Assembly (NCBI GenBank): GCA_029834535.1
Contig: JAQMWT010000003.1
Coordinates: forward strand, 1-64,000
DNA length: 64,000 bases
Direction: 5' to 3'
DNA from: Chrysophaeum taylorii
Taxonomy: Eukaryota; Sar; Pelagophyceae; Pelagomonadales; Pelagomonadaceae
Position numbers and translations under genes: made by a program. How positions within the stretch are numbered: position 1 is the first letter of the stretch; every line of letters starts with the position of its first letter. The notes under the pieces are model-generated. The model had not been told where the DNA came from, did no database searches, and worked only from the letters and a program-made list of their open reading frames with translations. Of the stretch, positions 1 through 64,000 are shown piece by piece.

Positions 1-1100
1 ATCCAGCTGCACACAGAGGGCATCATTCTCCGCCTTGGAAAGTCCATTGCTATAACAAGCTGCTCAAAGAGGCGCTCTGGATTGTATGTGAGTCATAACG
101 TTGATGCTTCTAAAATCATCGTTAACCCTGACGACAATGTACTCTCTTGTTACAGCCTTATATCTAGAATGTCAATCTTGAGATTCTTGTAGCGGCTTGG
201 TCCTTACTACAATCGGATGAGGATAAAACGTGTAGTGACTTCTGATGAGCCGCTAATGTGCTCATTGAACGCTCGTTAATGATATCTCTCCAACTTAACG
301 CGACGGCCGCCAATGCTTAATTGCCGTCAACTTTCCACTGAGCACCAATCGTCCTTTAAAGCGTGCTGAGTCCAGGTTGGCCATCCTTCTGCTATAATTG
401 ATGCCTTTTCAGATAATACATTGTCACGAAGGTTGCCACCAGCAGCCATCGAAACTCCATCCGCCGAGTCCACGCCAGACATGTCTAATGACAATGGCGT
501 TGAATCTTTGCGCCGGTTAAGAAGGAGATTCATCTGCATCCTCGTCTCACGCAGTGAACAGCAATTGATGGCAAAGATCAACAGCTATCGGTTGCGCTAA
601 AGAACTTAACCCAGGTACAATAAGCCTACGACAACTTACACACTCGAGTAACCGAGAATATTAAGTACGTCGCGCTCTTGGATAATATACTATCAAGCTT
701 CCAGATGCATCAAGATAGCGTAGTACCAATCTTAGCTGTCTTTGTCCACATAATTTCACGATCGCTTTATTTCGTCTATTGGACAGTTTCATCAAATACA
801 TATGATGAGTAAAAGCAAGCAAATCGACGATGCAGCTCATAAGCATGCAGCGCGTCGATGCGCAGGATCATGGCATGCCGCATTGGACCTGCATGCAACA
901 CCGGATGCAGCTATGTCGTTCCTCTCGTCTGTTATGGCACCTGGTCACCTTAAGTGATGCGGACTACGAACAATACTGTAATGACCAATGCGAAGATCAT
1001 GATTCTTCCTCTCAGAGTTAAGGAACTGGAAGATAATAGCGAGGATGAATTGGACCCATCTGATGTTGATACCGCACTTTACGCAATCGACACGCCCGAC
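1..1100 (+). pseudogene. Decayed ORF X fragment of a B-type copia element, plus orientation
   Basis: Translating the plus strand in shifting frames gives short matches to the ORF X protein of element B (minus strand, 36872-39536). Examples are HIRAIILRLGKSIAIN-like and DASKI-like stretches near 30-130 and an acidic tail (ELEDNSEDELD-like) near 1020-1060. Frames change often and stops are frequent, so it is a relic. It lies directly upstream of a B-type LTR in the same orientation, so it is the 3' end of a plus-oriented copia element whose 5' part is outside the window. Confidence 0.6.
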
Positions 1101-1224
1101 CTCATAAATTAATCGTATGTTAACTTCCATGTCTTTGTTGTTTGTTCACCTGTTCGCTGCTCCTATGTACATTACCCAAGTTCCGCCCTCAAGACAGAAA
1201 TGCACCAGTTCTTTTACGTTGAGG

Positions 1225-1593
1225 TGCAGAGCTACACTATTGGCGCGACACTGGAACTTCTCCTCCTCACACATCTCCGCAAGGACTTTTCTCCGTAAGA
1301 CGAGCTTCCCTCTTTCCTTCCCCCTTCCGCCATTATATCTCAGATTATGAAGAACTAGATCTGCAGTTCACTTCCAACAAGGATGGACCTCCAGGTGCGT
1401 ACCGTCAGGTGCGGGTTGTCTGTTTAATTAATGGAGGCTTCATTCCTCATTGTCAGTGTGAACGCTTATATCGGACCTAATGTCCTTAGGGTTGGGCCTA
1501 AATCCTACCTTGTGTAGTAGCATATGACAAGCGGAATGGTCTGTACACGCCTAAGACTGCGCAGTCTACCGGCCTTGAGGTCAAAATCTTCTA
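1225..1593 (+). repeat. B-type copia LTR (3' LTR of the plus-oriented relic)
   Basis: It is preceded by a short purine tract (ttgaggtg) and begins gcagagctacacta. It is similar along its length to the reverse complement of the LTRs of element B (35926-36755 and 48787-49191), including cgacactggaac, the purine-rich middle and the cttgtcatatgc region. It ends in a degraded ggtcaaaatcttcta. Ends are approximate because of divergence. Confidence 0.6.
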
Positions 1594-1697
1594 TCTTTCC
1601 CCATACGATAAAATATAACATATATGTTCTTGCCGATGGCAAGCAAACCCTGTAGTTTGATCCAGATTTCGCTCGCCGAGTTCGATCTGTGAGGGCG
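1594..1697 (+). pseudogene. Remnant of the 3' internal end of an A-type copia element
   Basis: From about 1640 it matches the reverse complement of the stretch beside the 3' LTR of element A (35176-35220): tttgatccagatttcgctc, then gttcgatctgtgagggcg, which is the probable polypurine tract. No protein can be read. The remaining bases show nothing recognisable. Confidence 0.5.
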
Positions 1698-1898
1698 TAG
1701 AGATAGAAAATTTAAATTAGGGTTAGTAACCCCCTATCCTATGGTTAGCTCTCTTATTTTTAGCACCTTTTGATCGAAGAAAATACGCTGTTTTGTTCAC
1801 TCCGGCTGTCCTCGTTATAGGAGACAGATACGAGGGCAGACTACCACTGCTCTCTCTCTGCGGAAGGGTAACACAGTTGAAATTACTGTTCTTCTCTA
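1698..1898 (+). repeat. A-type copia LTR, plus orientation
   Basis: The segment starts tagagatag and ends ttcttctcta. It aligns over its length with the reverse complement of the two 196 bp LTRs of element A (34980-35175 and 58280-58475), sharing agggttagtaaccccctat, gatcgaagaaaa, the gacagac segment and ggaagggtaacacag. It is joined on the right to a B-type LTR whose first 170 or so bases are missing, so this copy probably arrived by insertion or rearrangement inside that LTR. Confidence 0.7.
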
Positions 1899-2149
1899 AG
1901 GGGACAGAACTTCTGCTAATTTAGCAAAAGACTCTGTGCCCGACGGCACGCACCTGGAGGATTTCTCTTTGTCCGAAGAGAAGCTCTACATGATTCTCAT
2001 ACCTAGATAAGAAAACAATGCGGCAGGGGGGGGGGGGGTAAGCATGGGGGAAAGCCGTATTAATTCGCAGGGAAAACCCCTTGAGGATGGTGTGTGAGAA
2101 AAGGTGCGAAGAGCCAGAGGGTCGTACATGTTATGAGTGAACTCTCTGA
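1899..2149 (-). repeat. Truncated B-type copia LTR
   Basis: It matches the right-hand part of the B-type LTR at 3422-3853: aacttctgctaatt..agcaaaagac, gacggcacgcacctggagga, gggaaagccgtattaattcg and the terminal actctctga. It is followed by ccccctcaacg, the reverse complement of the polypurine tract, so it is the 3' LTR of the minus-strand relic at 2150-3421. A run of 12 G lies near 2026-2038. Confidence 0.65.
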
Positions 2150-3421
2150 CCCCCCTCAACGTGTGGAAGTTGCTTTATGCATTCCAGACGCTCGTGAGAG
2201 TGCGAAGATTGTGCACTAGACGTGAGACGTCAAACAATTAAACAAAACAAAAGAAAACAAAACACAACACAACACAACATAACATAACATAGAGCTAAGG
2301 TTGTGGCGAAGGGGAGGTTGAATCACGAGTGGTTATATTATATAGTGCATGTGGATCCATCTTCGAAGGAGAGTTATACTCGAACTCTGTGTCTTCATCA
2401 GCTTGTTCAATTTTATCTGCATTATGAATAGGAGTCGCGGATTCATCTTTAACAGTATTGTCCAAAGTAGCAACATCACCAAAAATCGAACAATTTCGAA
2501 AGTGATGGTATAGGAGATGACACATGGGAGAGAGCAGCAGCAGGTTGCATGGCACGAGATTAGATGATAGGATTAAGTTGTTAGTTAGCATCAGACAAGG
2601 CCTCATGCAGGCCAATAGCTGCGTTTTCGAGTTAACTCGTTTATCCTTATCATGAACTTTATCGATTCGGTTCAAATGATGAAAGCATCGAACGCGAAAC
2701 AGCATGGGTGAGCTCAGCAAGTGCAGGTAAGGTTGCACTAACCAACTAACTAACTTCAGACCTCTCCTGAGCATGGGAGCCAGGCCGGACCGACAGGAGC
2801 CAGTCCGGAATCACGGGCCAGTAGACGAGGAGCGCCGAAAGGTCGGTCGGCGGAGAGTGACCATCAAGCTTGTCGTCATGCGACGAGGAGACCGCGATGT
2901 GACTGACAACCAACTCGTCGATAACCTTCCGTCTTCGCCCCCCGGCCATACCCCGTCCCACTGCGAACGTTCCGGCTGCCAACCGGCCCGCCCGGGAGGC
3001 GAATGGGTGCCAACCTACGCCGGGAGGGCGGATGCCCTCGCAAGGTAAGGTTGCACACAAGTGCACTTTCTGCTCTGGCTGATGATCATCTAGAAGCGTC
3101 TGATTCTTTGTAATGTTGGTAAGTTGCGCATGAAATGACTCCAATTTAGCTTGTTGATCGTCTACTCGATCGTGTAAAAGCTTCAAGGCTTTAGTATTAT
3201 CGGTAAGCCGTGCGATAATTTGTTCCATTTTAACTGTGGATTGGTCCATGAAATCTTGCATTGTTGATAATTGCGCTGTTGATAATTTAGCTTGTAGTTC
3301 GATAGTGGTCCGGGACAAGTTGGAAATTTTGGTTGCTAGTGCCTCTATTGCATCCGAGGTGCTATCCGATGCATCGTCCGCGGAAAGGGTACTAAGTTTA
3401 ATGTTTGCCTTTTCATCTTCA
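2150..3421 (-). pseudogene. ORF X C-terminal fragment of a B-type copia element, split by a SINE-like insertion
   Basis: With the insertion at 2739-3042 ignored, the minus strand reads as a heptad-rich coiled coil (about 3418-3060: SDAIEALATKISNLSRTTIE and onward). A hydrophobic ALAEL segment follows, then an acidic tail ending near 2295 (ITTRDSTSPSPQP). The same tail occurs in element B (RNITTRSTS) and at 4348-4400 (RNVTTRQTSSPS). The 3' untranslated part (2150-2294) is an A/C-rich run of aaaca and caaca repeats. Several frame changes make this a relic. It lies between two LTRs (1899-2149 and 3422-3853). I do not know the function of ORF X. Confidence 0.6.
2739..3042 (-). mobile_element. SINE-like element S1 (5'-truncated)
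   Basis: Flanked by a perfect 14 bp direct repeat, aggtaaggttgcac (2725-2738 and 3043-3056). On the minus strand the element ends in a ttag-type tail (ctaac repeats at 2744-2753 on the plus strand). It lacks the first 55 or so bases of the full-length copies at 38848-39208 and 49906-50267. Truncation at the head with an intact tail is typical of target-primed reverse transcription. The short ORFs across it are not genes. Confidence 0.85.
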
Positions 3422-3853
3422 TGGAGAGATTTGACCCTCTCCGGGTACATGGCAGAGACCGCGTGCGGTCTTAGGCGTGTACAGACGATTCCGCTTGTCA
3501 CATGCTACTACACAAGGTAGGGATTTAGGCCCTAACTCCTCAGGGACATTAAGTCCCATAGAAGCTTTTACACTGACAACGAGGAACGGAGCTTCTGCTA
3601 ATTAAGCAAAAGACCCCGTACCCTACGGCACGCACCTGGAGGATTTCTCCTTGTTGGAAGAAAGCTTCAGACTGGGTTCTTCATAGTCTTGAAATAAATA
3701 GTTGCGGAAGGGGTAAGGAAGGGAAAGTAAGGAATGATAGGGCATGAGGGAAAGCCGCATTAATTCGGAGAGAAGCCCCTCATGCTGAAGGAGTGTGAGA
3801 AAAGGCGCGAAGAGCTCCAGAGCGTCGTACACATTATGGTGCAACTCTCTGGA
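3422..3853 (-). repeat. B-type copia LTR
   Basis: The plus-strand copy starts tggagagatttgaccctctcc and ends gcaactctctgga. The same ends are seen in the LTRs of element B, with a few small indels (432 bp versus 405 bp). The adjacent ccccctcagcg on the right is the polypurine tract in reverse complement. It is shared by two adjoining ORF X fragments, so it may be the residue of recombination between two elements. Confidence 0.8.
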
Positions 3854-5034
3854 CCCCCTCAGCGTGTGGAGATTTTTTTATGCATTCCAGACGTTCTTGT
3901 GAGTGTGAAGATTGTGCACTAACTTAACTAACTTCAGACCTCTCCCGAGCATGGGAGCCAGGCCGGACCGACAGGAGCCAGTCCGGAATCACAGGCCTGT
4001 AGACGAGGAGCGCCGAAAGGTCGGTCGGCGGAGAGTGACCATCAAGCTTGTCGCCATGCGACGAGGAGACCGCGATGTGACTGACAACCAACTCGTCGAT
4101 AACCTTCCGTCTGCGCCCCCGGCCATACCCCGTCCCACTGCGAACGTTCCGGCTGCCAACCGGCCCGCCCGGGAGGCGAATAGGTGCCAACCTACGCCGG
4201 GAGGGCGGATGCCCTCGCAAGGCTCAGGATTCATGAGGCACCGTCCTCCATCGCAACCGCAGTCGGCGATCAGGGTACGCGAAGATTGTGTACGAGACGT
4301 GAAAACGTCGAACAATTAAACAAAACACAACAACACAAGCCACAAAGTTAAGATTGAAAAGAGGGTGAGGATGTTTGACGTGTCGTTACATTACGCAACG
4401 AGTCTTCATCTATCTTTGCTGGAGTGTAGTCCAATTCGTCTTGACTGGCCTCCTCTAGTTTCTTTAGCCCAGGGGTCGAGGAAGCGTGATCAGAATCGTC
4501 GTCATTAGTATTGTTGTCCACGACAGTAACATCGCATAAGTTGGAAAGCGGGGGTAGAACAGATGACAGGTACGACAGAGCAGCGGCGGGTGGCAGGGTA
4601 CGAAGGTCGGATGCAGGTATTAGTTGTTGTTTCGCATCAGACATAGCGTCATGGAGACCAAGGGCTGCACTTTCAATTACAGGTCGTCGTTGATCCTCTT
4701 CGATAGTATTTGCAAGCGACTGCCCAACTGAGGTAAGGGGCGATATCGAAATGAGGTGAGTTAAAACAGCAAGAGCCGGCAGCGTAGCATCCTGGTACAT
4801 CTGGTGGTTAGAGAGTAAATCATCCAAGAGTGCTAAGTTCTTGGTATCATCGGTCAGTTGCGCGGTTAAGGCATCGATTTTGTCATTAAGTTGAGTGATG
4901 ACCTCATGCGCATCTGATAGTTGATTATCACGCTTGGTGACTAGTAGAGATAATGTCCTGACTTTATTTTCCAGAGCCTTTATGGTTTCAGGAATATTGT
5001 CGGATGACTCCACAGTAGTGCAGAGCATTTAGCA
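3854..5034 (-). pseudogene. ORF X C-terminal fragment of a B-type copia element
   Basis: The minus strand from 5028 to 4348 is open for 226 codons. Residues 1-80 form a coiled coil (ALENKVRTLSLLVTKRDNQ and onward). A hydrophobic ATLPALAVLTHLI segment follows, and the C-terminus is rich in Asp, Glu and Ser. It matches the C-terminal third of ORF X in element B (36872-37458). The upstream part of the protein is missing because the 3' LTR of element D abuts it at 5035. The 3' untranslated part (3854-4347) carries an AC-rich run (aacaaaacacaacaacac, 4317-4336) and SINE-like copy S2. Function unknown; no membrane segment seen. Confidence 0.6.
3920..4280 (-). mobile_element. SINE-like element S2 (full length)
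   Basis: Flanked by gaagattgtgcac (3907-3919) and gaagattgtgtac (4281-4293), a 13 bp duplication with one mismatch. A related relic at 2202-2245 keeps the uninterrupted sequence gcgaagattgtgcactagac, the empty site. The minus strand starts ccctgatcgccgactgcgg and ends in a degenerate (ttag)n tail. Confidence 0.88.
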
Positions 5035-5337
5035 TGCAGTGGTAAGTCACCTGGGAAACCATCCCGTCTCATCATGAGCGTCTGGAAGTATTAAACTCGG
5101 GGAATGAAATGGTATGTTCCCTATATCCTCAGAACACGACAGGCGGTATCTAGAACCACACGAGAAAGGTAAAGTGTATAGTGCTACATACCTCGGGATG
5201 CGCTAGACCATGATGATGAGCTTAAGCACAAATCAGAGGACTAATTGGCTGTGTAGAAAGGAAGAAGAAGGGTAAGGAAGAGATCACGTTCTCAACGGAC
5301 GGATAAGGGTAAGAGGCAGCAGATTTCTCTGCACCCC
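5035..5337 (-). repeat. 3' LTR of copia element D
   Basis: On the minus strand it begins tgcagagaaatctg directly after a polypurine tract, ctcgaggggg (5338-5347), and ends gacttaccactgca. The ends form the TG..CA inverted pair expected of LTRs. It lies downstream of the D RNase H and ORF X. No second copy is present in the window, so the limits rest on these end signatures only. The five bases next to it, tagca (5030-5034), would be the target duplication. Confidence 0.6.
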
Positions 5338-5477
5338 CTCGAGATGTCTTAAGCGCAAGGTGCGACTATAGAACATCTCTCGAGAAAGATGATGATGAAG
5401 GAAAGAAAAAAAAGGAGAATACAGTCTTGATGGTCGCAGAGGTCACATACGAAGCATCAAGAGTATAGCAGGGGTGT

Positions 5478-6944
5478 CTAGGGCTTGGACTTGGTGGAGC
5501 TGAGAGTCGATTTGACCCTTTCGAACAGAACATTACGAAACACAGATACAACAGATAGTGTGTTAGGATTATCTGAGGTGAGGTGGTAGATGTCGTTAAT
5601 TGTTACCGGTTTGAGAGTGCTGGAATCATCGTCAGCTTCTGCTGTAAGGTGGTGAACACCAATAGCTGAATGATGTGGTGCCAAGTGAAATGTGAGTGCA
5701 AGTAGAGCATTCAGTATGGATGGCGAAAGAGAATCTAGTTGTAAGGTGTCCAGTTGGTTTTCCAAGAAGTTGGACTTGGCGAACGTGAAGATAGAAGAGT
5801 CTTCAGATTCACATGAGAGCGGACGGAATGCTCTGAAGCATGAGAGCAACTTGTCACGTAGATGAAGGAGGTGATCGTCCGGGGAGGAGTGGCTGGCAGC
5901 ATGTTGGTCATGAGCGGTGAGTGTTAAGCGAGACAACAGCTCTGTGATCTTGTACAGTGTTATAAGTAACACGTGGGTGTTGGCTGTAGGTGGAAAGAGC
6001 CGGTTCTCCAGGGAGGTGGTTGAAGCAATGGTAGCCTTGGTAATATAGATTCGAAGAGTTTCCTGGAGTTGGTCGACTTGTTGACGCAAGGCGTCGAAAT
6101 CAGCAAGCGAAGCAGAAGACGTATGTAACGATGGCGAAGATATCTCCAGAGTAGAGTCTGGCGTGGAGTGTAAGTAGTTTAACGACGTTTCGGTCAACGT
6201 TAAAAGAAAAGAGCGCAGGAAGTCTTAATGTTCTGCCTGAGTATAAGTGGGGCCGAACATTACATCCCGGAGTGATGGCGGTTCTGTATCATCAGAGGAT
6301 GATGCGTAGTCGTCAAGATGTTGTAACGATCGAGCAACAGTAGTAATCAAATGCTGAATGGATGGCTTGCACATAGCCTGAGCTTTGCGACTCTGTGTTT
6401 GAACAAGAGTCACAAGTAAACTACGATGCTCAAGGTGCATATGTGTTATAAGCCGAAGATCCAGTGCGAATGGCCATTGTATGTATGGTATAATCTGTTG
6501 TGGCCAGGGCGGATACGGATAAGATCATGTTAACAAGTGATGATGGGTGTTGAGCTAGCATGTTTGTTAAAAGAGTATATAACTCCCTTGGCAAATGATA
6601 GATGCGTATGAGGGTAGCGCGTATATGAACAGCTGTGCGCGCATCACAAGGGAATTGGAAGGAAGTATCATTGCGAACATATACAGTAGGTTGTCCTCGC
6701 TCGTACACAGCATAGTCCATGCTGAGGCCGTCCTGGAACGTCAGCGACTGAGGTGAGATATGCACGGCTGGTATGGAACCGCAGCAGCCTGTGTGGTAGC
6801 AGTAGTAGCAGTCATGGTTTGTCGCTTTTGCGACAACCTGGGGGAAGGTTCGGCCGTGGAGAGCGAGAAAGGACTGTCCTTCAAACGACTAGGGAGATGC
6901 CGCGGCCACGGGAGTGCCAAGAAAAAGACATGAGCGACACTCAC
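5478..6944 (-). pseudogene. ORF X of copia element D (third ORF downstream of RNase H)
   Basis: Reading the minus strand from 6944 to 5478 gives one diverged protein in three pieces: 6765-6430, then 6440-6225 in another frame, a stop, then 6197-5478 (239 codons). The first piece has VRN..SFQFPC...AVHIRAT, matching IRN..PFQLSC...AAHIRAI of ORF X in element B, so the ORF is conserved between the two copia groups. The last piece starts with a coiled coil (DFDALRQQVDQLQETLRIY). No membrane segment, zinc finger or known catalytic motif was found. By position it could be compared with the env-like ORFs of some plant copia elements, but nothing supports an envelope role. Confidence 0.55.
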
Positions 6945-7025
6945 ACGCGCACAAAAAATTGTGGCAAAAGAAGGTAGGGCCAGGGCTAGTTTAGCGACGT
7001 TGCGGTCACTAGGGTTTAGGCACCT

Positions 7026-8937
7026 TCAATCCTGTAAAGGCTTGTCGTCAGAGGCATGATGCATACCGAGTAGAGTACGAAAGGTGGAAAACTCAGCAGC
7101 AAGTGGCTTTGTAAAACCATCAGCCACGTTTAGCTTGCCGGGAACATGATGGACTCGAATTTTCTGTAGCGAGATGTACTCACGGATCTTAAACCATCTG
7201 GTCGACAGTACCTTGGATCGAGAAGATCCATCTGGGTTATTAGAGGTGTGAACGGCGGCGGCATTGTCAGATAAGAGAGGTAGGCTTCTGATGAAGCGCA
7301 TATCTTCAGCAATTGGGTTGTCATTGTCATCGAAATCAACAGGATCAGCGGTGTTCTCACCATTAACATTGTTGACGTAGAAGGTGGGGTTGACGACAAA
7401 GGAGAGTTCCAACAGCAGCTTGCGTAGCCAAACAGCTTCATCAGCACAAATACTGAGGGCAATCAACTCAGCTTCGTGAGTTGAGCAGGCGACAATCGGT
7501 TGAAGCTTGCTTTTCCAACCTACAAGGCAGTTGAAAAGATAGAAGACAAACCCGGTGGTAGATTTCCTATCTTCCTGCGCTAAGGAAGGGGCGTTGTCAG
7601 CGTCAACCATGGCGACTAAGGGGTCAAACTGTCCAGTAGATACATCCTGTGGTTGGTAGTCGACCACAGTGGATAGATCAATTCGATTAGCGGAGACAGC
7701 GCGAAGGTGAGCTTCAATGGCATTACCTTTAGGGTGAAACCAGAGGCGAAGTGAGCGGTTTTCCGGCTTCCTGAGGTAGCGAAGCAAATGTTCTAGCATT
7801 TGGACGTGAACATATGTGGGTGCATGCATACCACGCGAACATCTGCCCAAGGCTTGCGAGAAGTCAGGTCTGCAGGCAACTTGCAAGAACACCAGCTTGC
7901 CAAGGAGGGTGGCAAAGTGCGAATTGATGTACAACTCTGTTTCAGAGCTGGGAGTGCCATCTTTATACTTGAAGGACGATGACATAGGATATTTAAGCGG
8001 GGTCAGTTGCTGCGAGACAGGGTGATCAGCGAAGAGTTCATCCAGCTTGGCTTGCACATCCAGAGAAATGGATCCATCAGATGTGCGACACACACGCATG
8101 CCTAGGAGGGTGTGGACAGGTTCAAACTGCCCTAGAGCATACCGTTTGTGAAGGGCATCCTGTAACTCAGTACGAAGAGTGTCGTCATTGGACACAATAA
8201 CAGTGTCGTCTACAGACAGACTGCATACGACGAACTTAGCATATGCGAATACTCGAGCATATCGGCAAGAGTCCGAATGCAGGCGCTTGTAGCCAAGGCT
8301 ACGGAATAAGCCGTCTATCTCTTTGTTCCAAAGAGATGGTGATTGCCGAAGTCCGTAAAGTGACTTCAGCAGTTTCGGTAGGCGTCGGCCCTTGTACTTA
8401 GCGTCATCGGGGTCGATAAGCTTGATGCCGTCTGGTAACTGAACATAGACGTTGGCATCAATGTCAGACTGAACGAAGGCGTTCGGGACGTCTGTATGGT
8501 AGACAGGCAATTGCTCGTATGCTGCAATAGCCAGTAGTACCCGGATTGCGGTCATTGTGGCCATTGGGCTGAAGGTGCCAAAGAAATCGACGCCAAGAGA
8601 TGCTAGGAAGCCACGTAGCACGAGGCGAGCCTTGTGCTTAACGTATTTGCCTGCAGAGTCTGTTTTAATCTTCAGCACCATCCTGCTGTCAATAAGGCGA
8701 GAGACACCGTCGGGTAAGGAAAGTTTGAAGCAGCCAAAGCGGATAATGTCGTGGAGTTCCTTGGCGATGGCCTTGAGGTAGGCGTGCCTGTTTTCAGGCG
8801 ACATACCGTGGAGACACTTCAGTTTATATTCGTCGAGGGGAACGTCCGCTTCTTGGACCTTATATTCATCAGGACCAACAGTGGCTGGTGAACTATAGTG
8901 CAACGACGTTGCGGTCGAGGCGGTGTGCGCGACTTTG
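7026..8937 (-). CDS. Copia element D pol fragment: reverse transcriptase and RNase H
   Basis: An uninterrupted minus-strand reading frame carries a Ty1/copia reverse transcriptase: KHKARLVLRGFLAS, YHTDVPNAFVQ, LPKLLKSLYGLRQSPSLWN, and the catalytic box as LSVDD rather than the usual YVDD. RNase H follows: FDPLVAMVDADNAPS, KSTTGFVFYLF, STHEAELIAL and HHVPGKLNVADGFTKPL at the C-terminus. The product would copy element RNA in virus-like particles. Gag, protease and integrase are missing because similarity stops near 8937, where array sequence begins. The frame stays open into SINE-like sequence up to 9131, so the apparent first 60 or so residues are not native. Confidence 0.88.
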
Positions 8938-8990
8938 TGCATGGCAAAAAAAGAGGAAGAAGGATAAGGATTTTCTTTGTAGAAGCCCTT

Positions 8991-9230
8991 ACCCTGATCG
9001 CCGACTGCGGTTGCGATGGAGGACGGTCCCTCATGAATCCTGAGCTTTGCGAGGGCATCCGATACCCTGATCGCCGACTGCGGTTGCGATGGAGGACGGT
9101 GCCTCATGAATCCTGAGCTTTGCGAGGGCATCCGCCCTCCCGGTGTAGGTTGGCACCTATTCGCCTCCCGGGCGGGCCGGTTGGCAGCCAGCCGGAACGT
9201 TCGCAGTGGGACGGGGTATGGCCGGGGGGG
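8991..9230 (+). mobile_element. SINE-like partial copies S3 (two heads in tandem)
   Basis: Two starts of the SINE-like family lie in tandem, at 8991 and 9063, each beginning accctgatcgccgactgcgg. The second continues to ggccggggggg, where array sequence (aactcgaaattaggg) takes over. The 3' half and the ttag tail are absent, and no target duplication is visible. Confidence 0.7.
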
Positions 9231-11364
9231 AACTCGAAATTAGGGACGTAGATGCACTACGTATCCGAAAATCGTCTTCACCCACACTCCCCAAGCTACT
9301 ACTCTCAGCACACAAATCGACCACCCGGATCCGAACTCGAGACGCACGTACAGCAACAAACCCAGATTCTCGCTCAAACTTCTTCGGTCTCTCCAATACT
9401 ACAAGGCTCTCCGCAGATGCCAAGAAGAAAACATTTTATAAATAGCAACGCTTTTGGCGCATACATTTAGCAAAGAACAGAAAGTAGGCCGCGGGTGAAG
9501 CGTTTTGAAATAAATCGGCTTTACAAAACGCAGATTTTGTCGGCCCGTTTCGAGCATACATGCTGCTTTGAACAGAAAGTATAGGTCCGTTAATGTGCTG
9601 TGACGGACAGACTGACATTTCCCAAGCGTTTTGAAATGAATCGGCTTTACAAAACGCAGATTTTGTCGGCCCGTTTCGAGCATACATAGGCAAAAGAACA
9701 GAAAGTATAGTTCCGTTGATGTGTCGTGACACACACACTCACGTTTCCCAATTAATTATTGTGGACTAGTAAGGCCAAGTCGGGTTTTTTCGGCCTTTTT
9801 CTCGGGGGGCAAGCCCCCCGAACCCCCCGGGAATTGGGGGGCTCTGCCCCCCAAACCCCCCGCCGGGGGACACCCCCGGACCCCCACCGCCTCGACGGCC
9901 GCCGCGTCTCGGGAGCCGACCAAAAACGCCGTCGCACGCCGTGGAAATTCACTCTTTTCGGTTCTTGAAGATTTCTGCGCAATTTTTCGTTCTTGGGTTA
10001 GGGTGGGTACCGTTTTCCTTCCTTTCCGTTGCGCGAAGCGTTATGGGGGTTAGCGTTATGCCTCTTTTTTTTCGGCTTTGCGTTTTTTGCGGATGGACTA
10101 TGTGATGGCGGATGGCCGCTTTCTTTATTGGAGTATTTCCTTATCGACAATATTTTTGGTGTAGGCGCCGGGGTGGCGGCGGGCGTAGTGAGAAGGAGGG
10201 CGTGGCGCATAATCCATAGATAGCGGACGCGCCGTCGCGGTCGACGGTCCAGAGGTTCTCGCGGCGACGACGGCCGCTGCGGGAAGAGCGAGGCGTGGCC
10301 GCGGAAGCGGGCATCGCCGTAGACGCGAGCGGGGAGGTCTTCGTCTTCTTCTTCTCCGTCGGCGATGGCCAGAGCGCGGCCACGGGCGGTCGTCGTGGAC
10401 GCGCGCGAGCGCGCGGCCGGTCGTCGGCGCGTCGGCGCGCGGCGCGCTCGTCGCGGTCGTCGCCGCGTTTTTCGTGGTCTTCGATCCGTAGGCGCTCCAG
10501 CAGTAGGTCGCGTGGTTTGCGATGGCCAGAGCGCGGCCAGTCCCAGGACGTGGCGCGACCACCGTCGACCAAAGCGAAATCGCGGTCGCAGACGCGTCGA
10601 GCTCGACGACGCCTCGACGAAGGCCGCGACTTTACGGCGAGCCGTTGTCGCCCGCGGGGGAGAGTCCGAGGCCGCGGTCGGGACGGCGGTGGCCGCTCGC
10701 AGCGGCGACGAAGACGCCGGCACGCATCGTATCGAAGCGCTGGCAGACGCGTCGAGCGCCGGCGCGCCGCCCGTCGAGCGCGCCGCCGAGTTTTTATTCG
10801 GGTTGGTCGACTGGACGTCAACCCGCGGGCGAGTCCGAGTCCGCGGTCGCGACGGCGCTCGCAGCGGCGACGAAGCCGGTGGCACGCATCGTATCGAAGG
10901 TGAAACGGTGGTCGATCCACCGAGTCGAGGGTCGAGTCTCGTTCGGTCGCGCGCGTTCTCGAGGACGTCCCGTCGGAAGAGCGAGTCGTAGGCGTGGAAG
11001 CGGGCTTTGACCGCAGACGCGCGCGCGGCAAGCCGTTGTCGATTTCGGTGGCCTCTCGCAGCGGCGACGAAGACGCCGGGCAGCATCGCGCGTACCGAAG
11101 AGTTCGCGCGGAATAAAGGCGAAATCGCGTCGCATTTTTGCGCGCGCCAGAACCCCGAAAGAACATCGAAAGAAAAACCCCGGCATGCCATGCCGGCGTC
11201 GAGGCTCGCGTCGCGTCCCTGGCTCGAGCGCGTCGTCCCGTTTGCCGGGCGAAGGCTCCATCGCCGTCGCACGCGTCAACCTTACTTCAAAAAAGATCGG
11301 CCGAGGGTTTGTGCATAGCAAAAAAAGAGGAAGAAGGGTAAGGATTTTCTTTCTAGAAACCCTT
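9231..11364 (+). repeat. U array unit 1
   Basis: The unit opens with aactcgaaattagggacgtag, a decayed tRNA-like segment, followed by ccggatccgaactcgag. A local duplication repeats the aagcgttttgaaat..cagattttgtcgg block (about 9495-9560 and 9622-9690). The GC-rich block contains about five copies of a gctcgcagcggcgacgaag..cgccggcacgcatcg motif between 10690 and 11100. The unit ends gcatagcaaaaaaagaggaag. Confidence 0.7.
9797..9900. other. G/C hairpin cluster of the U unit
   Basis: Three perfect or near-perfect hairpins follow each other: ggggggc-aa-gccccccg, ggggggc-tct-gcccccc and ccgggggacacccccgg. The same cluster recurs near 11957-12050, 13447-13540, 15659-15750 and 27219-27310. It could form cruciforms or G-quadruplexes, or end transcription. 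Only the symmetry is seen directly. Confidence 0.7.
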
Positions 11365-11533
11365 ACCCTGATCGCCGACTGCGGTTGCGATGGAGGACGG
11401 TGCCTCATGAATCCTGAGCTTTGCGAGGGCATCCGCCCTCCCGGCGTAGGTTGGCACCTATTCGCCTCCCGGGCGGGCCGGTTGGCAGCCGGAGTGGGAC
11501 GGGGTATGGCCGGGGGGCGAAGACGGAAGGTTA
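11365..11533 (+). mobile_element. SINE-like partial copy S4
   Basis: It starts accctgatcgccgactgcgg and stops after gcgaagacggaaggtta, the family midpoint. An internal segment around the aacgttcgc motif is also missing. It sits between U units 1 and 2. Confidence 0.7.
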
Positions 11534-12935
11534 GGGTTTTCTTCTTCGAAATACTCTCGATCTACGACTACCAGCATACAAATCGACCACCAGGATCCGA
11601 ACTCGAGACGTACGTACGGCGACCACCCCAGATTCTTGCTCAAACTTCTTCGCTCTCTCCGATACTACATACTATAAGGCGGCTCTCTCCGCAGACGGCA
11701 AGAAGAAAACATTTTATAAACAGCAACGCTTTTGGCTCATACATTTAGCAAAGAACAGAAAGTAGGCCGGAGGTGAAGCGTTTTGAAATAAATCGGCTTT
11801 ACAAAACGCAGATTTTGTCGGCCCGTTTCGAGCATACATAGGGATTTGAACAGAAAGTAGAGTTCCGTTGATGTGTCGTGACACACACACTCACGTTTCC
11901 CAATTAATTATTGTGGACTAGTAAGGCCAAGTCGGGTTTTTTTCGGCCTTTTTCTCGGGGGGCAAGCCCCCCGAACCCCCCGGGAATTGGGGGGCTCTGC
12001 CCCCCAAACCCCCCGCCGGGGGACACCCCCGGACCCCCCACCGCCTCGACGGCCGCCGCGTCTCGGGAGCCGACCAAAAACGCCGTCGCACGCCGTGGAA
12101 ATTCTGTCTTTTCGGTTCTTGAAGATTTCTGCGCAATTTTTCGTTCTTGGGTTAGGGTGTGTACCGTTTTCCTTGCTTTCCGTTGCGCGAAGCGTTATGG
12201 GGGTTAGCGTTATGCCTGTTTATTTTCGGCTTTGCGTTTTTTGCGGATGGACTATGTGATGGCGGATGGCCGCTTTCTTTATTGGAGTATTTCCTTATAG
12301 ACAATATTTTTGGTGTAGGCGCCGGGGTGGCGGCGGGCGTAGTGAGAAGGAGGGCGTGGCGCATAATCCATAGATAGCGGACGCGCCGTCGCGGTCGACG
12401 GTCCAGAGGTTCTCGCGGCGAGGACGGCCGCAGCGGGAAGAGCGAGGCGTGGTCGTGGAAGCGGGCTTCGCCGTAGACGCGAGCGGGGAGGTCTTCGTCT
12501 CCGTGGGCGCTGGCCAGTGCGCGGCCACGGGCGGTCGTCGCGGGCGCGCGCGGGCGCGCGGCCGGTCGTCGGCGCGTGGGCGCGCGGCGCGCTCGTCGCG
12601 GTCGTCGCCGCGTTGTTCCTGGTGGTCTCGCAGCGGCGACGAAGACGCCGGGACGCATCGCGCGCGTACCGAAGAGTTCGCGCGTAAAAAAGGCGAAATC
12701 GCGTCGCATTTTCGCGCGCGCCAGAACCCCGAAAGAACATCGAAAGAAAAACCCCGGCATGCCATGCCGGTGTCGAGGCTCGCGTAGCGTCCCTGGCTCG
12801 AGCGCGTCGTCCCGTTTGCCGGGCGAAGGCTCCATCGCCGTCGCACGCGTCAACCTTACTTCAAAAAAGATCGGCCGAGGGTTTGCATAGCAAAAAAAAA
12901 GGAAGAAGGGCAAGGATTTTCTTTTTAGAAACACT
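11534..12935 (+). repeat. U array unit 2 (short)
   Basis: Same order as unit 1, but most of the GC-rich internal repeat block is deleted; only one copy of the gcagcggcgacgaag motif remains near 12630. It starts gggttttcttcttcgaaatactctcg and ends gcatagcaaaaaaaaaggaag..ttagaaa. Confidence 0.7.
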
Positions 12936-14979
12936 AAGGGTTTTCTTCTTCGATATACTCTCGATTTTCACGACTACCAGCGTCCAATTGACTACGGGAT
13001 TCGAACTCGAAACCAGGGACCTAGGCGCACCACATACCCGAAAATCGTCTTCACCCACACTCCCCAGGCTACACTCAGCATACAAATCGACCACCAGGAT
13101 CCGAACTCGAGACGTACGCAACGCAACCACCCCAGATTCTCGCTCAAACTTCTTCGCTCTCTCCCATACTACAAGGCTCTCACAGATGCCAAGAAGAAAA
13201 CATTTTATAAATAGCAGCGCTTTTGGCGCATACATTAGCAAAAGAACAGAAAGTAGGCCGCGGGTGAAGCGTTTTGAAATAAATCGGCTTTACAAAACGC
13301 AGATTTTGTCGGGCCGTTTCGAGCATACATGCTCGAAAGAACAGAAAGTAGAGTTCCGTTAATGTTTCCTCACACACACACTGACGTTTCCCAATTAATT
13401 ATTGTGGACTAGTAAGGCCAAGTCGGGTTTTTTCCGGCCTTTTTCTCGGGGGGGGAGCCCCCCGAACCCCCCGGGAATTGGGGGGCTCTGCCCCCCAAAC
13501 CCCCCGCCGGGGGACACCCCCGGACCCCCCACCGCCTCGACGGCCGCCGCGTCTCGGGAGCCGACCAAAAACGCCGTCGCACGCCGTGGAAATTCTGTCT
13601 TTTCGGTTCTTGAAGATTTCTGCGCAATTTTTCGTTCTTGGGTTAGGGTGTGTACCGTTTTCCTTGCTTTCCGTTGCGCGAAGCGTTCTGGGGGTTAGCG
13701 TTATGCCTGTTTATTTTCGGCTTTGCGTTTTTTGCGGATGGACTATGTGATGGCGGATGGCCGCTTTCTTTATTGGAGTATTTCCTTATAGACAATATTT
13801 TTGGTGTAGGCGCCGGGGTGGCGGCGGGCGTAGTGAGAAGGAGGGCGTGGCGCATAATCCATAGATAGCGGACGCGCCGTCGCGGTCGACGGTCCAGAGG
13901 TTCTCGCGGCGAGGACGGCCGCAGCGGGAAGAGCGAGGCGTGGCCGCGGAAGCGGGCTTCGCCGTAGACGCGAGCGGGGAGGTCTTCGTCTCCGTGGGCG
14001 ATGGCCAGAGCGCGGCCACGGGCGGTCGTCGTGGACGCGCGCGGGCGCGCGGCCGGTCGTCGGCGCGTCGGCGCTTCGGCGCGCGGCGTGCTCGTCGCGG
14101 TCGTCGCCGCGTTGTTCCTCGTCTTCGATCCGTAGGCGCTCCAGCAGTAGGTCGCGAGGTTTGCGATGGCCAGAGCCCGGCTCGACGACGCCTCGACGAA
14201 GGCCGCGACTTTACGGCGAGCCGTTGTCGCCGGCGGGGGAGAGTCCGAGGCCGCGGTCGGGACGGCGGTGGCCGCTCGCAGCGGCGACGAAGACGCCGGC
14301 ACGCATCGCATCGAAGCGCTGGCAGACGCGTCGAGCGCGCCGCCCGGCGGCGCGCCGCGCCGGGCCGCCGGGCGGCAGGCGCTGGCAGACGCGTCGAGCG
14401 CGCCGCCGAGTTTTTTTTCGGGTTGGTCGACTGGACGTCAACCCGCGGGCGAGTCCGAGTCCGCGGTCGCGACGGCGGTGGCCGCTCGCAGCGGCGACGA
14501 AGCCGGCGGCACGCATCGTATCGAAGGTGAAACGGTGGTCGATCCACCGAGTCGACGGTCGAGTCTCGTTCGCTCTCGCGCGTTCTCGAGGACGTCCCGT
14601 CGGAAGAGCGAGTCGTGGCCGTGGAAGCGGGCTTTGACCGCAGACGCGCGCGCGGCAAGCCCTTGTCGATTTCGGTGGCCGGTCGCAGCGGCGACGAAGA
14701 CGCCGGCACGCATCGCGCGCGTACCGAAGAGTTCGCGCGCAAAAAAGGCGAAATCGCGTCGCATTTTTGCGCGCGCCAGAACCCCGAAAGAACATCGAAA
14801 GAAAAACCCCGGCATGCCATGCCGGCGTCGAGGCTCGCGTAGCGTCCCTGGCTCGAGCGCGTCGTCCCGTTTGCCGGGCGAAGGCTCCATCGCCGTCGCA
14901 CGCGTCAACCTTACTTCAAAAAAGATCGGCCGAGGGTTTGCTTCTTCGAAATAATCTCGATTTTTACGACTACAACCTT
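12936..14979 (+). repeat. U array unit 3
   Basis: It starts with cactaagggttttcttcttcg and a complete tRNA-like module, attcgaactcgaaaccaggg (13000-13020). The reverse complement contains an agttcgaatcccg-like B box. The hairpin cluster is at 13447-13540. The GC-rich block (13870-14700) has an extra palindromic stretch, ggcggcgcgccgcgccgggcc, near 14345. It lacks a SINE-like head at its left border. Confidence 0.7.
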
Positions 14980-15157
14980 ACCCTGATCGCTGACTGCGGT
15001 TGCGATGGAGGACGGTGCCTCATGAATCCTGAGCCTTGCGAGGGCATCCGCCCTCCCGGCGTAGGTTGGCACCTATTCGCCTCCCGGGCGCGCCGGTTGG
15101 CAGCCGGAACGTTCGCAGTGGGACGGGGTATGGCCGGGGGGCGAAGACGGAAGGTTA
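14980..15157 (+). mobile_element. SINE-like partial copy S5
   Basis: It starts accctgatcgctgactgcgg and ends gaagacggaaggtta, with the 3' half and tail absent, as in S4. It lies at the junction of U units 3 and 4. Confidence 0.7.
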
Positions 15158-17180
15158 GGGTTTTCTTCTTCGAATACTCTCGATCTACGACTACCAGCAT
15201 ACAGCATACAAATCGACCATCCGAGAGGGTTTTCTTTTAAACGAATACTACGGGTTTTCTTCTTCGAAATACTCTCGCCTAAGGGTTTTCTCCTTCGAAA
15301 TACTACCAGGATCCGAACTCGAGACGTACGTACGGCAACCACCCCAGATTCTCGCTCAAACTTCTACGGTCTCTCCGATACTACAAGGCTCGCCGCAGAT
15401 GGCAAGAAGAAAACATTTTATAAATAGCTTTGCTTTTGGCTCATACATTTAGCAAAGAACAGAAAGTAGGCCGCGGGTGAAGCGTTTTGAAATAAATCGG
15501 CTTTACAAAACGCAGATTTTGTCGGCCCGTTTCGAGCATACATAGGGCTTTGAACAGAAAGTAGAGTTCCGTTAATGTGTCGGGACACACTGACTCACGT
15601 TTCCCAATTAATTATTGTGGACTAGTAAGGCCAAGTCGGGTTTTTTTCGGGCTTTTTCTCGGGGGGCAAGCCCCCGAACCCCCCGGGAATTGGGGGGCTC
15701 TGCCCCCCAAACCCCCCGCCGGGGGACACCCCCGGACCCCCCACCGCCTCGACGGCCGCCGCGTCTCGGGAGCCGACCAAAAACGCCGTCGCACGCCCTG
15801 GAAATTCAGTCTTTTCGGTTCTTGAAGATTTCTGCGCAATTTTTCGTTCTTGGGTTAGGGTGGGTACCGTTTTCCTTGCTTTCCGTTGCGCGAAGCGTTC
15901 TGGGGGTTAGCGTTATGCCTGTTTATTTTCGGCTTTGCGTTTTTTGCGGATGGACTATGTGATGGCGGATGGCCGCTTTCTTTATTGGAGTATTTCCTTA
16001 TAGACAATAGGCGCCGGGGTGGCGGCGGGCGTAGTGAGAAGGAGGGCGTGGCGCATAATCCATAGATAGCGGACGCGCCGTCGCGGTCGACGGTCCAGAG
16101 GTTCTCGCGGCGAGGACGGCCGCAGCGGGAAGAGCGAGGCGTGGCCGTGGAAGCGGGCTTCGCCGTAGACGCGAGCGGGGAGGTCTTCGTCTCCGTGGGC
16201 GATGGCCAGAGCGCGGCCACGGGCGGTCGTCGTGGACGCGCGCGGGCGCGCGGCCGGTCGTCGGCACGTCGGCGCGCGGCGCGCTCGTCGCGGTCGTCGC
16301 CGCGTTGTTCCTGGTCTTCGATCCGTAGGCGCTCCAGCAGTAGGACGCGAGGTTTGCGATGGCCAGAGCGCGGCCAGTCCCAGGACGTGGCGCGACCACC
16401 GTCGACCAAAGCGAAATCGCGGTCGCAGACGCGTCGAGGTCGACGACGCCTCGACGAAGGCCGCGACTTTACGGCGAGCCGTTGTCGCCCGCGGGGGAGA
16501 GTCCGAGGCCGCGGTCGGGACGGCGGTGGCCGCTCGCAGCGGCGACGAAGACGCCGGCACGCATCGTATCGAAGCGCTGGCAGACGCGTCGAGCTCGATG
16601 ATCGGCGGCGCGCCGCGCCGCGGAGTTTTTTTTCGGGTTGGTCGACTGGACGTCAACCCGCGGGCGAGTCCGAGTCCGCGGTCGCGACGGCGGTGGCCGC
16701 TCGCAGCGGCGACGAAGCCGCCGGCACGCATCGTATCGAAGGTGAAACGATGTTCGATCCACCGAGTCGACGGTCGAGTCTCGTTCGGTCGCGCACGTTC
16801 TCGAGGACGTCCCGTCGGGAGAGCGAGTCGTGGCCGTGGAAGCGGGCTTTGACCGCAGACGCGAGCGCGGCAAGCCCTTCTCGATTTCGGTGGCCGGTCG
16901 CAGCGGCGACGAAGACGCCGGCACGCATCGCGCGGTACCGAAGAGTTCGCGCGGAATAAAGGCGAAATCGCGTCGCATTTTTGCGCGCGCCAGAACCCCG
17001 AAAAAACATCGAAAGAAAAACCCCGGCATGCCATGCCGGCGTCGAGGCTCGCGTCCCTGGCTCGAGCGCGGCGTCCCGTTGGCCGGGCGAAGGCTCCATC
17101 GCCGTCGCACGCGTCAACCTTACTTTGAAAAAGATCGGCCGAGGGTTTGCATAGCAAAAAAAGGGGAAGGAGGGTAAGGG
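15158..17180 (+). repeat. U array unit 4
   Basis: The left part has three short repeats of the gggttttcttcttcgaaatact motif (15159, 15250, 15285). The rest follows the common order, with hairpins at 15659-15750. A 14 bp deletion removes tatttttggtgtag near 16008. The unit ends gcatagcaaaaaaaggggaag and is cut by the 5' end of Helitron H1 at 17181. Confidence 0.7.
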
Positions 17181-17417
17181 TCCTTACTACTAATCGACAG
17201 ATGTCCTTACTACTAATCGACAGATGTTTGCCTGTCTGTTTGTCTGTCCGTCTTTAAATGTCGACTGCTAAGAGGGGGGTGTGTGTGGGGAGCATGAAGG
17301 ATGTGGGTGGGTTTGTGGGGTATGGGGGATGTGCCTGACGGGCTTGTCTGTCTGTCCCTCGATTTAGGGTAAGGATCAGGTAGGCGCGAGAGTAAGGATC
17401 AGGTAGGCGCGAGAGCC

Positions 17418-18010
17418 AGACAGTGATCCTCCAAGCCGTATACGGCGACCTCGCAGACTATTTCCACGACCCGCGGCGGCTCTTTCAGCGCGCCATTCTC
17501 TCGCCCCGTCGAAACGATGTTGTCGATGATGACAACGTGCGCATGACCTCGGCCTTTTTTTTTCCCGGAGACGAGGCGTCGGAGTTCTTTTCGGCCGACT
17601 AGGTTGGGTCGGAAGACGACACCTCGCTCTCAAGAGTCGAGTTTTGAACTCCCTGACAACCAACGGCATGCTGACTTTGATCGCGAGCTCAAAGTCTTCG
17701 CAACCTCGACCCGTCGCACGGCCACTGCAACGGTACCAGATACATGATCGATCGTGTCGTTGTCACCGAGGCTCCTCCAGCCTGTATCCCTTAAGGCCCG
17801 CCGACGCCAAACGATCACCAAGAGCCAGGGCCAGACGCCCCGCGAGGTCGGCGTCCTCTTGGCGAAGCCCGTCTTCTGCCACGTCCAGCTCTACGTGGCT
17901 CTCTGTCGATCGGCAACCCCGAGGATATCCTCTTCTTGGTCGACGACTCCACCCTACTCCACACGTGCTGCGCAATACCGATAAGCCCCCTCCCAGCGTC
18001 TACACGCGCA
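17418..18010 (+). pseudogene. Shortened Helitron helicase C-terminal relic (in H1)
   Basis: It matches 24600-25330 of the H2 helicase: AVYGDLADYFHDPRRLFQRAI near 17430, then FPGDEASEFFSAD near 17565, then the stretch around NKSQGQT. An internal deletion removes the part between the PRLLQ region and the RRRQ/NKSQGQ region. The same deletion is found in the copies in H3, H4 and H5. Stops and frameshifts rule out a protein. Confidence 0.75.
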
Positions 18011-18372
18011 CTATAGGTTAACTTACTGGGACCAGGTGAACTTACTGGGGTTAGAGATTGGGACTAGGTGAACTTAGTGACCAGGTGAACTTACTGAGAC
18101 CAAGTGTGAACTTACTGGGGCTTTTAGAGTAAACTCAAAGCTTAGCGGCGTCTGCGGATCAAAGCAGCTTAGATTGGCGGGGGTGAGAGCGACGAGCTCG
18201 AAGGAGAGTGGGGTGAGTGGGTGCGGGTTTACGCCGAACTTACTGGGGTTAGAGATTGGGTTTACGCCGAATTTACAGGGGTTAGAGATTGGGACTAGGT
18301 GAACTTAACGGGAACAGGTGAACTTGCTGGGGTTAGAGATTGGGACTAGGTGAACTTACTGGCCTGCACTTG
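18010..18372 (+). repeat. Helitron 3' subterminal repeat array (H1)
   Basis: Irregular copies of a roughly 20 bp motif, gtgaacttactgg(g/c), alternate with ggttagagattgggactag. Similar arrays precede each Helitron 3' end here (25553-25905, 27573-27905, 30405-30700 and 32445-32529). Confidence 0.75.
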
Positions 18373-18784
18373 TTTTCTTTTTATCGACAGATGTTTGTCT
18401 GTTTGTCTGTCTGTTTGTCTGTTTGTCTGTTTGTCTTTAAATGTCGACTGCTAAGAGGGGGGGGTGTTTGTCTGTTTGTCTGTAAATGTCGACTGCTAAG
18501 AGGGGGGTGTGTGTGGGGAGCATTAAGGATGTGGGTGGGTTTGTGGGGTATGAGGGATGTGCCTGACGGGCGGAGATAAGTACGCGGGACCTAGTCGGGG
18601 TCATCGCCGAGGCGTGGGGCAGGCGAAGAGAGGACGGGCCCCGCCCGTAGGTCGTACGCATGCTGCCGCCGGACGTATGTGCGACGAAGGGTGACGTCCT
18701 GTTTGTCCCTCGATTTAGGGTAAGGATCAAAAGGATTAGGAGACGACGGTTGTTTTTTTCTGTGCCCGTTTTTTTCTGTGCCCA

Positions 18785-21700
18785 ATGTGCTTTGGGTGGG
18801 ACGCGCACGCGCACGTCGCCGCGAAGAGAGAGGAGCTTCACGAGCTTCGAGCGCGGTATCGCCATGCTTTCGGGGTCATGTGCGACGACGCGACATCGAG
18901 CGACATTGACAGGCTCGCGCCCGGGCGACTCGCAGCGTGCTTCGCGATGGAGGCGCAGAAGGAGGACGAGTGGGACCCTGTACGTCGGGCGCTGACTCGG
19001 AAGATCAAGATACGGGAACTCAAGGTGGAGGCGGTGCGAGCGCGGATGGCTGAGCGGAAACGGGTTGGGGTCAAGAAAAAGCAAGGGCGTGACCTCAACG
19101 CTCTTCAGCGAGAGATCGACGCCTTCGAGCAGGAGCTCGCAGGCCTCAAGGCCCGGCTGGACGACCACCTGGGCGCCGCCGCCGAGCAGCTGCATCAACG
19201 CACCGTTTGGTTCGAGATCGAAGGCCTCGAACGCACCGTCGACCAGCTTGAAGCCGCCTACGACATGCGCCAGATGCTCCTCCGTTGCTCTCGACGCCGA
19301 GTGTTGGATGTCTCCGGCGCGTTCGCCCATTGGGTCGAGGTGAACACTCGCTCACGTGGACCTTGGCCGATCTCTCCGTTGCGGGGCAAGGAGCTCGACC
19401 GATCGCTCGCCGCCGACGCCGCCGCTCGCGCCATGCGCGTGCTCAACATGTTGCCGATCATCGAGGAGGATGACGACGACGACATCGTGGTCCCCGGGCC
19501 GCCCGACGACGTATCGATCTGCGAGCGCGGCCAGCACTGTGACGGCGGCTGGGAAGAGCAGAAAAATGATGGCGACGGGGTCGGCACTCACACTGCGCCG
19601 TCACCCGCAGCTTCCGCCGACCGTATCCTGCCACGAGAGCTCGCTCTAGCCATGCGGATCGGGTTCAACGACGTCGGCGCCATCCAGCGCGCCGCCACAA
19701 TGTTGGTTGCCCGCGTCCCTCAACGACTGAATGTCGACGTAGCGTTCTATAAGCTCATAGAGCACGTCCAAAGCCTACCTGTGCGACCACCCAAGCTGCT
19801 CGGTGGAGCTCGAACGAAACCTGCGGGCCGAGGCGGTGGTCGAGGTGCGCGAGGCGGTGGTCGTGGTCGTGTAGCACATGGCGGAGGAAGCGTTGGCACG
19901 CAGGACCGACGCGCCTTGGCGCCCTTGGACAACAACGTGCGACCGCCGGCATTCGACTACTCGACTCAGCAGCTGCCGCGGGGCGTCAGGATCCCATCCA
20001 GGCAACCAGTGGCACACCGGCCCCAGAGTGACGCGCTGAGGATGAAGCTGTGGGCCGAGCGCGATTTACTGTGCTTGAGCTGCGGAGGAGTCGGCTGTGC
20101 CGTCTGCGGACCATGCTCTCCAGGCGCCTGCTGCGGCAGAAGGCTATGCTCGCATCACCCTTCTTACGAAAGCCTCAAGAGGTGGAATCGATTGCATTCC
20201 CAAGGTGGTGACCAACGAGATGCTCGACTCGGCGCCCAGGCTGCGCGCCAGCGGACAGCGCGGGCGCTTGAGGACGGGGACGAGCGAGATGCTCGACTCG
20301 GCGTCGACGCCACGCGCCACCGGACAGCGCGGGCGCTTGAGGACGGGGACGAGCGAGATACTCGACTCGGCGCCCAGGCTGCGCGCCAGCGGACAGCGCG
20401 GGCGCTTGAGGACGGGGACGAGCGAGATGCTCGACTCGGCGTCGACGCCGCGCGCCACCGGACAGCGCGGGCGCTTGAGGACGGGGACGAGCGAGATGCT
20501 CGACTCGGCGCCGACGCCGCGCGCCACCGGACAGCGCGGGCGCTTGAGGACGGGGACGACCGAGATGCTCGACTCGGCGCCGGCGCCGCGCGTCACCGGA
20601 CAGCGCGGGCGCGAGAAAACGGGGACGACCGAGATGCTCGACTCGGCGCCGACGCCGCGCGTCACCGGACAGCGCGGGCGCGAGAAAACGTCGACCAAAG
20701 AAGTGCTCGAATCGGTGCCCAGGCTGCGCGCCAGCGGTCAGACCGACAAGGTCAAATCAACCGTCGACGCCGAAGCAGTGTCAGTCTCGCCGGCCAGCAC
20801 ACGATCGACGAGTTTGACGAGGGCAAAGTCGAGAAACACGACTGCGGATACATGTCCAAGCTCTGTTCGCACTGCAACGCGCTGTACTTTGAAGGGGAGG
20901 CCACTCAAGCCGGCGTGTTCACGAAGTGCTGCGCCAATGGCACTGTGGTGCTGCCGCGGATTCCGGAGCCGCCTAATGAGATCCAGGCCCTCTTCAAAGG
21001 CAACACGGCGCAGTCCCCCGACTTCCTCGCCAACATCCGGTCGTACAACTGCGCGCTGAACTTCGCGTCGCTCAAATGCACGGACGAGCGCCTTATGGCC
21101 CGCGGGCAGGCGAACCACCGCTGCCCGATTTCCGCATTGCGCATCTCCGGCCAAGTCAACGTCTTTCTCGGTCCAGTCCGCGCCGCCGACGGAGCAGATC
21201 CAGTCTGCGCCCAGGTCTACTTGCTTGACCCCCAATCACAGTTGGATCATCGTGCCCGTAATGCGCGGCTCGACCGAGAGGTGCTCGGCGTGCTTCAGGA
21301 TTACATTCTGCGACGCAACCGGTTTTGCCGTGAGTTCGTCCAGCTCGACCGGGATTTTCGCATCAACCATGCGAATGTCGCCGACGCGCGGATCGTGTTC
21401 CATGCGGAGGAACGTGCCGGCAATGTCCACGAACGCCGCGCGAACGCGCCGACGGCGGAAGAGGTCGCCTTCGTATACCACGGCGATGCGACCGCAGTCG
21501 CCAAGTCGAGGGACATTGTCGTCAAGCACCGGCCGGACCATGGCGGTTCCTTGGTCACCATCAGCAATTTGCATCGATGGCGCGACCCTCTCCACTACGT
21601 GCTCCTGTACCTCGACGGCGCGACGGAAGGCTTCCACCTGGGGATTCGACGCGTCAATCCAGAGAACGGCATTTCGACCGACAAGAAGGTGACCGAGATG

Positions 21701-21976
21701 GACTTCTATGCGTACAGGATCCAAGTGCGTGCTGACGACAGCGCTGGCGGAGGAGAGAACGACATGGATGTCGATCAACGCAACCATCCAGCTCGCGAGT
21801 TCTCGGCCTTGCACCTCAGCAGGCTCCTCTTTCAGGAGTACCTCCTCGACGCGCACACGAAGGTGGAGGCCTCGCGCCTCGACTTTCTTCGTAACAACCA
21901 GCGCCAACTCCGCGCCGATCTCTACCACGGACTCGAAGATGCGGTGGCGAGCGGCAACGAAAGAGATGCCGGCTAG
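18785..21976 (+). CDS. Helitron RepHel protein, N-terminal part
   Basis: An open frame of 1063 codons. Residues 1-200 are charged and partly coiled coil (LQREIDAFEQELAGLKARL). Around 360 is a GRGGGRGARGGGRG tract. A Cys-rich segment lies near 430-460 (CLSCGGVGCAVCG), and eight 23-residue repeats run from about 479 to 660. From about 690 comes the Helitron N-terminal zinc region (CSHCNALYFEGE ... CCANGTV), then the segment leading to the Rep domain. The frame stops at a TAG (21974-21976), and the same frame then continues FFLLPSSFKGGPREM, which belongs to the conserved Rep entry. The stop is therefore a nonsense mutation (or a read-through site) rather than the natural end. Confidence 0.85.
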   Translation: MCFGWDAHAHVAAKREELHELRARYRHAFGVMCDDATSSDIDRLAPGRLAACFAMEAQKEDEWDPVRRALTRKIKIRELKVEAVRARMAERKRVGVKKKQGRDLNALQREIDAFEQELAGLKARLDDHLGAAAEQLHQRTVWFEIEGLERTVDQLEAAYDMRQMLLRCSRRRVLDVSGAFAHWVEVNTRSRGPWPISPLRGKELDRSLAADAAARAMRVLNMLPIIEEDDDDDIVVPGPPDDVSICERGQHCDGGWEEQKNDGDGVGTHTAPSPAASADRILPRELALAMRIGFNDVGAIQRAATMLVARVPQRLNVDVAFYKLIEHVQSLPVRPPKLLGGARTKPAGRGGGRGARGGGRGRVAHGGGSVGTQDRRALAPLDNNVRPPAFDYSTQQLPRGVRIPSRQPVAHRPQSDALRMKLWAERDLLCLSCGGVGCAVCGPCSPGACCGRRLCSHHPSYESLKRWNRLHSQGGDQRDARLGAQAARQRTARALEDGDERDARLGVDATRHRTARALEDGDERDTRLGAQAARQRTARALEDGDERDARLGVDAARHRTARALEDGDERDARLGADAARHRTARALEDGDDRDARLGAGAARHRTARARENGDDRDARLGADAARHRTARARENVDQRSARIGAQAARQRSDRQGQINRRRRSSVSLAGQHTIDEFDEGKVEKHDCGYMSKLCSHCNALYFEGEATQAGVFTKCCANGTVVLPRIPEPPNEIQALFKGNTAQSPDFLANIRSYNCALNFASLKCTDERLMARGQANHRCPISALRISGQVNVFLGPVRAADGADPVCAQVYLLDPQSQLDHRARNARLDREVLGVLQDYILRRNRFCREFVQLDRDFRINHANVADARIVFHAEERAGNVHERRANAPTAEEVAFVYHGDATAVAKSRDIVVKHRPDHGGSLVTISNLHRWRDPLHYVLLYLDGATEGFHLGIRRVNPENGISTDKKVTEMDFYAYRIQVRADDSAGGGENDMDVDQRNHPAREFSALHLSRLLFQEYLLDAHTKVEASRLDFLRNNQRQLRADLYHGLEDAVASGNERDAG
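20217..20750 (+). repeat. 69 bp tandem repeat encoding eight 23-residue units
   Basis: Units read RDARLGAQAARQRTARALEDG and variants, each 23 residues and 69 bp, about seven in register plus a diverged last one. The sixth to eighth units change ALEDG to ARENG. The period and Arg-rich helical composition recall the 23-residue STPR DNA-binding repeats, an inference from period and charge only. Confidence 0.85.
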
Positions 21977-22790
21977 TTTTTCCTTCTGCCGTCGTCGTTC
22001 AAGGGTGGGCCGCGCGAAATGCGGGCGGCGTACCAGGATTCCATGGCCATAGTGCGCGAATACGGCAAGCCGGACTTCTTCATCACGTTCACGACCAACC
22101 CCAAGTGGGATGAGATCCAGCGCGAGCTCGAACCGAACCAGAGCGCGAAGGACCGACCGGACTTGGTCTGTCGGGTGTTCCACGTCAAGCTCAAGGAGCT
22201 CATCTCGGACGTCTTCGACAAGGGCGTTCTCGGCAAGGCCGTGGCGTACAGCTACTCGACCGAGTATCAGAAACGAGGGCTCCCGCACGCGCACATTTTG
22301 CTGATTCTGGATCGCGACTCCAAGATATCGCCCGAGGACATAGACAAGTACGTGTGCACCGAGATCCCGGACCCAGAGACGCAGCCTGAACTCCACCGCA
22401 TCGTCGTCAGCAACCTCATCCACAACCCGTGCTGTGAGCACGGCGACCGTCAAGCGTCGTGCATTAAGGACGGCATCTGCTCGAAGAGCTTCCCCAAGGA
22501 TTTTAAGCCGCAGACCACGGTTCCAGAGGACGGGTACGCGGTCTATCGGCGCCGCAGCCCCGAGCAGGGCGGCCGCACTGTTACGAAGCAAATCCGCGGC
22601 CGAGACGTCCCGTTGGATAACCGTTGGGTTGTCCCATACAACCCTTACCTCGCGAAGAAGTACGAGGCTCATATCAACGTCGAGTTTTGTGCCTCGGTCA
22701 AATCGGTCAAGTACATCCACAAGTACGTCTACAAGGGCCACGACGAGGCGACCGTGTCCATCGAGACCCCCAAGCGCGGGACGAGATCGA
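21977..22790 (+). CDS. Helitron Rep (HUH nuclease) domain
   Basis: This continues in the same frame after the TAG. LLPSSFKGGPREM and GKPDFFITFTTNPKWDEIQ are conserved Helitron Rep segments. The HUH motif is PHAHILL (22283-22303), and the Y2 tyrosines are in KYIHKYVYKG (about 22709-22738). The domain nicks and joins single-stranded DNA during rolling-circle transposition. The frame is lost after IETPKRG at about 22790, where a one-base shift moves the gene into the next frame (DEIDEFVNGRYVCATEAAW). The family normally has Rep and helicase as one protein. Confidence 0.88.
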
Positions 22791-25330
22791 CGAGTTCGTC
22801 AACGGTCGGTACGTTTGCGCGACCGAGGCTGCCTGGCATTTTTCAGCGTCCGCACACGCCCTTCGTGTCGCAGCTCACGAGCTCACGACTATCCCTCGCA
22901 GGCGGCTCTACGGCTTCGAGACCCACGGTCATTATCCGCCGGTCGAGCGCCTCGCCGTGCACCTGGAAAATGGGCAGCGCATCGTTTGGGAGGATTCGGA
23001 CGACCCTGTCGTAAGAGCGGAGCGGGCGCGAATCGCGGCCGCGGTGCCTCCGGAAACGACGTTGACGGCGTGGTTCAACATTAACCGCCACTACAAGAAT
23101 CTCTGGCTCCGCTCAGGGGGGGACCAGGATGTTTTCGACGAATCCCTCGCTCGCGGCGAACGGGATTCACGGAAATATTTTTACCACGAGATGCCGAAAA
23201 ATTTTACCTTCGAGAAGACGGGGACGACAGCGACGTGGAAGCCTCGGAAGCAGGGCGACACCCGCCGCCGCGAGCGCCTCGGCTTGGACCTCCACGACTT
23301 CTCCTGCGACAAGGTCGCACGCGTCTACTCGGTGTCGCCCAAGGACCTCGAGTGCTTCTACTTGCGGATCCTGCTCTCACACGTCCAGGGCGCGACCTCA
23401 TTCGAAGATCTGCGCGAGTTTGGAGGCATCGTCTATCCAACGTATGTTGCCGCCTGCCGCGCGCGAGGACTCACACAAGACGACGACGAGTGGGACGAGT
23501 GCCTTCGCGAGGCCGCCAGCTTTCTTAGTGGGGCGTCGTTGCGACGGCTCTTCGCCATCATCCTCTCGACCTGCGAGCCCTCGGTTCCGTTCGGGCTTTG
23601 GACGACGCACACAGAGGCGCTCTGCGATGACATTCTCCATAGGCATCGAATGAGCCACCAGAACCCGAACCTCCAGCTCAACGCCGAAATTGAGAACGAG
23701 GCGCTGCTCGATGTTGAGTCGATGCTCGACGCCGTCGGCTGCAGGTTTCCGAACGAATTTCCCGAGCGACGACAGGTGGCGAACGTCACTTGCCGACACG
23801 TCGTCGACGAGCTCATCTTCAGCGACTCGACCGAGAAAAGGCAGGCGCTGTGCAGCCAAGTCATCGCGAACGTCGCCAGCATGCGGCAAAGGAACCCAGA
23901 CCAATTTCGGCTCTATGAGGAGATCTGTGGGGACATCGACAGTGGTACCGGCCGAGTGTACTTCGTCGACGCGCCCGCCGGCACTGGAAAGACCTTCTTG
24001 AGCACGACGCTGCTCGCGTACGTCCGCAAGAGCCAAAACGTCGCGCTCGCGACTGCGGGCTCCGGGATCGCCGCTACGCTTCTTCCCGGCGGACGGACAT
24101 CGCACTCGCGTTACAAAATTCCACTCGACCCCGACGAGTTGTCGTTCTGCAACATTACGCAGCGAGTAAACGATCAGACGCGGGCCGTCATTGCCGAGGC
24201 CAAGTTGCTGCTTTGGGACGAGGTTCCGATGACGAACAAGCTCTGTTTCGAGGCCCTCGACCGCACGCTCCAGCGCGTGTTCGAGTGCGCCCAGCCGTTC
24301 GGTGGCAAGGTCGTTGTCTTTTTGGGCGACTTTCGCCAATGTCTGCCCGTCCTCAAGCACGCCCGCCAGTTCCAGATCGTGGACGCAACGCTGAAGAAGT
24401 CTCGACGGATTTGGCCCCACGTCCGCATCCGCTACCTTACGAAGAACATGCGCGTCGAGCTTTCGGGTGGCCTCGATGCCAGGCAGCTCGCTGAATTTTC
24501 CGACTTTCTCCTCAAGGTCGGAAACGGTTTGGTTCCTACTGTCCCGAGCTTGGGACGGGACTGGATCAAGATCGACGATTACGTTCGCTGCGTCGAGCGC
24601 GAGCCAGAGTTGATCCAAGCCGTCTACGGCGACCTCGCAGACAATTTCCAAGACCCGCGGTGGCTTTTCCAGCGCGCCATTCTTACGCCCCGAAACGATG
24701 TTGTCGATTCTGTCAACGCGCGCATGACCGCGGCCTTTCCCGGAGACGAGGCGACGGAGTTCTTTTCGGCCGACGAGGTTGGGAAGGACGACGACCCCTC
24801 GCTCTTCCCAGTCGAGTTTCCCAACTCCCTGACAATCAACGGCATGCCGCCGCACAAGCTCGCGCTCAAAGTCGGCATGCCGGTGATGTTGCTTCGCAAT
24901 CTCGACCCGTCGCACGGCCACTGCAACGGCACCCGATACATCATCGAGCGTATCGTCTCGCCGAGGCTCCTCCAACTCGCCCATTGGGTGGACGGCGAGA
25001 AAAAAACCCTCATGGTCCCGCGCATCACCCTCACCACGAAGCAGGGCGACCTCCCCTTCGAGCTGCGCCGACGCCAGTTTCCGTTAAGGGCGGCGTTCGC
25101 CATGACGATCAACAAGAGCCAGGGCCAGACGCTTCGCAAGGTCGGCGTCCTCTTGCGCAAGCCCGTCTTCGGCCACGGCCAGCTATACGTGGCTCTCAGC
25201 CGAGTTGGCAAAGCCCGAGGACATCGTCTTCTGGGTCGACGACTCCACCCTACCCCACGTAGCGCAATACCGACAACGCCACCCTGGCGTCTACACGCGC
25301 AACGTGGTTTACCACGAGGTCCTCCGGTAG
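22785..25330 (+). CDS. Helitron helicase domain (Pif1-like)
   Basis: An open frame of more than 800 codons. The post-Rep linker (FNINRHYKNLWLRSGGDQ) leads into a superfamily 1 Pif1-type helicase with Walker A DAPAGTGKTFL (23969-24001), motif II LLLWDEVPM, GDFRQCLPV, and the C-terminal INKSQGQTL and GQLYVALSR. It would unwind donor DNA during transposition. After VALSRVGK a one-base shift near 25210 hides the natural end: the next frame reads PEDIVFWVDDSTLPHVAQYR and stops at 25330. One stop and two single-base shifts over the whole gene suggest recent inactivation. Confidence 0.9.
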
Positions 25331-25475
25331 CCGCACTACCCTTATTAGGACGAGTGTTGTTTGCGAGGGACCGGGTCGAAGTCAGCGCAGCAGCGCAGCA
25401 CGAAACTTTGTGGTTTGAGAACCAAGTGAATGTGGGGTAAACTCAAAGGTGAATGTGGGGTTAGAAATCTGAGCA

Positions 25476-25552
25476 AACTTACTGGCCTGCACTTGTCTTT
25501 TTATAAATACTAAGGGTTTTCTTCTTCGAAATACTCTCGATTTTTACGACTA
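25476..25552 (+). repeat. Duplicated flank: Helitron end plus U-unit start, interrupted by H3
   Basis: The sequence aaacttactggcctgcacttg followed by tctttttataaatactaaggg..cgatttttacgacta occurs here and again at 26677-26751. H3 is inserted after ..gacta in this copy. The second copy runs on unbroken into ccagcgtccaattt, so it is the empty site. Confidence 0.85.
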
Positions 25553-25905
25553 CAAGTGCAGGCCAGTAAGTTCGCCAGTAAGTTCACCTAGTCCCAATCT
25601 CTAACCCCAGTAAGTTCACCTGGCCCCAGTAAGTTCACCTAGTCCCAATCTCTAACCCCAGTAAGTTCGGTGTAAGCCCACTCGTGCTCACATCCACTCA
25701 CCCCACTCTCCTTCGAGCTCGTCGCTCTCACCTCCGCCAATCTAAGCTGCTTTGATCCGTACACGCCGCTCGCCTTTGCGTTCACTCTAAAAACCCCTGT
25801 AAGTTCACTTGGTCTCAGTAAGTTCACCTGGTCACTAAGTTCACCTAGTCCCAATCTCAAACCCAAGCAAGTTCACCTGGACCCAGTAAGTTCACCTACA
25901 GTGCG
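25553..25905 (-). repeat. Helitron 3' subterminal repeat array (H3)
   Basis: Copies of agtaagttcacctagtccc and agtaagttcacctgg, with ctctaacccc between them. About ten motif copies are recognisable. Confidence 0.75.
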
Positions 25906-26500
25906 CGTGTAGACGCCGGGAGGGGGCTTATCGGTATTGCGCAGCACGCGTGGGGTAGGGTGGAGTCGTCGACTTAGAAGAGGATATCCTCGGGGTTGCC
26001 GATCGACAGAGAGCCACGTAGAGCTGGACGTGGCAGAAAACGGGCTTCGCCAAGAGGACGCCGACCTCGCGGGGCGTCTGCCTCTGGCTCTTGTTGATCG
26101 TTTGGCGTCGGTGGGGCTTGAGGGATACAGGTTGGAGGAGCCTCGGTGACAACGACACTATCGATCATGTATCTGGTACCGTTGCAGTGGCCGTGCGACG
26201 GGTCGAGGTTGCGAAGACTTTAAGCTCGCGATCAAAGTCAGCATGCCGTTGGTTGTCAGGGAGTTGAAAACTCTACTGTAAAGAGCGAGGCGTCGTCTTC
26301 CGACCCAGCCTAGTCAGCCGAAAAGAACTCCGACGCCTCGTCTCCGGGAATAAAAGGCCGCAGTCATGCGCGCGTTGTCAGCATCGACAACATCGTTTCA
26401 ACGGGGCGTGAGAATGGCGCGCTGGCTAAAAGAGCCGCCGCGGGTCGTGGAAATATAGTCTGCGAGGTCGCCGTAGACGGCTTCGAGGATCAATGGCTGC
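25905..26500 (-). pseudogene. Shortened Helitron helicase relic (in H3)
   Basis: Counterpart of 17418-18010 with the same internal deletion. NDQQEPEADAP-like and RPALRGS-like frames can be read, but stops and shifts exclude a protein. Confidence 0.75.
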
Positions 26501-26697
26501 CTCGTGGGCCTACATGATCCTTACTCTCGCGCCTACCTGATCCTTACCCTAAATCGAGGGACAAACAGACAGACAGACAAACAAACAAACAGACAAACAT
26601 CTGTCGATTAGTAGTTAGGACCAGCGTCCAATTTCTTACGGGATTCGAACTCGAAACCAGGGACCTAAGGCGCAAACTTACTGGCCTGCACTTGTCT

Positions 26698-27572
26698 TTT
26701 TATAAATACTAAGGGTTTTCTTCTTCGAAATACTCTCGATTTTTACGACTACCAGCGTCCAATTTCTTACGGGATTCGAACTCGAAACCAGGGACCTAAG
26801 GCGCACCACATACCCGAAAATCGTCGTCACCCACACTCCCCAGGCTACACTCAGCACGCAAATCGACCACCAGGACTCGAACTCGAGACGTACGTACCGC
26901 ACCCTCCCCAGATTCTCGCTCAAAGTTCTTAACTCTCGCCCATACCAAAGGCTCTCACAGATGCCAAGAAGAAAACATTTTATAAAGAGCAACGCTTTTG
27001 GCGCATACATTAGCAAAAGAACAGGAAGTAGGTCGCGGGTGAAGCGTTTTGAAATAAATCGGCTTTTCAAAACGCAGCTTTTCTCGGGCCGTTTCGAGCA
27101 TACATATGCTCGTTCGAACAGAAAGTATAGGCCCAGTAATGTTTCCTCACTCACAGACTGACGTTTCCCAATTAATTATTGTGGACTAGTAAGGCCAAGT
27201 CGGGTTTTTCGGCCTTTTTCTCGGGGGGCAAGCCCCCCGAACCCCCCGACAAATGGGGGGCTCTGCCCCCCAAACCCCCCGCCGGGGGACACCCCCGCAA
27301 CCCCCACCGCCTCGACGGCCGCCGCGTCTCGGGAGCCGACCAAAAACGCCGTCGCACGCCCTGGAAATTCAGTCTTTTCGGTTCTTGAAGATTTCTGCGT
27401 AATTTTTCGTTCTTGGGTTAGGGTGTGTACCGTTTTCCTTCCTTTCCGTTGCGCGAAGCCTTCTGGGGGTTAGCGTTATGCCTCTTTATTTTCGGCTTTG
27501 CGTTTTTTGCGGATGGACTATGAGATGGCGGATGGCCGCTTTCTTTATTGGAGTATTTCCTTATAGACAATA
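26698..27572 (+). repeat. U array unit 5 (left part)
   Basis: It opens tctttttataaatactaaggg and carries a tRNA-like module, ttcttacgggattcgaactcg. It continues through the common order, with the hairpin cluster near 27219-27310, to ttccttatagacaata. Helitron H4 begins there, and the GC-rich half is absent. Confidence 0.75.
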
Positions 27573-27906
27573 CAAGTGCAGGCCAGTAAGTTCACCTAGT
27601 CCCAATCTCTAACCCCAGTAAGTTCACCTGGTCCCAGTAAGTTCACCTGGCCAGTAAGTTCACCTAGTCCAAATTTCTAACCCCAGTAAGTTCGGCGTAA
27701 ACCCACTCGTGCTCACACCACTCCTTCGATCTCGTCGCTGTCGCCTCCGCCAATCTAAGCTGCTTCAATCCGCACGCCGCTAATCTTTGAGTTTACTCTA
27801 AACCCCCCAGTAAGTTCACCTGGTCCCAGTAAGTTCACCTGGTCACTCAGTTCACCTAGTCCCAATCTCTAAACCCAGTAAATTCACCTGGTCCCAGTAA
27901 GTTCAC

Positions 27907-28500
27907 CTACAGTGCGCGTGTAGACGCCGGGGGGGGGGGGTTATCGGTATTGGGCAGCACATGTGGGGTAGGGTGGAGTCGTCGACCCGGAAGAGGATAA
28001 CCTCGGGGTTGCCGATCGACAGAGAGCCACGTGGAGCTGGACGTGGCAGAAGACGGGCTTGGGCAAGAGGACGCCGACCTCGCGGGGCGTCTGGCCCTGG
28101 CTCTTGGTGATCGTTTGGCGTCGGCGGGCCTTAAGGGATACAGGTTGGAGGAGCCTCGGTGACAACGACACGATCGATCATGTATCTGGTACCGTTGCAG
28201 TGGCCGTGCGACGGGTCGAGGTTGCGAAGACTTTAAGCTCGCGATCAAAGTCAGCATGCCGCTGGTTGTCAGGGAGTTGAAAACTCTACTGTAAAGAGCG
28301 AGGCGTCGACTTCCCAGCCTAGTCAGCCGAAACGAACTCCGACGCCTCGTCTCCGGGAAAAAAAGGGCGCGGTCATGCGCGCGTTTTCAGCATCGACAAC
28401 ATCGTTTCGACAGGGCGTGAGAATGGCGCGCTGAAAGAGCCGCCGCGGGTCGTGGAAACAGTCTGCGAGGTCGCCGTAGACGGCTTGGGGGGATCACTGT
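27907..28500 (-). pseudogene. Shortened Helitron helicase relic (in H4)
   Basis: Same segment and internal deletion as in H1 and H3; QTPREVGVLLPKPVFCHVQL is readable. No intact frame. Confidence 0.75.
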
Positions 28501-28605
28501 CTGGCTCGCGCGCCTACCCGATCCTTACCCTGGATCTGGGGACAAACAAAAAATCCTTCAGGCTCCCCACACACACCCCCCTCTTAGCAGTCGACATTTA
28601 AAGAC

Positions 28606-29253
<648 letters not shown>

Positions 29254-29469
29254 TACATCTGTCGATTAGTAGTAAGGACTGCTAAGAGGGGGGTGTGTAG
29301 GGCGGGGCATGAAGGATGTGGGTGGGTTGTCTTTAAATGTCGACTGCTAAGAGGGGGGTGTGTGGGGGGGCATGAAGGATGTGGGTGGGTTTGTGGGGTA
29401 AGAGGGATGTGCCTGACGGGCGGAGATAAGTGGGTGGGTTGTCCCCCGATTCAGGGCAAGGGTCAGGTA

Positions 29470-30410
29470 GGCGCGCGAGCCAGACATTGATCCTCGAAGC
29501 CGTCTACGGCGACCTCGCAGACTATTTCCACGACCCGAGGCGGCTCTTTCAGCGCGCCATTCTCACGCCCCGTCGAAAGGATGTCGTCGATGCTGACATC
29601 GCGCTTGACCGCGGCCTTTCCCGGAGACGAGGCGTCGGAGTTCTTTTTGGCCGACTAGGTTGTGTCGGAAGTGTGGCGGCAACTCCCGCCTCCTAAGGCT
29701 TACCCCTCTTTTAGGGCCCCCCCTTATCAGGGGCACCCTACTCCGTTCTGATGATGTCAGTGTTCTCTATGACACCATCTTCCTTTTCCGTGACATGCGT
29801 CACCCTGATTTCTGATTTTCGATATATCCTTGATCATAAAGCAACAGCCGGTCCTCAAGTTTAGAGGACCAGGCACTGGAGTTGTTTGTGGTCGGGTGGC
29901 GGGAGAACGGCCATCCTCGTCCAGTGACCCCACCAAGGGCACGGACGCGAGCGGCGACCCAGGATTCGAAGGCACGCCAGGTAGCCCCTAAAATTCTCCT
30001 TACGCCACAGGAAGACGACGCCTCGCTCTTTACAGTCGAGTTTTCAACTCCCTGACAACCAACGGCATGCTGACTTTGATCTCGAGCTTAAAGTCTTCGC
30101 AACCTCGACCCGTCGCACGGCCACTGCAACGGCACCCGATACATCATCAATCGTGTCGTGTCACCGAGGCTCCTCCAACCAGTATCCCTTAAGCCCCACC
30201 GACGCCAAACGATCAACAAGAGCCAGGGGCAGACGCCCCGCAAAGTCGGCGTCCTCTTGCCCAAGCCCGTCTTCTGCCACGTCCAGCTCTACGTGGCTCA
30301 CTGTCGATCGGCAACCCCGAGGATATGCTCTTCTGAGTCGACGACTCCACCCTACCCCACACGTGCTGCGCAATACCGATAAGCCCCCTCCCGGCGTCTA
30401 CACGCGCACT
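29470..30410 (+). pseudogene. Shortened Helitron helicase relic (in H5), split by a solo LTR
   Basis: EAVYGDLADYFHDPRRLFQ is readable near 29500. Similarity resumes after the insertion at 30015 and runs to the agcgcaataccgataagcc block. It has the same internal deletion as the other three copies. Confidence 0.75.
29672..30009. repeat. Solo LTR of a gypsy-type element
   Basis: Starts tgtggcggcaactcccgcc and ends ttacgccaca, a 7 bp inverted pair (tgtggcg/cgccaca). It is flanked by ggaag on both sides (29667-29671 and 30010-30014). The uninterrupted sequence, gtcggaagacgacacctcgctc, is present in H1 near 17610. End sequences and length resemble the LTR of gypsy element E (59028-59350). Confidence 0.85.
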
Positions 30411-30700
30411 GTAGGTGAGCTTACTGGGCCAGGTGAACTTACTGGAACCAGGTGAACTTACTGGGGTTAGGGATTGGGACTATGCGAACTTAGTGACCAG
30501 GTGGGCTTACTGGGACAAAGTGAGCTCACTGGGGTTTTTAGAGCAAACTCAAAGGTTAGCGGCGTGTGCGGTTCAAAGCAGCTTAGATTGGCGGGGGTGA
30601 GCGCGACGAGCTCGAAGGAGAGTGGGGTGAGTGGATGTGAGCACGAGTGGGTTTGCGCCGAACTTACTGGGGTTAGAGATTGGGACTAGGTGAACTTACA
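30405..30700 (+). repeat. Helitron subterminal repeat array (H5, inner)
   Basis: Gtgaacttactgg-type and ggttagagattgggactag-type motifs as in H1. It stops at gaacttaca without the ctggcctgcacttg end. Confidence 0.7.
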
Positions 30701-30777
30701 CACTTACCAATCAGCGGGGAGAACGGTACCCTGATACTAGAACCCTAACTTGATATTGTTTACAGTATCTGCGGTAT

Positions 30778-31275
30778 ATGTCTGACGCAACGTGCTGTCA
30801 CGGGGCACATGGCGGCGCCATGCCGGTTCGCTTCTCCAGGGCCGTAATGGACGACGGTGATCTGGACGACGTACTCGACGCGGAGGAGGCGGAGCGGTTC
30901 CACGAACTGGTCGCATCCGACGACACAGCAGACAACGAGCACGACGGCGGTGTTCAGCTTTGGCAGGAAGTTCGCAAGCTCCATCTCATAAACATCTGGT
31001 TGGTTTGGCCCAAGCTACACAATCGCAAGCATGTTTCGGAGAGCATCATCCAGCACCGCCCATACCTCTTTCACTTCTTCGTTCCTCTCTTCCAGGAGGT
31101 GCTCCCTTACGGGAAGGAGAAGTGGCGTAAGATCAACGCCTCGATCGAAGCGGACATGGCCACGCTCATGGAGTGGCCTGGGAGACTGGGCGTGAGAAGT
31201 GGCGTAAAATCAACGCCTCGATCGAGGAGGACACGGCTATGCTCATGGAGCGGCCTGGGAGACGGGGCGTCATCG
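30778..31275 (+). pseudogene. Unrecognised gene fragment inside H5
   Basis: The plus strand encodes a plausible start: MDDGDLDDVLDAEEAERFHE (Met at 30847) followed by a hydrophobic, Trp-rich stretch (INIWLVWPKLHNRKH) and EKWRKINASIEAD. A 79 bp tandem duplication (31117-31195 and 31196-31274) then repeats EKWRKINASIE. After about 31270 the frame runs antisense to the gene at 31270-31971 and is meaningless. I do not recognise the family. It may be a captured exon. Confidence 0.35.
31117..31274 (+). repeat. 79 bp tandem duplication
   Basis: Gagaagtggcgtaagatcaac..gggagactgggcgt is followed directly by gagaagtggcgtaaaatcaac..gggagacggggcgt. The two copies differ at about eight positions. The length is not a multiple of three, so the second copy is out of frame. 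Confidence 0.85.
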
Positions 31276-31971
31276 TCGTCGTGGCCGGTTGTTAGTTTGG
31301 TCAAGATCCATGGGTTCGGGCATCTCCTCGATCTCATGCCATCCTACTTCGGGTGCCGGCCGGCCATAGAGTCCACTGGCGTTCTCGTTGATGAGCTCGT
31401 CGATGGTCTGACGCTCCTCGGGCCCAAGGGCGGCCCAGCCTTTGCGCAGAGCAGCCATGCGGTATTGGGAGTTGCGAAGTGGAATCTGGTCACCCGGACA
31501 GATGAGTTGCGCCGACGAGCGAGTTGGGTCGACGATCAGCCATCTGACCTTCCCGATGGCAAATTTCAGGCGCTTGCGCTCCCGTTGCTCAGCTGCGGCG
31601 TCAGCGAAATCCTGGCCCTGGATGTATTGGTCGACCTCCTCCATGCTCACAACCCGTGCCAGCGTGCTTCTCGGGCGGTGGAAGAACCCCGAGCCATCAG
31701 CGAATCGGACGAAGAACTCTTCAAGCCAGTCGTGCTTCTCGCAGATGCGGTGTACGACGCCAAAGTCGACGCCGATGACGGTGGCCTATGTGAAGTGGGG
31801 GCCGTAGAAGTCATCGTCGAGCGCCAACCAGCGCCCCCTCGGGGCTAAACGACAGATGCGGTACACGAGATCGTTAACGTCGAAGTCGATGCCGACCGGC
31901 TCCGCTCCAGCCAGTGCGTCCTCAACCACAGCGGCCTCTTCGGCGGCGTCGATAACGTCGCTCATATCCAT
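31270..31971 (-). pseudogene. Hypothetical protein with one in-frame stop
   Basis: The minus strand reads from Met at 31971 (MSDVIDAAEEAAVVED) to RRR-stop at 31270, about 234 codons, with one TAG at 31786-31788 (GPHFT-stop-ATVIGVDFG). Both sides look like real protein: VNDLVYRICRLAPRGRWLAL before, VVHRICEKHDWLEEFFVRFADG and IDELINENASGLYGRP after. It is GC-rich like the Helitron and PHD genes. A MITE begins 78 bp upstream of the start. I do not recognise a domain. It could be a gene captured by H5 or an older host gene. Confidence 0.45.
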
Positions 31972-32048
31972 TAGAAGCCTCTCGGAACCGCTAGTAATGG
32001 GTGGCCGTGCTAGGAGGTGCTGTTGGCCGTCAGAGACGCCGGCTACTA

Positions 32049-32309
32049 GTAGGGTCGGATAAGAAAACGAGACTAGCCCGCGCCGCAACGACGGGTCCTA
32101 CAACGCGTGGGCTTTTCCCTTTTTTTGCGTGAGGGGACGAAAGGATGCCGACTTCACTATGGGGACTAGTTCCATCGCGACGATCTCGCGGCGTGGCGGC
32201 ACATACTGCTTGAGTACAAATGAACATAGCTCAGCGATCCGTTGAGTATGTCTTAGTACAAACTGGAACATAGTTAACGGCTCGTACGAACTTTCTTATC
32301 CGACCCTGC
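32049..32309. mobile_element. MITE with TA target duplication
   Basis: Terminal inverted repeats gtagggtcggataagaaa (32049-32066) and tttcttatccgaccctgc (32292-32309) match at 17 of 18 bases. They are flanked by ta on both sides (32047-32048 and 32310-32311). At 261 bp with no coding capacity it fits a Tc1/mariner-type non-autonomous element. Confidence 0.8.
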
Positions 32310-32444
32310 TAGTACTAGCGACTAGCTCCGAGCTGTGGCAGCTCCAGCGGCTGCGCCGCACAGCGTCTCTCGTCCAATGAAAAGACGGATATGATATAAG
32401 ATTTTGTGTACGAAAGTTAGTATACCCCCGTTGATCAGTACGAG

Positions 32445-32529
32445 TTACTGACCAGGTGAACTTACTGGGACCAGGTGAACTTACTGGGGTTAGAGATTGG
32501 GACTAGGTGAACTTACTGGCCTGCACTTG
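32445..32529 (+). repeat. Helitron 3' end with two subterminal repeats (H5)
   Basis: Gaccaggtgaacttactgggaccaggtgaacttactgg, then gattgggactagg, then the terminal cttactggcctgcacttg, followed by t. Confidence 0.75.
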
Positions 32530-32604
32530 TTCTTATTAATTCGGGTCGCGGGCGTCTCCCAGCTGATTAGTAAGGTGTGGAGGCGTTTTGAATAATCCGA
32601 TCAC

Positions 32605-32712
32605 GATGCCGGTTGTGGCTGATTGACGAGTGGTTCTCGTCTCCGCATTGAACAATCGATCGACTCAAAATGCGGTTGCGGCTCATTGACGAGCGGTTCT
32701 CGTCCCCACAGG
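32605..32712 (+). repeat. Imperfect tandem duplication at the start of the PHD gene
   Basis: Atgccggttgtggctgattg..ctcgtctccgca (32605-32646) is repeated with about six changes as atgcggttgcggctcattg..ctcgtccccaca (32670-32711), a 65 bp period. The first copy's ATG runs into TGA after six codons, so 32670 is the usable start. Confidence 0.75.
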
Positions 32713-33959
32713 GGTGCGTGGTGATTGACTCGGAGGCCGGTGAGTTTCTGGTGTGCGTGCGGAAAGAGGTCGTGCGGGCGTCGGTGTCGTCGCTCGTGTC
32801 GGCGCGCGGCGCCGTGTTGTCCCCGGATTCGATCGGCCAGTGGCTCGACAGCGCTCGTGGAACGCCGGTGCGGAGACGTGCGTGGATCCGGTTCGGGCGC
32901 AGGACGTACAAGGGGACCGTCCGTCGCGTGGGGGCCAAGTCGTGCGTTGTCAGGTACGACGACGGATCGTTCGAGGCGGGCGTCAAGCGGTCGAGGATAA
33001 CATACGAAACTGACGAAGCGGCAGCCGTTTCAAAGTTCTTTGCGTTCGTGAGCGAGCGCCATGAAATGTGGGCGCGGCGGACGCGCGGCGAGGCATGGCC
33101 GTGGACCACGGACGAGGCATTGAGGGATTACGCGTTCTGCAACGTCTACCGCGAGCTCGACCGAGGCACTGTCTACTTCCGGCGCCGCGCGAGCGACGAC
33201 GTCTACTGGTGCAGCCTCGTCTACCGGCTCCTCAACAAGATCGAGAGCTTTTCGACCTGGCGGGACCGCATCCCGACGCGGACCGAGTGGCCATCGTTCA
33301 AGCGACACCTCTTCCAAAGACGACGCGACGGCCACGCCGTCTTCTCGTCGGCACATCAGACTATGGGCCTCGACCGCTACATCGCCACCGTCGAGAGCGC
33401 GCCCAAGACTGTCTCAATGACCTCGCCGCAGGAAGCCTACGCCCAGCTCCGCGACCTCGACAACCTTGGCCCCTTTTTCGCCTGGCAAATCGTCTGCGAT
33501 ATCATGGAGGCGAGCGTCGACCACGACGAGAACTCGTTCGTCGTCCTCGGACCCGGCGCCAAAAAGGGCCTTCGCCGCATCTTCGGCAAAGATGACGTCG
33601 ATTTAGCAAAGCGATTGACGAAACGTGCCCCTGAAATTATGCGCGACTTTGTCCCTCTCGGCGGACGCCCCTTGACGCTCAAGAATGTCGAGCACTGCCT
33701 CTGCGAGTACGAAAAGTACCACAACCCCCATCGCCGCAAGTTCAAATCGAGATCTTCCTTGGACCAGAGCCTCGTATGTGCCAAGTGCAACGACCCCAAC
33801 CCAAAAAACGATCACCAGCTCCTCTTCTGCGACCTCTGCAACTACCCCGTCCACGCCGACTGCCTCCCCTCCGACACCATACCGGACCGTGAGTGGTTTT
33901 GCCCAGCCTGTGCCCAAGCATGGCACGTAAAAACCTCCAAACTCAAACACATCTCCTAG
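32670..33959 (+). CDS. Tudor-like / HMUDK (aGPT-Pplase-like) / PHD-finger protein
   Basis: Intact, intronless, 429 residues, GC-rich. Residues 70-110 (AWIRFGRRTYKGTVRRVG, then VRYDDGSFEAGV) look like a Tudor-type barrel. Residues 150-350 match what I know of the helical domain of 5-hydroxymethyluracil DNA kinases and alpha-glutamyl/putrescinyl-thymine pyrophosphorylases: FCNVYRELDRGT (156-167), LVYRLLNKIESF (183-194), VFSSAH, GPGAKKGL (294-301) and HCLCEYEKY (342-350). Residues 370-414 are a canonical C4HC3 PHD finger (CAKC, CDLC, H395, C398, CPAC). The inferred role is a nuclear protein that reads histone tails and acts on, or recognises, modified thymine in DNA. The activity is not shown. 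It is the best candidate host gene here. Nothing regulatory was recognised in 32530-32669 or 33960-34076. Confidence 0.75.
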   Translation: MRLRLIDERFSSPQGCVVIDSEAGEFLVCVRKEVVRASVSSLVSARGAVLSPDSIGQWLDSARGTPVRRRAWIRFGRRTYKGTVRRVGAKSCVVRYDDGSFEAGVKRSRITYETDEAAAVSKFFAFVSERHEMWARRTRGEAWPWTTDEALRDYAFCNVYRELDRGTVYFRRRASDDVYWCSLVYRLLNKIESFSTWRDRIPTRTEWPSFKRHLFQRRRDGHAVFSSAHQTMGLDRYIATVESAPKTVSMTSPQEAYAQLRDLDNLGPFFAWQIVCDIMEASVDHDENSFVVLGPGAKKGLRRIFGKDDVDLAKRLTKRAPEIMRDFVPLGGRPLTLKNVEHCLCEYEKYHNPHRRKFKSRSSLDQSLVCAKCNDPNPKNDHQLLFCDLCNYPVHADCLPSDTIPDREWFCPACAQAWHVKTSKLKHIS

Positions 33960-34076
33960 CCCCCTCTGCGACCTGTTTGGATCGACTCTTCCATCGGTCG
34001 ATTGCGTTAAGAGTGAGCGGCTCTCTCCTTCGAACGAGTGAACCTTGAGAGCAGTAAAGATCACTGTGCCACCTGC

Positions 34077-34218
34077 TAGAGAGAGATCGCAGCGGTAGGG
34101 CTGCCCTATCACGTCCTGTCTCTAACGACACAAGGACAGCACGTTGCCAAGCACAGTGATTTCTGGTTACTTAGTGTGTGGTAGTGGCAATGACCCTAGA
34201 CAAGATTTTCCAACTCTA
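34077..34218 (-). repeat. 3' LTR of copia element C
   Basis: It starts tagagagagatcgcag and ends ttttccaactcta on the plus strand. The ends resemble those of the A LTRs (tagagaac..ctatctcta). The adjacent cgccctcacgattgaac matches the polypurine tract region of A. The 5' LTR is outside the window, so the outer limit is inferred. Confidence 0.6.
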
Positions 34219-34979
34219 CGCCCTCACGATTGAACTCGGGATAGTGCGAAATAAGGATGAAACTAAGTAGGAAGGACCTTGTCATCAACGAGAATGAGGA
34301 GTTCATTCTGGATGGATCCATAAGGAGAAAAGCTGCCTACGAGGCTGACTTGGTGAGATGGTGGAGAGGAATAAGTGGAATGATTACCATAGGCGCTCTT
34401 GAGTTTGTGGAAGAGGTTGCGAGAGAGGAGTTTGGAGAAATTGTCGGAGGAGTTTGGAGAAATGATCTGCGCTCTGGTAGTGGGTAGGACGCCAGAGTAG
34501 ACGGGTCACGGAGTTTGCTTTATAGTCACGAATGCGAAATTCGCAAAGGTTAATGTGACGGAAAGGTGCGCTTGGCGGTTAGCCACATGAAGAGCGCTGG
34601 CGTTGTGGATAACAAGGGGTATAGCGCGAGCTTTGTCACGAGAGAACAAATAGGGGTGAAAGGAGAATATCTTGTAGAACCAATTACATTCGTCAGCGGC
34701 GGCGCTGCCTGCGTTAAGTTCAGCTTCCATGGTGCTCTTGGCAGTTAAAGTCTGGCTTTTACTAGACCAAAAGACAAGACTGTCAAAAATGAAAAGACAA
34801 GCACCGGAATGCGAGAGTAGCTTAGGGTCTGTACTGTCAGCGAAACTGGCATCAGTGAAGCAAATAATAGTGGAGCGAAGATGATGTAATTATGGGCAAG
34901 TGCTGATCAAGTGTTGAATGAACGGCGTGATTGACGGGTTATCTGAGAAGTAGTCCAAAGAGTCGTTAGGAGGGCCTTT
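34219..34979 (-). pseudogene. RNase H end of copia element C
   Basis: The minus strand reads NDSLDYFSDNPSITPFIQHL, ICFTDASFA and STMEAELNAGSAAADECNW, homologous to element A (35213-35925), with stops and shifts. It continues the reverse transcriptase at 58481-59027 from which it is separated by the insertion of element A: both sides carry ccttt (34975-34979 and 58476-58480). Confidence 0.8.
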
Positions 34980-35175
34980 TAGAGAACAGTAATCACAACT
35001 GTGTTACCCTTCAGCAGAGCGTGAGAACAGTGGTAGTCTGTCCTCGAATCTGTCTCTTAATCGAGGACCGCCGGTGTGAATAACACAGCGTTTTCTTAAA
35101 TCAAAAGGTGGCAAAGTTGAGTGAACTAACCCTAGAATAGGGGGTACTAACCCTAGTTGGGATTTTCTATCTCTA
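34980..35175 (-). repeat. 3' LTR of element A
   Basis: Tagagaacagtaatcacaac..gattttctatctcta on the plus strand, nearly identical to 58280-58475 with a handful of differences. Preceded on the minus strand by the polypurine stretch tgtgagggcg. Confidence 0.92.
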
Positions 35176-35212
35176 CGCCCTCACAGATTGAACGCGAGGA
35201 GCGAAATCTGGA

Positions 35213-35925
35213 TCAACTAAGCAGGAAGCGTCTTACCGTCGACAAGAATGTAGAGAGTGTTCTGGACAGAGTCGTACGGTGGAAGAGTAGCCGAAAGAGT
35301 AACCTGATGTGATGGTGGGGAGGATGAAGTGGAGTGAACGCCGTGGGCGTTTTCGAAATGTGAAACAAGTTGCGTGGAAGGAGCTTCGAAAAATGATCAG
35401 CGACCTGGCAGAGAGTAGGACACCAGAGAGGTCTAATGATCGAATTAGCTTGGTAGTCACGAATGCGAAATTCTCGCGAGTTGATATGACGAGAAGGAGC
35501 ACTGACTTTAGGATGATTAGCGACATGTAGTGCGCTAGCGTTATCAATAAGCAACGGAATAGCGTGAGCTTGATCACACGAAAACAAATAGGGGTGAGAT
35601 GAGAAAAGCTTGTAGAACCAGTGACATTCATCAGCGGCTGCGCTGGCGGCGATGAGTTCAGCTTCCATGGTGCTCTTGGCAGTAAGAGTCTATCGTTTGC
35701 TAGACCAAAATACGAGATTGCCAAAGACGAATATACATGCACCAGAATTGGATCGTAAGCGAGGGTCAGAACGACCAGCAAAGCTTGCATCAGTAAAACA
35801 AATAATAGGTGAACGAAGGTGATGCACTTCAGGATAGCGAGCGATCAGATGCTGAATAAAGGGGGTAATAGACGGGCTGTCGGATGAATAGTCAAGGGAG
35901 TCATTCGGAGTGCCCTTTAAGTAGC
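35213..35925 (-). pseudogene. Element A RNase H (downstream of the B insertion)
   Basis: It follows LLRY on the other side of B: LKGTPNDSLDYSSDSPSI, PIICFTDASFAGRSDPRL, SGACIFVFGNLVFW, then a frame break and STMEAELIAASAAADECHWF with HINSREFRIRDY. These are copia RNase H landmarks (DAS, E, and the substrate-contact STMEAEL). The enzyme would remove RNA from the RNA-DNA hybrid. Frames change near 35680. Confidence 0.85.
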
Positions 35926-36755
35926 TGGAGAGATTTGACCCTCTCCGGGTACATGGTAGAGACTGCGTGCAGTCTTAGGCGTGTACAGACCATTCCGCTT
36001 GTCACATGCTACTACAAAAGGTGCGGATTTAAGCCCTAACTCCTTAAGGACATTAGGTCCCATAGAAGCGCCTACACTGACAAAGAGGAACGAAGCCTCT
36101 GTTAATTAAACAGAAAACCCCGTACCTGACGGTACGCACCTGGAGGCCTACTCCATGTTGGAAAAGAGCTTCACACAGGGGTATATATAGCCCCGGGCAC
36201 TCGCACACACCAGGACCGGCATTCCTACCCTCATCTTTTGGTTATGGGCCCTTAAAGCGCTCGAGGTGGTTCGCGCGTTCGAATCCGCTCCACCGCTGCG
36301 CCGCAAGGAGTGTGTGAGTGTCTACGAAGCAGTTGCCGTCGCCAACTGCTGGAGCCCCATCGTCTAGCACACACACTAGACCCCCCGCTCTCACTTACCA
36401 GGACCTGATGTTCATCTCCGACGCAGATGTTCATCTTAAGCAGATGGCGTCGTCGTCTGCTGGGTCCCCACCGTCTCGCATACATGCTTGACTCGCCCCA
36501 GATGTTCACGTTTCACTATGATGGGGGAGCACAGGGGTATATATAGCCCCGGGCACTCGCACGCACCAGGACCGGCATTCCTACTCTCACCTTTTGCTTC
36601 TGACTGGGTTCTTCATAGTCATGAATAAGTAATTGCGGAAGGGTAAGGAAGGACAGGAGGAACGAGGGAAAGCCGTATTACGGAGAGAAAACCCTCGTGT
36701 AGAGATAGGTGTGAAATGTTCCAGTGTCGCACACATAATAGTGTAGCTCTCTGGG
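35926..36755 (-). repeat. 3' LTR of element B, carrying a miniature LTR element
   Basis: Tggagagatttgaccctctcc..gctctctggg, with 36173-36595 inserted. With that removed the length is 407 bp including one target copy, matching the 405 bp 5' LTR. Followed by ccccctcaacg, the polypurine tract in reverse complement. Confidence 0.92.
36173..36595 (+). mobile_element. Miniature LTR retroelement (TRIM)
   Basis: A 423 bp insertion flanked by gcttc (36168-36172 and 36596-36600). Its ends are 66 bp direct repeats (36174-36239 and 36530-36595) that differ at about four positions and contain ggggtatatatagcccc. Immediately after the left repeat is ggttatgggccc (36240-36251), complementary to the anticodon arm of initiator Met tRNA and the same primer site as in element B. 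The interior has a tRNA-like cgttcgaatccgctccacc (36278-36296) and no ORF of note. Confidence 0.85.
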
Positions 36756-37636
36756 CCCCCTCAACGTGTGAAAACGGTCTATGCATTTCAGACGTTCTTG
36801 AAGCGGAACTTGTGCAATATACATGAGAACAGTGAACAGCGGAACAAACAACAACAGAACAGACAAATTAATTATGACGTCGAGCGTGTTGTGATGTTGC
36901 GCAAAGAAGCAGTATCGGTATCCACAACATCAGATGTGTTGTCCAATTCATCCTCGCTATTATCGTCCAGTTCCTTCAACTCTGGAGAAGACGAATTATG
37001 ATCATCGGAGGATAGGTCGTTAGCAGTGTTGGTATTGTGCGTAGTCATTGCATCACTCAAGGTGACCAAGGGTGACATGACAGACGAAAGGAAAGACATA
37101 GCAGCATCTGGTGTAAGAGCGTGTAGATCCAATGCAGGAATAACACGATCATGTGCATCAGACATAGCTGTGTGGAGGTGATGAGCTGCTGCGTCGATTA
37201 GAACTCGCTGTGCCTCATTATACGTATCTGGAGGGAGCTGTCCAATAGACGAGATAAGCGAGCAATAAAAATATGGACAAATACAGCAGAGGCCGGGATT
37301 ATGGTGTTCTGATGCATTTGAAGACTTGACAATATGTTATCTAACAAGGAAACATGTTTGATGTTCTCGGTCACTTGGGTATTAAGTGTTTCGTATATGT
37401 CTTGCATCTGTGTGAGAGACGTTAGAGCAAGCGATAGTTGATGTTCTCGTGCCATCAATTACTGTTCGGTGTTAGTGAGACGTAGAGATAAAGACCGAGT
37501 CTCTTCTTTTAATTGGTGTAAGGATTCAGCCATATTGTCGTTAGCTTTATCTGGCGTGGGCTCAGCGGGTGGATTATCGATCGGCGCTGGTGACACATCT
37601 TCAGAAGGGGTATTATTAGAGAAGGTATCAATGATA

Positions 37637-37866
37637 CAACGTTCGCAGTGGGACGGGGTATGGCCGGGGGGCGAAGACGGAAGGTTATCGACGAGTTGGT
37701 TGTCAGTCACATCGCGGTCTCCTCGTCGCATGGCGACAAGCTTGATGGTCACTCTCCGCCGACCGACCTTTCGGCGCTCCTCGTCTACAGGCCCGTGATT
37801 CCGGACTGGCTCCTGTCGGTCCGGCCTGGCTCCCATGCTCGGGAGAGGTCTGAAGTTAGTTAGTTA
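37637..37866 (+). mobile_element. SINE-like element S6 (5'-truncated)
   Basis: Flanked by perfect 12 bp repeats gtatcaatgata (37625-37636 and 37867-37878). It starts inside the family at caacgttcgcagtggg and ends agttagttag. Confidence 0.9.
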
Positions 37867-38847
37867 GTATCAATGATATGGGATGGGTAGCCAACTTGGA
37901 TTAACACGTTTTTAAATGCTAGTTGTTGATTAGGTGGAAGTTGGCAAAGGTAGTGTAGCATTGGCGGTACCGTCTCGGAAGAAGTTGCGTCAAGTTGATG
38001 AGAAACATCGTTAACAAGTCGTTCGATGAGCACGCTAAGTAACTCCTCAGGATTGGTAACTACGCAGGTTTTATCTTCCACAGATTGTAACAAAGACCAA
38101 GCCGCTACAAGAATCTCAAGATTTACACTCGAAATGAAGGGCAGCTGCAGTAAGAGCATGGTGTTAGCGTCAGGGTTGACGAGAATTTTAGAAGCATCAA
38201 CGTTGCGGGATGTTGCAGTCTGCATGATTGCCTCTTTGAGCAGCTTGTTAATGGCAATGGACTTTCCAAGACGGAGGATTATGGCTCTTATGTGGGCAGC
38301 TGGATCATTATAACAAGAGAGTTGGAAGGGATGCTGATTGTTGCGAATTAACGCTATCCCATGATTCGACAAGTTACACATCACACAAATCAACAAAAAG
38401 AAAGGGCGCGGTACATCGAAGCAGTGCGATGCATGTTGCTCAGACGCGAGATGATCCTCAATAATTCGGCGAATCCTGTCAGTTTTAAGCTCATCTTCAG
38501 TACAGATGATGAGCACGAGGGGTGTGCCCGGCATCTCAGTTTTATTATAACACTTTGTACACGCCACATGTACTTTGACAACCTCTTTAATGGGTGGAAA
38601 GCGGTGAAAGCGAATACCTTCATTAGGAGATATGGCGGGGGCATTCCGAATGCGCTTTGCTTTGACGCACAGCAATGAACTAAGATATTGGATGTCGTCC
38701 ACAAAGTCTGTCTGTTGTGCTTCGGTAAGCAGCTGCTGCACAGACTTAAGCCAACACTGAGGATTCTTATGCTGAGGGATGAGAAAGTTCGGCGGGGATG
38801 CACCAAGGGCGGATATGTACATTGACATCACCGCAAGTGCGTCAAAT

Positions 38848-39208
38848 AACTAACTAACTTCAGACCTCTCCCGAGCATGGGAGCCAGGCCGGACCGACAG
38901 GTGCCAGTCCGGAATCACGGGCCTGTAGACGAGGAGCGCCGAAAGGTCGGTCGGCGGAGAGTGACCATCAAGCTTGTCGCCATGCGACGAGGAGACCGCG
39001 ATGTGACTGACAACCAACTCGTCGATAACCTTCCGTCTTCGCCCCCCGGCCATACCCCGTCCCACTGCGAACGTTCCGGCTGCCAACCGGCCCGCCCGGG
39101 AGGCGAATAGGTGCCAACCTACGCCGGGAGGGCGGATGCCCTCGCAAGGCTCAGGATTCATGAGGCACCGTCCTCCATCGCAACCGCAGTCGGCGATCAG
39201 GGTAAGGC
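38848..39208 (-). mobile_element. SINE-like element S7 (full length)
   Basis: Flanked by gtgcgtcaaat (38837-38847 and 39209-39219). Minus strand: ccctgatcgccgactgcgg..gaagttagttagtta. Confidence 0.9.
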
Positions 39209-39610
39209 GTGCGTCAAATTTGCAATGTTTAAGCAGGAAATACTCGGACTTTGATGGTTGCGATTTAGACGGTTGTTGGACAGTTGCCTTGGGTGCCTTA
39301 GGCGTAACGGGCGCAGATTGATGTCCCTGAGCCACCGACAAATAGGTTTGATGCTTCCGATTAGGGGAACTAGTCGGTGCAACGCTTGGAGTTAGAGCAT
39401 TAAAAGGTGGGGATAGTGACGGTGCACCACCACGACCACGGTTCAGGGTAGAATGGCGCCGGCTCGCAGCATCTTTGTTTTTAGTGGGATTCATCGTAGA
39501 AAGAATATCCACATCACATCTTTCATTGCATTTCACATTTTAGCGAGCCAGTATTCCTTTGCATAGCAGGGTTAGTTTAAAGTCATTTCGGACATAATGA
39601 AGGGTAAGGA

Positions 39611-42600
39611 TTAACCATCTTGTTGAGCTATGGGTTGTTGTAAGCCGAGTAACGAGCGAAATCTGCTGAAGAGCGGAGCTCCAAAGGGTTTAGTAAATCC
39701 ATCGGCGATATTTTGGGTACCGGAAACATGATGTAGACGTATACGTATTAACTGTACGTAGTCGCGAATACGGAACCAGCGTGTGCTGATAGCTTTGGCT
39801 TTAGTCGCACTGTCGGGATTGTTGGAAAGATGAATAGCAGAGGCAGAGTCTCCCAGTATAGGACTGTTACGTATGAACGACATGTCCGATGGGAGGGGGT
39901 TGTCGTGAGCATCATAATCTAGTAGCAAGTCTTTCCCTGAAGGTTGGCGGAGATAGAAGTGAGGATTATAGCGAATGCCATTTCTGTTAACAATTTGCGT
40001 AACCAGACCACATCATCGGCACACATATTAAGGGCGATAAATTCACTCTCATGCGTAGAAGTAGCTGTAATAGGCTGCAACTTAGACTTCCAAGTGATGA
40101 GAGAACCAAACAAAAAGATAGCGTAACCGGTTGTAGATTTGCGGTCTTGTTCATAAGAGGGTGCATTATCGGCATCGACGAACGCGACCAGTGGATCAAA
40201 ATTACCTGAATTAACTTGTTCTTTAGTGTAATCCAACATGGTGGCCATGTCAGTACGATTACCGATAAGAAGTCGAAGATGGTCCATTAGAGCGGAAGAA
40301 CCAGAGTAGTACCAGAGGCGAAGATTGCGATTTTCGGGCTTGCGCAAGTAGCGGAGCGTCCCTGTTAGTACTTGAACATGTAGAAATGCTGGATTATGCA
40401 TTCCTCGAGAGCAACGACTAAGACTTTGTGATAGATCGGGGCGACAGGCCAATTGGACAAACGTGAGCTTGCCGAGTAGAGTAGAGAAGGTGTGAAGGAT
40501 GAACTTGTCCATATCAGAAGATGGCTCTCCAGTTTTGTACGTGGCTGATGGTGACATCGGTGTGGAAGTGGGACGTAACTGCATTAAAATGGGGTACTCT
40601 TCGAACAATGCATCAAGTTTAGCCTGACAGTCCAGTGATATAGAACCATCAGTTGTACGCGTTATGCGCATGCCTAGGAGAGTATGGACTTCCTCGAAGG
40701 TGTCGACTGAGTATTCCTTTTTCAGGGCTTGCTGGAACTCACGACATAGAGTTTCCGAAGTGCAAGTAATGACGACGTCGTCTACTGAGAGCGTGCAAAT
40801 TAGAAATGTAGCGTCAGCTTGGACTTTAGCGTAAATGCATGTGTCTGTTCGAAATCGTGTATAGCCTAATGAATCAAAGAAGCCGTTTATGGTTTGATTC
40901 CAAAGGGCAGGGCTCTGACGTAATCCATAGAGAGATTTAAGTAGCTTTGGGAGACGACGGCCTTGGTATTTAGTATCTCCTGGATCGAGAGGGTAAATGC
41001 CCTGTGGCAGTTTGACATAGACATGAGAATCGATGGGAGCTTGAACAAAAGCGTTAGGGACGTCGACATGGTAGACGGGAAGTCGCAGATGAGCTGTTAG
41101 CGCCAGAACACAACGGGTGCCAGTAAGCTGTGCCATAGGGCTGAAAGTGTTGAAAAAATCGGTGCCCAGAGAGGCTAAGAATCCTCGTAGGACCAGGCGT
41201 GCTTTATGTTTAATGTACTGACCAGCAGCGTTGGTTTTGCGTTGGTTTTTATGCGTAGGACGAGGCGGGTGTCAATAGGCTTTGAGTTCACCATTGGCAG
41301 CGCTAGTTTAAAGCAGCCAAACTTAACAATATCAAAAATCTCCTTGGAGATGGCAGCAACATAAGCTTTGCGATCAGCGTCTGAGAGACCTTTGGGGCAG
41401 TTCAACTCATATTCATCAATTTTGATATCTTTGGCTTGAATCTTGTATTCGTCCGAACCAACCGTGCTGGGGTCATGAGTCGTCGTGAGATGAGTAATTG
41501 CGCAAGAAGCGACATTATCGTGCAGATGAGTGTGATCGGGATCTTCGACGAGTAGAACAACTAGTAGATGAGCATCACCAAGGTGGGCCTCAATGTAATG
41601 CGATTGCACGGTGATATAGTCTTCGATGGCGGAGAGATGAGGCTCGGAGGCACCATAATAAGCGTCATTATGATCCAAAATGGAGTGGGGCGTGAACAAA
41701 GCATAAACACATTGAGCGGGAGGAACTTGAAAGGCGTGAGCATGTTCAGAAATTAAATGAACGAGAGCCTGAGGGAGGTGAAAGTCTGCAAGGTTGGTGT
41801 CGTCGCAGAAGTGAACATGAGGAGCATCAGGCGATGGGTGGCTATGGCTCCTATGACACATAACTGAAGAGGACTGTGAGATCGCTTGGTGCACATGGTG
41901 ATGAAGGGATGGTGTAAATTCCCCCTCTGTAGGTATAGCCGTCCAGTGGATGCCATGAGCAAGATGAAGGGAGTGGAGGGTGGGGTCGCAGAAGGTTATG
42001 TACTGCTTGGAGAGGTCATACTTGAAGTCGGCAAGCGTACCACCGGCTTGTTTATAAGCGGCAACAGTAGGCGAGGCAATACGAGTAAGAACATCCTTGA
42101 GATTGGTTTTGCGACGAGGCTGAGGTTGATGAGGACCACGGGTGAGACGTAGGACATCCTGGGAATAGAGAGACCGATAAGATTGTAAAAGTGGCAAAGT
42201 GTTGGAAGACACGTCAGATGTAGGCGTGGTGGCGGAAGTGGCGGGTGCAGAAGCAGCTGGAGCACATGCGGGAGCGGGAGAGGGAGCATGGAAATGAGAA
42301 GAAGAAGTCCCCCTCTCATGGTCAGTGTCGGTAGGCATAGCATTCCCCCTCTGCGCCGCATCATTGGGGGTGCTGTGAACAGAGAAGGGAATGTCGGGTG
42401 CAGATGCGGGAGGTGGATGCTGTTCATAATCGGGAGAAGATTTAGAAATAAGATGAGGAAAAGTCAGTTTAGAGGAAACACGGACTTGACCATTTTCGGG
42501 ATTAAGGACAACATCGGCTAAATGATTAACATGGGGTGTTATTAAAAGGTTTATAACGTTAGCACCACATAAGTAGATGTAGGGACGACATCGGGGTTCA

Positions 42601-43600
42601 TATTTATGAAATTCGTTAGGTTCCAAATGCAGATAACAAACAGAACCAAAAGGTTTGAGGTAGTCCTGTTGGGGAACATTACATTGGTCTAACAAAACTT
42701 GTTGGGGGCTTAGGACTTTATTGTAAATACGTTCGAGGGAAACGTTAGGGAGGAGATTATACGATTGGATGGCATGTATAACAGCCCACGGGTAGTGTGG
42801 TGCCGGATCTGTTAGGGGGTGACCTTTATAGGATACATTAAGCACATGCCGGAGTCGTGTAGATGAGGCAGTGGCTATGTGACCAACAGCGGCTTCTACT
42901 TCATGATTAAATACACGTAAGTAAGGGGGGGGCGCAGACATGTTAATACCATGTTCCACACGAAAGGGGGTTGTTACATGTTGAGATAAATAGGGTTTAA
43001 AGGAGTCACAATAGATTTGTTTGAGTTGTACGTGAACATACGTAGAGCAGAAATTTTGGACAAACTCAAGGGCGTTACAAAATTCACTGGAGTTAGTGCA
43101 ACGACAAAAGTACACTAACAAAAATTTAGACATGAAACATTTTAAAACAATGATATGTCGAAAGGATCCCCATTCAGAGAGAACGGATACGTCGCCACCG
43201 TCACATGCCCAGGCTTCACCAGGCTGAAAAAATTTTTGGAATGATGGTTGCTTGGTAAGGTGATGTGGATGAGGAAAGCGTTTTTTGTGAATCGTACAAT
43301 CCACACAGAACTTACGGTAGGGTACGTCAGATGGGTGGTGTCCAGGACTGGCAATAACCTGAACAGCTTTTATAGCTTGAGAATCACTAGAATGGTGGAT
43401 GTTGTGAAAATTGGTAGCTCGTTGTTGCGCATCTCGAAATGCGAGGGTGCCCCTGGCATGGACTTTCTTATCGAAGGGCGCATGCTTCTCATGGAGCTGT
43501 CTTGGCGTTATAAGAGGAATTTGTTTTTCTTTAGTAGGAGATGATATATCTGCGGATGAGGTGTTAGAGAGGAAGACATGAGCTACTGAACCGAGATGAA
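39611..43600 (-). CDS. Element B pol: integrase, reverse transcriptase, RNase H (two frameshifts)
   Basis: The integrase begins near 43570 with a zinc motif (FHNIHH, then FCVDC). Its catalytic Asp residues are in WACDGGDVS and IYCDSFKP, and a Glu in FNHEVEAAV. A long linker leads to reverse transcriptase: KHKARLVLRGFLAS, YHVDVPNAFVQ, LPKLLKSLYGLRQSPALWN and LSVDD. RNase H has VDADNAPSYEQDRKSTTGY and STHESEFIAL, ending HHVSGTQNIADGFTKP at 39611. An 11 bp duplication (aaaaccaacgc twice, near 41226-41248) shifts the frame at the start of the reverse transcriptase, and a one-base change near 39960 shifts it again. Otherwise it is open. It works with gag to copy and integrate the element. Confidence 0.9.
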
Positions 43601-43632
43601 AAGATGGAAGTTCGTGGTTAGAGGCAGGATTA

Positions 43633-45590
43633 TCACAACATAAGAGTTTTTTTATTGGAGATGTAGAACATTGTAATGGAACTCTGGTGTAATAATAAGG
43701 GTGTATCTGTTGGGATTATATTTGTGAAGAAGGTTGACCTATAGTTTTTGGTTAGAGGAGCGTGATCAGGGTCAAACGATTGTGATAGTGTTAATATACG
43801 CAAGTCATAAACAAGCTCACACAAATGTTTATAAATTGTATGATATGTTCCAGCTGGAATAGCATTCGCGATTATATCGCAGCATAAGCCCGGGGACAAA
43901 GACAGAAGAAAATTGATTTGGTGCGCTGTGAAGTTATTGGCGCGTGCCAGTTCGCGAGTTGCGTAGTGTCGAATGCGATCGAGTCGTGGATCGTACACCA
44001 GCATATTAGCAAGTCCACGAATGGTAGGAGTGGGAGTGTATATAGAATGAACTTTGGCACCCATCTTCCTATCGCTTGATGTTATAAAGCCCAAATATCT
44101 GCTTTGGGACAAATGCATGTCACTTAAAGCAAATATTTTGTCGATAAATTCGAGACGATTTTCCTGAGGGTAGAAGACAAAAGAATCGTGAAATACAGGA
44201 GAGGTATAGGAAACCAGTGCTTGTACTAGACGACGCGTGTCTTGATTTTCATTATTATGATGGTATGCTTGGCAAAGCCAAAGAAAACCGGTAACTGGTT
44301 CGAGAGAAGCAGTCTTATCGATTCCGGCATCGTGTGTTAAAAGGGCGTAGGTTTCGCCAAAAGCATTTATGTGTGCCTGGTATTTATAAGAAGAGTTAGA
44401 AACTGTTATGTCTCCGCCTGTATGTCTTCCACCAGTGATGTAAATGATGGATGAAGTAGAGGATTTATTTAAGAAAAACCTGTGAGATGGTTGGTTAGAT
44501 TCGATAGTTGTAATACGAAAGGACACAGTACTGTGATAGATTTAGGGAATAAGCGTCCCATAGTATTATAGAGGAACACGAAAGCTTTGAGTTCAATAGG
44601 GGATCTCATGCAAGCAAGTGGTTTTCTTGAATTAGTCAAGAATCCCAGGCGAAAGTTAGAAATGCCCTCCATTTCATCTTGACTGGGATGTTCGACTGTT
44701 TTATTAGAGTGCAGACGAAGGAACAGCATAGTTAAGGTTTCAAGCTCAGTCACAGTTAAGCGCACGGATCCTGTACGACTGAAAGTGTTGTAGGTTTTAG
44801 GTGTGGACACGAATGGTATGTCAGGAAAGACCTGCGTCCAAGGTTCGTCGACTATTAACTTGCGACTGATGGAATTAGCGTGGTCTGCAATGTCCAGAAA
44901 GGAAGTGACTCGTTTATTAGGCCATGAAAGCAGATCAAGAGGGCCGGTGTTATATTTGCGTGCAACGAGGATCCATCTTTCTCTGGCTTGATAATCTCCA
45001 CATAGATAGCATGGAAATCGGTCACATATGTCCACCGTATAGTGCATCGTTGAGAAGATGAGATTAGCAACTCGTATATGATCTTCATACGATGCGGAGT
45101 GTGGTGGTGTCATTTCCATGAAAAGAACAAGCGGCTTTAAAAGCTCAAGTACACTTAGAGCACTTGGAAACAAGGAATCATCCATATCACGCTCGAAGGT
45201 GGAAATGGATCTCCCATTGATTATGTTGCGATTTGTGCATGGTGATGTCAATTCCACTATATCGGTGTAATATCGTGCACGTTCAACGTCCGATGCTCGA
45301 TGGAGATATGTCAGAAACTTAGGACTTAGGTAGGGATGGGAAAACTTCGATGGAATTACCAAAACGTCTTCGTAGCATGTGCGTGATATTGTCGTCGCTC
45401 TCAACAAGAACTTTAACGTTGATGTTGATTTGCAAGTCATTAGAAGCGCAAGCCAAGAATGCAGGAGTGGACATCCCAGAGCAAAGTAGAGTTACTGTAG
45501 GTTTTCGTGGGCTAGGAGATGAAGTTACTGTATGGAGCAAACGTGTGGTAACCTTGCGTCATACGGGAGGTGGGAAATGCTTGCGTATGT
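43633..45590 (-). pseudogene. C5-cytosine DNA methyltransferase of element B
   Basis: Motifs in C5-methyltransferase order on the minus strand. Motif I: VTLLCSGMSTPAFLACAS (about 45500-45440). Motif II-III: VLVESDDNIT and DVERARYYTDIVEL. Motif IV: SPC (45245-45237) with the next residue Thr instead of Gln. Motif VI: LVLFMEMTPP (Glu kept). Motif VIII: DYQARERWILVARK. After a long target-recognition-like insert comes motif IX, IRHYATRELARANN, and motif X, IIANAIPAG (about 43875-43850). Frames change near 45350 and 44500. Layout and the IRxxAT..E..A / ANA(I/V)P end match the element A enzyme. It lies between protease and integrase. PCT for PCQ and EMT for ENV mean activity is uncertain. Confidence 0.72.
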
Positions 45591-48222
45591 AAGGCAGCTG
45601 CGAATGCATTGACTCCAGGATGGTTTTAAGCCATGGGACGTAAATTACGCGTTCCATGAGGGTGGAATATAGTTTAAGCATTTCGCGTTGTTCATTAAAA
45701 GCACATAGTCTGAACTGTAGTGAGCGAAGTTCCATTTTGCGCGCTTTTGCTTGTTGTAGCGAATAAATTGGTAGAGTTGGCAACAGGTTACTGAGTCTAA
45801 ACAAAGTAATCTTGACATTATCATCAATTTTACTCTGGATAGATGATTGTCCTTTAAATTCAACTCCATAAAGATGTATACCAAGTTTATCTTCTCCCCA
45901 TTGAGTCATACTGATGATGTGCAGATCGGGATCGTTATGGTCGTTTTGCTTGGGTAGAAAAAGCGCAACGTCTAGCTTTACATATCCCACATTTGGATGC
46001 TTTGGGAGAGCGGGAATGACGGTCCTTATAATCATAGCATGTGTGATTCTCTGCGTATCCGTAGCAGTCTGGATAGCAGGTGATAAGGACTCGGGTAGCT
46101 TGACGATGTGAATAGGATCAGTATAACGTTTAAAGTTGATTACATGTTGAGAAGCACATGTGTCAGCATATCCTGGCGTAGTCATTAGCGGCAAATTGTA
46201 CTCGTTGTACAGTTTAAGCATTGTTGCATAACAGGCATGTGTTGAGCTTTGACCAAACACGCACTGTGTCATGAAACTTTGTGTTTCTTCGGAAGGCACA
46301 ACGACGAGTGTAAAATCAGTGTTTAATTTTGGTAGCAACACAGGGGGATCTGTGCCATCTTCATTATCTTCATTGGTGAAATTACTGGAGAGCTCAGAGT
46401 GCGAGGAAGTTTCCCGAGCTTGACGACGAACAATAGCATTCTGAGCTTTAGCATTTATGTGCTGCAATAGCGGCTGATGGATGTTATTGATTTCATCATC
46501 TTTAATGGACAGGAAAGTGTGGAACATTTTCTCTGTATCAGCAGTCCCCCTCTGCTCCGCATCACTGGGGGACGCTTCAGGAGCAGATGTTTCAGTTTGA
46601 TACTTTTCTTCTGAAACAAGAGATTCCTTATCGGCTTCTAAGAGGCTCGATATGGTATTGGACATAGTATCAACTCGAGATAAGTAGAGATGAACTTGGG
46701 TGGCTTCGTCAGGATCTAAGGACTGTGTCGAAGCTTGAGAAGCGGTTGTCCAGAGGGTACTCAATGAGCTTTTCATTTCCTCCTGTACCATTTTAGAGTC
46801 GGTGGAAGGGCTGGGATTCGCTTCCTGTAATTTACCAAACAGGTGGCGAAGACGATCAACTTGATAAGTAGCCCGGTCCATAAGAGACATATTAGAGCGT
46901 GCATTGCGGTTAGAGGAAGATGAGTAGACAGGACGATCGAAGCTGGTACCTTTGACGTTATAATTCGAGGGTGGACGATAGTACGACGCGTCACGGGGTG
47001 AAATTGTCGATGCTTTGTCTTTTGCATTACGAAGCTTACGAGCGTTGAAGCCAGACTGTCCAGCTACAGTGGCTAACAACGAGTAAGCGTTGTTAAAAGA
47101 GTCGTGGGATTGATGAATAGTATCCATCAATAATACCTTAGGTGGCTTGGTAGCGGTAGTACCAGGGATGTAAGGGATCCAGGAAGCGGGTTTATCCAAG
47201 CGTCGGTTAGAGGGAAACTTTGTTTCATTGTATATTTGTAACAAGAACGCCAATAACGGACGAACGTCGTTAGGATCAACTAGCTTTAACAATTCAGGAT
47301 CGTGAATCGAGTTGCTCCCAGAACGTGTCTCGTAGAGTTTACACCATTCCAATAAAGATTGAGAATAGCGCTCGTGATCCGAGGGATTAGCATATAGACG
47401 GTAGATCTCCTCGTGAGCTTTAAGAGTGATTATGGAGTTATTAAATTGGATTGATGCTTCATCATTATTTAATTGCATTGCCTGAGATTGGAAAGCAAGG
47501 AGTTGTTCGACAAATACATGGGCATACCAATTAACATTTAAAGACATTCGATTAAACTGAGATTTAAGCTCAGTAACATCTGTACAAGACACTGTCTCAT
47601 AGTAGTGGTAAGCTAAAAGCATTACTGCACGTAGTTTATTAGGATGTGCAGTAAGTGCATACATCTACTTTAATTGAGGCCACATAGCGAGTGCTGGTTT
47701 GTCTTGTGATTCCAGATTTAAAAATGTGTACAAGAAACCAGCATAAGTTTCGCAGTGTTTGATCCAGTCGGTATTAGAGAGACCTGTAAAGGATATGTTA
47801 GTTAGAGAAGAATCATACACAATTGATTTAGGGAATCGGGTATCTAATAGATTGAGGACACGTTTAACATCCTCATTTAATTCGGGACGAACGAGATTAT
47901 AGGACTCTTTGTAATAAAGTCGTTCGAGACTGTTACGGACATCAACTGTTAGTTGATGTGATGAATTGACATGCCAAGTTTTAAAATGATCAGGCAGGGC
48001 ATCTTCATCAGGTAAGTTTAAATCGCTTACTTGTTCAGCTTTCCATTGAGCGAAGATGATATCAACCTCTTGTTCAAGAAGTTGATTATACTCCGGAGCA
48101 TTCCGGGTGTAAGCTTCATATGAATCGAAGCAGAATAACGCGTCCACATATGGACTTGTCATATACCTGCGAAGCACCTCAATTTGCAAGCTCACCTTGG
48201 TTGAGTTGTCTTGGAAACGCAA
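45559..48222 (-). CDS. Element B gag-protease with one in-frame TAG
   Basis: Gag begins MRFQDNSTKVSLQIEVLRRY (48222) and reads 185 codons to a TAG (47665-47667). The same frame continues for 701 codons (MYALTAHPNK) to 45559. The second part has a helical capsid-like region, a disordered Ser-rich stretch and, near 46170, the aspartic protease motif TPGYADTCASQHVI (copia type: D-T/S-G-A-S, here with Cys for Gly). No CCHC knuckle was found. The stop could be a mutation or, less likely, programmed read-through. The product forms particles and processes the polyprotein. The methyltransferase follows in another frame. Confidence 0.8.
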
Positions 48223-48773
48223 TCCTGCGTTAATTTATCAACGAGGATTTGTTCTTGTTTGTCGATATCCGTGGTGGATATTGGTTTTTGTTTTGACATG
48301 ATTGTGGCCTATTAAGGAATATGTTATAGGATTGATAGACATATTCGACACGTAAGAATGAAGGGTTTCTCGAGTGTGGGTTCTATGTACAGTACGCTGT
48401 TTTAAACGTGGGCTTATTGACAAGACCAAACAAATCAACATGCTATTTTAAAAACAGGATGACTTGAGACTGAAGGATGGATTAATTCTCGAGCAGTCAG
48501 TCTTTTGTTGGGGAATGGAAGGAAAAACCCGTACAAGTTTCCGCGGCTTATATAGGAAAAATTTTTAATTTTATTAGCTATGCGAGTGCATATGACCAGT
48601 GACCGACCCAACTCGGTCACAAACCAAATTAACTGGTGGGCACATACCGTCACATCACAAATATGTACAGTAAACTACCGCCAAACACACTGTCGCATTG
48701 TACTCGTGATCAGGCGTAAATTGATCACTCCATTTATACGTACAACACAGTTGGGCTGACACACCTACGCATC
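48223..48773 (-). other. Untranslated leader of element B
   Basis: AT-rich, with no ORF of note. It lies between the primer site and the gag start. Nothing else was recognised. Confidence 0.6.
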
Positions 48774-48786
48774 TGGGCCCATAACC
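48774..48786 (-). promoter_or_regulatory. tRNA primer-binding site of element B
   Basis: Minus strand ggttatgggccca, directly after the LTR. It is complementary to gggcccataacc of the initiator Met tRNA anticodon arm, the half-tRNA priming used by several Ty1/copia elements. The identical site follows the left repeat of the miniature element at 36240-36251. Confidence 0.75.
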
Positions 48787-49191
48787 TGGAGAGATTTGAC
48801 CCTCTCCGGGTACATGGTAGAGACTGCGTGCAGTCTTATACGTGTACAGACCATTCCGCTTGTCACATGCTACTACACAAGGTGCGGATTTAAGCCCTAA
48901 CTCCTTAAGGACATTAGGCCCCATAGAAGCGTTTACACTGACAAAGAGGGACGAAGCCTCTGTTAATTAAACAGAAAACCCCGTACCTGACGGTACGCAC
49001 CTGGAGGCCTACTCCATGTTGGAAAAGAGCTTCAGACTGGGTTCTTCATAGTCATGAATAAGTAATCGCGGAAGGGTAAGGAAGGACAGGAGGAACGAGG
49101 GAAAAAAGCCGTATTACGGAGAGAAAACCCTCGTGTAGAGATAGGTGTGAAATGTTCCGGTGTCGCACACATAATAGTGTAGCTCTCTGGA
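48787..49191 (-). repeat. 5' LTR of element B
   Basis: 405 bp, tggagagatttgacc..gctctctgga on the plus strand. It pairs with 35926-36755. Outer flank gtagc (49192-49196) is the target duplication. Confidence 0.93.
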
Positions 49192-49196
49192 GTAGC

Positions 49197-49893
49197 GAAG
49201 TAAAACATATAAGTGCAGAAGGTGTGTTTGGTCGGGGTTGTGCATCCCTTTGCAGCATTTGTTGCACAAGGTGGTGATGTCCGGCCGACATGTGACAGAC
49301 AAATAAATGCTGGTGCCACAATAGAAAGGGAAGTTTTGGCGTAATACGTCTAAGGTAGTAGCCAAGTCTGAGCGAAGTTTAGTATAAGGTTTGTGGGTGA
49401 GGATGTCCGAATAGGGGACGTCTAGGCTATGTAGGTTGAGCTTATTATCAGCATGCATTTTATTGATCTTCGCTGCTACATTCATAGTGAGATGACCAGC
49501 GGAGACATTGTAGTGGACATCGATGCCAAGAAAGGATCTGATGTTGTCACGCCATGTACCCTTGCCACATTCGGTCTCCAGAGCGGTGCGAAGAGACGCA
49601 ATTTTGGCGGTGTTGGTACCAGTGATCAATAGGTCATCGACTGAAACGGATAGTAATACCCATTTGTTGATAGGTCGATCCCGATTGATATAGAGGCAAG
49701 TAACGACTTGTGAGCGTTCGAACTCATGTTGTCGAAGAAATGAGTCGAGCTTAATGTTCCACAACAAAGCTGACTGTTTGAGGCCGTAGAGAGCCTTGAC
49801 GAGTCGGAGAGCGAGCTTCGACTCTGGATGGTTCTTCTGCATCTGCTGGATAAGATTTGGCGAGACACGTATTCCTCAAGGAAAGTCGATCCA
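49197..49893 (-). pseudogene. Element A reverse transcriptase, C-terminal part
   Basis: SKLALRLVKALYGLKQSALLWN, LLSVSVDDLLITG (Ser for Tyr in the catalytic box), FLGIDVHYNVSAGHLTMN and STSIYLSVTCRPDITTL-like sequence, ending LLRY where B is inserted. Upstream, WIDFP is followed by an in-frame TGA near 49880. SINE-like copy S8 separates it from the N-terminal part. Confidence 0.88.
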
Positions 49894-49905
49894 TACTGGG
49901 CGATC

Positions 49906-50267
49906 CCTTACCCTGATCGCCGACTGCGGTTGCGATGGAGGACGGTGCCTCATGAATCCTGAGCCTTGCGAGGGCATCCGCCCTCCCGGCGTAGGTTGGC
50001 ACCTATTCGCCTCCCGGGCGGGCCGGTTGGCAGCCGGAACGTTCGCAGTGGGACGGGGTATGGCCGGGGGCGAAGACGGAAGGTTATCGACGAGTTGGTT
50101 GTCAGTCACATCGCGGTCTCCTCGTCGCATGGCGACAAGCTTGATGGTCACTCTCCACCGACCGACCTTTCGGCGCTCCTCGTCTACAGGCCCGTGATTC
50201 CGGACTGGCTCCTGTCGGTCCGGCCTGGCTCCCATGCTCGGGAGAGGTCTGAAGTTAGTTAGTTAGT
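49906..50267 (+). mobile_element. SINE-like element S8 (full length)
   Basis: Perfect 12 bp duplication tactgggcgatc (49894-49905 and 50268-50279). It starts cettaccctgatcg-like at ccttaccctgatcgccg and ends gaagttagttagttagt. This and S7 define the full-length family of about 360 bp. Confidence 0.92.
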
Positions 50268-50279
50268 TACTGGGCGATC

Positions 50280-52184
50280 GAGTGCCGATTGGATGAAAGC
50301 CTGAGGAATGTCCGCGTGCGCGACGGGGAGCTTGTGCTTCACAGCGATGGCGAGCAGTAGCCGGTTGGTAGCGAGCATTGCGGTTGGGGAGGATGTGGCA
50401 TAAAAGTCAATGCCTACACGTGCCAAGAAACCTCAGGCGACTAGACGAGCTTTATAGCGGTCTGGAGTGCCGTCAGCAAAATACTTGATCTTCAGCACGA
50501 GCTTCGTCGAGATAGACGAACGGTCTGGCGGTAAAGGCTCAAGCTTGAAGACACCATTGGAGCACAATCCCTCAATTTCCTTGCGAATCGAAGCTATATG
50601 CCTTAACTTGTCTTCTTCGCTGAGTCCTTTGAGTTCGACAATCTTTTCAGGCTCATAGACAACATCTTCAGCGGTCACAAGCTGTAACACGACGTGATCG
50701 ATGTGTTGCAAATCATAGTCCATGACTTCTTGTAGAATATCTTGATTCGGATCACTTTGACTTAGGAAGAGGTGTCCGAGTTCGCCAGAATCATGCATGA
50801 AGGCATGCCTGTGACGAGAAGCTAGATGGTAGTCTTGATGCGTGGAGATGTCCCACAAAAGAGAGGAACCCATACAACAGAATTCTTGATTCCATTGACG
50901 CGCATAGTACTCTGCCGGTAACATTTCGCCATGGCACACGTAGTTCTCGAGAACAGAATTGTCGTTATCAAGGTGGTCAACCAACACAGACGAGTGGAAT
51001 GACTTCCTTGGGAAGTCAACATACAAGAGTTCCGCGTCGGTTTCTCTCTGCAAATCCAGTGCGGTGCCGCCCATGATACCATAGTCTTGTGTGGTACTTG
51101 CTAGGAGACATCCTTTCGGGACATCATTAGGCGGCTTAGCATCTCTTCGAATATTGAGAGCAGAGGCGATGCTGGCGGCGTGGCCCTGGTGCAGAGCGCT
51201 GACACTGATGAGGAACATCAATGTGCTGGACATGTTGGCTGTGGCGTGAGCCGTGGATTGCTCCTGCTGGTATTTCCAGTTGCGACCATACTCTGAGGCG
51301 ATAATGCGTCTGGTGGAGAGTTTTTCATCATCAACACGTCTCACGATATAGAGTTGATCCTCAGGGATGCGAAATCCACGTTCGTCATTGAGATCTGCTT
51401 TGAGCTTATCGCTCTGGTTGCGATGCACGAGAACTGGGGTAAAACCTGAATCATCGAGAACAACCTCTAGGCGGTCTTTTCGTTTGGGCATCGGAATGCT
51501 ACCATCCGGCGGAGGTGGCCGGTTGAGGAACAAAAAATCCTGTTCATGTGTCGCGTCGCTGACGGGACTTGAATCCGCAGCGGGAGTTGGATCCAGTTCT
51601 TTGTGTTCGTCGTCATCGCTAGGTTTATCATCGTGCTCGTCTTCGTGAGTCTCGCCCTCATTTTGCGATTCCTGTCTAACTTCCGGCATTTGCTGTTCGC
51701 TTATAGCTGGTAGCGGGTCCTCTTGTCGTGCCTCTGTTGGGATCTGTGCGAGTGCTTTGATCCGTTCGATCTCCTTGTTACGGTTGACTGGCATGTCTGC
51801 GTCAACATGAAAGTCGTTAGAGGTGACGATTTTTCCATATCGCCCTTGATGTACAAGCAAGATAGAGCTGTGAACATCTCGGATAAATCGGTCCGTTCCG
51901 GGGAGGTTCGGGAGATAGTTGTTACTATGAAAGTAAGAGGCGGAGACGCTGGAGGGTTCCAGTTTGCGACTTTGAGGGTAGACAAAAGTGACAGGCTTGC
52001 CGAAGGGGAGAAGCTTCAAGAGCGGTGCCATGGGTGACATGATACGCAGGGGAACGGTGCATGTCATGTTTGTGCGCGAGGGCAGTCCATGAGAGCTCTG
52101 GTTGTCGGCTTGGATCTTATGCAGGAGAGCACAAGAGTGAGTGATAATACTCAGCGGCAATAGACTTTCCTTCGATGCGTACAC
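50280..52184 (-). CDS. Element A integrase C-terminus, linker and reverse transcriptase N-terminus
   Basis: Open from 52184 to a TGA at 50433-50435 (583 codons). It opens with the integrase C-terminal region (TVPLRIMSPMAPLLKLLPFG, FVYPQSRKLEPSS). An acidic, disordered linker follows, then VLQLVTAEDVVYEPEKIVEL and the reverse transcriptase start SISTKLVLKIKYFADGTPDR, RYKARLVA. The TGA sits where B and D have Arg (KARLVLRGF), so it fits CGA to TGA. The frame continues GFLARVGIDFYATSS and HADIPQAFIQ up to S8. It belongs to the same polyprotein as the integrase upstream, from which a frameshift near 52150 separates it. Confidence 0.85.
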
Positions 52185-52950
52185 TGCGAAGGTTGAGGAG
52201 ACGAACTACGGTGCCTCGGGTGTTTTCCTTGATAATGTTTTCAGCAAAGTTCCGCTGATGGAGGTGGCGACCAAGGATTTTGAATTGGAGACCAAGCTGC
52301 AGCTTGAGAGGGTGGAAGGCTTCCGAGCGAAAAGTTGAGAATGCGTCAGAGGATATGATCTTCACATGGACATCGAATTCGACTTTAATCACATTGACCA
52401 CATTGAGGATGCCGGCCAGAACATCCTCTGCGTCTAATTTCCGCAGGAAATAGACCCATTTGTGTGCTGAGATAATACACACGAAGTGCGTGACAGAGCG
52501 AGATCCGCCGTAGCACTTGCGGATGCTCGGGTATGACACATCCATGTGGAGGTGTTGGCCTGGAGCATAGGCCAGTTCATCCTGTGACCAGGAATTGATT
52601 TTGTGACTGAAGCTTATATGCGATTGGCAGCGCTTGCGTTCACTGCAGTCTTGCAGATACCGATCATCACCTGGGCGGAGATTCGTTACATTAGCGGCAA
52701 TCGTGCGGCGAAGAATCTCTGGTTGCTGGTGGTGTATGCGGTGCCAGCGAGTGACCAACAGCACTCTCTTGGCGTGCTGAGTGGTGCCGGGCTGGTTCAA
52801 GGGAGGCAGAGCGGCAGTCGAAGCGCTGGGGGGGGCTGGGTCGCTTGTCGACTTGGATTTTAGCAACGGCTGCCTCGGCAAGAAGCGTCTCGAGGCTTGT
52901 CGATTTGCTTGGTTTGCGGATCGCATCATGGTGAGCATCTGCAACGGCAT
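52117..52950 (-). CDS. Element A integrase core
   Basis: A zinc-binding-like HRIHH ... CSERKRC leads into a DDE core: HLHMDVSYPSIRK (first Asp), KIISSDAFSTFRSEAF (second Asp) and HQRNFAENIIKENTR (Glu). This is the copia integrase arrangement, placed after the methyltransferase. It would insert the element cDNA, making the 5 bp target duplications seen here. The core itself is uninterrupted. Confidence 0.82.
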   Translation of the reverse strand: MPLQMLTMMRSANQANRQASRRFLPRQPLLKSKSTSDPAPPSASTAALPPLNQPGTTQHAKRVLLVTRWHRIHHQQPEILRRTIAANVTNLRPGDDRYLQDCSERKRCQSHISFSHKINSWSQDELAYAPGQHLHMDVSYPSIRKCYGGSRSVTHFVCIISAHKWVYFLRKLDAEDVLAGILNVVNVIKVEFDVHVKIISSDAFSTFRSEAFHPLKLQLGLQFKILGRHLHQRNFAENIIKENTRGTVVRLLNLRSVRIEGKSIAAEYYHSLLCSPA

Positions 52951-53099
52951 TGAAGAGGGAGGTGAGGTTCAGGTCTTCCTCTGCTAAGAGACGGCTGGAG
53001 ATGGCCGAGAAGAATTCTGCAACCTGGTTGATGTCTCCGGGGCTGAGGATGCCATGGCGTATCGTGGCCCATTCGACGTGAAGGTTCACGTGGTGGTGC

Positions 53100-54720
53100 G
53101 ATTCGTGGAATGCGAGGACAGCGCTGTACTTTGCCTGCAACATGTGGTGCGGGACGGCGTTGGCCAGTGCCTTGAACGCGAAGTACGGCGGGTGCTATTT
53201 GAATAGGCGGAGCAGTTCCGGGTCCGAGTGGTGTCCAAATTTTGCGATTTCGTTGAGGGTCGCGTAGCGAATGTGGTCTGGAGAGATCAGCAGCAAGGCA
53301 TTGGAGTAGCTCGTGTTGGTGGGGTATGAGCCAGTGACCGAGTAGCATTTGGTGCTCTTCTGAAGCGTGTCTCCGATGTGGCCGACATAGTCCGCGTAAG
53401 TGGGACGTGCTTTGGACATTAGGAGTCCCTTGGGGTCATCGAGAGCAATTCGCCCTTGTGAGTCGATCGCGGCAAAGCCAGGATGCGAACGATTCATATA
53501 GTGGACCCAAGTGGACGGGCGCGAAGAGCTGTGAGCGGCGGCCAAGGGGGTGGTGTAAGCGACGACCAGAAAGGCGGTGCCCTTGGGAACATCCAGGGAA
53601 AAGGAGTGCGTTGGGGAGAAGACTGCGGGTTGATGGGAACAGTCCAAAATCTGAGGGGGCCTGGAATGTTGTGTGAGGGAGGCGCGCGAGAAGTATCCAC
53701 ATGCGACGGCAGTAGCGGCGGTGCCGGTGATGGCTCCATCCATCAAATGGTAAGCACATTGAGACTCTGGGGCATGAAAACAGCGGATGGTGTTCCAAGC
53801 GGCGAGAGTGGGGTGTTGCGACAAATGGTTGTGCAGGAGCGTGAAGACCAGGAGGTGGGAAAAGGACGCCATTGTGGCGTAGGGGGTGCCGTCGGCATCT
53901 AGACCGAGATCCGTGAAGGGCTTGGTGGGACGTGCGAGCATTTGGCAGATGCGGGCATTCTCGGAAATCGAGAGTTTCGAGGCGTTGGCGGGCTAGTCGC
54001 AGTAGGTAGCCTTGTGCTGGTAGTAGTCCAATGTGGAGCGGGGCACGGTACCACGAAGGGCGGGTTTGGCGATCCATAGATCGTCAGGGATGGTGTGACT
54101 GGGGTCCAGAAGAGGAACCCATGCTCGGAGGCGAGGTTAACCAAGGAGAGGCGGTTTTCTCGAGGTTGTAGCCTGTGAGCGGGTGCCGGGCATACACAGC
54201 GAGATAGCGTGTCTTGCTGATGACGTCACCAAAGGCAGAGGCATTGTAGACGCCGGAGTGGCGGAAGTAGCCTAAGCGCTGATGACCTTTGGCGAGTTGA
54301 GCATACTCGTGGTGAGTTCGGGGGTTGGGAGGTACGTTCTCGATAATGGCATAGGTCGGGAGCGTGCAACGAACGAAGCGGATTTGTGCTTTGACGAAAA
54401 GGTCGGCGGTGACCGGAGTGGCATGGCCGTCGTATTCTTTCATTACACTCAGATGTTGACAGGGCAATGTAAAAACTGCCAGGTCCAATGTAGGTAGTCG
54501 CATTTTGCCGGTCTGGAGTGCGGCATTGAGTTTCCTTAGGTCCGCATAGTGCTGGGCGTGCGGGAAGAGTTGTTGCACACGGGTGCGCAGGATATCGTTA
54601 ATTTCGCAGGTGACCACGACAGTAAGGCGTTTGTCGAATCGTTTGCGAAAAGTGTCGAAACCTTCCTGGTGAAGTCCACCTGCAATAATGGCTGTTTTGA
54701 GCAGAGGGGGTTGTGTTTGC
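53100..54720 (-). pseudogene. C5-cytosine DNA methyltransferase of element A
   Basis: Catalytic part (open frame 55379-54084). Motif I-like LLKTAIIAGGLHQEGFDTF near 54700. Motif II TVVVTCEIND and motif III YADLRKL. Motif IV LDLAVFTLPCQHLS with the PCQ catalytic Cys (54455-54463). Motif VI YAIIENVPPN. Motif VIII ISKTRYLAVYAR. A one-base shift near 54100-54170 and a TAG near 53993 break it. The 280-residue recognition region follows (53941-53195), with motif IX DHIRYATLNEIAKFG and, after another TAG (53195), motif X ALANAVPHHML (about 53170-53140). It would methylate cytosine, perhaps in the element's own cDNA. It lies between protease and integrase. Broken copy, but all key residues are kept. 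Confidence 0.85.
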
Positions 54721-54729
54721 ACAGAGAGG

Positions 54730-55581
54730 TCTGCGGTGCCATTGAAGGCGTATTGGACGACAGTATGTTGGAGGTTGAGCAGTTCGTTGAGATACCGTGA
54801 ATGATTTTGTAACTTCGCGAAGTCAAGCGTGTGCGATTGTGAGCGTGTCTTTGCGACATGCTGTGTGATGTGTGCAATCTCATCCTTGAGTGACATTCGC
54901 TTTCTTGTGTGAAAGCTGACCACAGTGGCGAATATTTGCTTTGGATGGGATGGCAGGGACAACAGGCCGTTTGGTTTGCGAGCGGCGAGTACGACGGCGG
55001 TCTTTCGTAGAAGTGTTGCATAATCGTGGGGGTCGGAGGTTGAGGACTTTAGAAGGTCATAAAGGTAGGGCTCGTGGGGAAGTGGCGGGTCTGTTGCTTG
55101 TACATGCAGAGCTTTGAGCTGAGATGTTGCGATAACTCGAAGACCTTGCCTGAATTGCGGGACGACCATAAATGCGAGATATAAAGCGTAACCGGTTTTG
55201 TCTTTTTGTATCATTTGAAGAGAGACCTGCAGCCTGCAGATACAACGGTTTAACACCGATGAAGTGGCTGGCGAGGGTGCCTCGTCCCATATGAATGGTG
55301 TGTTCGGGAATTCGGCGTATGGTATCGGGAACAAAATTTTCAATTGTGCGCGTAAAGCAAAAAGATGCGCCACCGTCAATCAATGAGGTTTCAGTGCCGG
55401 GGCCATTGCATCCGTGCAGTGGGCTAGTCTTCTTTGAGGTCTTTTCTGGGGTGTAAGCTTCACAAAGAAAATCTGCGACTCTTGTGGAAATAGTTGATGA
55501 GGTCGGGAGATTCGTCATCTGGAGGTTTGGTGCCTGATGAAGTAATGTGTGGTTGGCGGCAAAGGCGTCGTCGGCAACCAT
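54730..55581 (-). CDS. Element A protease and linker
   Basis: The protease motif is SLIDGGASFCFTR (about 55395-55357), the copia D-[ST]-G-A pattern with an extra Gly, followed by HTIHMGRGTLASHF. A frameshift near 55210 moves the protein to KDKTGYALYLAFMVVPQF and a helical linker that runs straight into the methyltransferase. The product cleaves the polyprotein. Confidence 0.7.
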
Positions 55582-58275
55582 CAGCGAAAAAGCCGACTCT
55601 GGTGGAGAGCACGCATGTAGTCACTGAGACGTTTGGCGTAGTCTTCGGCGGAGTCATCTTCATCCGTGGTTTCGGGAACGGTATCGTCGTATAGGTTTAT
55701 CTGACCGTTGTCGTCGTAGAAACCGAGATGTCCGTTGTCGTCTTATTCATCGGTGTCGGCTTCGCCCTCATCAGGTTGATCGTCTTGGGGATCTAACTAA
55801 CTAACTAACTAACTTCAGACCTCTCCCGAGCATGGGAGCCAGGCCGGACAGGCAGGAGCCGATCCGGAATCACCGAGGAAAATCGCGCAGTTGGGGCAGA
55901 GGACAGGGACGAGGACTCGTTGATGACGGACCGCCACTGCGCGCGGTCTTGTGCGAAGTCGTGCAAAAGCGTCGCAGGCCGCAAACGTGTTGGTCCACGA
56001 ACAATCGACCTGTCCGTCGCGTGCTGTCTAACCGAGCGAACCCCATCCCAGCGCGGACTTTCCGGGTGCTAACCGGCCAGCCCGGGAGGCGAGCAGGCGC
56101 CGTCTCACTCCGGGACGGCCGGGGCCGCCGCAGGGAGCAAGCGTGTTAGGCGCCGTCCTCCATCGCAACCAACGGCTAGCGATCGCAGGGTCTTGGGGAT
56201 CGGACGTTAACATCTGGAGGAATTCGGCGGCGTCGTTTTCGGCTTCGGAAAGAAGTATCTCATCGGAAATGGTGGTGATGAGGTTGATGAGCTTGGTCAT
56301 ACGCTCGGAGCTGGACGTATGTTGGCGACCGGCTTGGCTAAGATTCCGCATGGTTTGGAGCTTGCGACGGACGTCACGAAGGGGGACCTTGAAGCGTTGG
56401 TCGGGCGTGTATGGTTTGGGTTGATGAGGTTGTGTGGGGAAGGTGACCTTGCGAAGATGTGGGTGCTCGCGTTCGTCCGGGGTGACAGGAGGAGCGCGGG
56501 GACGTTGCTTGTTCTTCGGTGGGGTGACAGGGGTGGCCTTGGGCTTCGGACTGTCGTTGATGTCGTAGTAAGACGGGAGCGAGGATTTGGAGGCTTTTTG
56601 TTTGGAGGGGGCTTTTTGACGTGCCGCGAAATTTGCTTCTTGCGGTAGGCGTGTAGTTGGTGAATAAGGTCATTGTCTTCCTCTTGATCAAGATTGGCCT
56701 CCGTGAGAAAAGCAGCGACGGGGTCGGTGTCTTCAATGGGGTCCGGTGGGGTGTCGCTGAGGAAGAGGTGTCATCATCGTCTTCGGTGAGGTGGAGACCA
56801 TGACGGCGGGAGCGAAAGCGGGGGTTGTCTTTGTCCTTTGTTGGCAGACGACCAACGTCCGTAACGAAGCGCAAAGGCTTGAAGTTGAGAGTTGGGTGAG
56901 GCTTGTGGTGAGCCCGAAAGTTGCGCTCAAACGACGAAATGACGGTGATGCGAGCGATGAGCTTAGGATGGTGGTGGATGGCTTCCTTGTCTTCGTCGAG
57001 TAACAGCGAGTCGTTGGGATTGCGCAGACAGTTAGCAAGACGTGCAAAGCCCTTGATGTGTGTTGGGGCGCGGGAGTCAAGCAAGCTTGGGGGGTACTTG
57101 AAGCGGAGAATTTGGTGAATTTCTTCGAGGATCTTGTCGTCGGGAAGTTGGAGAGAAGCATCCGTGGTGATCTGGCGCAGTTGTTGCTGGACATGACGCA
57201 TGTAGTCGATGTAGTGAGCTGGCTCATGGATTTCAGGGTTGAACGGCGTGTCCAGAAAGGCATTGTAGACGTAATGCGCATGGTGGATGTGGTTCTGGCC
57301 CGTGTGCTTGTCGAGTGCGAGGCGAACTTGAAGCACAAATTCGAGTCATATCGGGTAGGAGGATCCGAGTGCATCGATTTCGTCGTATGCTGGGTGCTTG
57401 ACGGAGTCGCTACCGGCATGTAGGAAACGGCGAAATAGGGGGTGTACAGTCTCACGGAGATATACGATGAAGTCGGCTTCTTTTCCTTGGAGATGGGGTT
57501 GAGTAATTGGATATAACTTGCCTTTTGTCATATCGGTTGGGTCCTTGTCTTGGTCTTTGAGTTCTTGGGGTTTTGGCTCGTATACGTTGTCCTGGAAGTG
57601 CTTGCCGAACTTGCGGTAGACCCCCTTGTAGTAGACGTAACGGCCTTGGAAATCTGGCGTGTTCCCGGCGGTAGAGTGGTTGTCGGGGTCCTTGTCGTAT
57701 TCGTCGATACATTGGCTTAGGAGAGCGTCAGCGAGATCGTCAGATCCGCGCAGGACGGATTCCCACGTGTAGAAGCCATGTAGGAAGTACTGAGTTATGC
57801 CGGTTTCCGGCATCAGATGTTCGACGAACAATTGCATGACGCGAAATGGAAGCATCTGGGGTGTGACTTGAGCGTTGTCCATCGACTTGAGGACGGCGCT
57901 AGGTGGGTCACTAAAGGTGTTAACCTTAGACTTGGGATCTTGTTGAGCTGGAGTGGGAGGCGGAGCCGCAGCAGCGACGGCAGGCGGTGGTGCTTGTGTT
58001 GCTTGCACTTGGGTGGCCAGCGCGCTTAATTGAGCAGTGAATTGTGCCATCGAGCGAGTTTCTTGGTCTTGCATCTCTTGTTTATGCCGAGCTTAGTACG
58101 CTCGAGCTTGGTGTTGCATGTCTCTTTGGTACTTGGCTTCTAAGCGAGCTTCTTGTTCTCGCATCTCCGTTTGGAGTTCCTGAGTGGTTGGCATTTTGCT
58201 TGGGTTCAAGAACGTCAGTGAGCGGGGCTTGTCTGGGAATCCTGAGGCTCTGCTGATACCGGGACTGGTACCCAA
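55582..58275 (-). CDS. Element A gag (with stops and S9 insertion)
   Basis: It starts at 58275 or MPTTQELQTEMREQEARLEA (58191), which is a coiled coil. A TAA follows near 58091, then open frame 58074-57346 (Ala/Pro-rich linker, then a helical capsid-like region MLPFRVMQLFVEHLMPETG). A TGA lies near 57346, with the same frame continuing to 56374 (LALDKHTGQNHIHHAHYVYN). A frame change follows, then the C-terminal segment 56351-56195 up to S9 and an acidic tail beyond it. No CCHC zinc knuckle was found. Gag forms the particle in which reverse transcription occurs. Confidence 0.7.
55794..56189 (-). mobile_element. SINE-like element S9 (divergent subfamily)
   Basis: Perfect 12 bp duplication gtcttggggatc (55782-55793 and 56190-56201). 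Same tail (ttag repeats) and first 40 bases next to it, and the same 5' ccatcgcaacc region, but the middle is different and longer (gcgcagttggggcagaggac..). 396 bp. Confidence 0.88.
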
Positions 58276-58279
58276 TACC
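58265..58279 (-). promoter_or_regulatory. Possible tRNA primer-binding site of element A
   Basis: Minus strand ggtattgggtaccag directly after the 5' LTR. It differs from the ggttatgggccc of element B at several positions. The matching tRNA is not identified. Confidence 0.4.
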
Positions 58280-58475
58280 TAGAGAACAGTAATCACAACT
58301 GTGTTACCCTTCAGCAGAGCGTGAGAACAGTGGTAGTCTGTCCTCGAATCTGTCTCTTGATCGAGGACAGCCGGTGTGAACAACACAGCGTTTTCTTAAA
58401 TCAAAAGGTGGCAAAGTTAAGTGAACTAACCCTATAATAGGGGGTACTAACCCTAGTTCAGATTTTCTATCTCTA
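58280..58475 (-). repeat. 5' LTR of element A
   Basis: 196 bp, tagagaacagtaatcac..ttttctatctcta, pairing with 34980-35175. Outer flank ccttt (58476-58480) is the target duplication. Confidence 0.93.
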
Positions 58476-58480
58476 CCTTT

Positions 58481-59027
58481 CAAATAGCGGAGTAAAACAT
58501 ATAGATGCAACAGATGAGTCTGCTTAGGTTTATGCACGCCTTTGCAACATATGTTACAGAGTGTGGTGATGTCAGGACGACATGTGACAGAAATGTAGAT
58601 GCTAGTGCCACAGTAATGCGGAAAGTGTTTACGAAGAACTTCCAAGGTAAGAGCAATGTCCGTGATTAACTTCGCCGAAGGCTTAGTAAGAAGCATCTCT
58701 AAGTGAGGTATGTTGGAGCTGAGGTACGTCGGAGCCTCGAATATTGAGCTTATGCTCGGAGAGCATCTTGTTGATGATAGCTGCGACGTTCATGGTAAGA
58801 TGTCCAGCGGGTAAGCTGTAGTGAACATCGATGCCAAGAAAAGATCGGATATTGTTCTGCCAAGTGGCCTTTCCATATTCCTGCTCAAGGTGAGTGCGAA
58901 GAGAAGATATTTTGGTGGTATTGGTACCAGTGATCAGGGGATCATCGACTGATACAGAGAGGAGGGTCCATTTATCAGTAGACCTGTTCCAACGGATATA
59001 GAAACAAGAATCCCAGCAGGACGTCAC
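58481..59027 (-). pseudogene. Element C reverse transcriptase fragment
   Basis: FYIRWNRSTDKWTLLSVSVDD, ITGTNTTKISSLRTHLEQEYG, FLGIDVHYSLPAGHLTMNVAA, then a frame break and CGTSIYISVTCRPDITTL, ending LLRYLKG where A is inserted. It is close kin of element A. On the right it is cut by gypsy element E at 59028. Confidence 0.85.
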
Positions 59028-59350
59028 TGTGGCAGCAGGGACGGCACCTGACCATGCTCAGGGGGTTTTACCAACACGCCGGAGTCCTCGAACTCGAGTC
59101 CGGCACCGGGCAAGGGGTCGGACGTTCTGCTCCACACACAACTCGCTCGCCAAGCCTCACAGACTTGAGACTGGGGGATTATTTTTGATCAAGGTGCTCT
59201 AGATACAACAGGAAAAGTGACATATGTTAGGGAAAAGGGCCTGAGGTCGCCAAGGCAGATGTCAGGTTGAAGGAAGTAGGGCAAGCCCTAGGAGGCAGGT
59301 TAAGCCCGGAGAAGTAGGGCAAGCCCCGAGTAGCGGTAGTTCCCGCCACA
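59028..59350 (-). repeat. 3' LTR of gypsy element E
   Basis: Tgtggcagcagggacggc..gtagttcccgccaca: TG..CA ends with the inverted pair tgtggc/gccaca, 323 bp. Upstream on the minus strand is actgggggagtcc, a plausible polypurine tract. The solo LTR at 29672-30009 has the same ends. Confidence 0.75.
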
Positions 59351-59401
59351 GGACTCAGGACTCCCCCAGTGAGATTACGAGCTGCCCACAGCGAGGGGCT
59401 C

Positions 59402-60480
59402 TTAGCGCGTAGCGCGAGCCTTCGCGTCTTGAGCATCTCGAAGACGGACGAGCTTGTACGCTCGCTTAACAACAGGGTCAGGAACCCGACCGCTGCGAAG
59501 GGTGAACTTGGGAATCAACACATCGATTTCGTGTGGAGAAAAGTCAGTGACACAAGGAGTGGTATGTTTGGTCAACTTATACCGATCGGTGGAACTTCGA
59601 CCGTCGACATCATTGTATTCGGGCTTAAGCTTGCGGGTAGAAAGAAGAGAAGTAGGCTTAAAATACGAAACCTCATCTTGCGGCCTAAGGTCCGAGCAGA
59701 AGTGCAAAGCGACCGGATGATTCTCGCAATCATAGGGCTCATGAACTTCAGCGACATATATTTTCTTTGCGCCAATTGGATTTCTTGTGATCGGGAATCC
59801 GGAAAACGACGAATTTGCCATGTTTGTAGTCATCACGAAGAGGGTCTTTCGGCTGGGAAATCGCCCGATCAACTATCGGGGGACCATAACAGGCGTGATT
59901 TGGCTGACATGAACATTGCGGCGCTCCGGCGGCGAATCAAGGGATTCAATCTTATAAGTAACAGGCGAAAGTCGCTCGGTGATCACAAACGGCCTCGCCA
60001 CTCAGGACGCAACTTGTTCTGCAGGAAAGGAATGTACTGCAAGACATGGGTCCCTTCCTGATACTCGACATCCACGTGGACTGCATCATAGGCCAATTCT
60101 GCTTACGTCGAGCCTTATCGTGAGCACCTCCCACAACTCTCGTGTAAAACTTCGAAGTTTCACGAGTCTCAGTCAACGCACCTGCACGGGTCTTAGGCAA
60201 CCGCCGAATGTCCATATCCATAAGCGAGTAATCGGTCGGCAGTAAGGGCTGGCGATTGAGTCGAAGCATGAACGGAGAGATCTGCGTGCCCGGAATAAAC
60301 TTGCAATTGTAACAAAGCGCGATATAGTGCCCAAAGGCGGGCCAATCCGCAATGCGGTGACACAGAAGACAAGCACGAAGGAACGCCTTGACAAAGCTGT
60401 TCACGCGCTCAGCAGGGTTCGACCGGGCATGGTAGGGGATGGTGGTCTAATAGCGAATGTCAAAAAGGTGACAAAACTCT
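59402..60480 (-). pseudogene. Element E integrase core end and C-terminal tail
   Basis: It joins LPQMIRTDNGKEFANKL (Asp of the DDE core, just upstream) to HARSNPAERVNSFVKAFLRA (Glu in NPAER). The C-terminal part has TQISPFMLRLNRQPLLPTD, then a basic segment, then a long tail (FPITRNPIGAKKIYVAEVHEPYD, open 59872-59402) ending in KLVRLRDAQDAKARATR. A TAG near 60455 and several shifts interrupt it. No clear chromodomain was recognised in the tail. Confidence 0.7.
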
Positions 60481-61860
60481 TGCATCAACTTGTTTGCAAA
60501 CTCCTTCCCGTTATCAGTGCGAATCATCTGAGGCAGATACCCCTTGAGCATAATATTGGTGACAAAGGACTCGAGGCTCGACTCAGGCGCCGAGCCCATC
60601 CTTAGACGCATCAGATCGAATCTGAAACGGCAAATCGTAATAGGGTGATATACACCTCTGGAATCGACCAAACCGGAGATGATCGTGTCCCAGGGCTTCT
60701 GACACTCGGGCGTCCATTTGAACGGTACACCTTGAAGACACAGACGTCTCGACGGTTCCACAATTTTGGAGTAGTCCTTCACATAACGGCGGCAGTAGTT
60801 GCTCATGCCGATAAAGGACCTAATCTGAGTTTTCGGCGAAGTGTTGGGCAAGGTCCCGGGAATCGGCTTGTTCTGCAGCGCTTCCAACGTCTTAGGATTC
60901 GGCTTCAAACCGTCAGGGGTAGAAATATGGCCCAAAAACTCAATGTCATCCTGGAGAAGGTAAAACTTCGCGGTTCGACCGCTATATCCTCGTTGTGCCA
61001 GATGACACCGAACTTCGATCAAAACTTGCAGGTGACTGTGGAGATCGTCGGATCCCATCATGATATCGTCAACGAAGGCGACTAAATCCTTGTACATCCA
61101 TTTCGACAGATCGCTTGCCATCTGCTTGCAGAAAAGGGCTCCCGCGGTTTTTACTCCTAGGTAAGCGCAGGAAGCTATGAGCTCCGAGTGGGCTGACCAT
61201 CGCGACAGCGTCCTGGGCTGCAGAGTCCAGACGATGATTGTGGTATCCCCATCTAATATCAATGCATGTTATCCAACGGCGCATCGCGAGGAAAGCCAAA
61301 GCATCATCCTGTCGAATGTTCGGCAAACTGTCATTGACTAGCTGATCATTGAGCTGTCGTAAATCAACTGCAGCCCGAAACGCGTTGGACGTTCCACTTT
61401 CGGCTCCTTTCTTGGGCAACATCAATACAGGAAATCCCCAAGGAGAATTCGCAGGGCGGATGACTCCATCGCGGCATCATTCGGTGATCTGCTTGCGAAG
61501 GCACTCGAGCTTAGCTGGCGTCAAACGGTGGGGCGTCATCTTGATCGGCCGTGGATTCGCCTCCCTAGACCGCAGAGATACCGGCGGAGAGTCCACTGGT
61601 CTCATGATCGGATCGAAGAATGCCCAAGGGCATTGAACGCAGTGACTGAGCATCAGCTTTGCATCCTCATCCAAGTGCGGTTTGTCCGGTATTCCAAGCT
61701 CTTTGACGACTTTCTCGACTTCTTCTTTCGTTTGCAGCTTGACCTTCATCGCCTCGTTATCCTTGACGTCCTCGGGAGTTTGCGGCAAAGGTGCACCATC
61801 TGCGTCGCGCGGTGCATTCTTCCACGACACATCGAGCTTTTTCTCCTATTTGAATCTCGC
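60447..61860 (-). pseudogene. Element E reverse transcriptase (RNase H deleted)
   Basis: Gypsy-type motifs in broken frames: PRPIKMTPHRLTPAKLECLRKQITE, SPWGFPVLMLPKKG, FRAAVDLRQLNDQLVNDSLPN, WITCIDIRWGYHNHRL, CAYLGVKTAGALFCKQM, and the catalytic AFVDDIMMGS. After these come FYLLQDDIEFLGHISTPDGL and IRSFIGMSNYCRRYVKDYS. FKWTPECQKPWDTI, the usual start of RNase H, is followed within 20 residues by integrase sequence, so RNase H and the integrase zinc region are lost. Stops near 61480 and 61070. Confidence 0.82.
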
Positions 61861-62039
61861 TTTTGGGTGACTCTTGTTGATCTTCTCGCCTTGACTCGCA
61901 CGCTTGGCTCGCTCTTAACCTTAGGTTCCCGATTTTGTTCCGAGTCAGGTGGAACGTCCAATTGCGGTTGTCGGGGGGTGCAGCAGAAGGAGCATGAGAC
62001 GTCCCCGTCGCATCTGGAGTAGGCGGAAGTAAAGAAACC

Positions 62040-63090
62040 TCAGGAGGTTTCCACTTGGTGCGATCCTGGTGATCGGTAGGGGATACCCATTTGACACACA
62101 TGGGTGCGCGTGTTGAGCAGCGGAACCTGCACGTGACAGAGAGTAGTGTCTGTAATATGCAAGTAATGCTCGAAGGGTCGGTCGGCGGGGCTGAAAGCGG
62201 CTGGCAATACTTCACCAATTTGCTGGAACCCTTCGGTTACCGAGTTGTGCAGATCTACAGCCAAAATGGCGATTGTGTCAGGAGGAGCAACCGACGCCAA
62301 ATGTTTGAACAAAGCTGTTTTGGATAGGCCTGCCCAGTCACAATCCGTGGGCATAGTGAGCAATTCTGCGGTCATCTTCTGAGTCAGCGGTTTGGTGTCG
62401 GTCCGATGGGTTCCAATCGAAGAGGGACACGCGTCACCCTGTAAGCAGTATCCGCAGCGTCTCCGGATGAACCCAACTTATTCATTTGCAGCAAGTACCG
62501 TCCCTTTTCGTAACCAAGCGGTGGTGCGAAACTTTCGCGCATATTCAAGCGGGTTTCTGAGCCTCGCGCAGGTGCAGCGAGTGGCTAGAAATGAGCAACT
62601 GCACACGGCAGCTCATCAAGTTGGGTGTAATGTCTTGAAAATTGACGACATACACGTACGGGTGCAGACGAGCCACGTAGGAGATAATCGACGCCTCTTG
62701 CTCAATTAACCAGATGAGAAACCCAGCTTTCTTGCACAGCTTCATGGTCCAGTGCATGTCAGTGACGCCCTTGCCGACGTCTCTCGAGGTCAGATTGCAC
62801 AATGCAGAATGCACGCATGGCGGCGAGGCAACGCACATCGACGATGACCACTCCTCCTCTGGCAGGTAGTTCCGGATCAAACGCAAGGTTGTATCGTAAC
62901 GCCCGCAGAGAGTATGCTGAACCACCGGAACATTCGGAAATTCGCGTGGTGGACTTGGTTGGCTACGTAGGATGAGTCCAGGGCTAAGACAACCCGGAAG
63001 GAAGTCCCGCACATCTCGTTGGCTCGTTGCAAGCCTAGTGTGCATCCTCCAGGTCCGCCGAACAGCATCACCACCTTGCGGTAAGTGATC
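62040..63090 (-). pseudogene. C5-cytosine DNA methyltransferase of gypsy element E
   Basis: Motif I: VMLFGGPGGCTLGLQRANEM (63071-63012). Motif II: VVLALDSSYVANQVHHANF. A one-base shift near 62935 moves to FPNVPVVQHTL. Motif IV: MCVASPPCVHSALCN, with the catalytic Cys in PPC (62823-62815). Motif VI: MKLCKKAGFLIWLIEQE. Motif VIII: LMSCRVQLLISS. Further on, LTQKMTAELLTMPTDCDW and FQQIGEVLPAAF may be motifs IX and X (weak). The motif I and IV wording and spacing differ clearly from the A and B enzymes, so this is probably a separate capture. It lies between protease and reverse transcriptase. A stop near 62480 and the frameshift break this copy. Confidence 0.8.
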
Positions 63091-63098
63091 GGTAACCA

Positions 63099-63999
63099 TT
63101 AGGCCTTTTCGTGCCGCTTGCGGATCTCACCTTCGGTGGCATACCGACATTTGCGCTCCTCCTCGTCAGATCGATGAGCGAAATCGTAATCCTCGATCTT
63201 CTTCTTACGAGCAGTGGTAGCGGCCTCGGGTGAACGAATAACACTGGCGGCGGCGCCTAACAGCATCGGCGGAGGGGACTCATCGCAATGAGTCGAATGA
63301 CTCGCGACAGAGGCGGTAAAGGATAGACTCCCTTTATCGTAGCTGGTCGCCAATTCTTTCGTTACTTCTTCAATGGCTTCGACGTCTAACTCATCTTGGT
63401 ACCGCACGATATCGCCAAGTGCTAGGACCTCACCTCGCATCACGGTGGTCGGCACTTCTCGCAGAGAAGACACGGCCAAGCGAGCGGATAGTTTGTCCCG
63501 TTCATCGCAGGAAGAACACATGCCGCTGACCAAACCCAGCTGTTCGTAGCCCGGGGACGTCGCGACGAAGACTTGGCCCGATTGCGAGGGCTGCGACAGG
63601 GTGACCGGAATATTGTAGGATCGCCCAGGTCCGACCATCAAGGTGCGCGCGGCATATGCGGTCTCCTTCGGTCTCTTTTGCAATCCGAGGAGGTAAGGTC
63701 GGTGGAACTCCAATGGTCGTCGACACCGACTGACGTTCGGGTGGCGGACGACGAAGATCGTCAGGAATATAATGACGAGCGAACTTTATGGTCTCCACAT
63801 GGATGAGGCTTTGTTTCATCGCGGCGTGCTGATCTCCGTATATGGCAGCATGCACAGGATGGCGCTCAAAAGTCGGCCGAAACGTAAAAATAGGAGAGTC
63901 GACGCGTTTCTCCAAGAACTTGATATATTTCCGACCATGCGCGATTTGAGTTCGATGAAAGGAAATCCGATTATGCGGGTAATCCACTACAGCGCCCAT
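63099..63999 (-). pseudogene. Element E protease end and linker to the methyltransferase
   Basis: At the window edge MGAVVDYPHNRISFHR resembles the C-terminal end of gypsy aspartic proteases. After a frameshift near 63690 the linker reads AARTLMVGPGRSYNIPVTLS, GQVFVATSPGYEQLGLVSG and VPTTVMRGEVLALGDIVRY, typical of the protease to reverse-transcriptase region, ending in a charged stretch near 63105. The catalytic Asp is outside the window. Confidence 0.6.
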
Positions 64000-64000
64000 T

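Follow-up and report, generated by a model that had tools for sequence, protein, structure and literature searches.

A Ty1/copia retrotransposon family with a predicted C5-cytosine methyltransferase domain in Pol, adjacent to integrase

Retrotransposons that carry DNMTs are already in print. In de Mendoza 2018 (PMC5890265), the carriers described are LINE, DIRS and Gypsy elements, and the Copia elements of Symbiodinium are without a DNMT. The enzymes there belong to DNMT3 or to a LINE-specific orphan group. CG activity is shown in yeast for SymbioDIRS and for SymbioDIRS only, RNA methylation is suggested for SymbioLINE-Dnmt, and a benefit to the host is raised as a possibility. Copia has also been mentioned as a backbone, as found here, in one sentence of PMC12344493 (2025), which names LTR Copia elements, along with DIRS elements, as carriers of DNMT3. 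That sentence concerns streptophyte and dinoflagellate DNMT3, however, and cites the 2018 paper, which describes Gypsy; neither the enzyme type nor the host is the one reported below. Another algal transposon with a DNA methyltransferase is Sola1-1_Ec32 of Ectocarpus, which, according to PMC12477816, differs in being a DNA transposon with a predicted N4-cytosine or N6-adenine enzyme.

The window, as the stretch analysed here is called, comprises the first 64 kb of contig JAQMWT010000003.1, from an assembly of 70.8 Mb in 697 contigs. It contains a copia element (element A) with a predicted C5-methyltransferase (MTase) in Pol, which a sequence-only reading of the window had likened to the retrotransposon DNMTs of de Mendoza 2018. 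The likening is apt, and A exhibits the traits of those carriers: a C5-MTase in the retrotransposon coding region, many copies and purifying selection. PMC5890265 describes KnitGypsy-Dnmt3 of Klebsormidium nitens as an LTR element with a C5-MTase within Pol, intronless copies and purifying selection, all of which hold for A; it is a Gypsy element with a DNMT3-related enzyme, whereas A is a copia element whose enzyme has PCQ and NAVP and a long stretch separating motif VIII from motif IX, in an ochrophyte-like host. SymbioDIRS-Dnmt3 and SymbioLINE-Dnmt of the same paper resemble A in their many copies and in a host with DNMT5 but no DNMT1 or DNMT3 found among its ordinary genes, but these have DIRS and LINE backbones and a DNMT3 or LINE-specific orphan enzyme. 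The A enzyme shares PCQ, ENV and a NAVP-like motif X with the M.HhaI/Dcm-type and DNMT1-type C5-MTases, which are also the best structural matches of its model, but differs from them in a degenerate motif I and in the ~300 residues between motifs VIII and IX. Among the matches listed from open-licence PMC papers, none describes a copia family whose C5-MTase is of another type than DNMT3, nor such a family next to a gypsy family with a different MTase. The copia backbone together with a PCQ/NAVP, non-DNMT3-like enzyme therefore points to a new variant of the DNMT-carrying retrotransposons.

Structure of element A and its Pol-encoded domain

Element A is of the Ty1/copia type, with an RVT_2-type reverse transcriptase (RT), integrase preceding RT, LTRs and a short target-site duplication (TSD) (Table 1). 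The LTR pair exhibits 96.4% identity over 197 columns (34980-35176 and 58280-58476) in the window self-comparison, and the TSD CCTTT flanks the element on each side. The LTR was also matched by blastn upstream of the MTase in all 12 of the ten-kb A loci (L009-L020), partially in L011 and L017. Direct repeats are present in or beside A copies, of 217 bp and adjoining at L009:1957-2390 and of 201 bp and 234 apart at L011:9415-9849. The element appears to be inserted in an older copia RT that is ~70% like A. Its gag-like ORFs matched no Pfam family above cut-off, and no Pfam match was obtained for the protease-like region, either of A or of the open pol frames P0001 and P0002; the LIDGGAS motif is what we take to mark this region as aspartic-protease-like.

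Table 1. Features located in the window
Feature	Position	Strand	Evidence
Element A, decayed Ty1/copia-type LTR retrotransposon, element B nested inside	34980-58475	-	LTR pair and TSD
5' LTR of A, TAGAGA...TCTCTA, 196 bp	58280-58475	-	Window self-comparison, TSD; blastn across A loci
3' LTR of A	34980-35175	-	Window self-comparison, TSD
Gag-like ORF pieces of A	56374-57345, 57346-58092	-	Position before pol; counterparts P0003, P0004 in other copies
pol start of A, protease-like region	55057-55620	-	LIDGGAS motif
ORF with predicted C5-MTase motifs I-VIII	54084-55379	-	PF00145, E=4.1e-8, residues 253-391
Motif I, degenerate, TAIIAGGLHQEGF	54657-54695	-	Placed from ORF coordinates
PCQ (motif IV)	54456-54464	-	Placed from ORF coordinates
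ENV	54333-54341	-	Placed from ORF coordinates
Motif VIII, KTRYLAVYARHP	54180-54215	-	Placed from ORF coordinates
Putative target-recognition region and motif IX	53195-53992	-	Motif only
Motif IX, IRYATLNEIAKF	53237-53272	-	Placed from ORF coordinates
Motif X and run towards integrase	52691-53194	-	Motif only
Motif X, ALANAVPHHM	53141-53170	-	Placed from ORF coordinates
Integrase of A (rve, weak)	52117-52968	-	PF00665, E=0.0079, under cut-off
RT part of A (RVT_2, copia type)	49114-49875	-	PF07727, E=3.8e-19
Older copia RT, apparently interrupted by A	58485-58961, 34193-34981		~70% like A
Element B, copia, inserted in A	35925-49190	-	LTR pieces 96.5%, 96.3% identical; TSD AGTAG
MTase-like motif series of B, before B integrase	43633-45491	-	Motifs only
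Element C, Ty3/gypsy-type	59952-63785	-	RVT_1, 28.5 bits, E=1.5e-6, just under cut-off
MTase-like piece of C, 5' of RT	62545-63126	-	Relatives L137, L139
G+C-rich short repeats, MITE-like, in A, B and elsewhere	37638-37868, 38844-39207, 49905-50268 (98-100% alike), ~55790-56180 (~76%)
Long ORFs resembling Helitron replicase-helicase	18740-25440	+	By eye
Further copia RT/RNase H fragment	7026-9239	-	By eye
ORF with PHD-finger-like end, possibly a host gene	32652-33959	+	By eye
Long simple-repeat tract, RERERE/SLSLSL in several frames	28558-29490

The sequence-only reading had described a C5-MTase motif series at 53,100 to 54,720, between the protease and integrase of a copia element. Every motif it named was located on the minus strand, either within these positions or next to them, and PCQ, ENV and motifs VIII, IX and X are present in the expected order. 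The ORF with motifs I-VIII gave a significant PF00145 match (33.5 bits, the cut-off being 22), and other copies keep the domain in the same place. The dcm model TIGR00675 matched the same ORF with E=4.3e-7, under that model's cut-off. Neither of the two ORFs that follow, where the long insert lies along with motifs IX and X, matched a Pfam family. The stretch from motif VIII to motif IX was measured at ~300 residues in the alignment of A copies, close to the 280-residue insert that had been proposed. Compared with an uninterrupted copy, the window copy has one frame change inside the domain and two in-frame stops, so the MTase is broken at this locus.

Two uninterrupted copies, whose open pol frames were read, encode the MTase in the same frame as integrase and RT; the second of these frames stops at its locus end. 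In P0002, Pfam places the MTase at residues 349-475, rve at 1016-1110 (E=0.006, below cut-off) and RVT_2 at 1686-1931 (E=2.1e-38), which is the Ty1/copia order with integrase 5' of RT within pol. Only RVT_2 and the MTase were found by Pfam in P0001.

The 431-residue MTase ORF has at least 106 matches in the genome (97 candidates scored among 648), the integrase of A at least 143 (137 of 782 candidates scored) and the insert/motif IX ORF at least 150 (144 of 370 candidates scored). The MTase-ORF counts are lower bounds, since 97 of the 648 candidates were scored at first look. After merging there are 97 MTase copies and 135 integrase copies, and 117 of the latter have an MTase piece directly upstream: both pieces in 77, the insert/IX piece only in 38 and the catalytic piece only in two. 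The MTase thus lies beside integrase in most of the copies scored. For four of the 18 integrase copies with neither piece scored, ~2.9 kb upstream was read. In the first, a fragmented and diverged MTase is present (~42-48% identity in the main part, the end piece being closer); two have only its C-terminal end; and the fourth lacks motifs IX and X, its match being limited to 33 residues immediately 5' of integrase. Intact relatives lacking the domain, which the sequence-only reading had raised as evidence against it, did not appear: no clean MTase-less element A was found among these four of the 18 candidate loci.

Homology, motif conservation and selection

The domain of A is a C5-MTase homologue by profile comparison. 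A profile was built from 46 C5-MTases of less than ~70% mutual identity, namely M.HhaI together with 45 viral-contig proteins out of 80 retrieved by an M.HhaI search, and was compared with an alignment of 11 uninterrupted A copies (A1). The match has a probability of 93 and E=3.2e-7, with PCQ aligned to PCQ and ENV to ENV. The same profile matched the positives, host DNMT5-like (1.1e-13) and DNMT2-like (4.1e-17) sequences, while three negatives (integrase, RT and gag of A) gave E of at least 0.25 and 12 shuffles gave E of at least 0.06, the lowest two being 0.06 and 0.072. PF00145 matches nine of the 11 A1 members singly (E<=0.01; member 1, 34.6 bits) and does not match the other two copies; the single-copy scores are low and span ~130 residues.

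More distant comparisons are less informative. The A profile matched PDB entries with E=0.039 at best, and aligning A1 by hhalign to individual DNMT2 and DNMT5 sequences of the host gave no match in a comparison that also missed pairs of true relatives. Identity of the A MTase to 28 viral-contig C5-MTases is 19-27%. A structure model built with those 28 sequences matches C5-MTase structures, a partly circular result, and has motif I at the end of strand 1; a single-sequence AlphaFold model of the MTase has a pLDDT of 31. Three queries of a set of 5.8 billion proteins (the window ORF, A1 and residues 270-900 of P0002) returned no relatives of the A MTase at E limits of 1e-3, 0.01 and 0.01, with 4914, 7999 and 7998 candidates scored and shared 5-residue words required. 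No relative of the A MTase was found in phages by tblastn, viral contigs searched for the A, B and C MTases yielded none, and the long VIII-IX insert has no relative in Pfam or in the protein-set searches.

The motif series is conserved across copies. Of 25 copies, 24 have PCQ and all have its cysteine; ENV is present in 24 and the arginine of motif VIII in all 25, with QxRxR kept in part only. Motif IX reads IR(Y/H)AT in 14 of the 15 copies whose sequence covers that position, and motif X has N-A-V or N-G-V in 24 of 27. The usual SAM-binding motif I pattern of C5-MTases is FxGxG; it is missing from all 25 copies, in which a form of its own, TAIIAGGLHQEGF, is conserved. SAM binding by the A MTase may occur and is putative, because motif I is without FxGxG. 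DNMT3 enzymes are recognised by PCN in motif IV and by a motif X without NAVP, and the retention of PCQ and of NAV or NGV in A departs from both signatures; by its motifs, the predicted enzyme is not DNMT3-like.

Selection was estimated by pairwise Nei-Gojobori dN/dS among 48 A-type loci, with stop-free segments covered to at least 95%. Several of the loci represent one and the same copy, identical sequences were counted once, and pairs formed by related copies are not independent. Motifs I-VIII gave a median dN/dS of 0.16 (25 copies, 300 pairs), the insert 0.25 (16 copies, 120 pairs), motifs IX-X 0.19 (27 copies, 320 pairs) and the PR region 0.15 (17 copies, 113 pairs); the values for integrase (0.17) and RT (0.14) come from five copies and 10 pairs only and from four copies and six pairs only. 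Purifying selection on motifs I-VIII is similar in strength to that on RT and integrase.

These results bear on two other explanations of the domain. One is that short motifs in a compositionally odd spacer resemble an MTase by chance, as the modest Pfam scores and the motif series of element B, which is below significance, might suggest. Two profiles match, however, the second of them checked by negatives and shuffles, and the motifs are conserved across copies in a domain under purifying selection. Chance resemblance for A is refuted at the level of the profile, shuffle, conservation and selection tests, and we give it next to no credence. The other is that the MTase fold has lost catalysis and serves the polyprotein as a part that binds DNA or RNA or takes part in assembly. 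A motif I that is degenerate in every one of the 25 copies, the partial retention of QxRxR and a CpG mutational footprint that is not clear are consistent with such a fold. A scaffold alone need not keep the catalytic motifs, so the persistence of the motif IV cysteine in all 25 copies, and of ENV in 24 of them, counts against it, as does a dN/dS of motifs I-VIII about as low as that of RT; we regard a dead fold as unlikely, if still credible.

Families B and C and the host methylation genes

Two other elements in the window exhibit MTase-like features. The motif series of B consists of CSGMSTP, SPCTN, YQARERWILVAR, RHYSTRELA and NAIP. It has no PF00145 match and its profile matches are not significant (E 0.031, 0.057 and 0.13); 132 genome matches were found for the piece at 43633-44541. 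By its motifs, copia element B probably carries its own C5-MTase. The window pieces of C have no PF00145 match, and the C relatives L137 and L139 match that profile with 34.0 and 37.6 bits, in two stretches each. L139 reads on in frame into a Ty3-type RT when its translation is inspected by eye, the profile search listing PF00145 only. Family C, of the Ty3/gypsy type, carries another and different C5-MTase, as identified from these profile matches. The A, B and C MTases gave no match to one another when compared, which would fit either one capture or several.

PF00145 gave 121 rows across the genome, among which two host genes were recognised. DNMT5, a maintenance-type methyltransferase, is encoded at L022:1006-3537 and is a relative of PDB 7r76 (E=3e-143). 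DNMT2, at L021:1498-2577, is a separate gene and a clear relative of known DNMT2. The protein encoded beside it is a light-harvesting protein closest to VCPI-6 (8zo9) and to further antenna proteins named FCP or PCPI, which suggests an algal host whose secondary plastid is of the red type, probably an ochrophyte. An SRA domain is encoded at G000:C594:64137-64520. Of the PF00145 rows, 63 match the profile ends only, and the four of these that were opened (L051, L137, L138 and L139) are family C-like; the remaining 56, taken only as a group, match the same part as A. No DNMT1 or DNMT3 was recognised among the 121 rows, a result weakened by those 56, by introns and by the candidate limit. A DNMT1-RFD domain search gave no match, nor did its positive controls.

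Proposed role of the element-encoded enzyme

A mutational trace of CpG methylation was sought by counting transitions confined to one copy, in the PR and MTase segments together, after columns having two or more minority copies had been dropped. Transitions occurred at 29 of 3009 CG site-copies (0.0096), 10 of 1793 CHG (0.0056), 57 of 5471 CHH (0.0104) and 133 of 14415 A/T (0.0092). The CG rate is near the A/T and CHH rates, so no clear CpG-transition excess is present in these segments of the A copies. Motifs I-VIII alone gave 6/1074 at CG (0.0056), and the PR region alone was higher in small numbers (4/272, 0.0147). CpG observed/expected is ~1.0 for A, 0.93-0.99 for B and 1.09-1.21 for C, and 1.26-1.46 for three host pieces and 1.32 for the Helitron-like stretch. 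The low ratio does not single out A, because B and C are low too and differences in G+C confound the comparison.

The lack of a clear footprint would also suit a DNMT2-like role, in which the enzyme methylates RNA, either element RNA or the tRNA primer, instead of DNA, as suggested for SymbioLINE-Dnmt in PMC5890265. The host has its own DNMT2 in a separate gene, however, and A was unmatched to it, in the comparison that also missed true pairs; the long VIII-IX insert further appears to resemble a DNA target-recognition region. An RNA substrate is on balance very unlikely.

We consider it probable that a large copia family has captured a divergent C5-MTase in Pol, 5' of integrase, which would methylate new cDNA or insertion DNA and leave a mark that the host copies. 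The MTase would be made as part of Gag-Pol and either released or retained in the particle together with RT and integrase. Copia elements complete double-stranded cDNA before integration, so an enzyme beside integrase would be at hand, and cytosines of the new double-stranded cDNA, or of DNA around the insertion, could be methylated before or at integration. The long VIII-IX region would read the target sequence. Since the host encodes DNMT5 and an SRA protein, the element's mark could be maintained by the host, with DNMT5/SRA protein copying what the element has placed. New insertions would then resemble host DNA that is already marked, or the strength of silencing would be set.

The same host proteins would allow the domain to serve the host, restraining the element by drawing DNMT5/SRA silencing onto new copies, and a host benefit is also raised in PMC5890265. 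The spread of the family with the domain speaks against this (97 merged MTase copies, several of them uninterrupted, and window LTRs 96.4% alike), and we give such service little chance. A tentative extension of the captured-enzyme reading concerns the whole genome, in which DNMT5 is the host's only recognised DNA cytosine methyltransferase. The LTR families A, C and probably B might be the source of most or even all de novo methylation, in which case the methylome would be written by parasites and only copied by the host; we hold this to be distinctly unlikely at present.

With element A, the known backbones of DNMT carriers (LINE, DIRS and a single Gypsy lineage) are joined by copia, in a family whose predicted enzyme is not DNMT3-like, and two, probably three, MTase-carrying families would occur within one compact genome. 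With an assembly of 70.8 Mb, methylome sequencing would be cheap. If active, the A enzyme would provide a naturally occurring test of the advantage to a parasite of methylating its own cDNA, and of the source of de novo methylation where DNMT5 is present and DNMT1 and DNMT3 are unrecognised.
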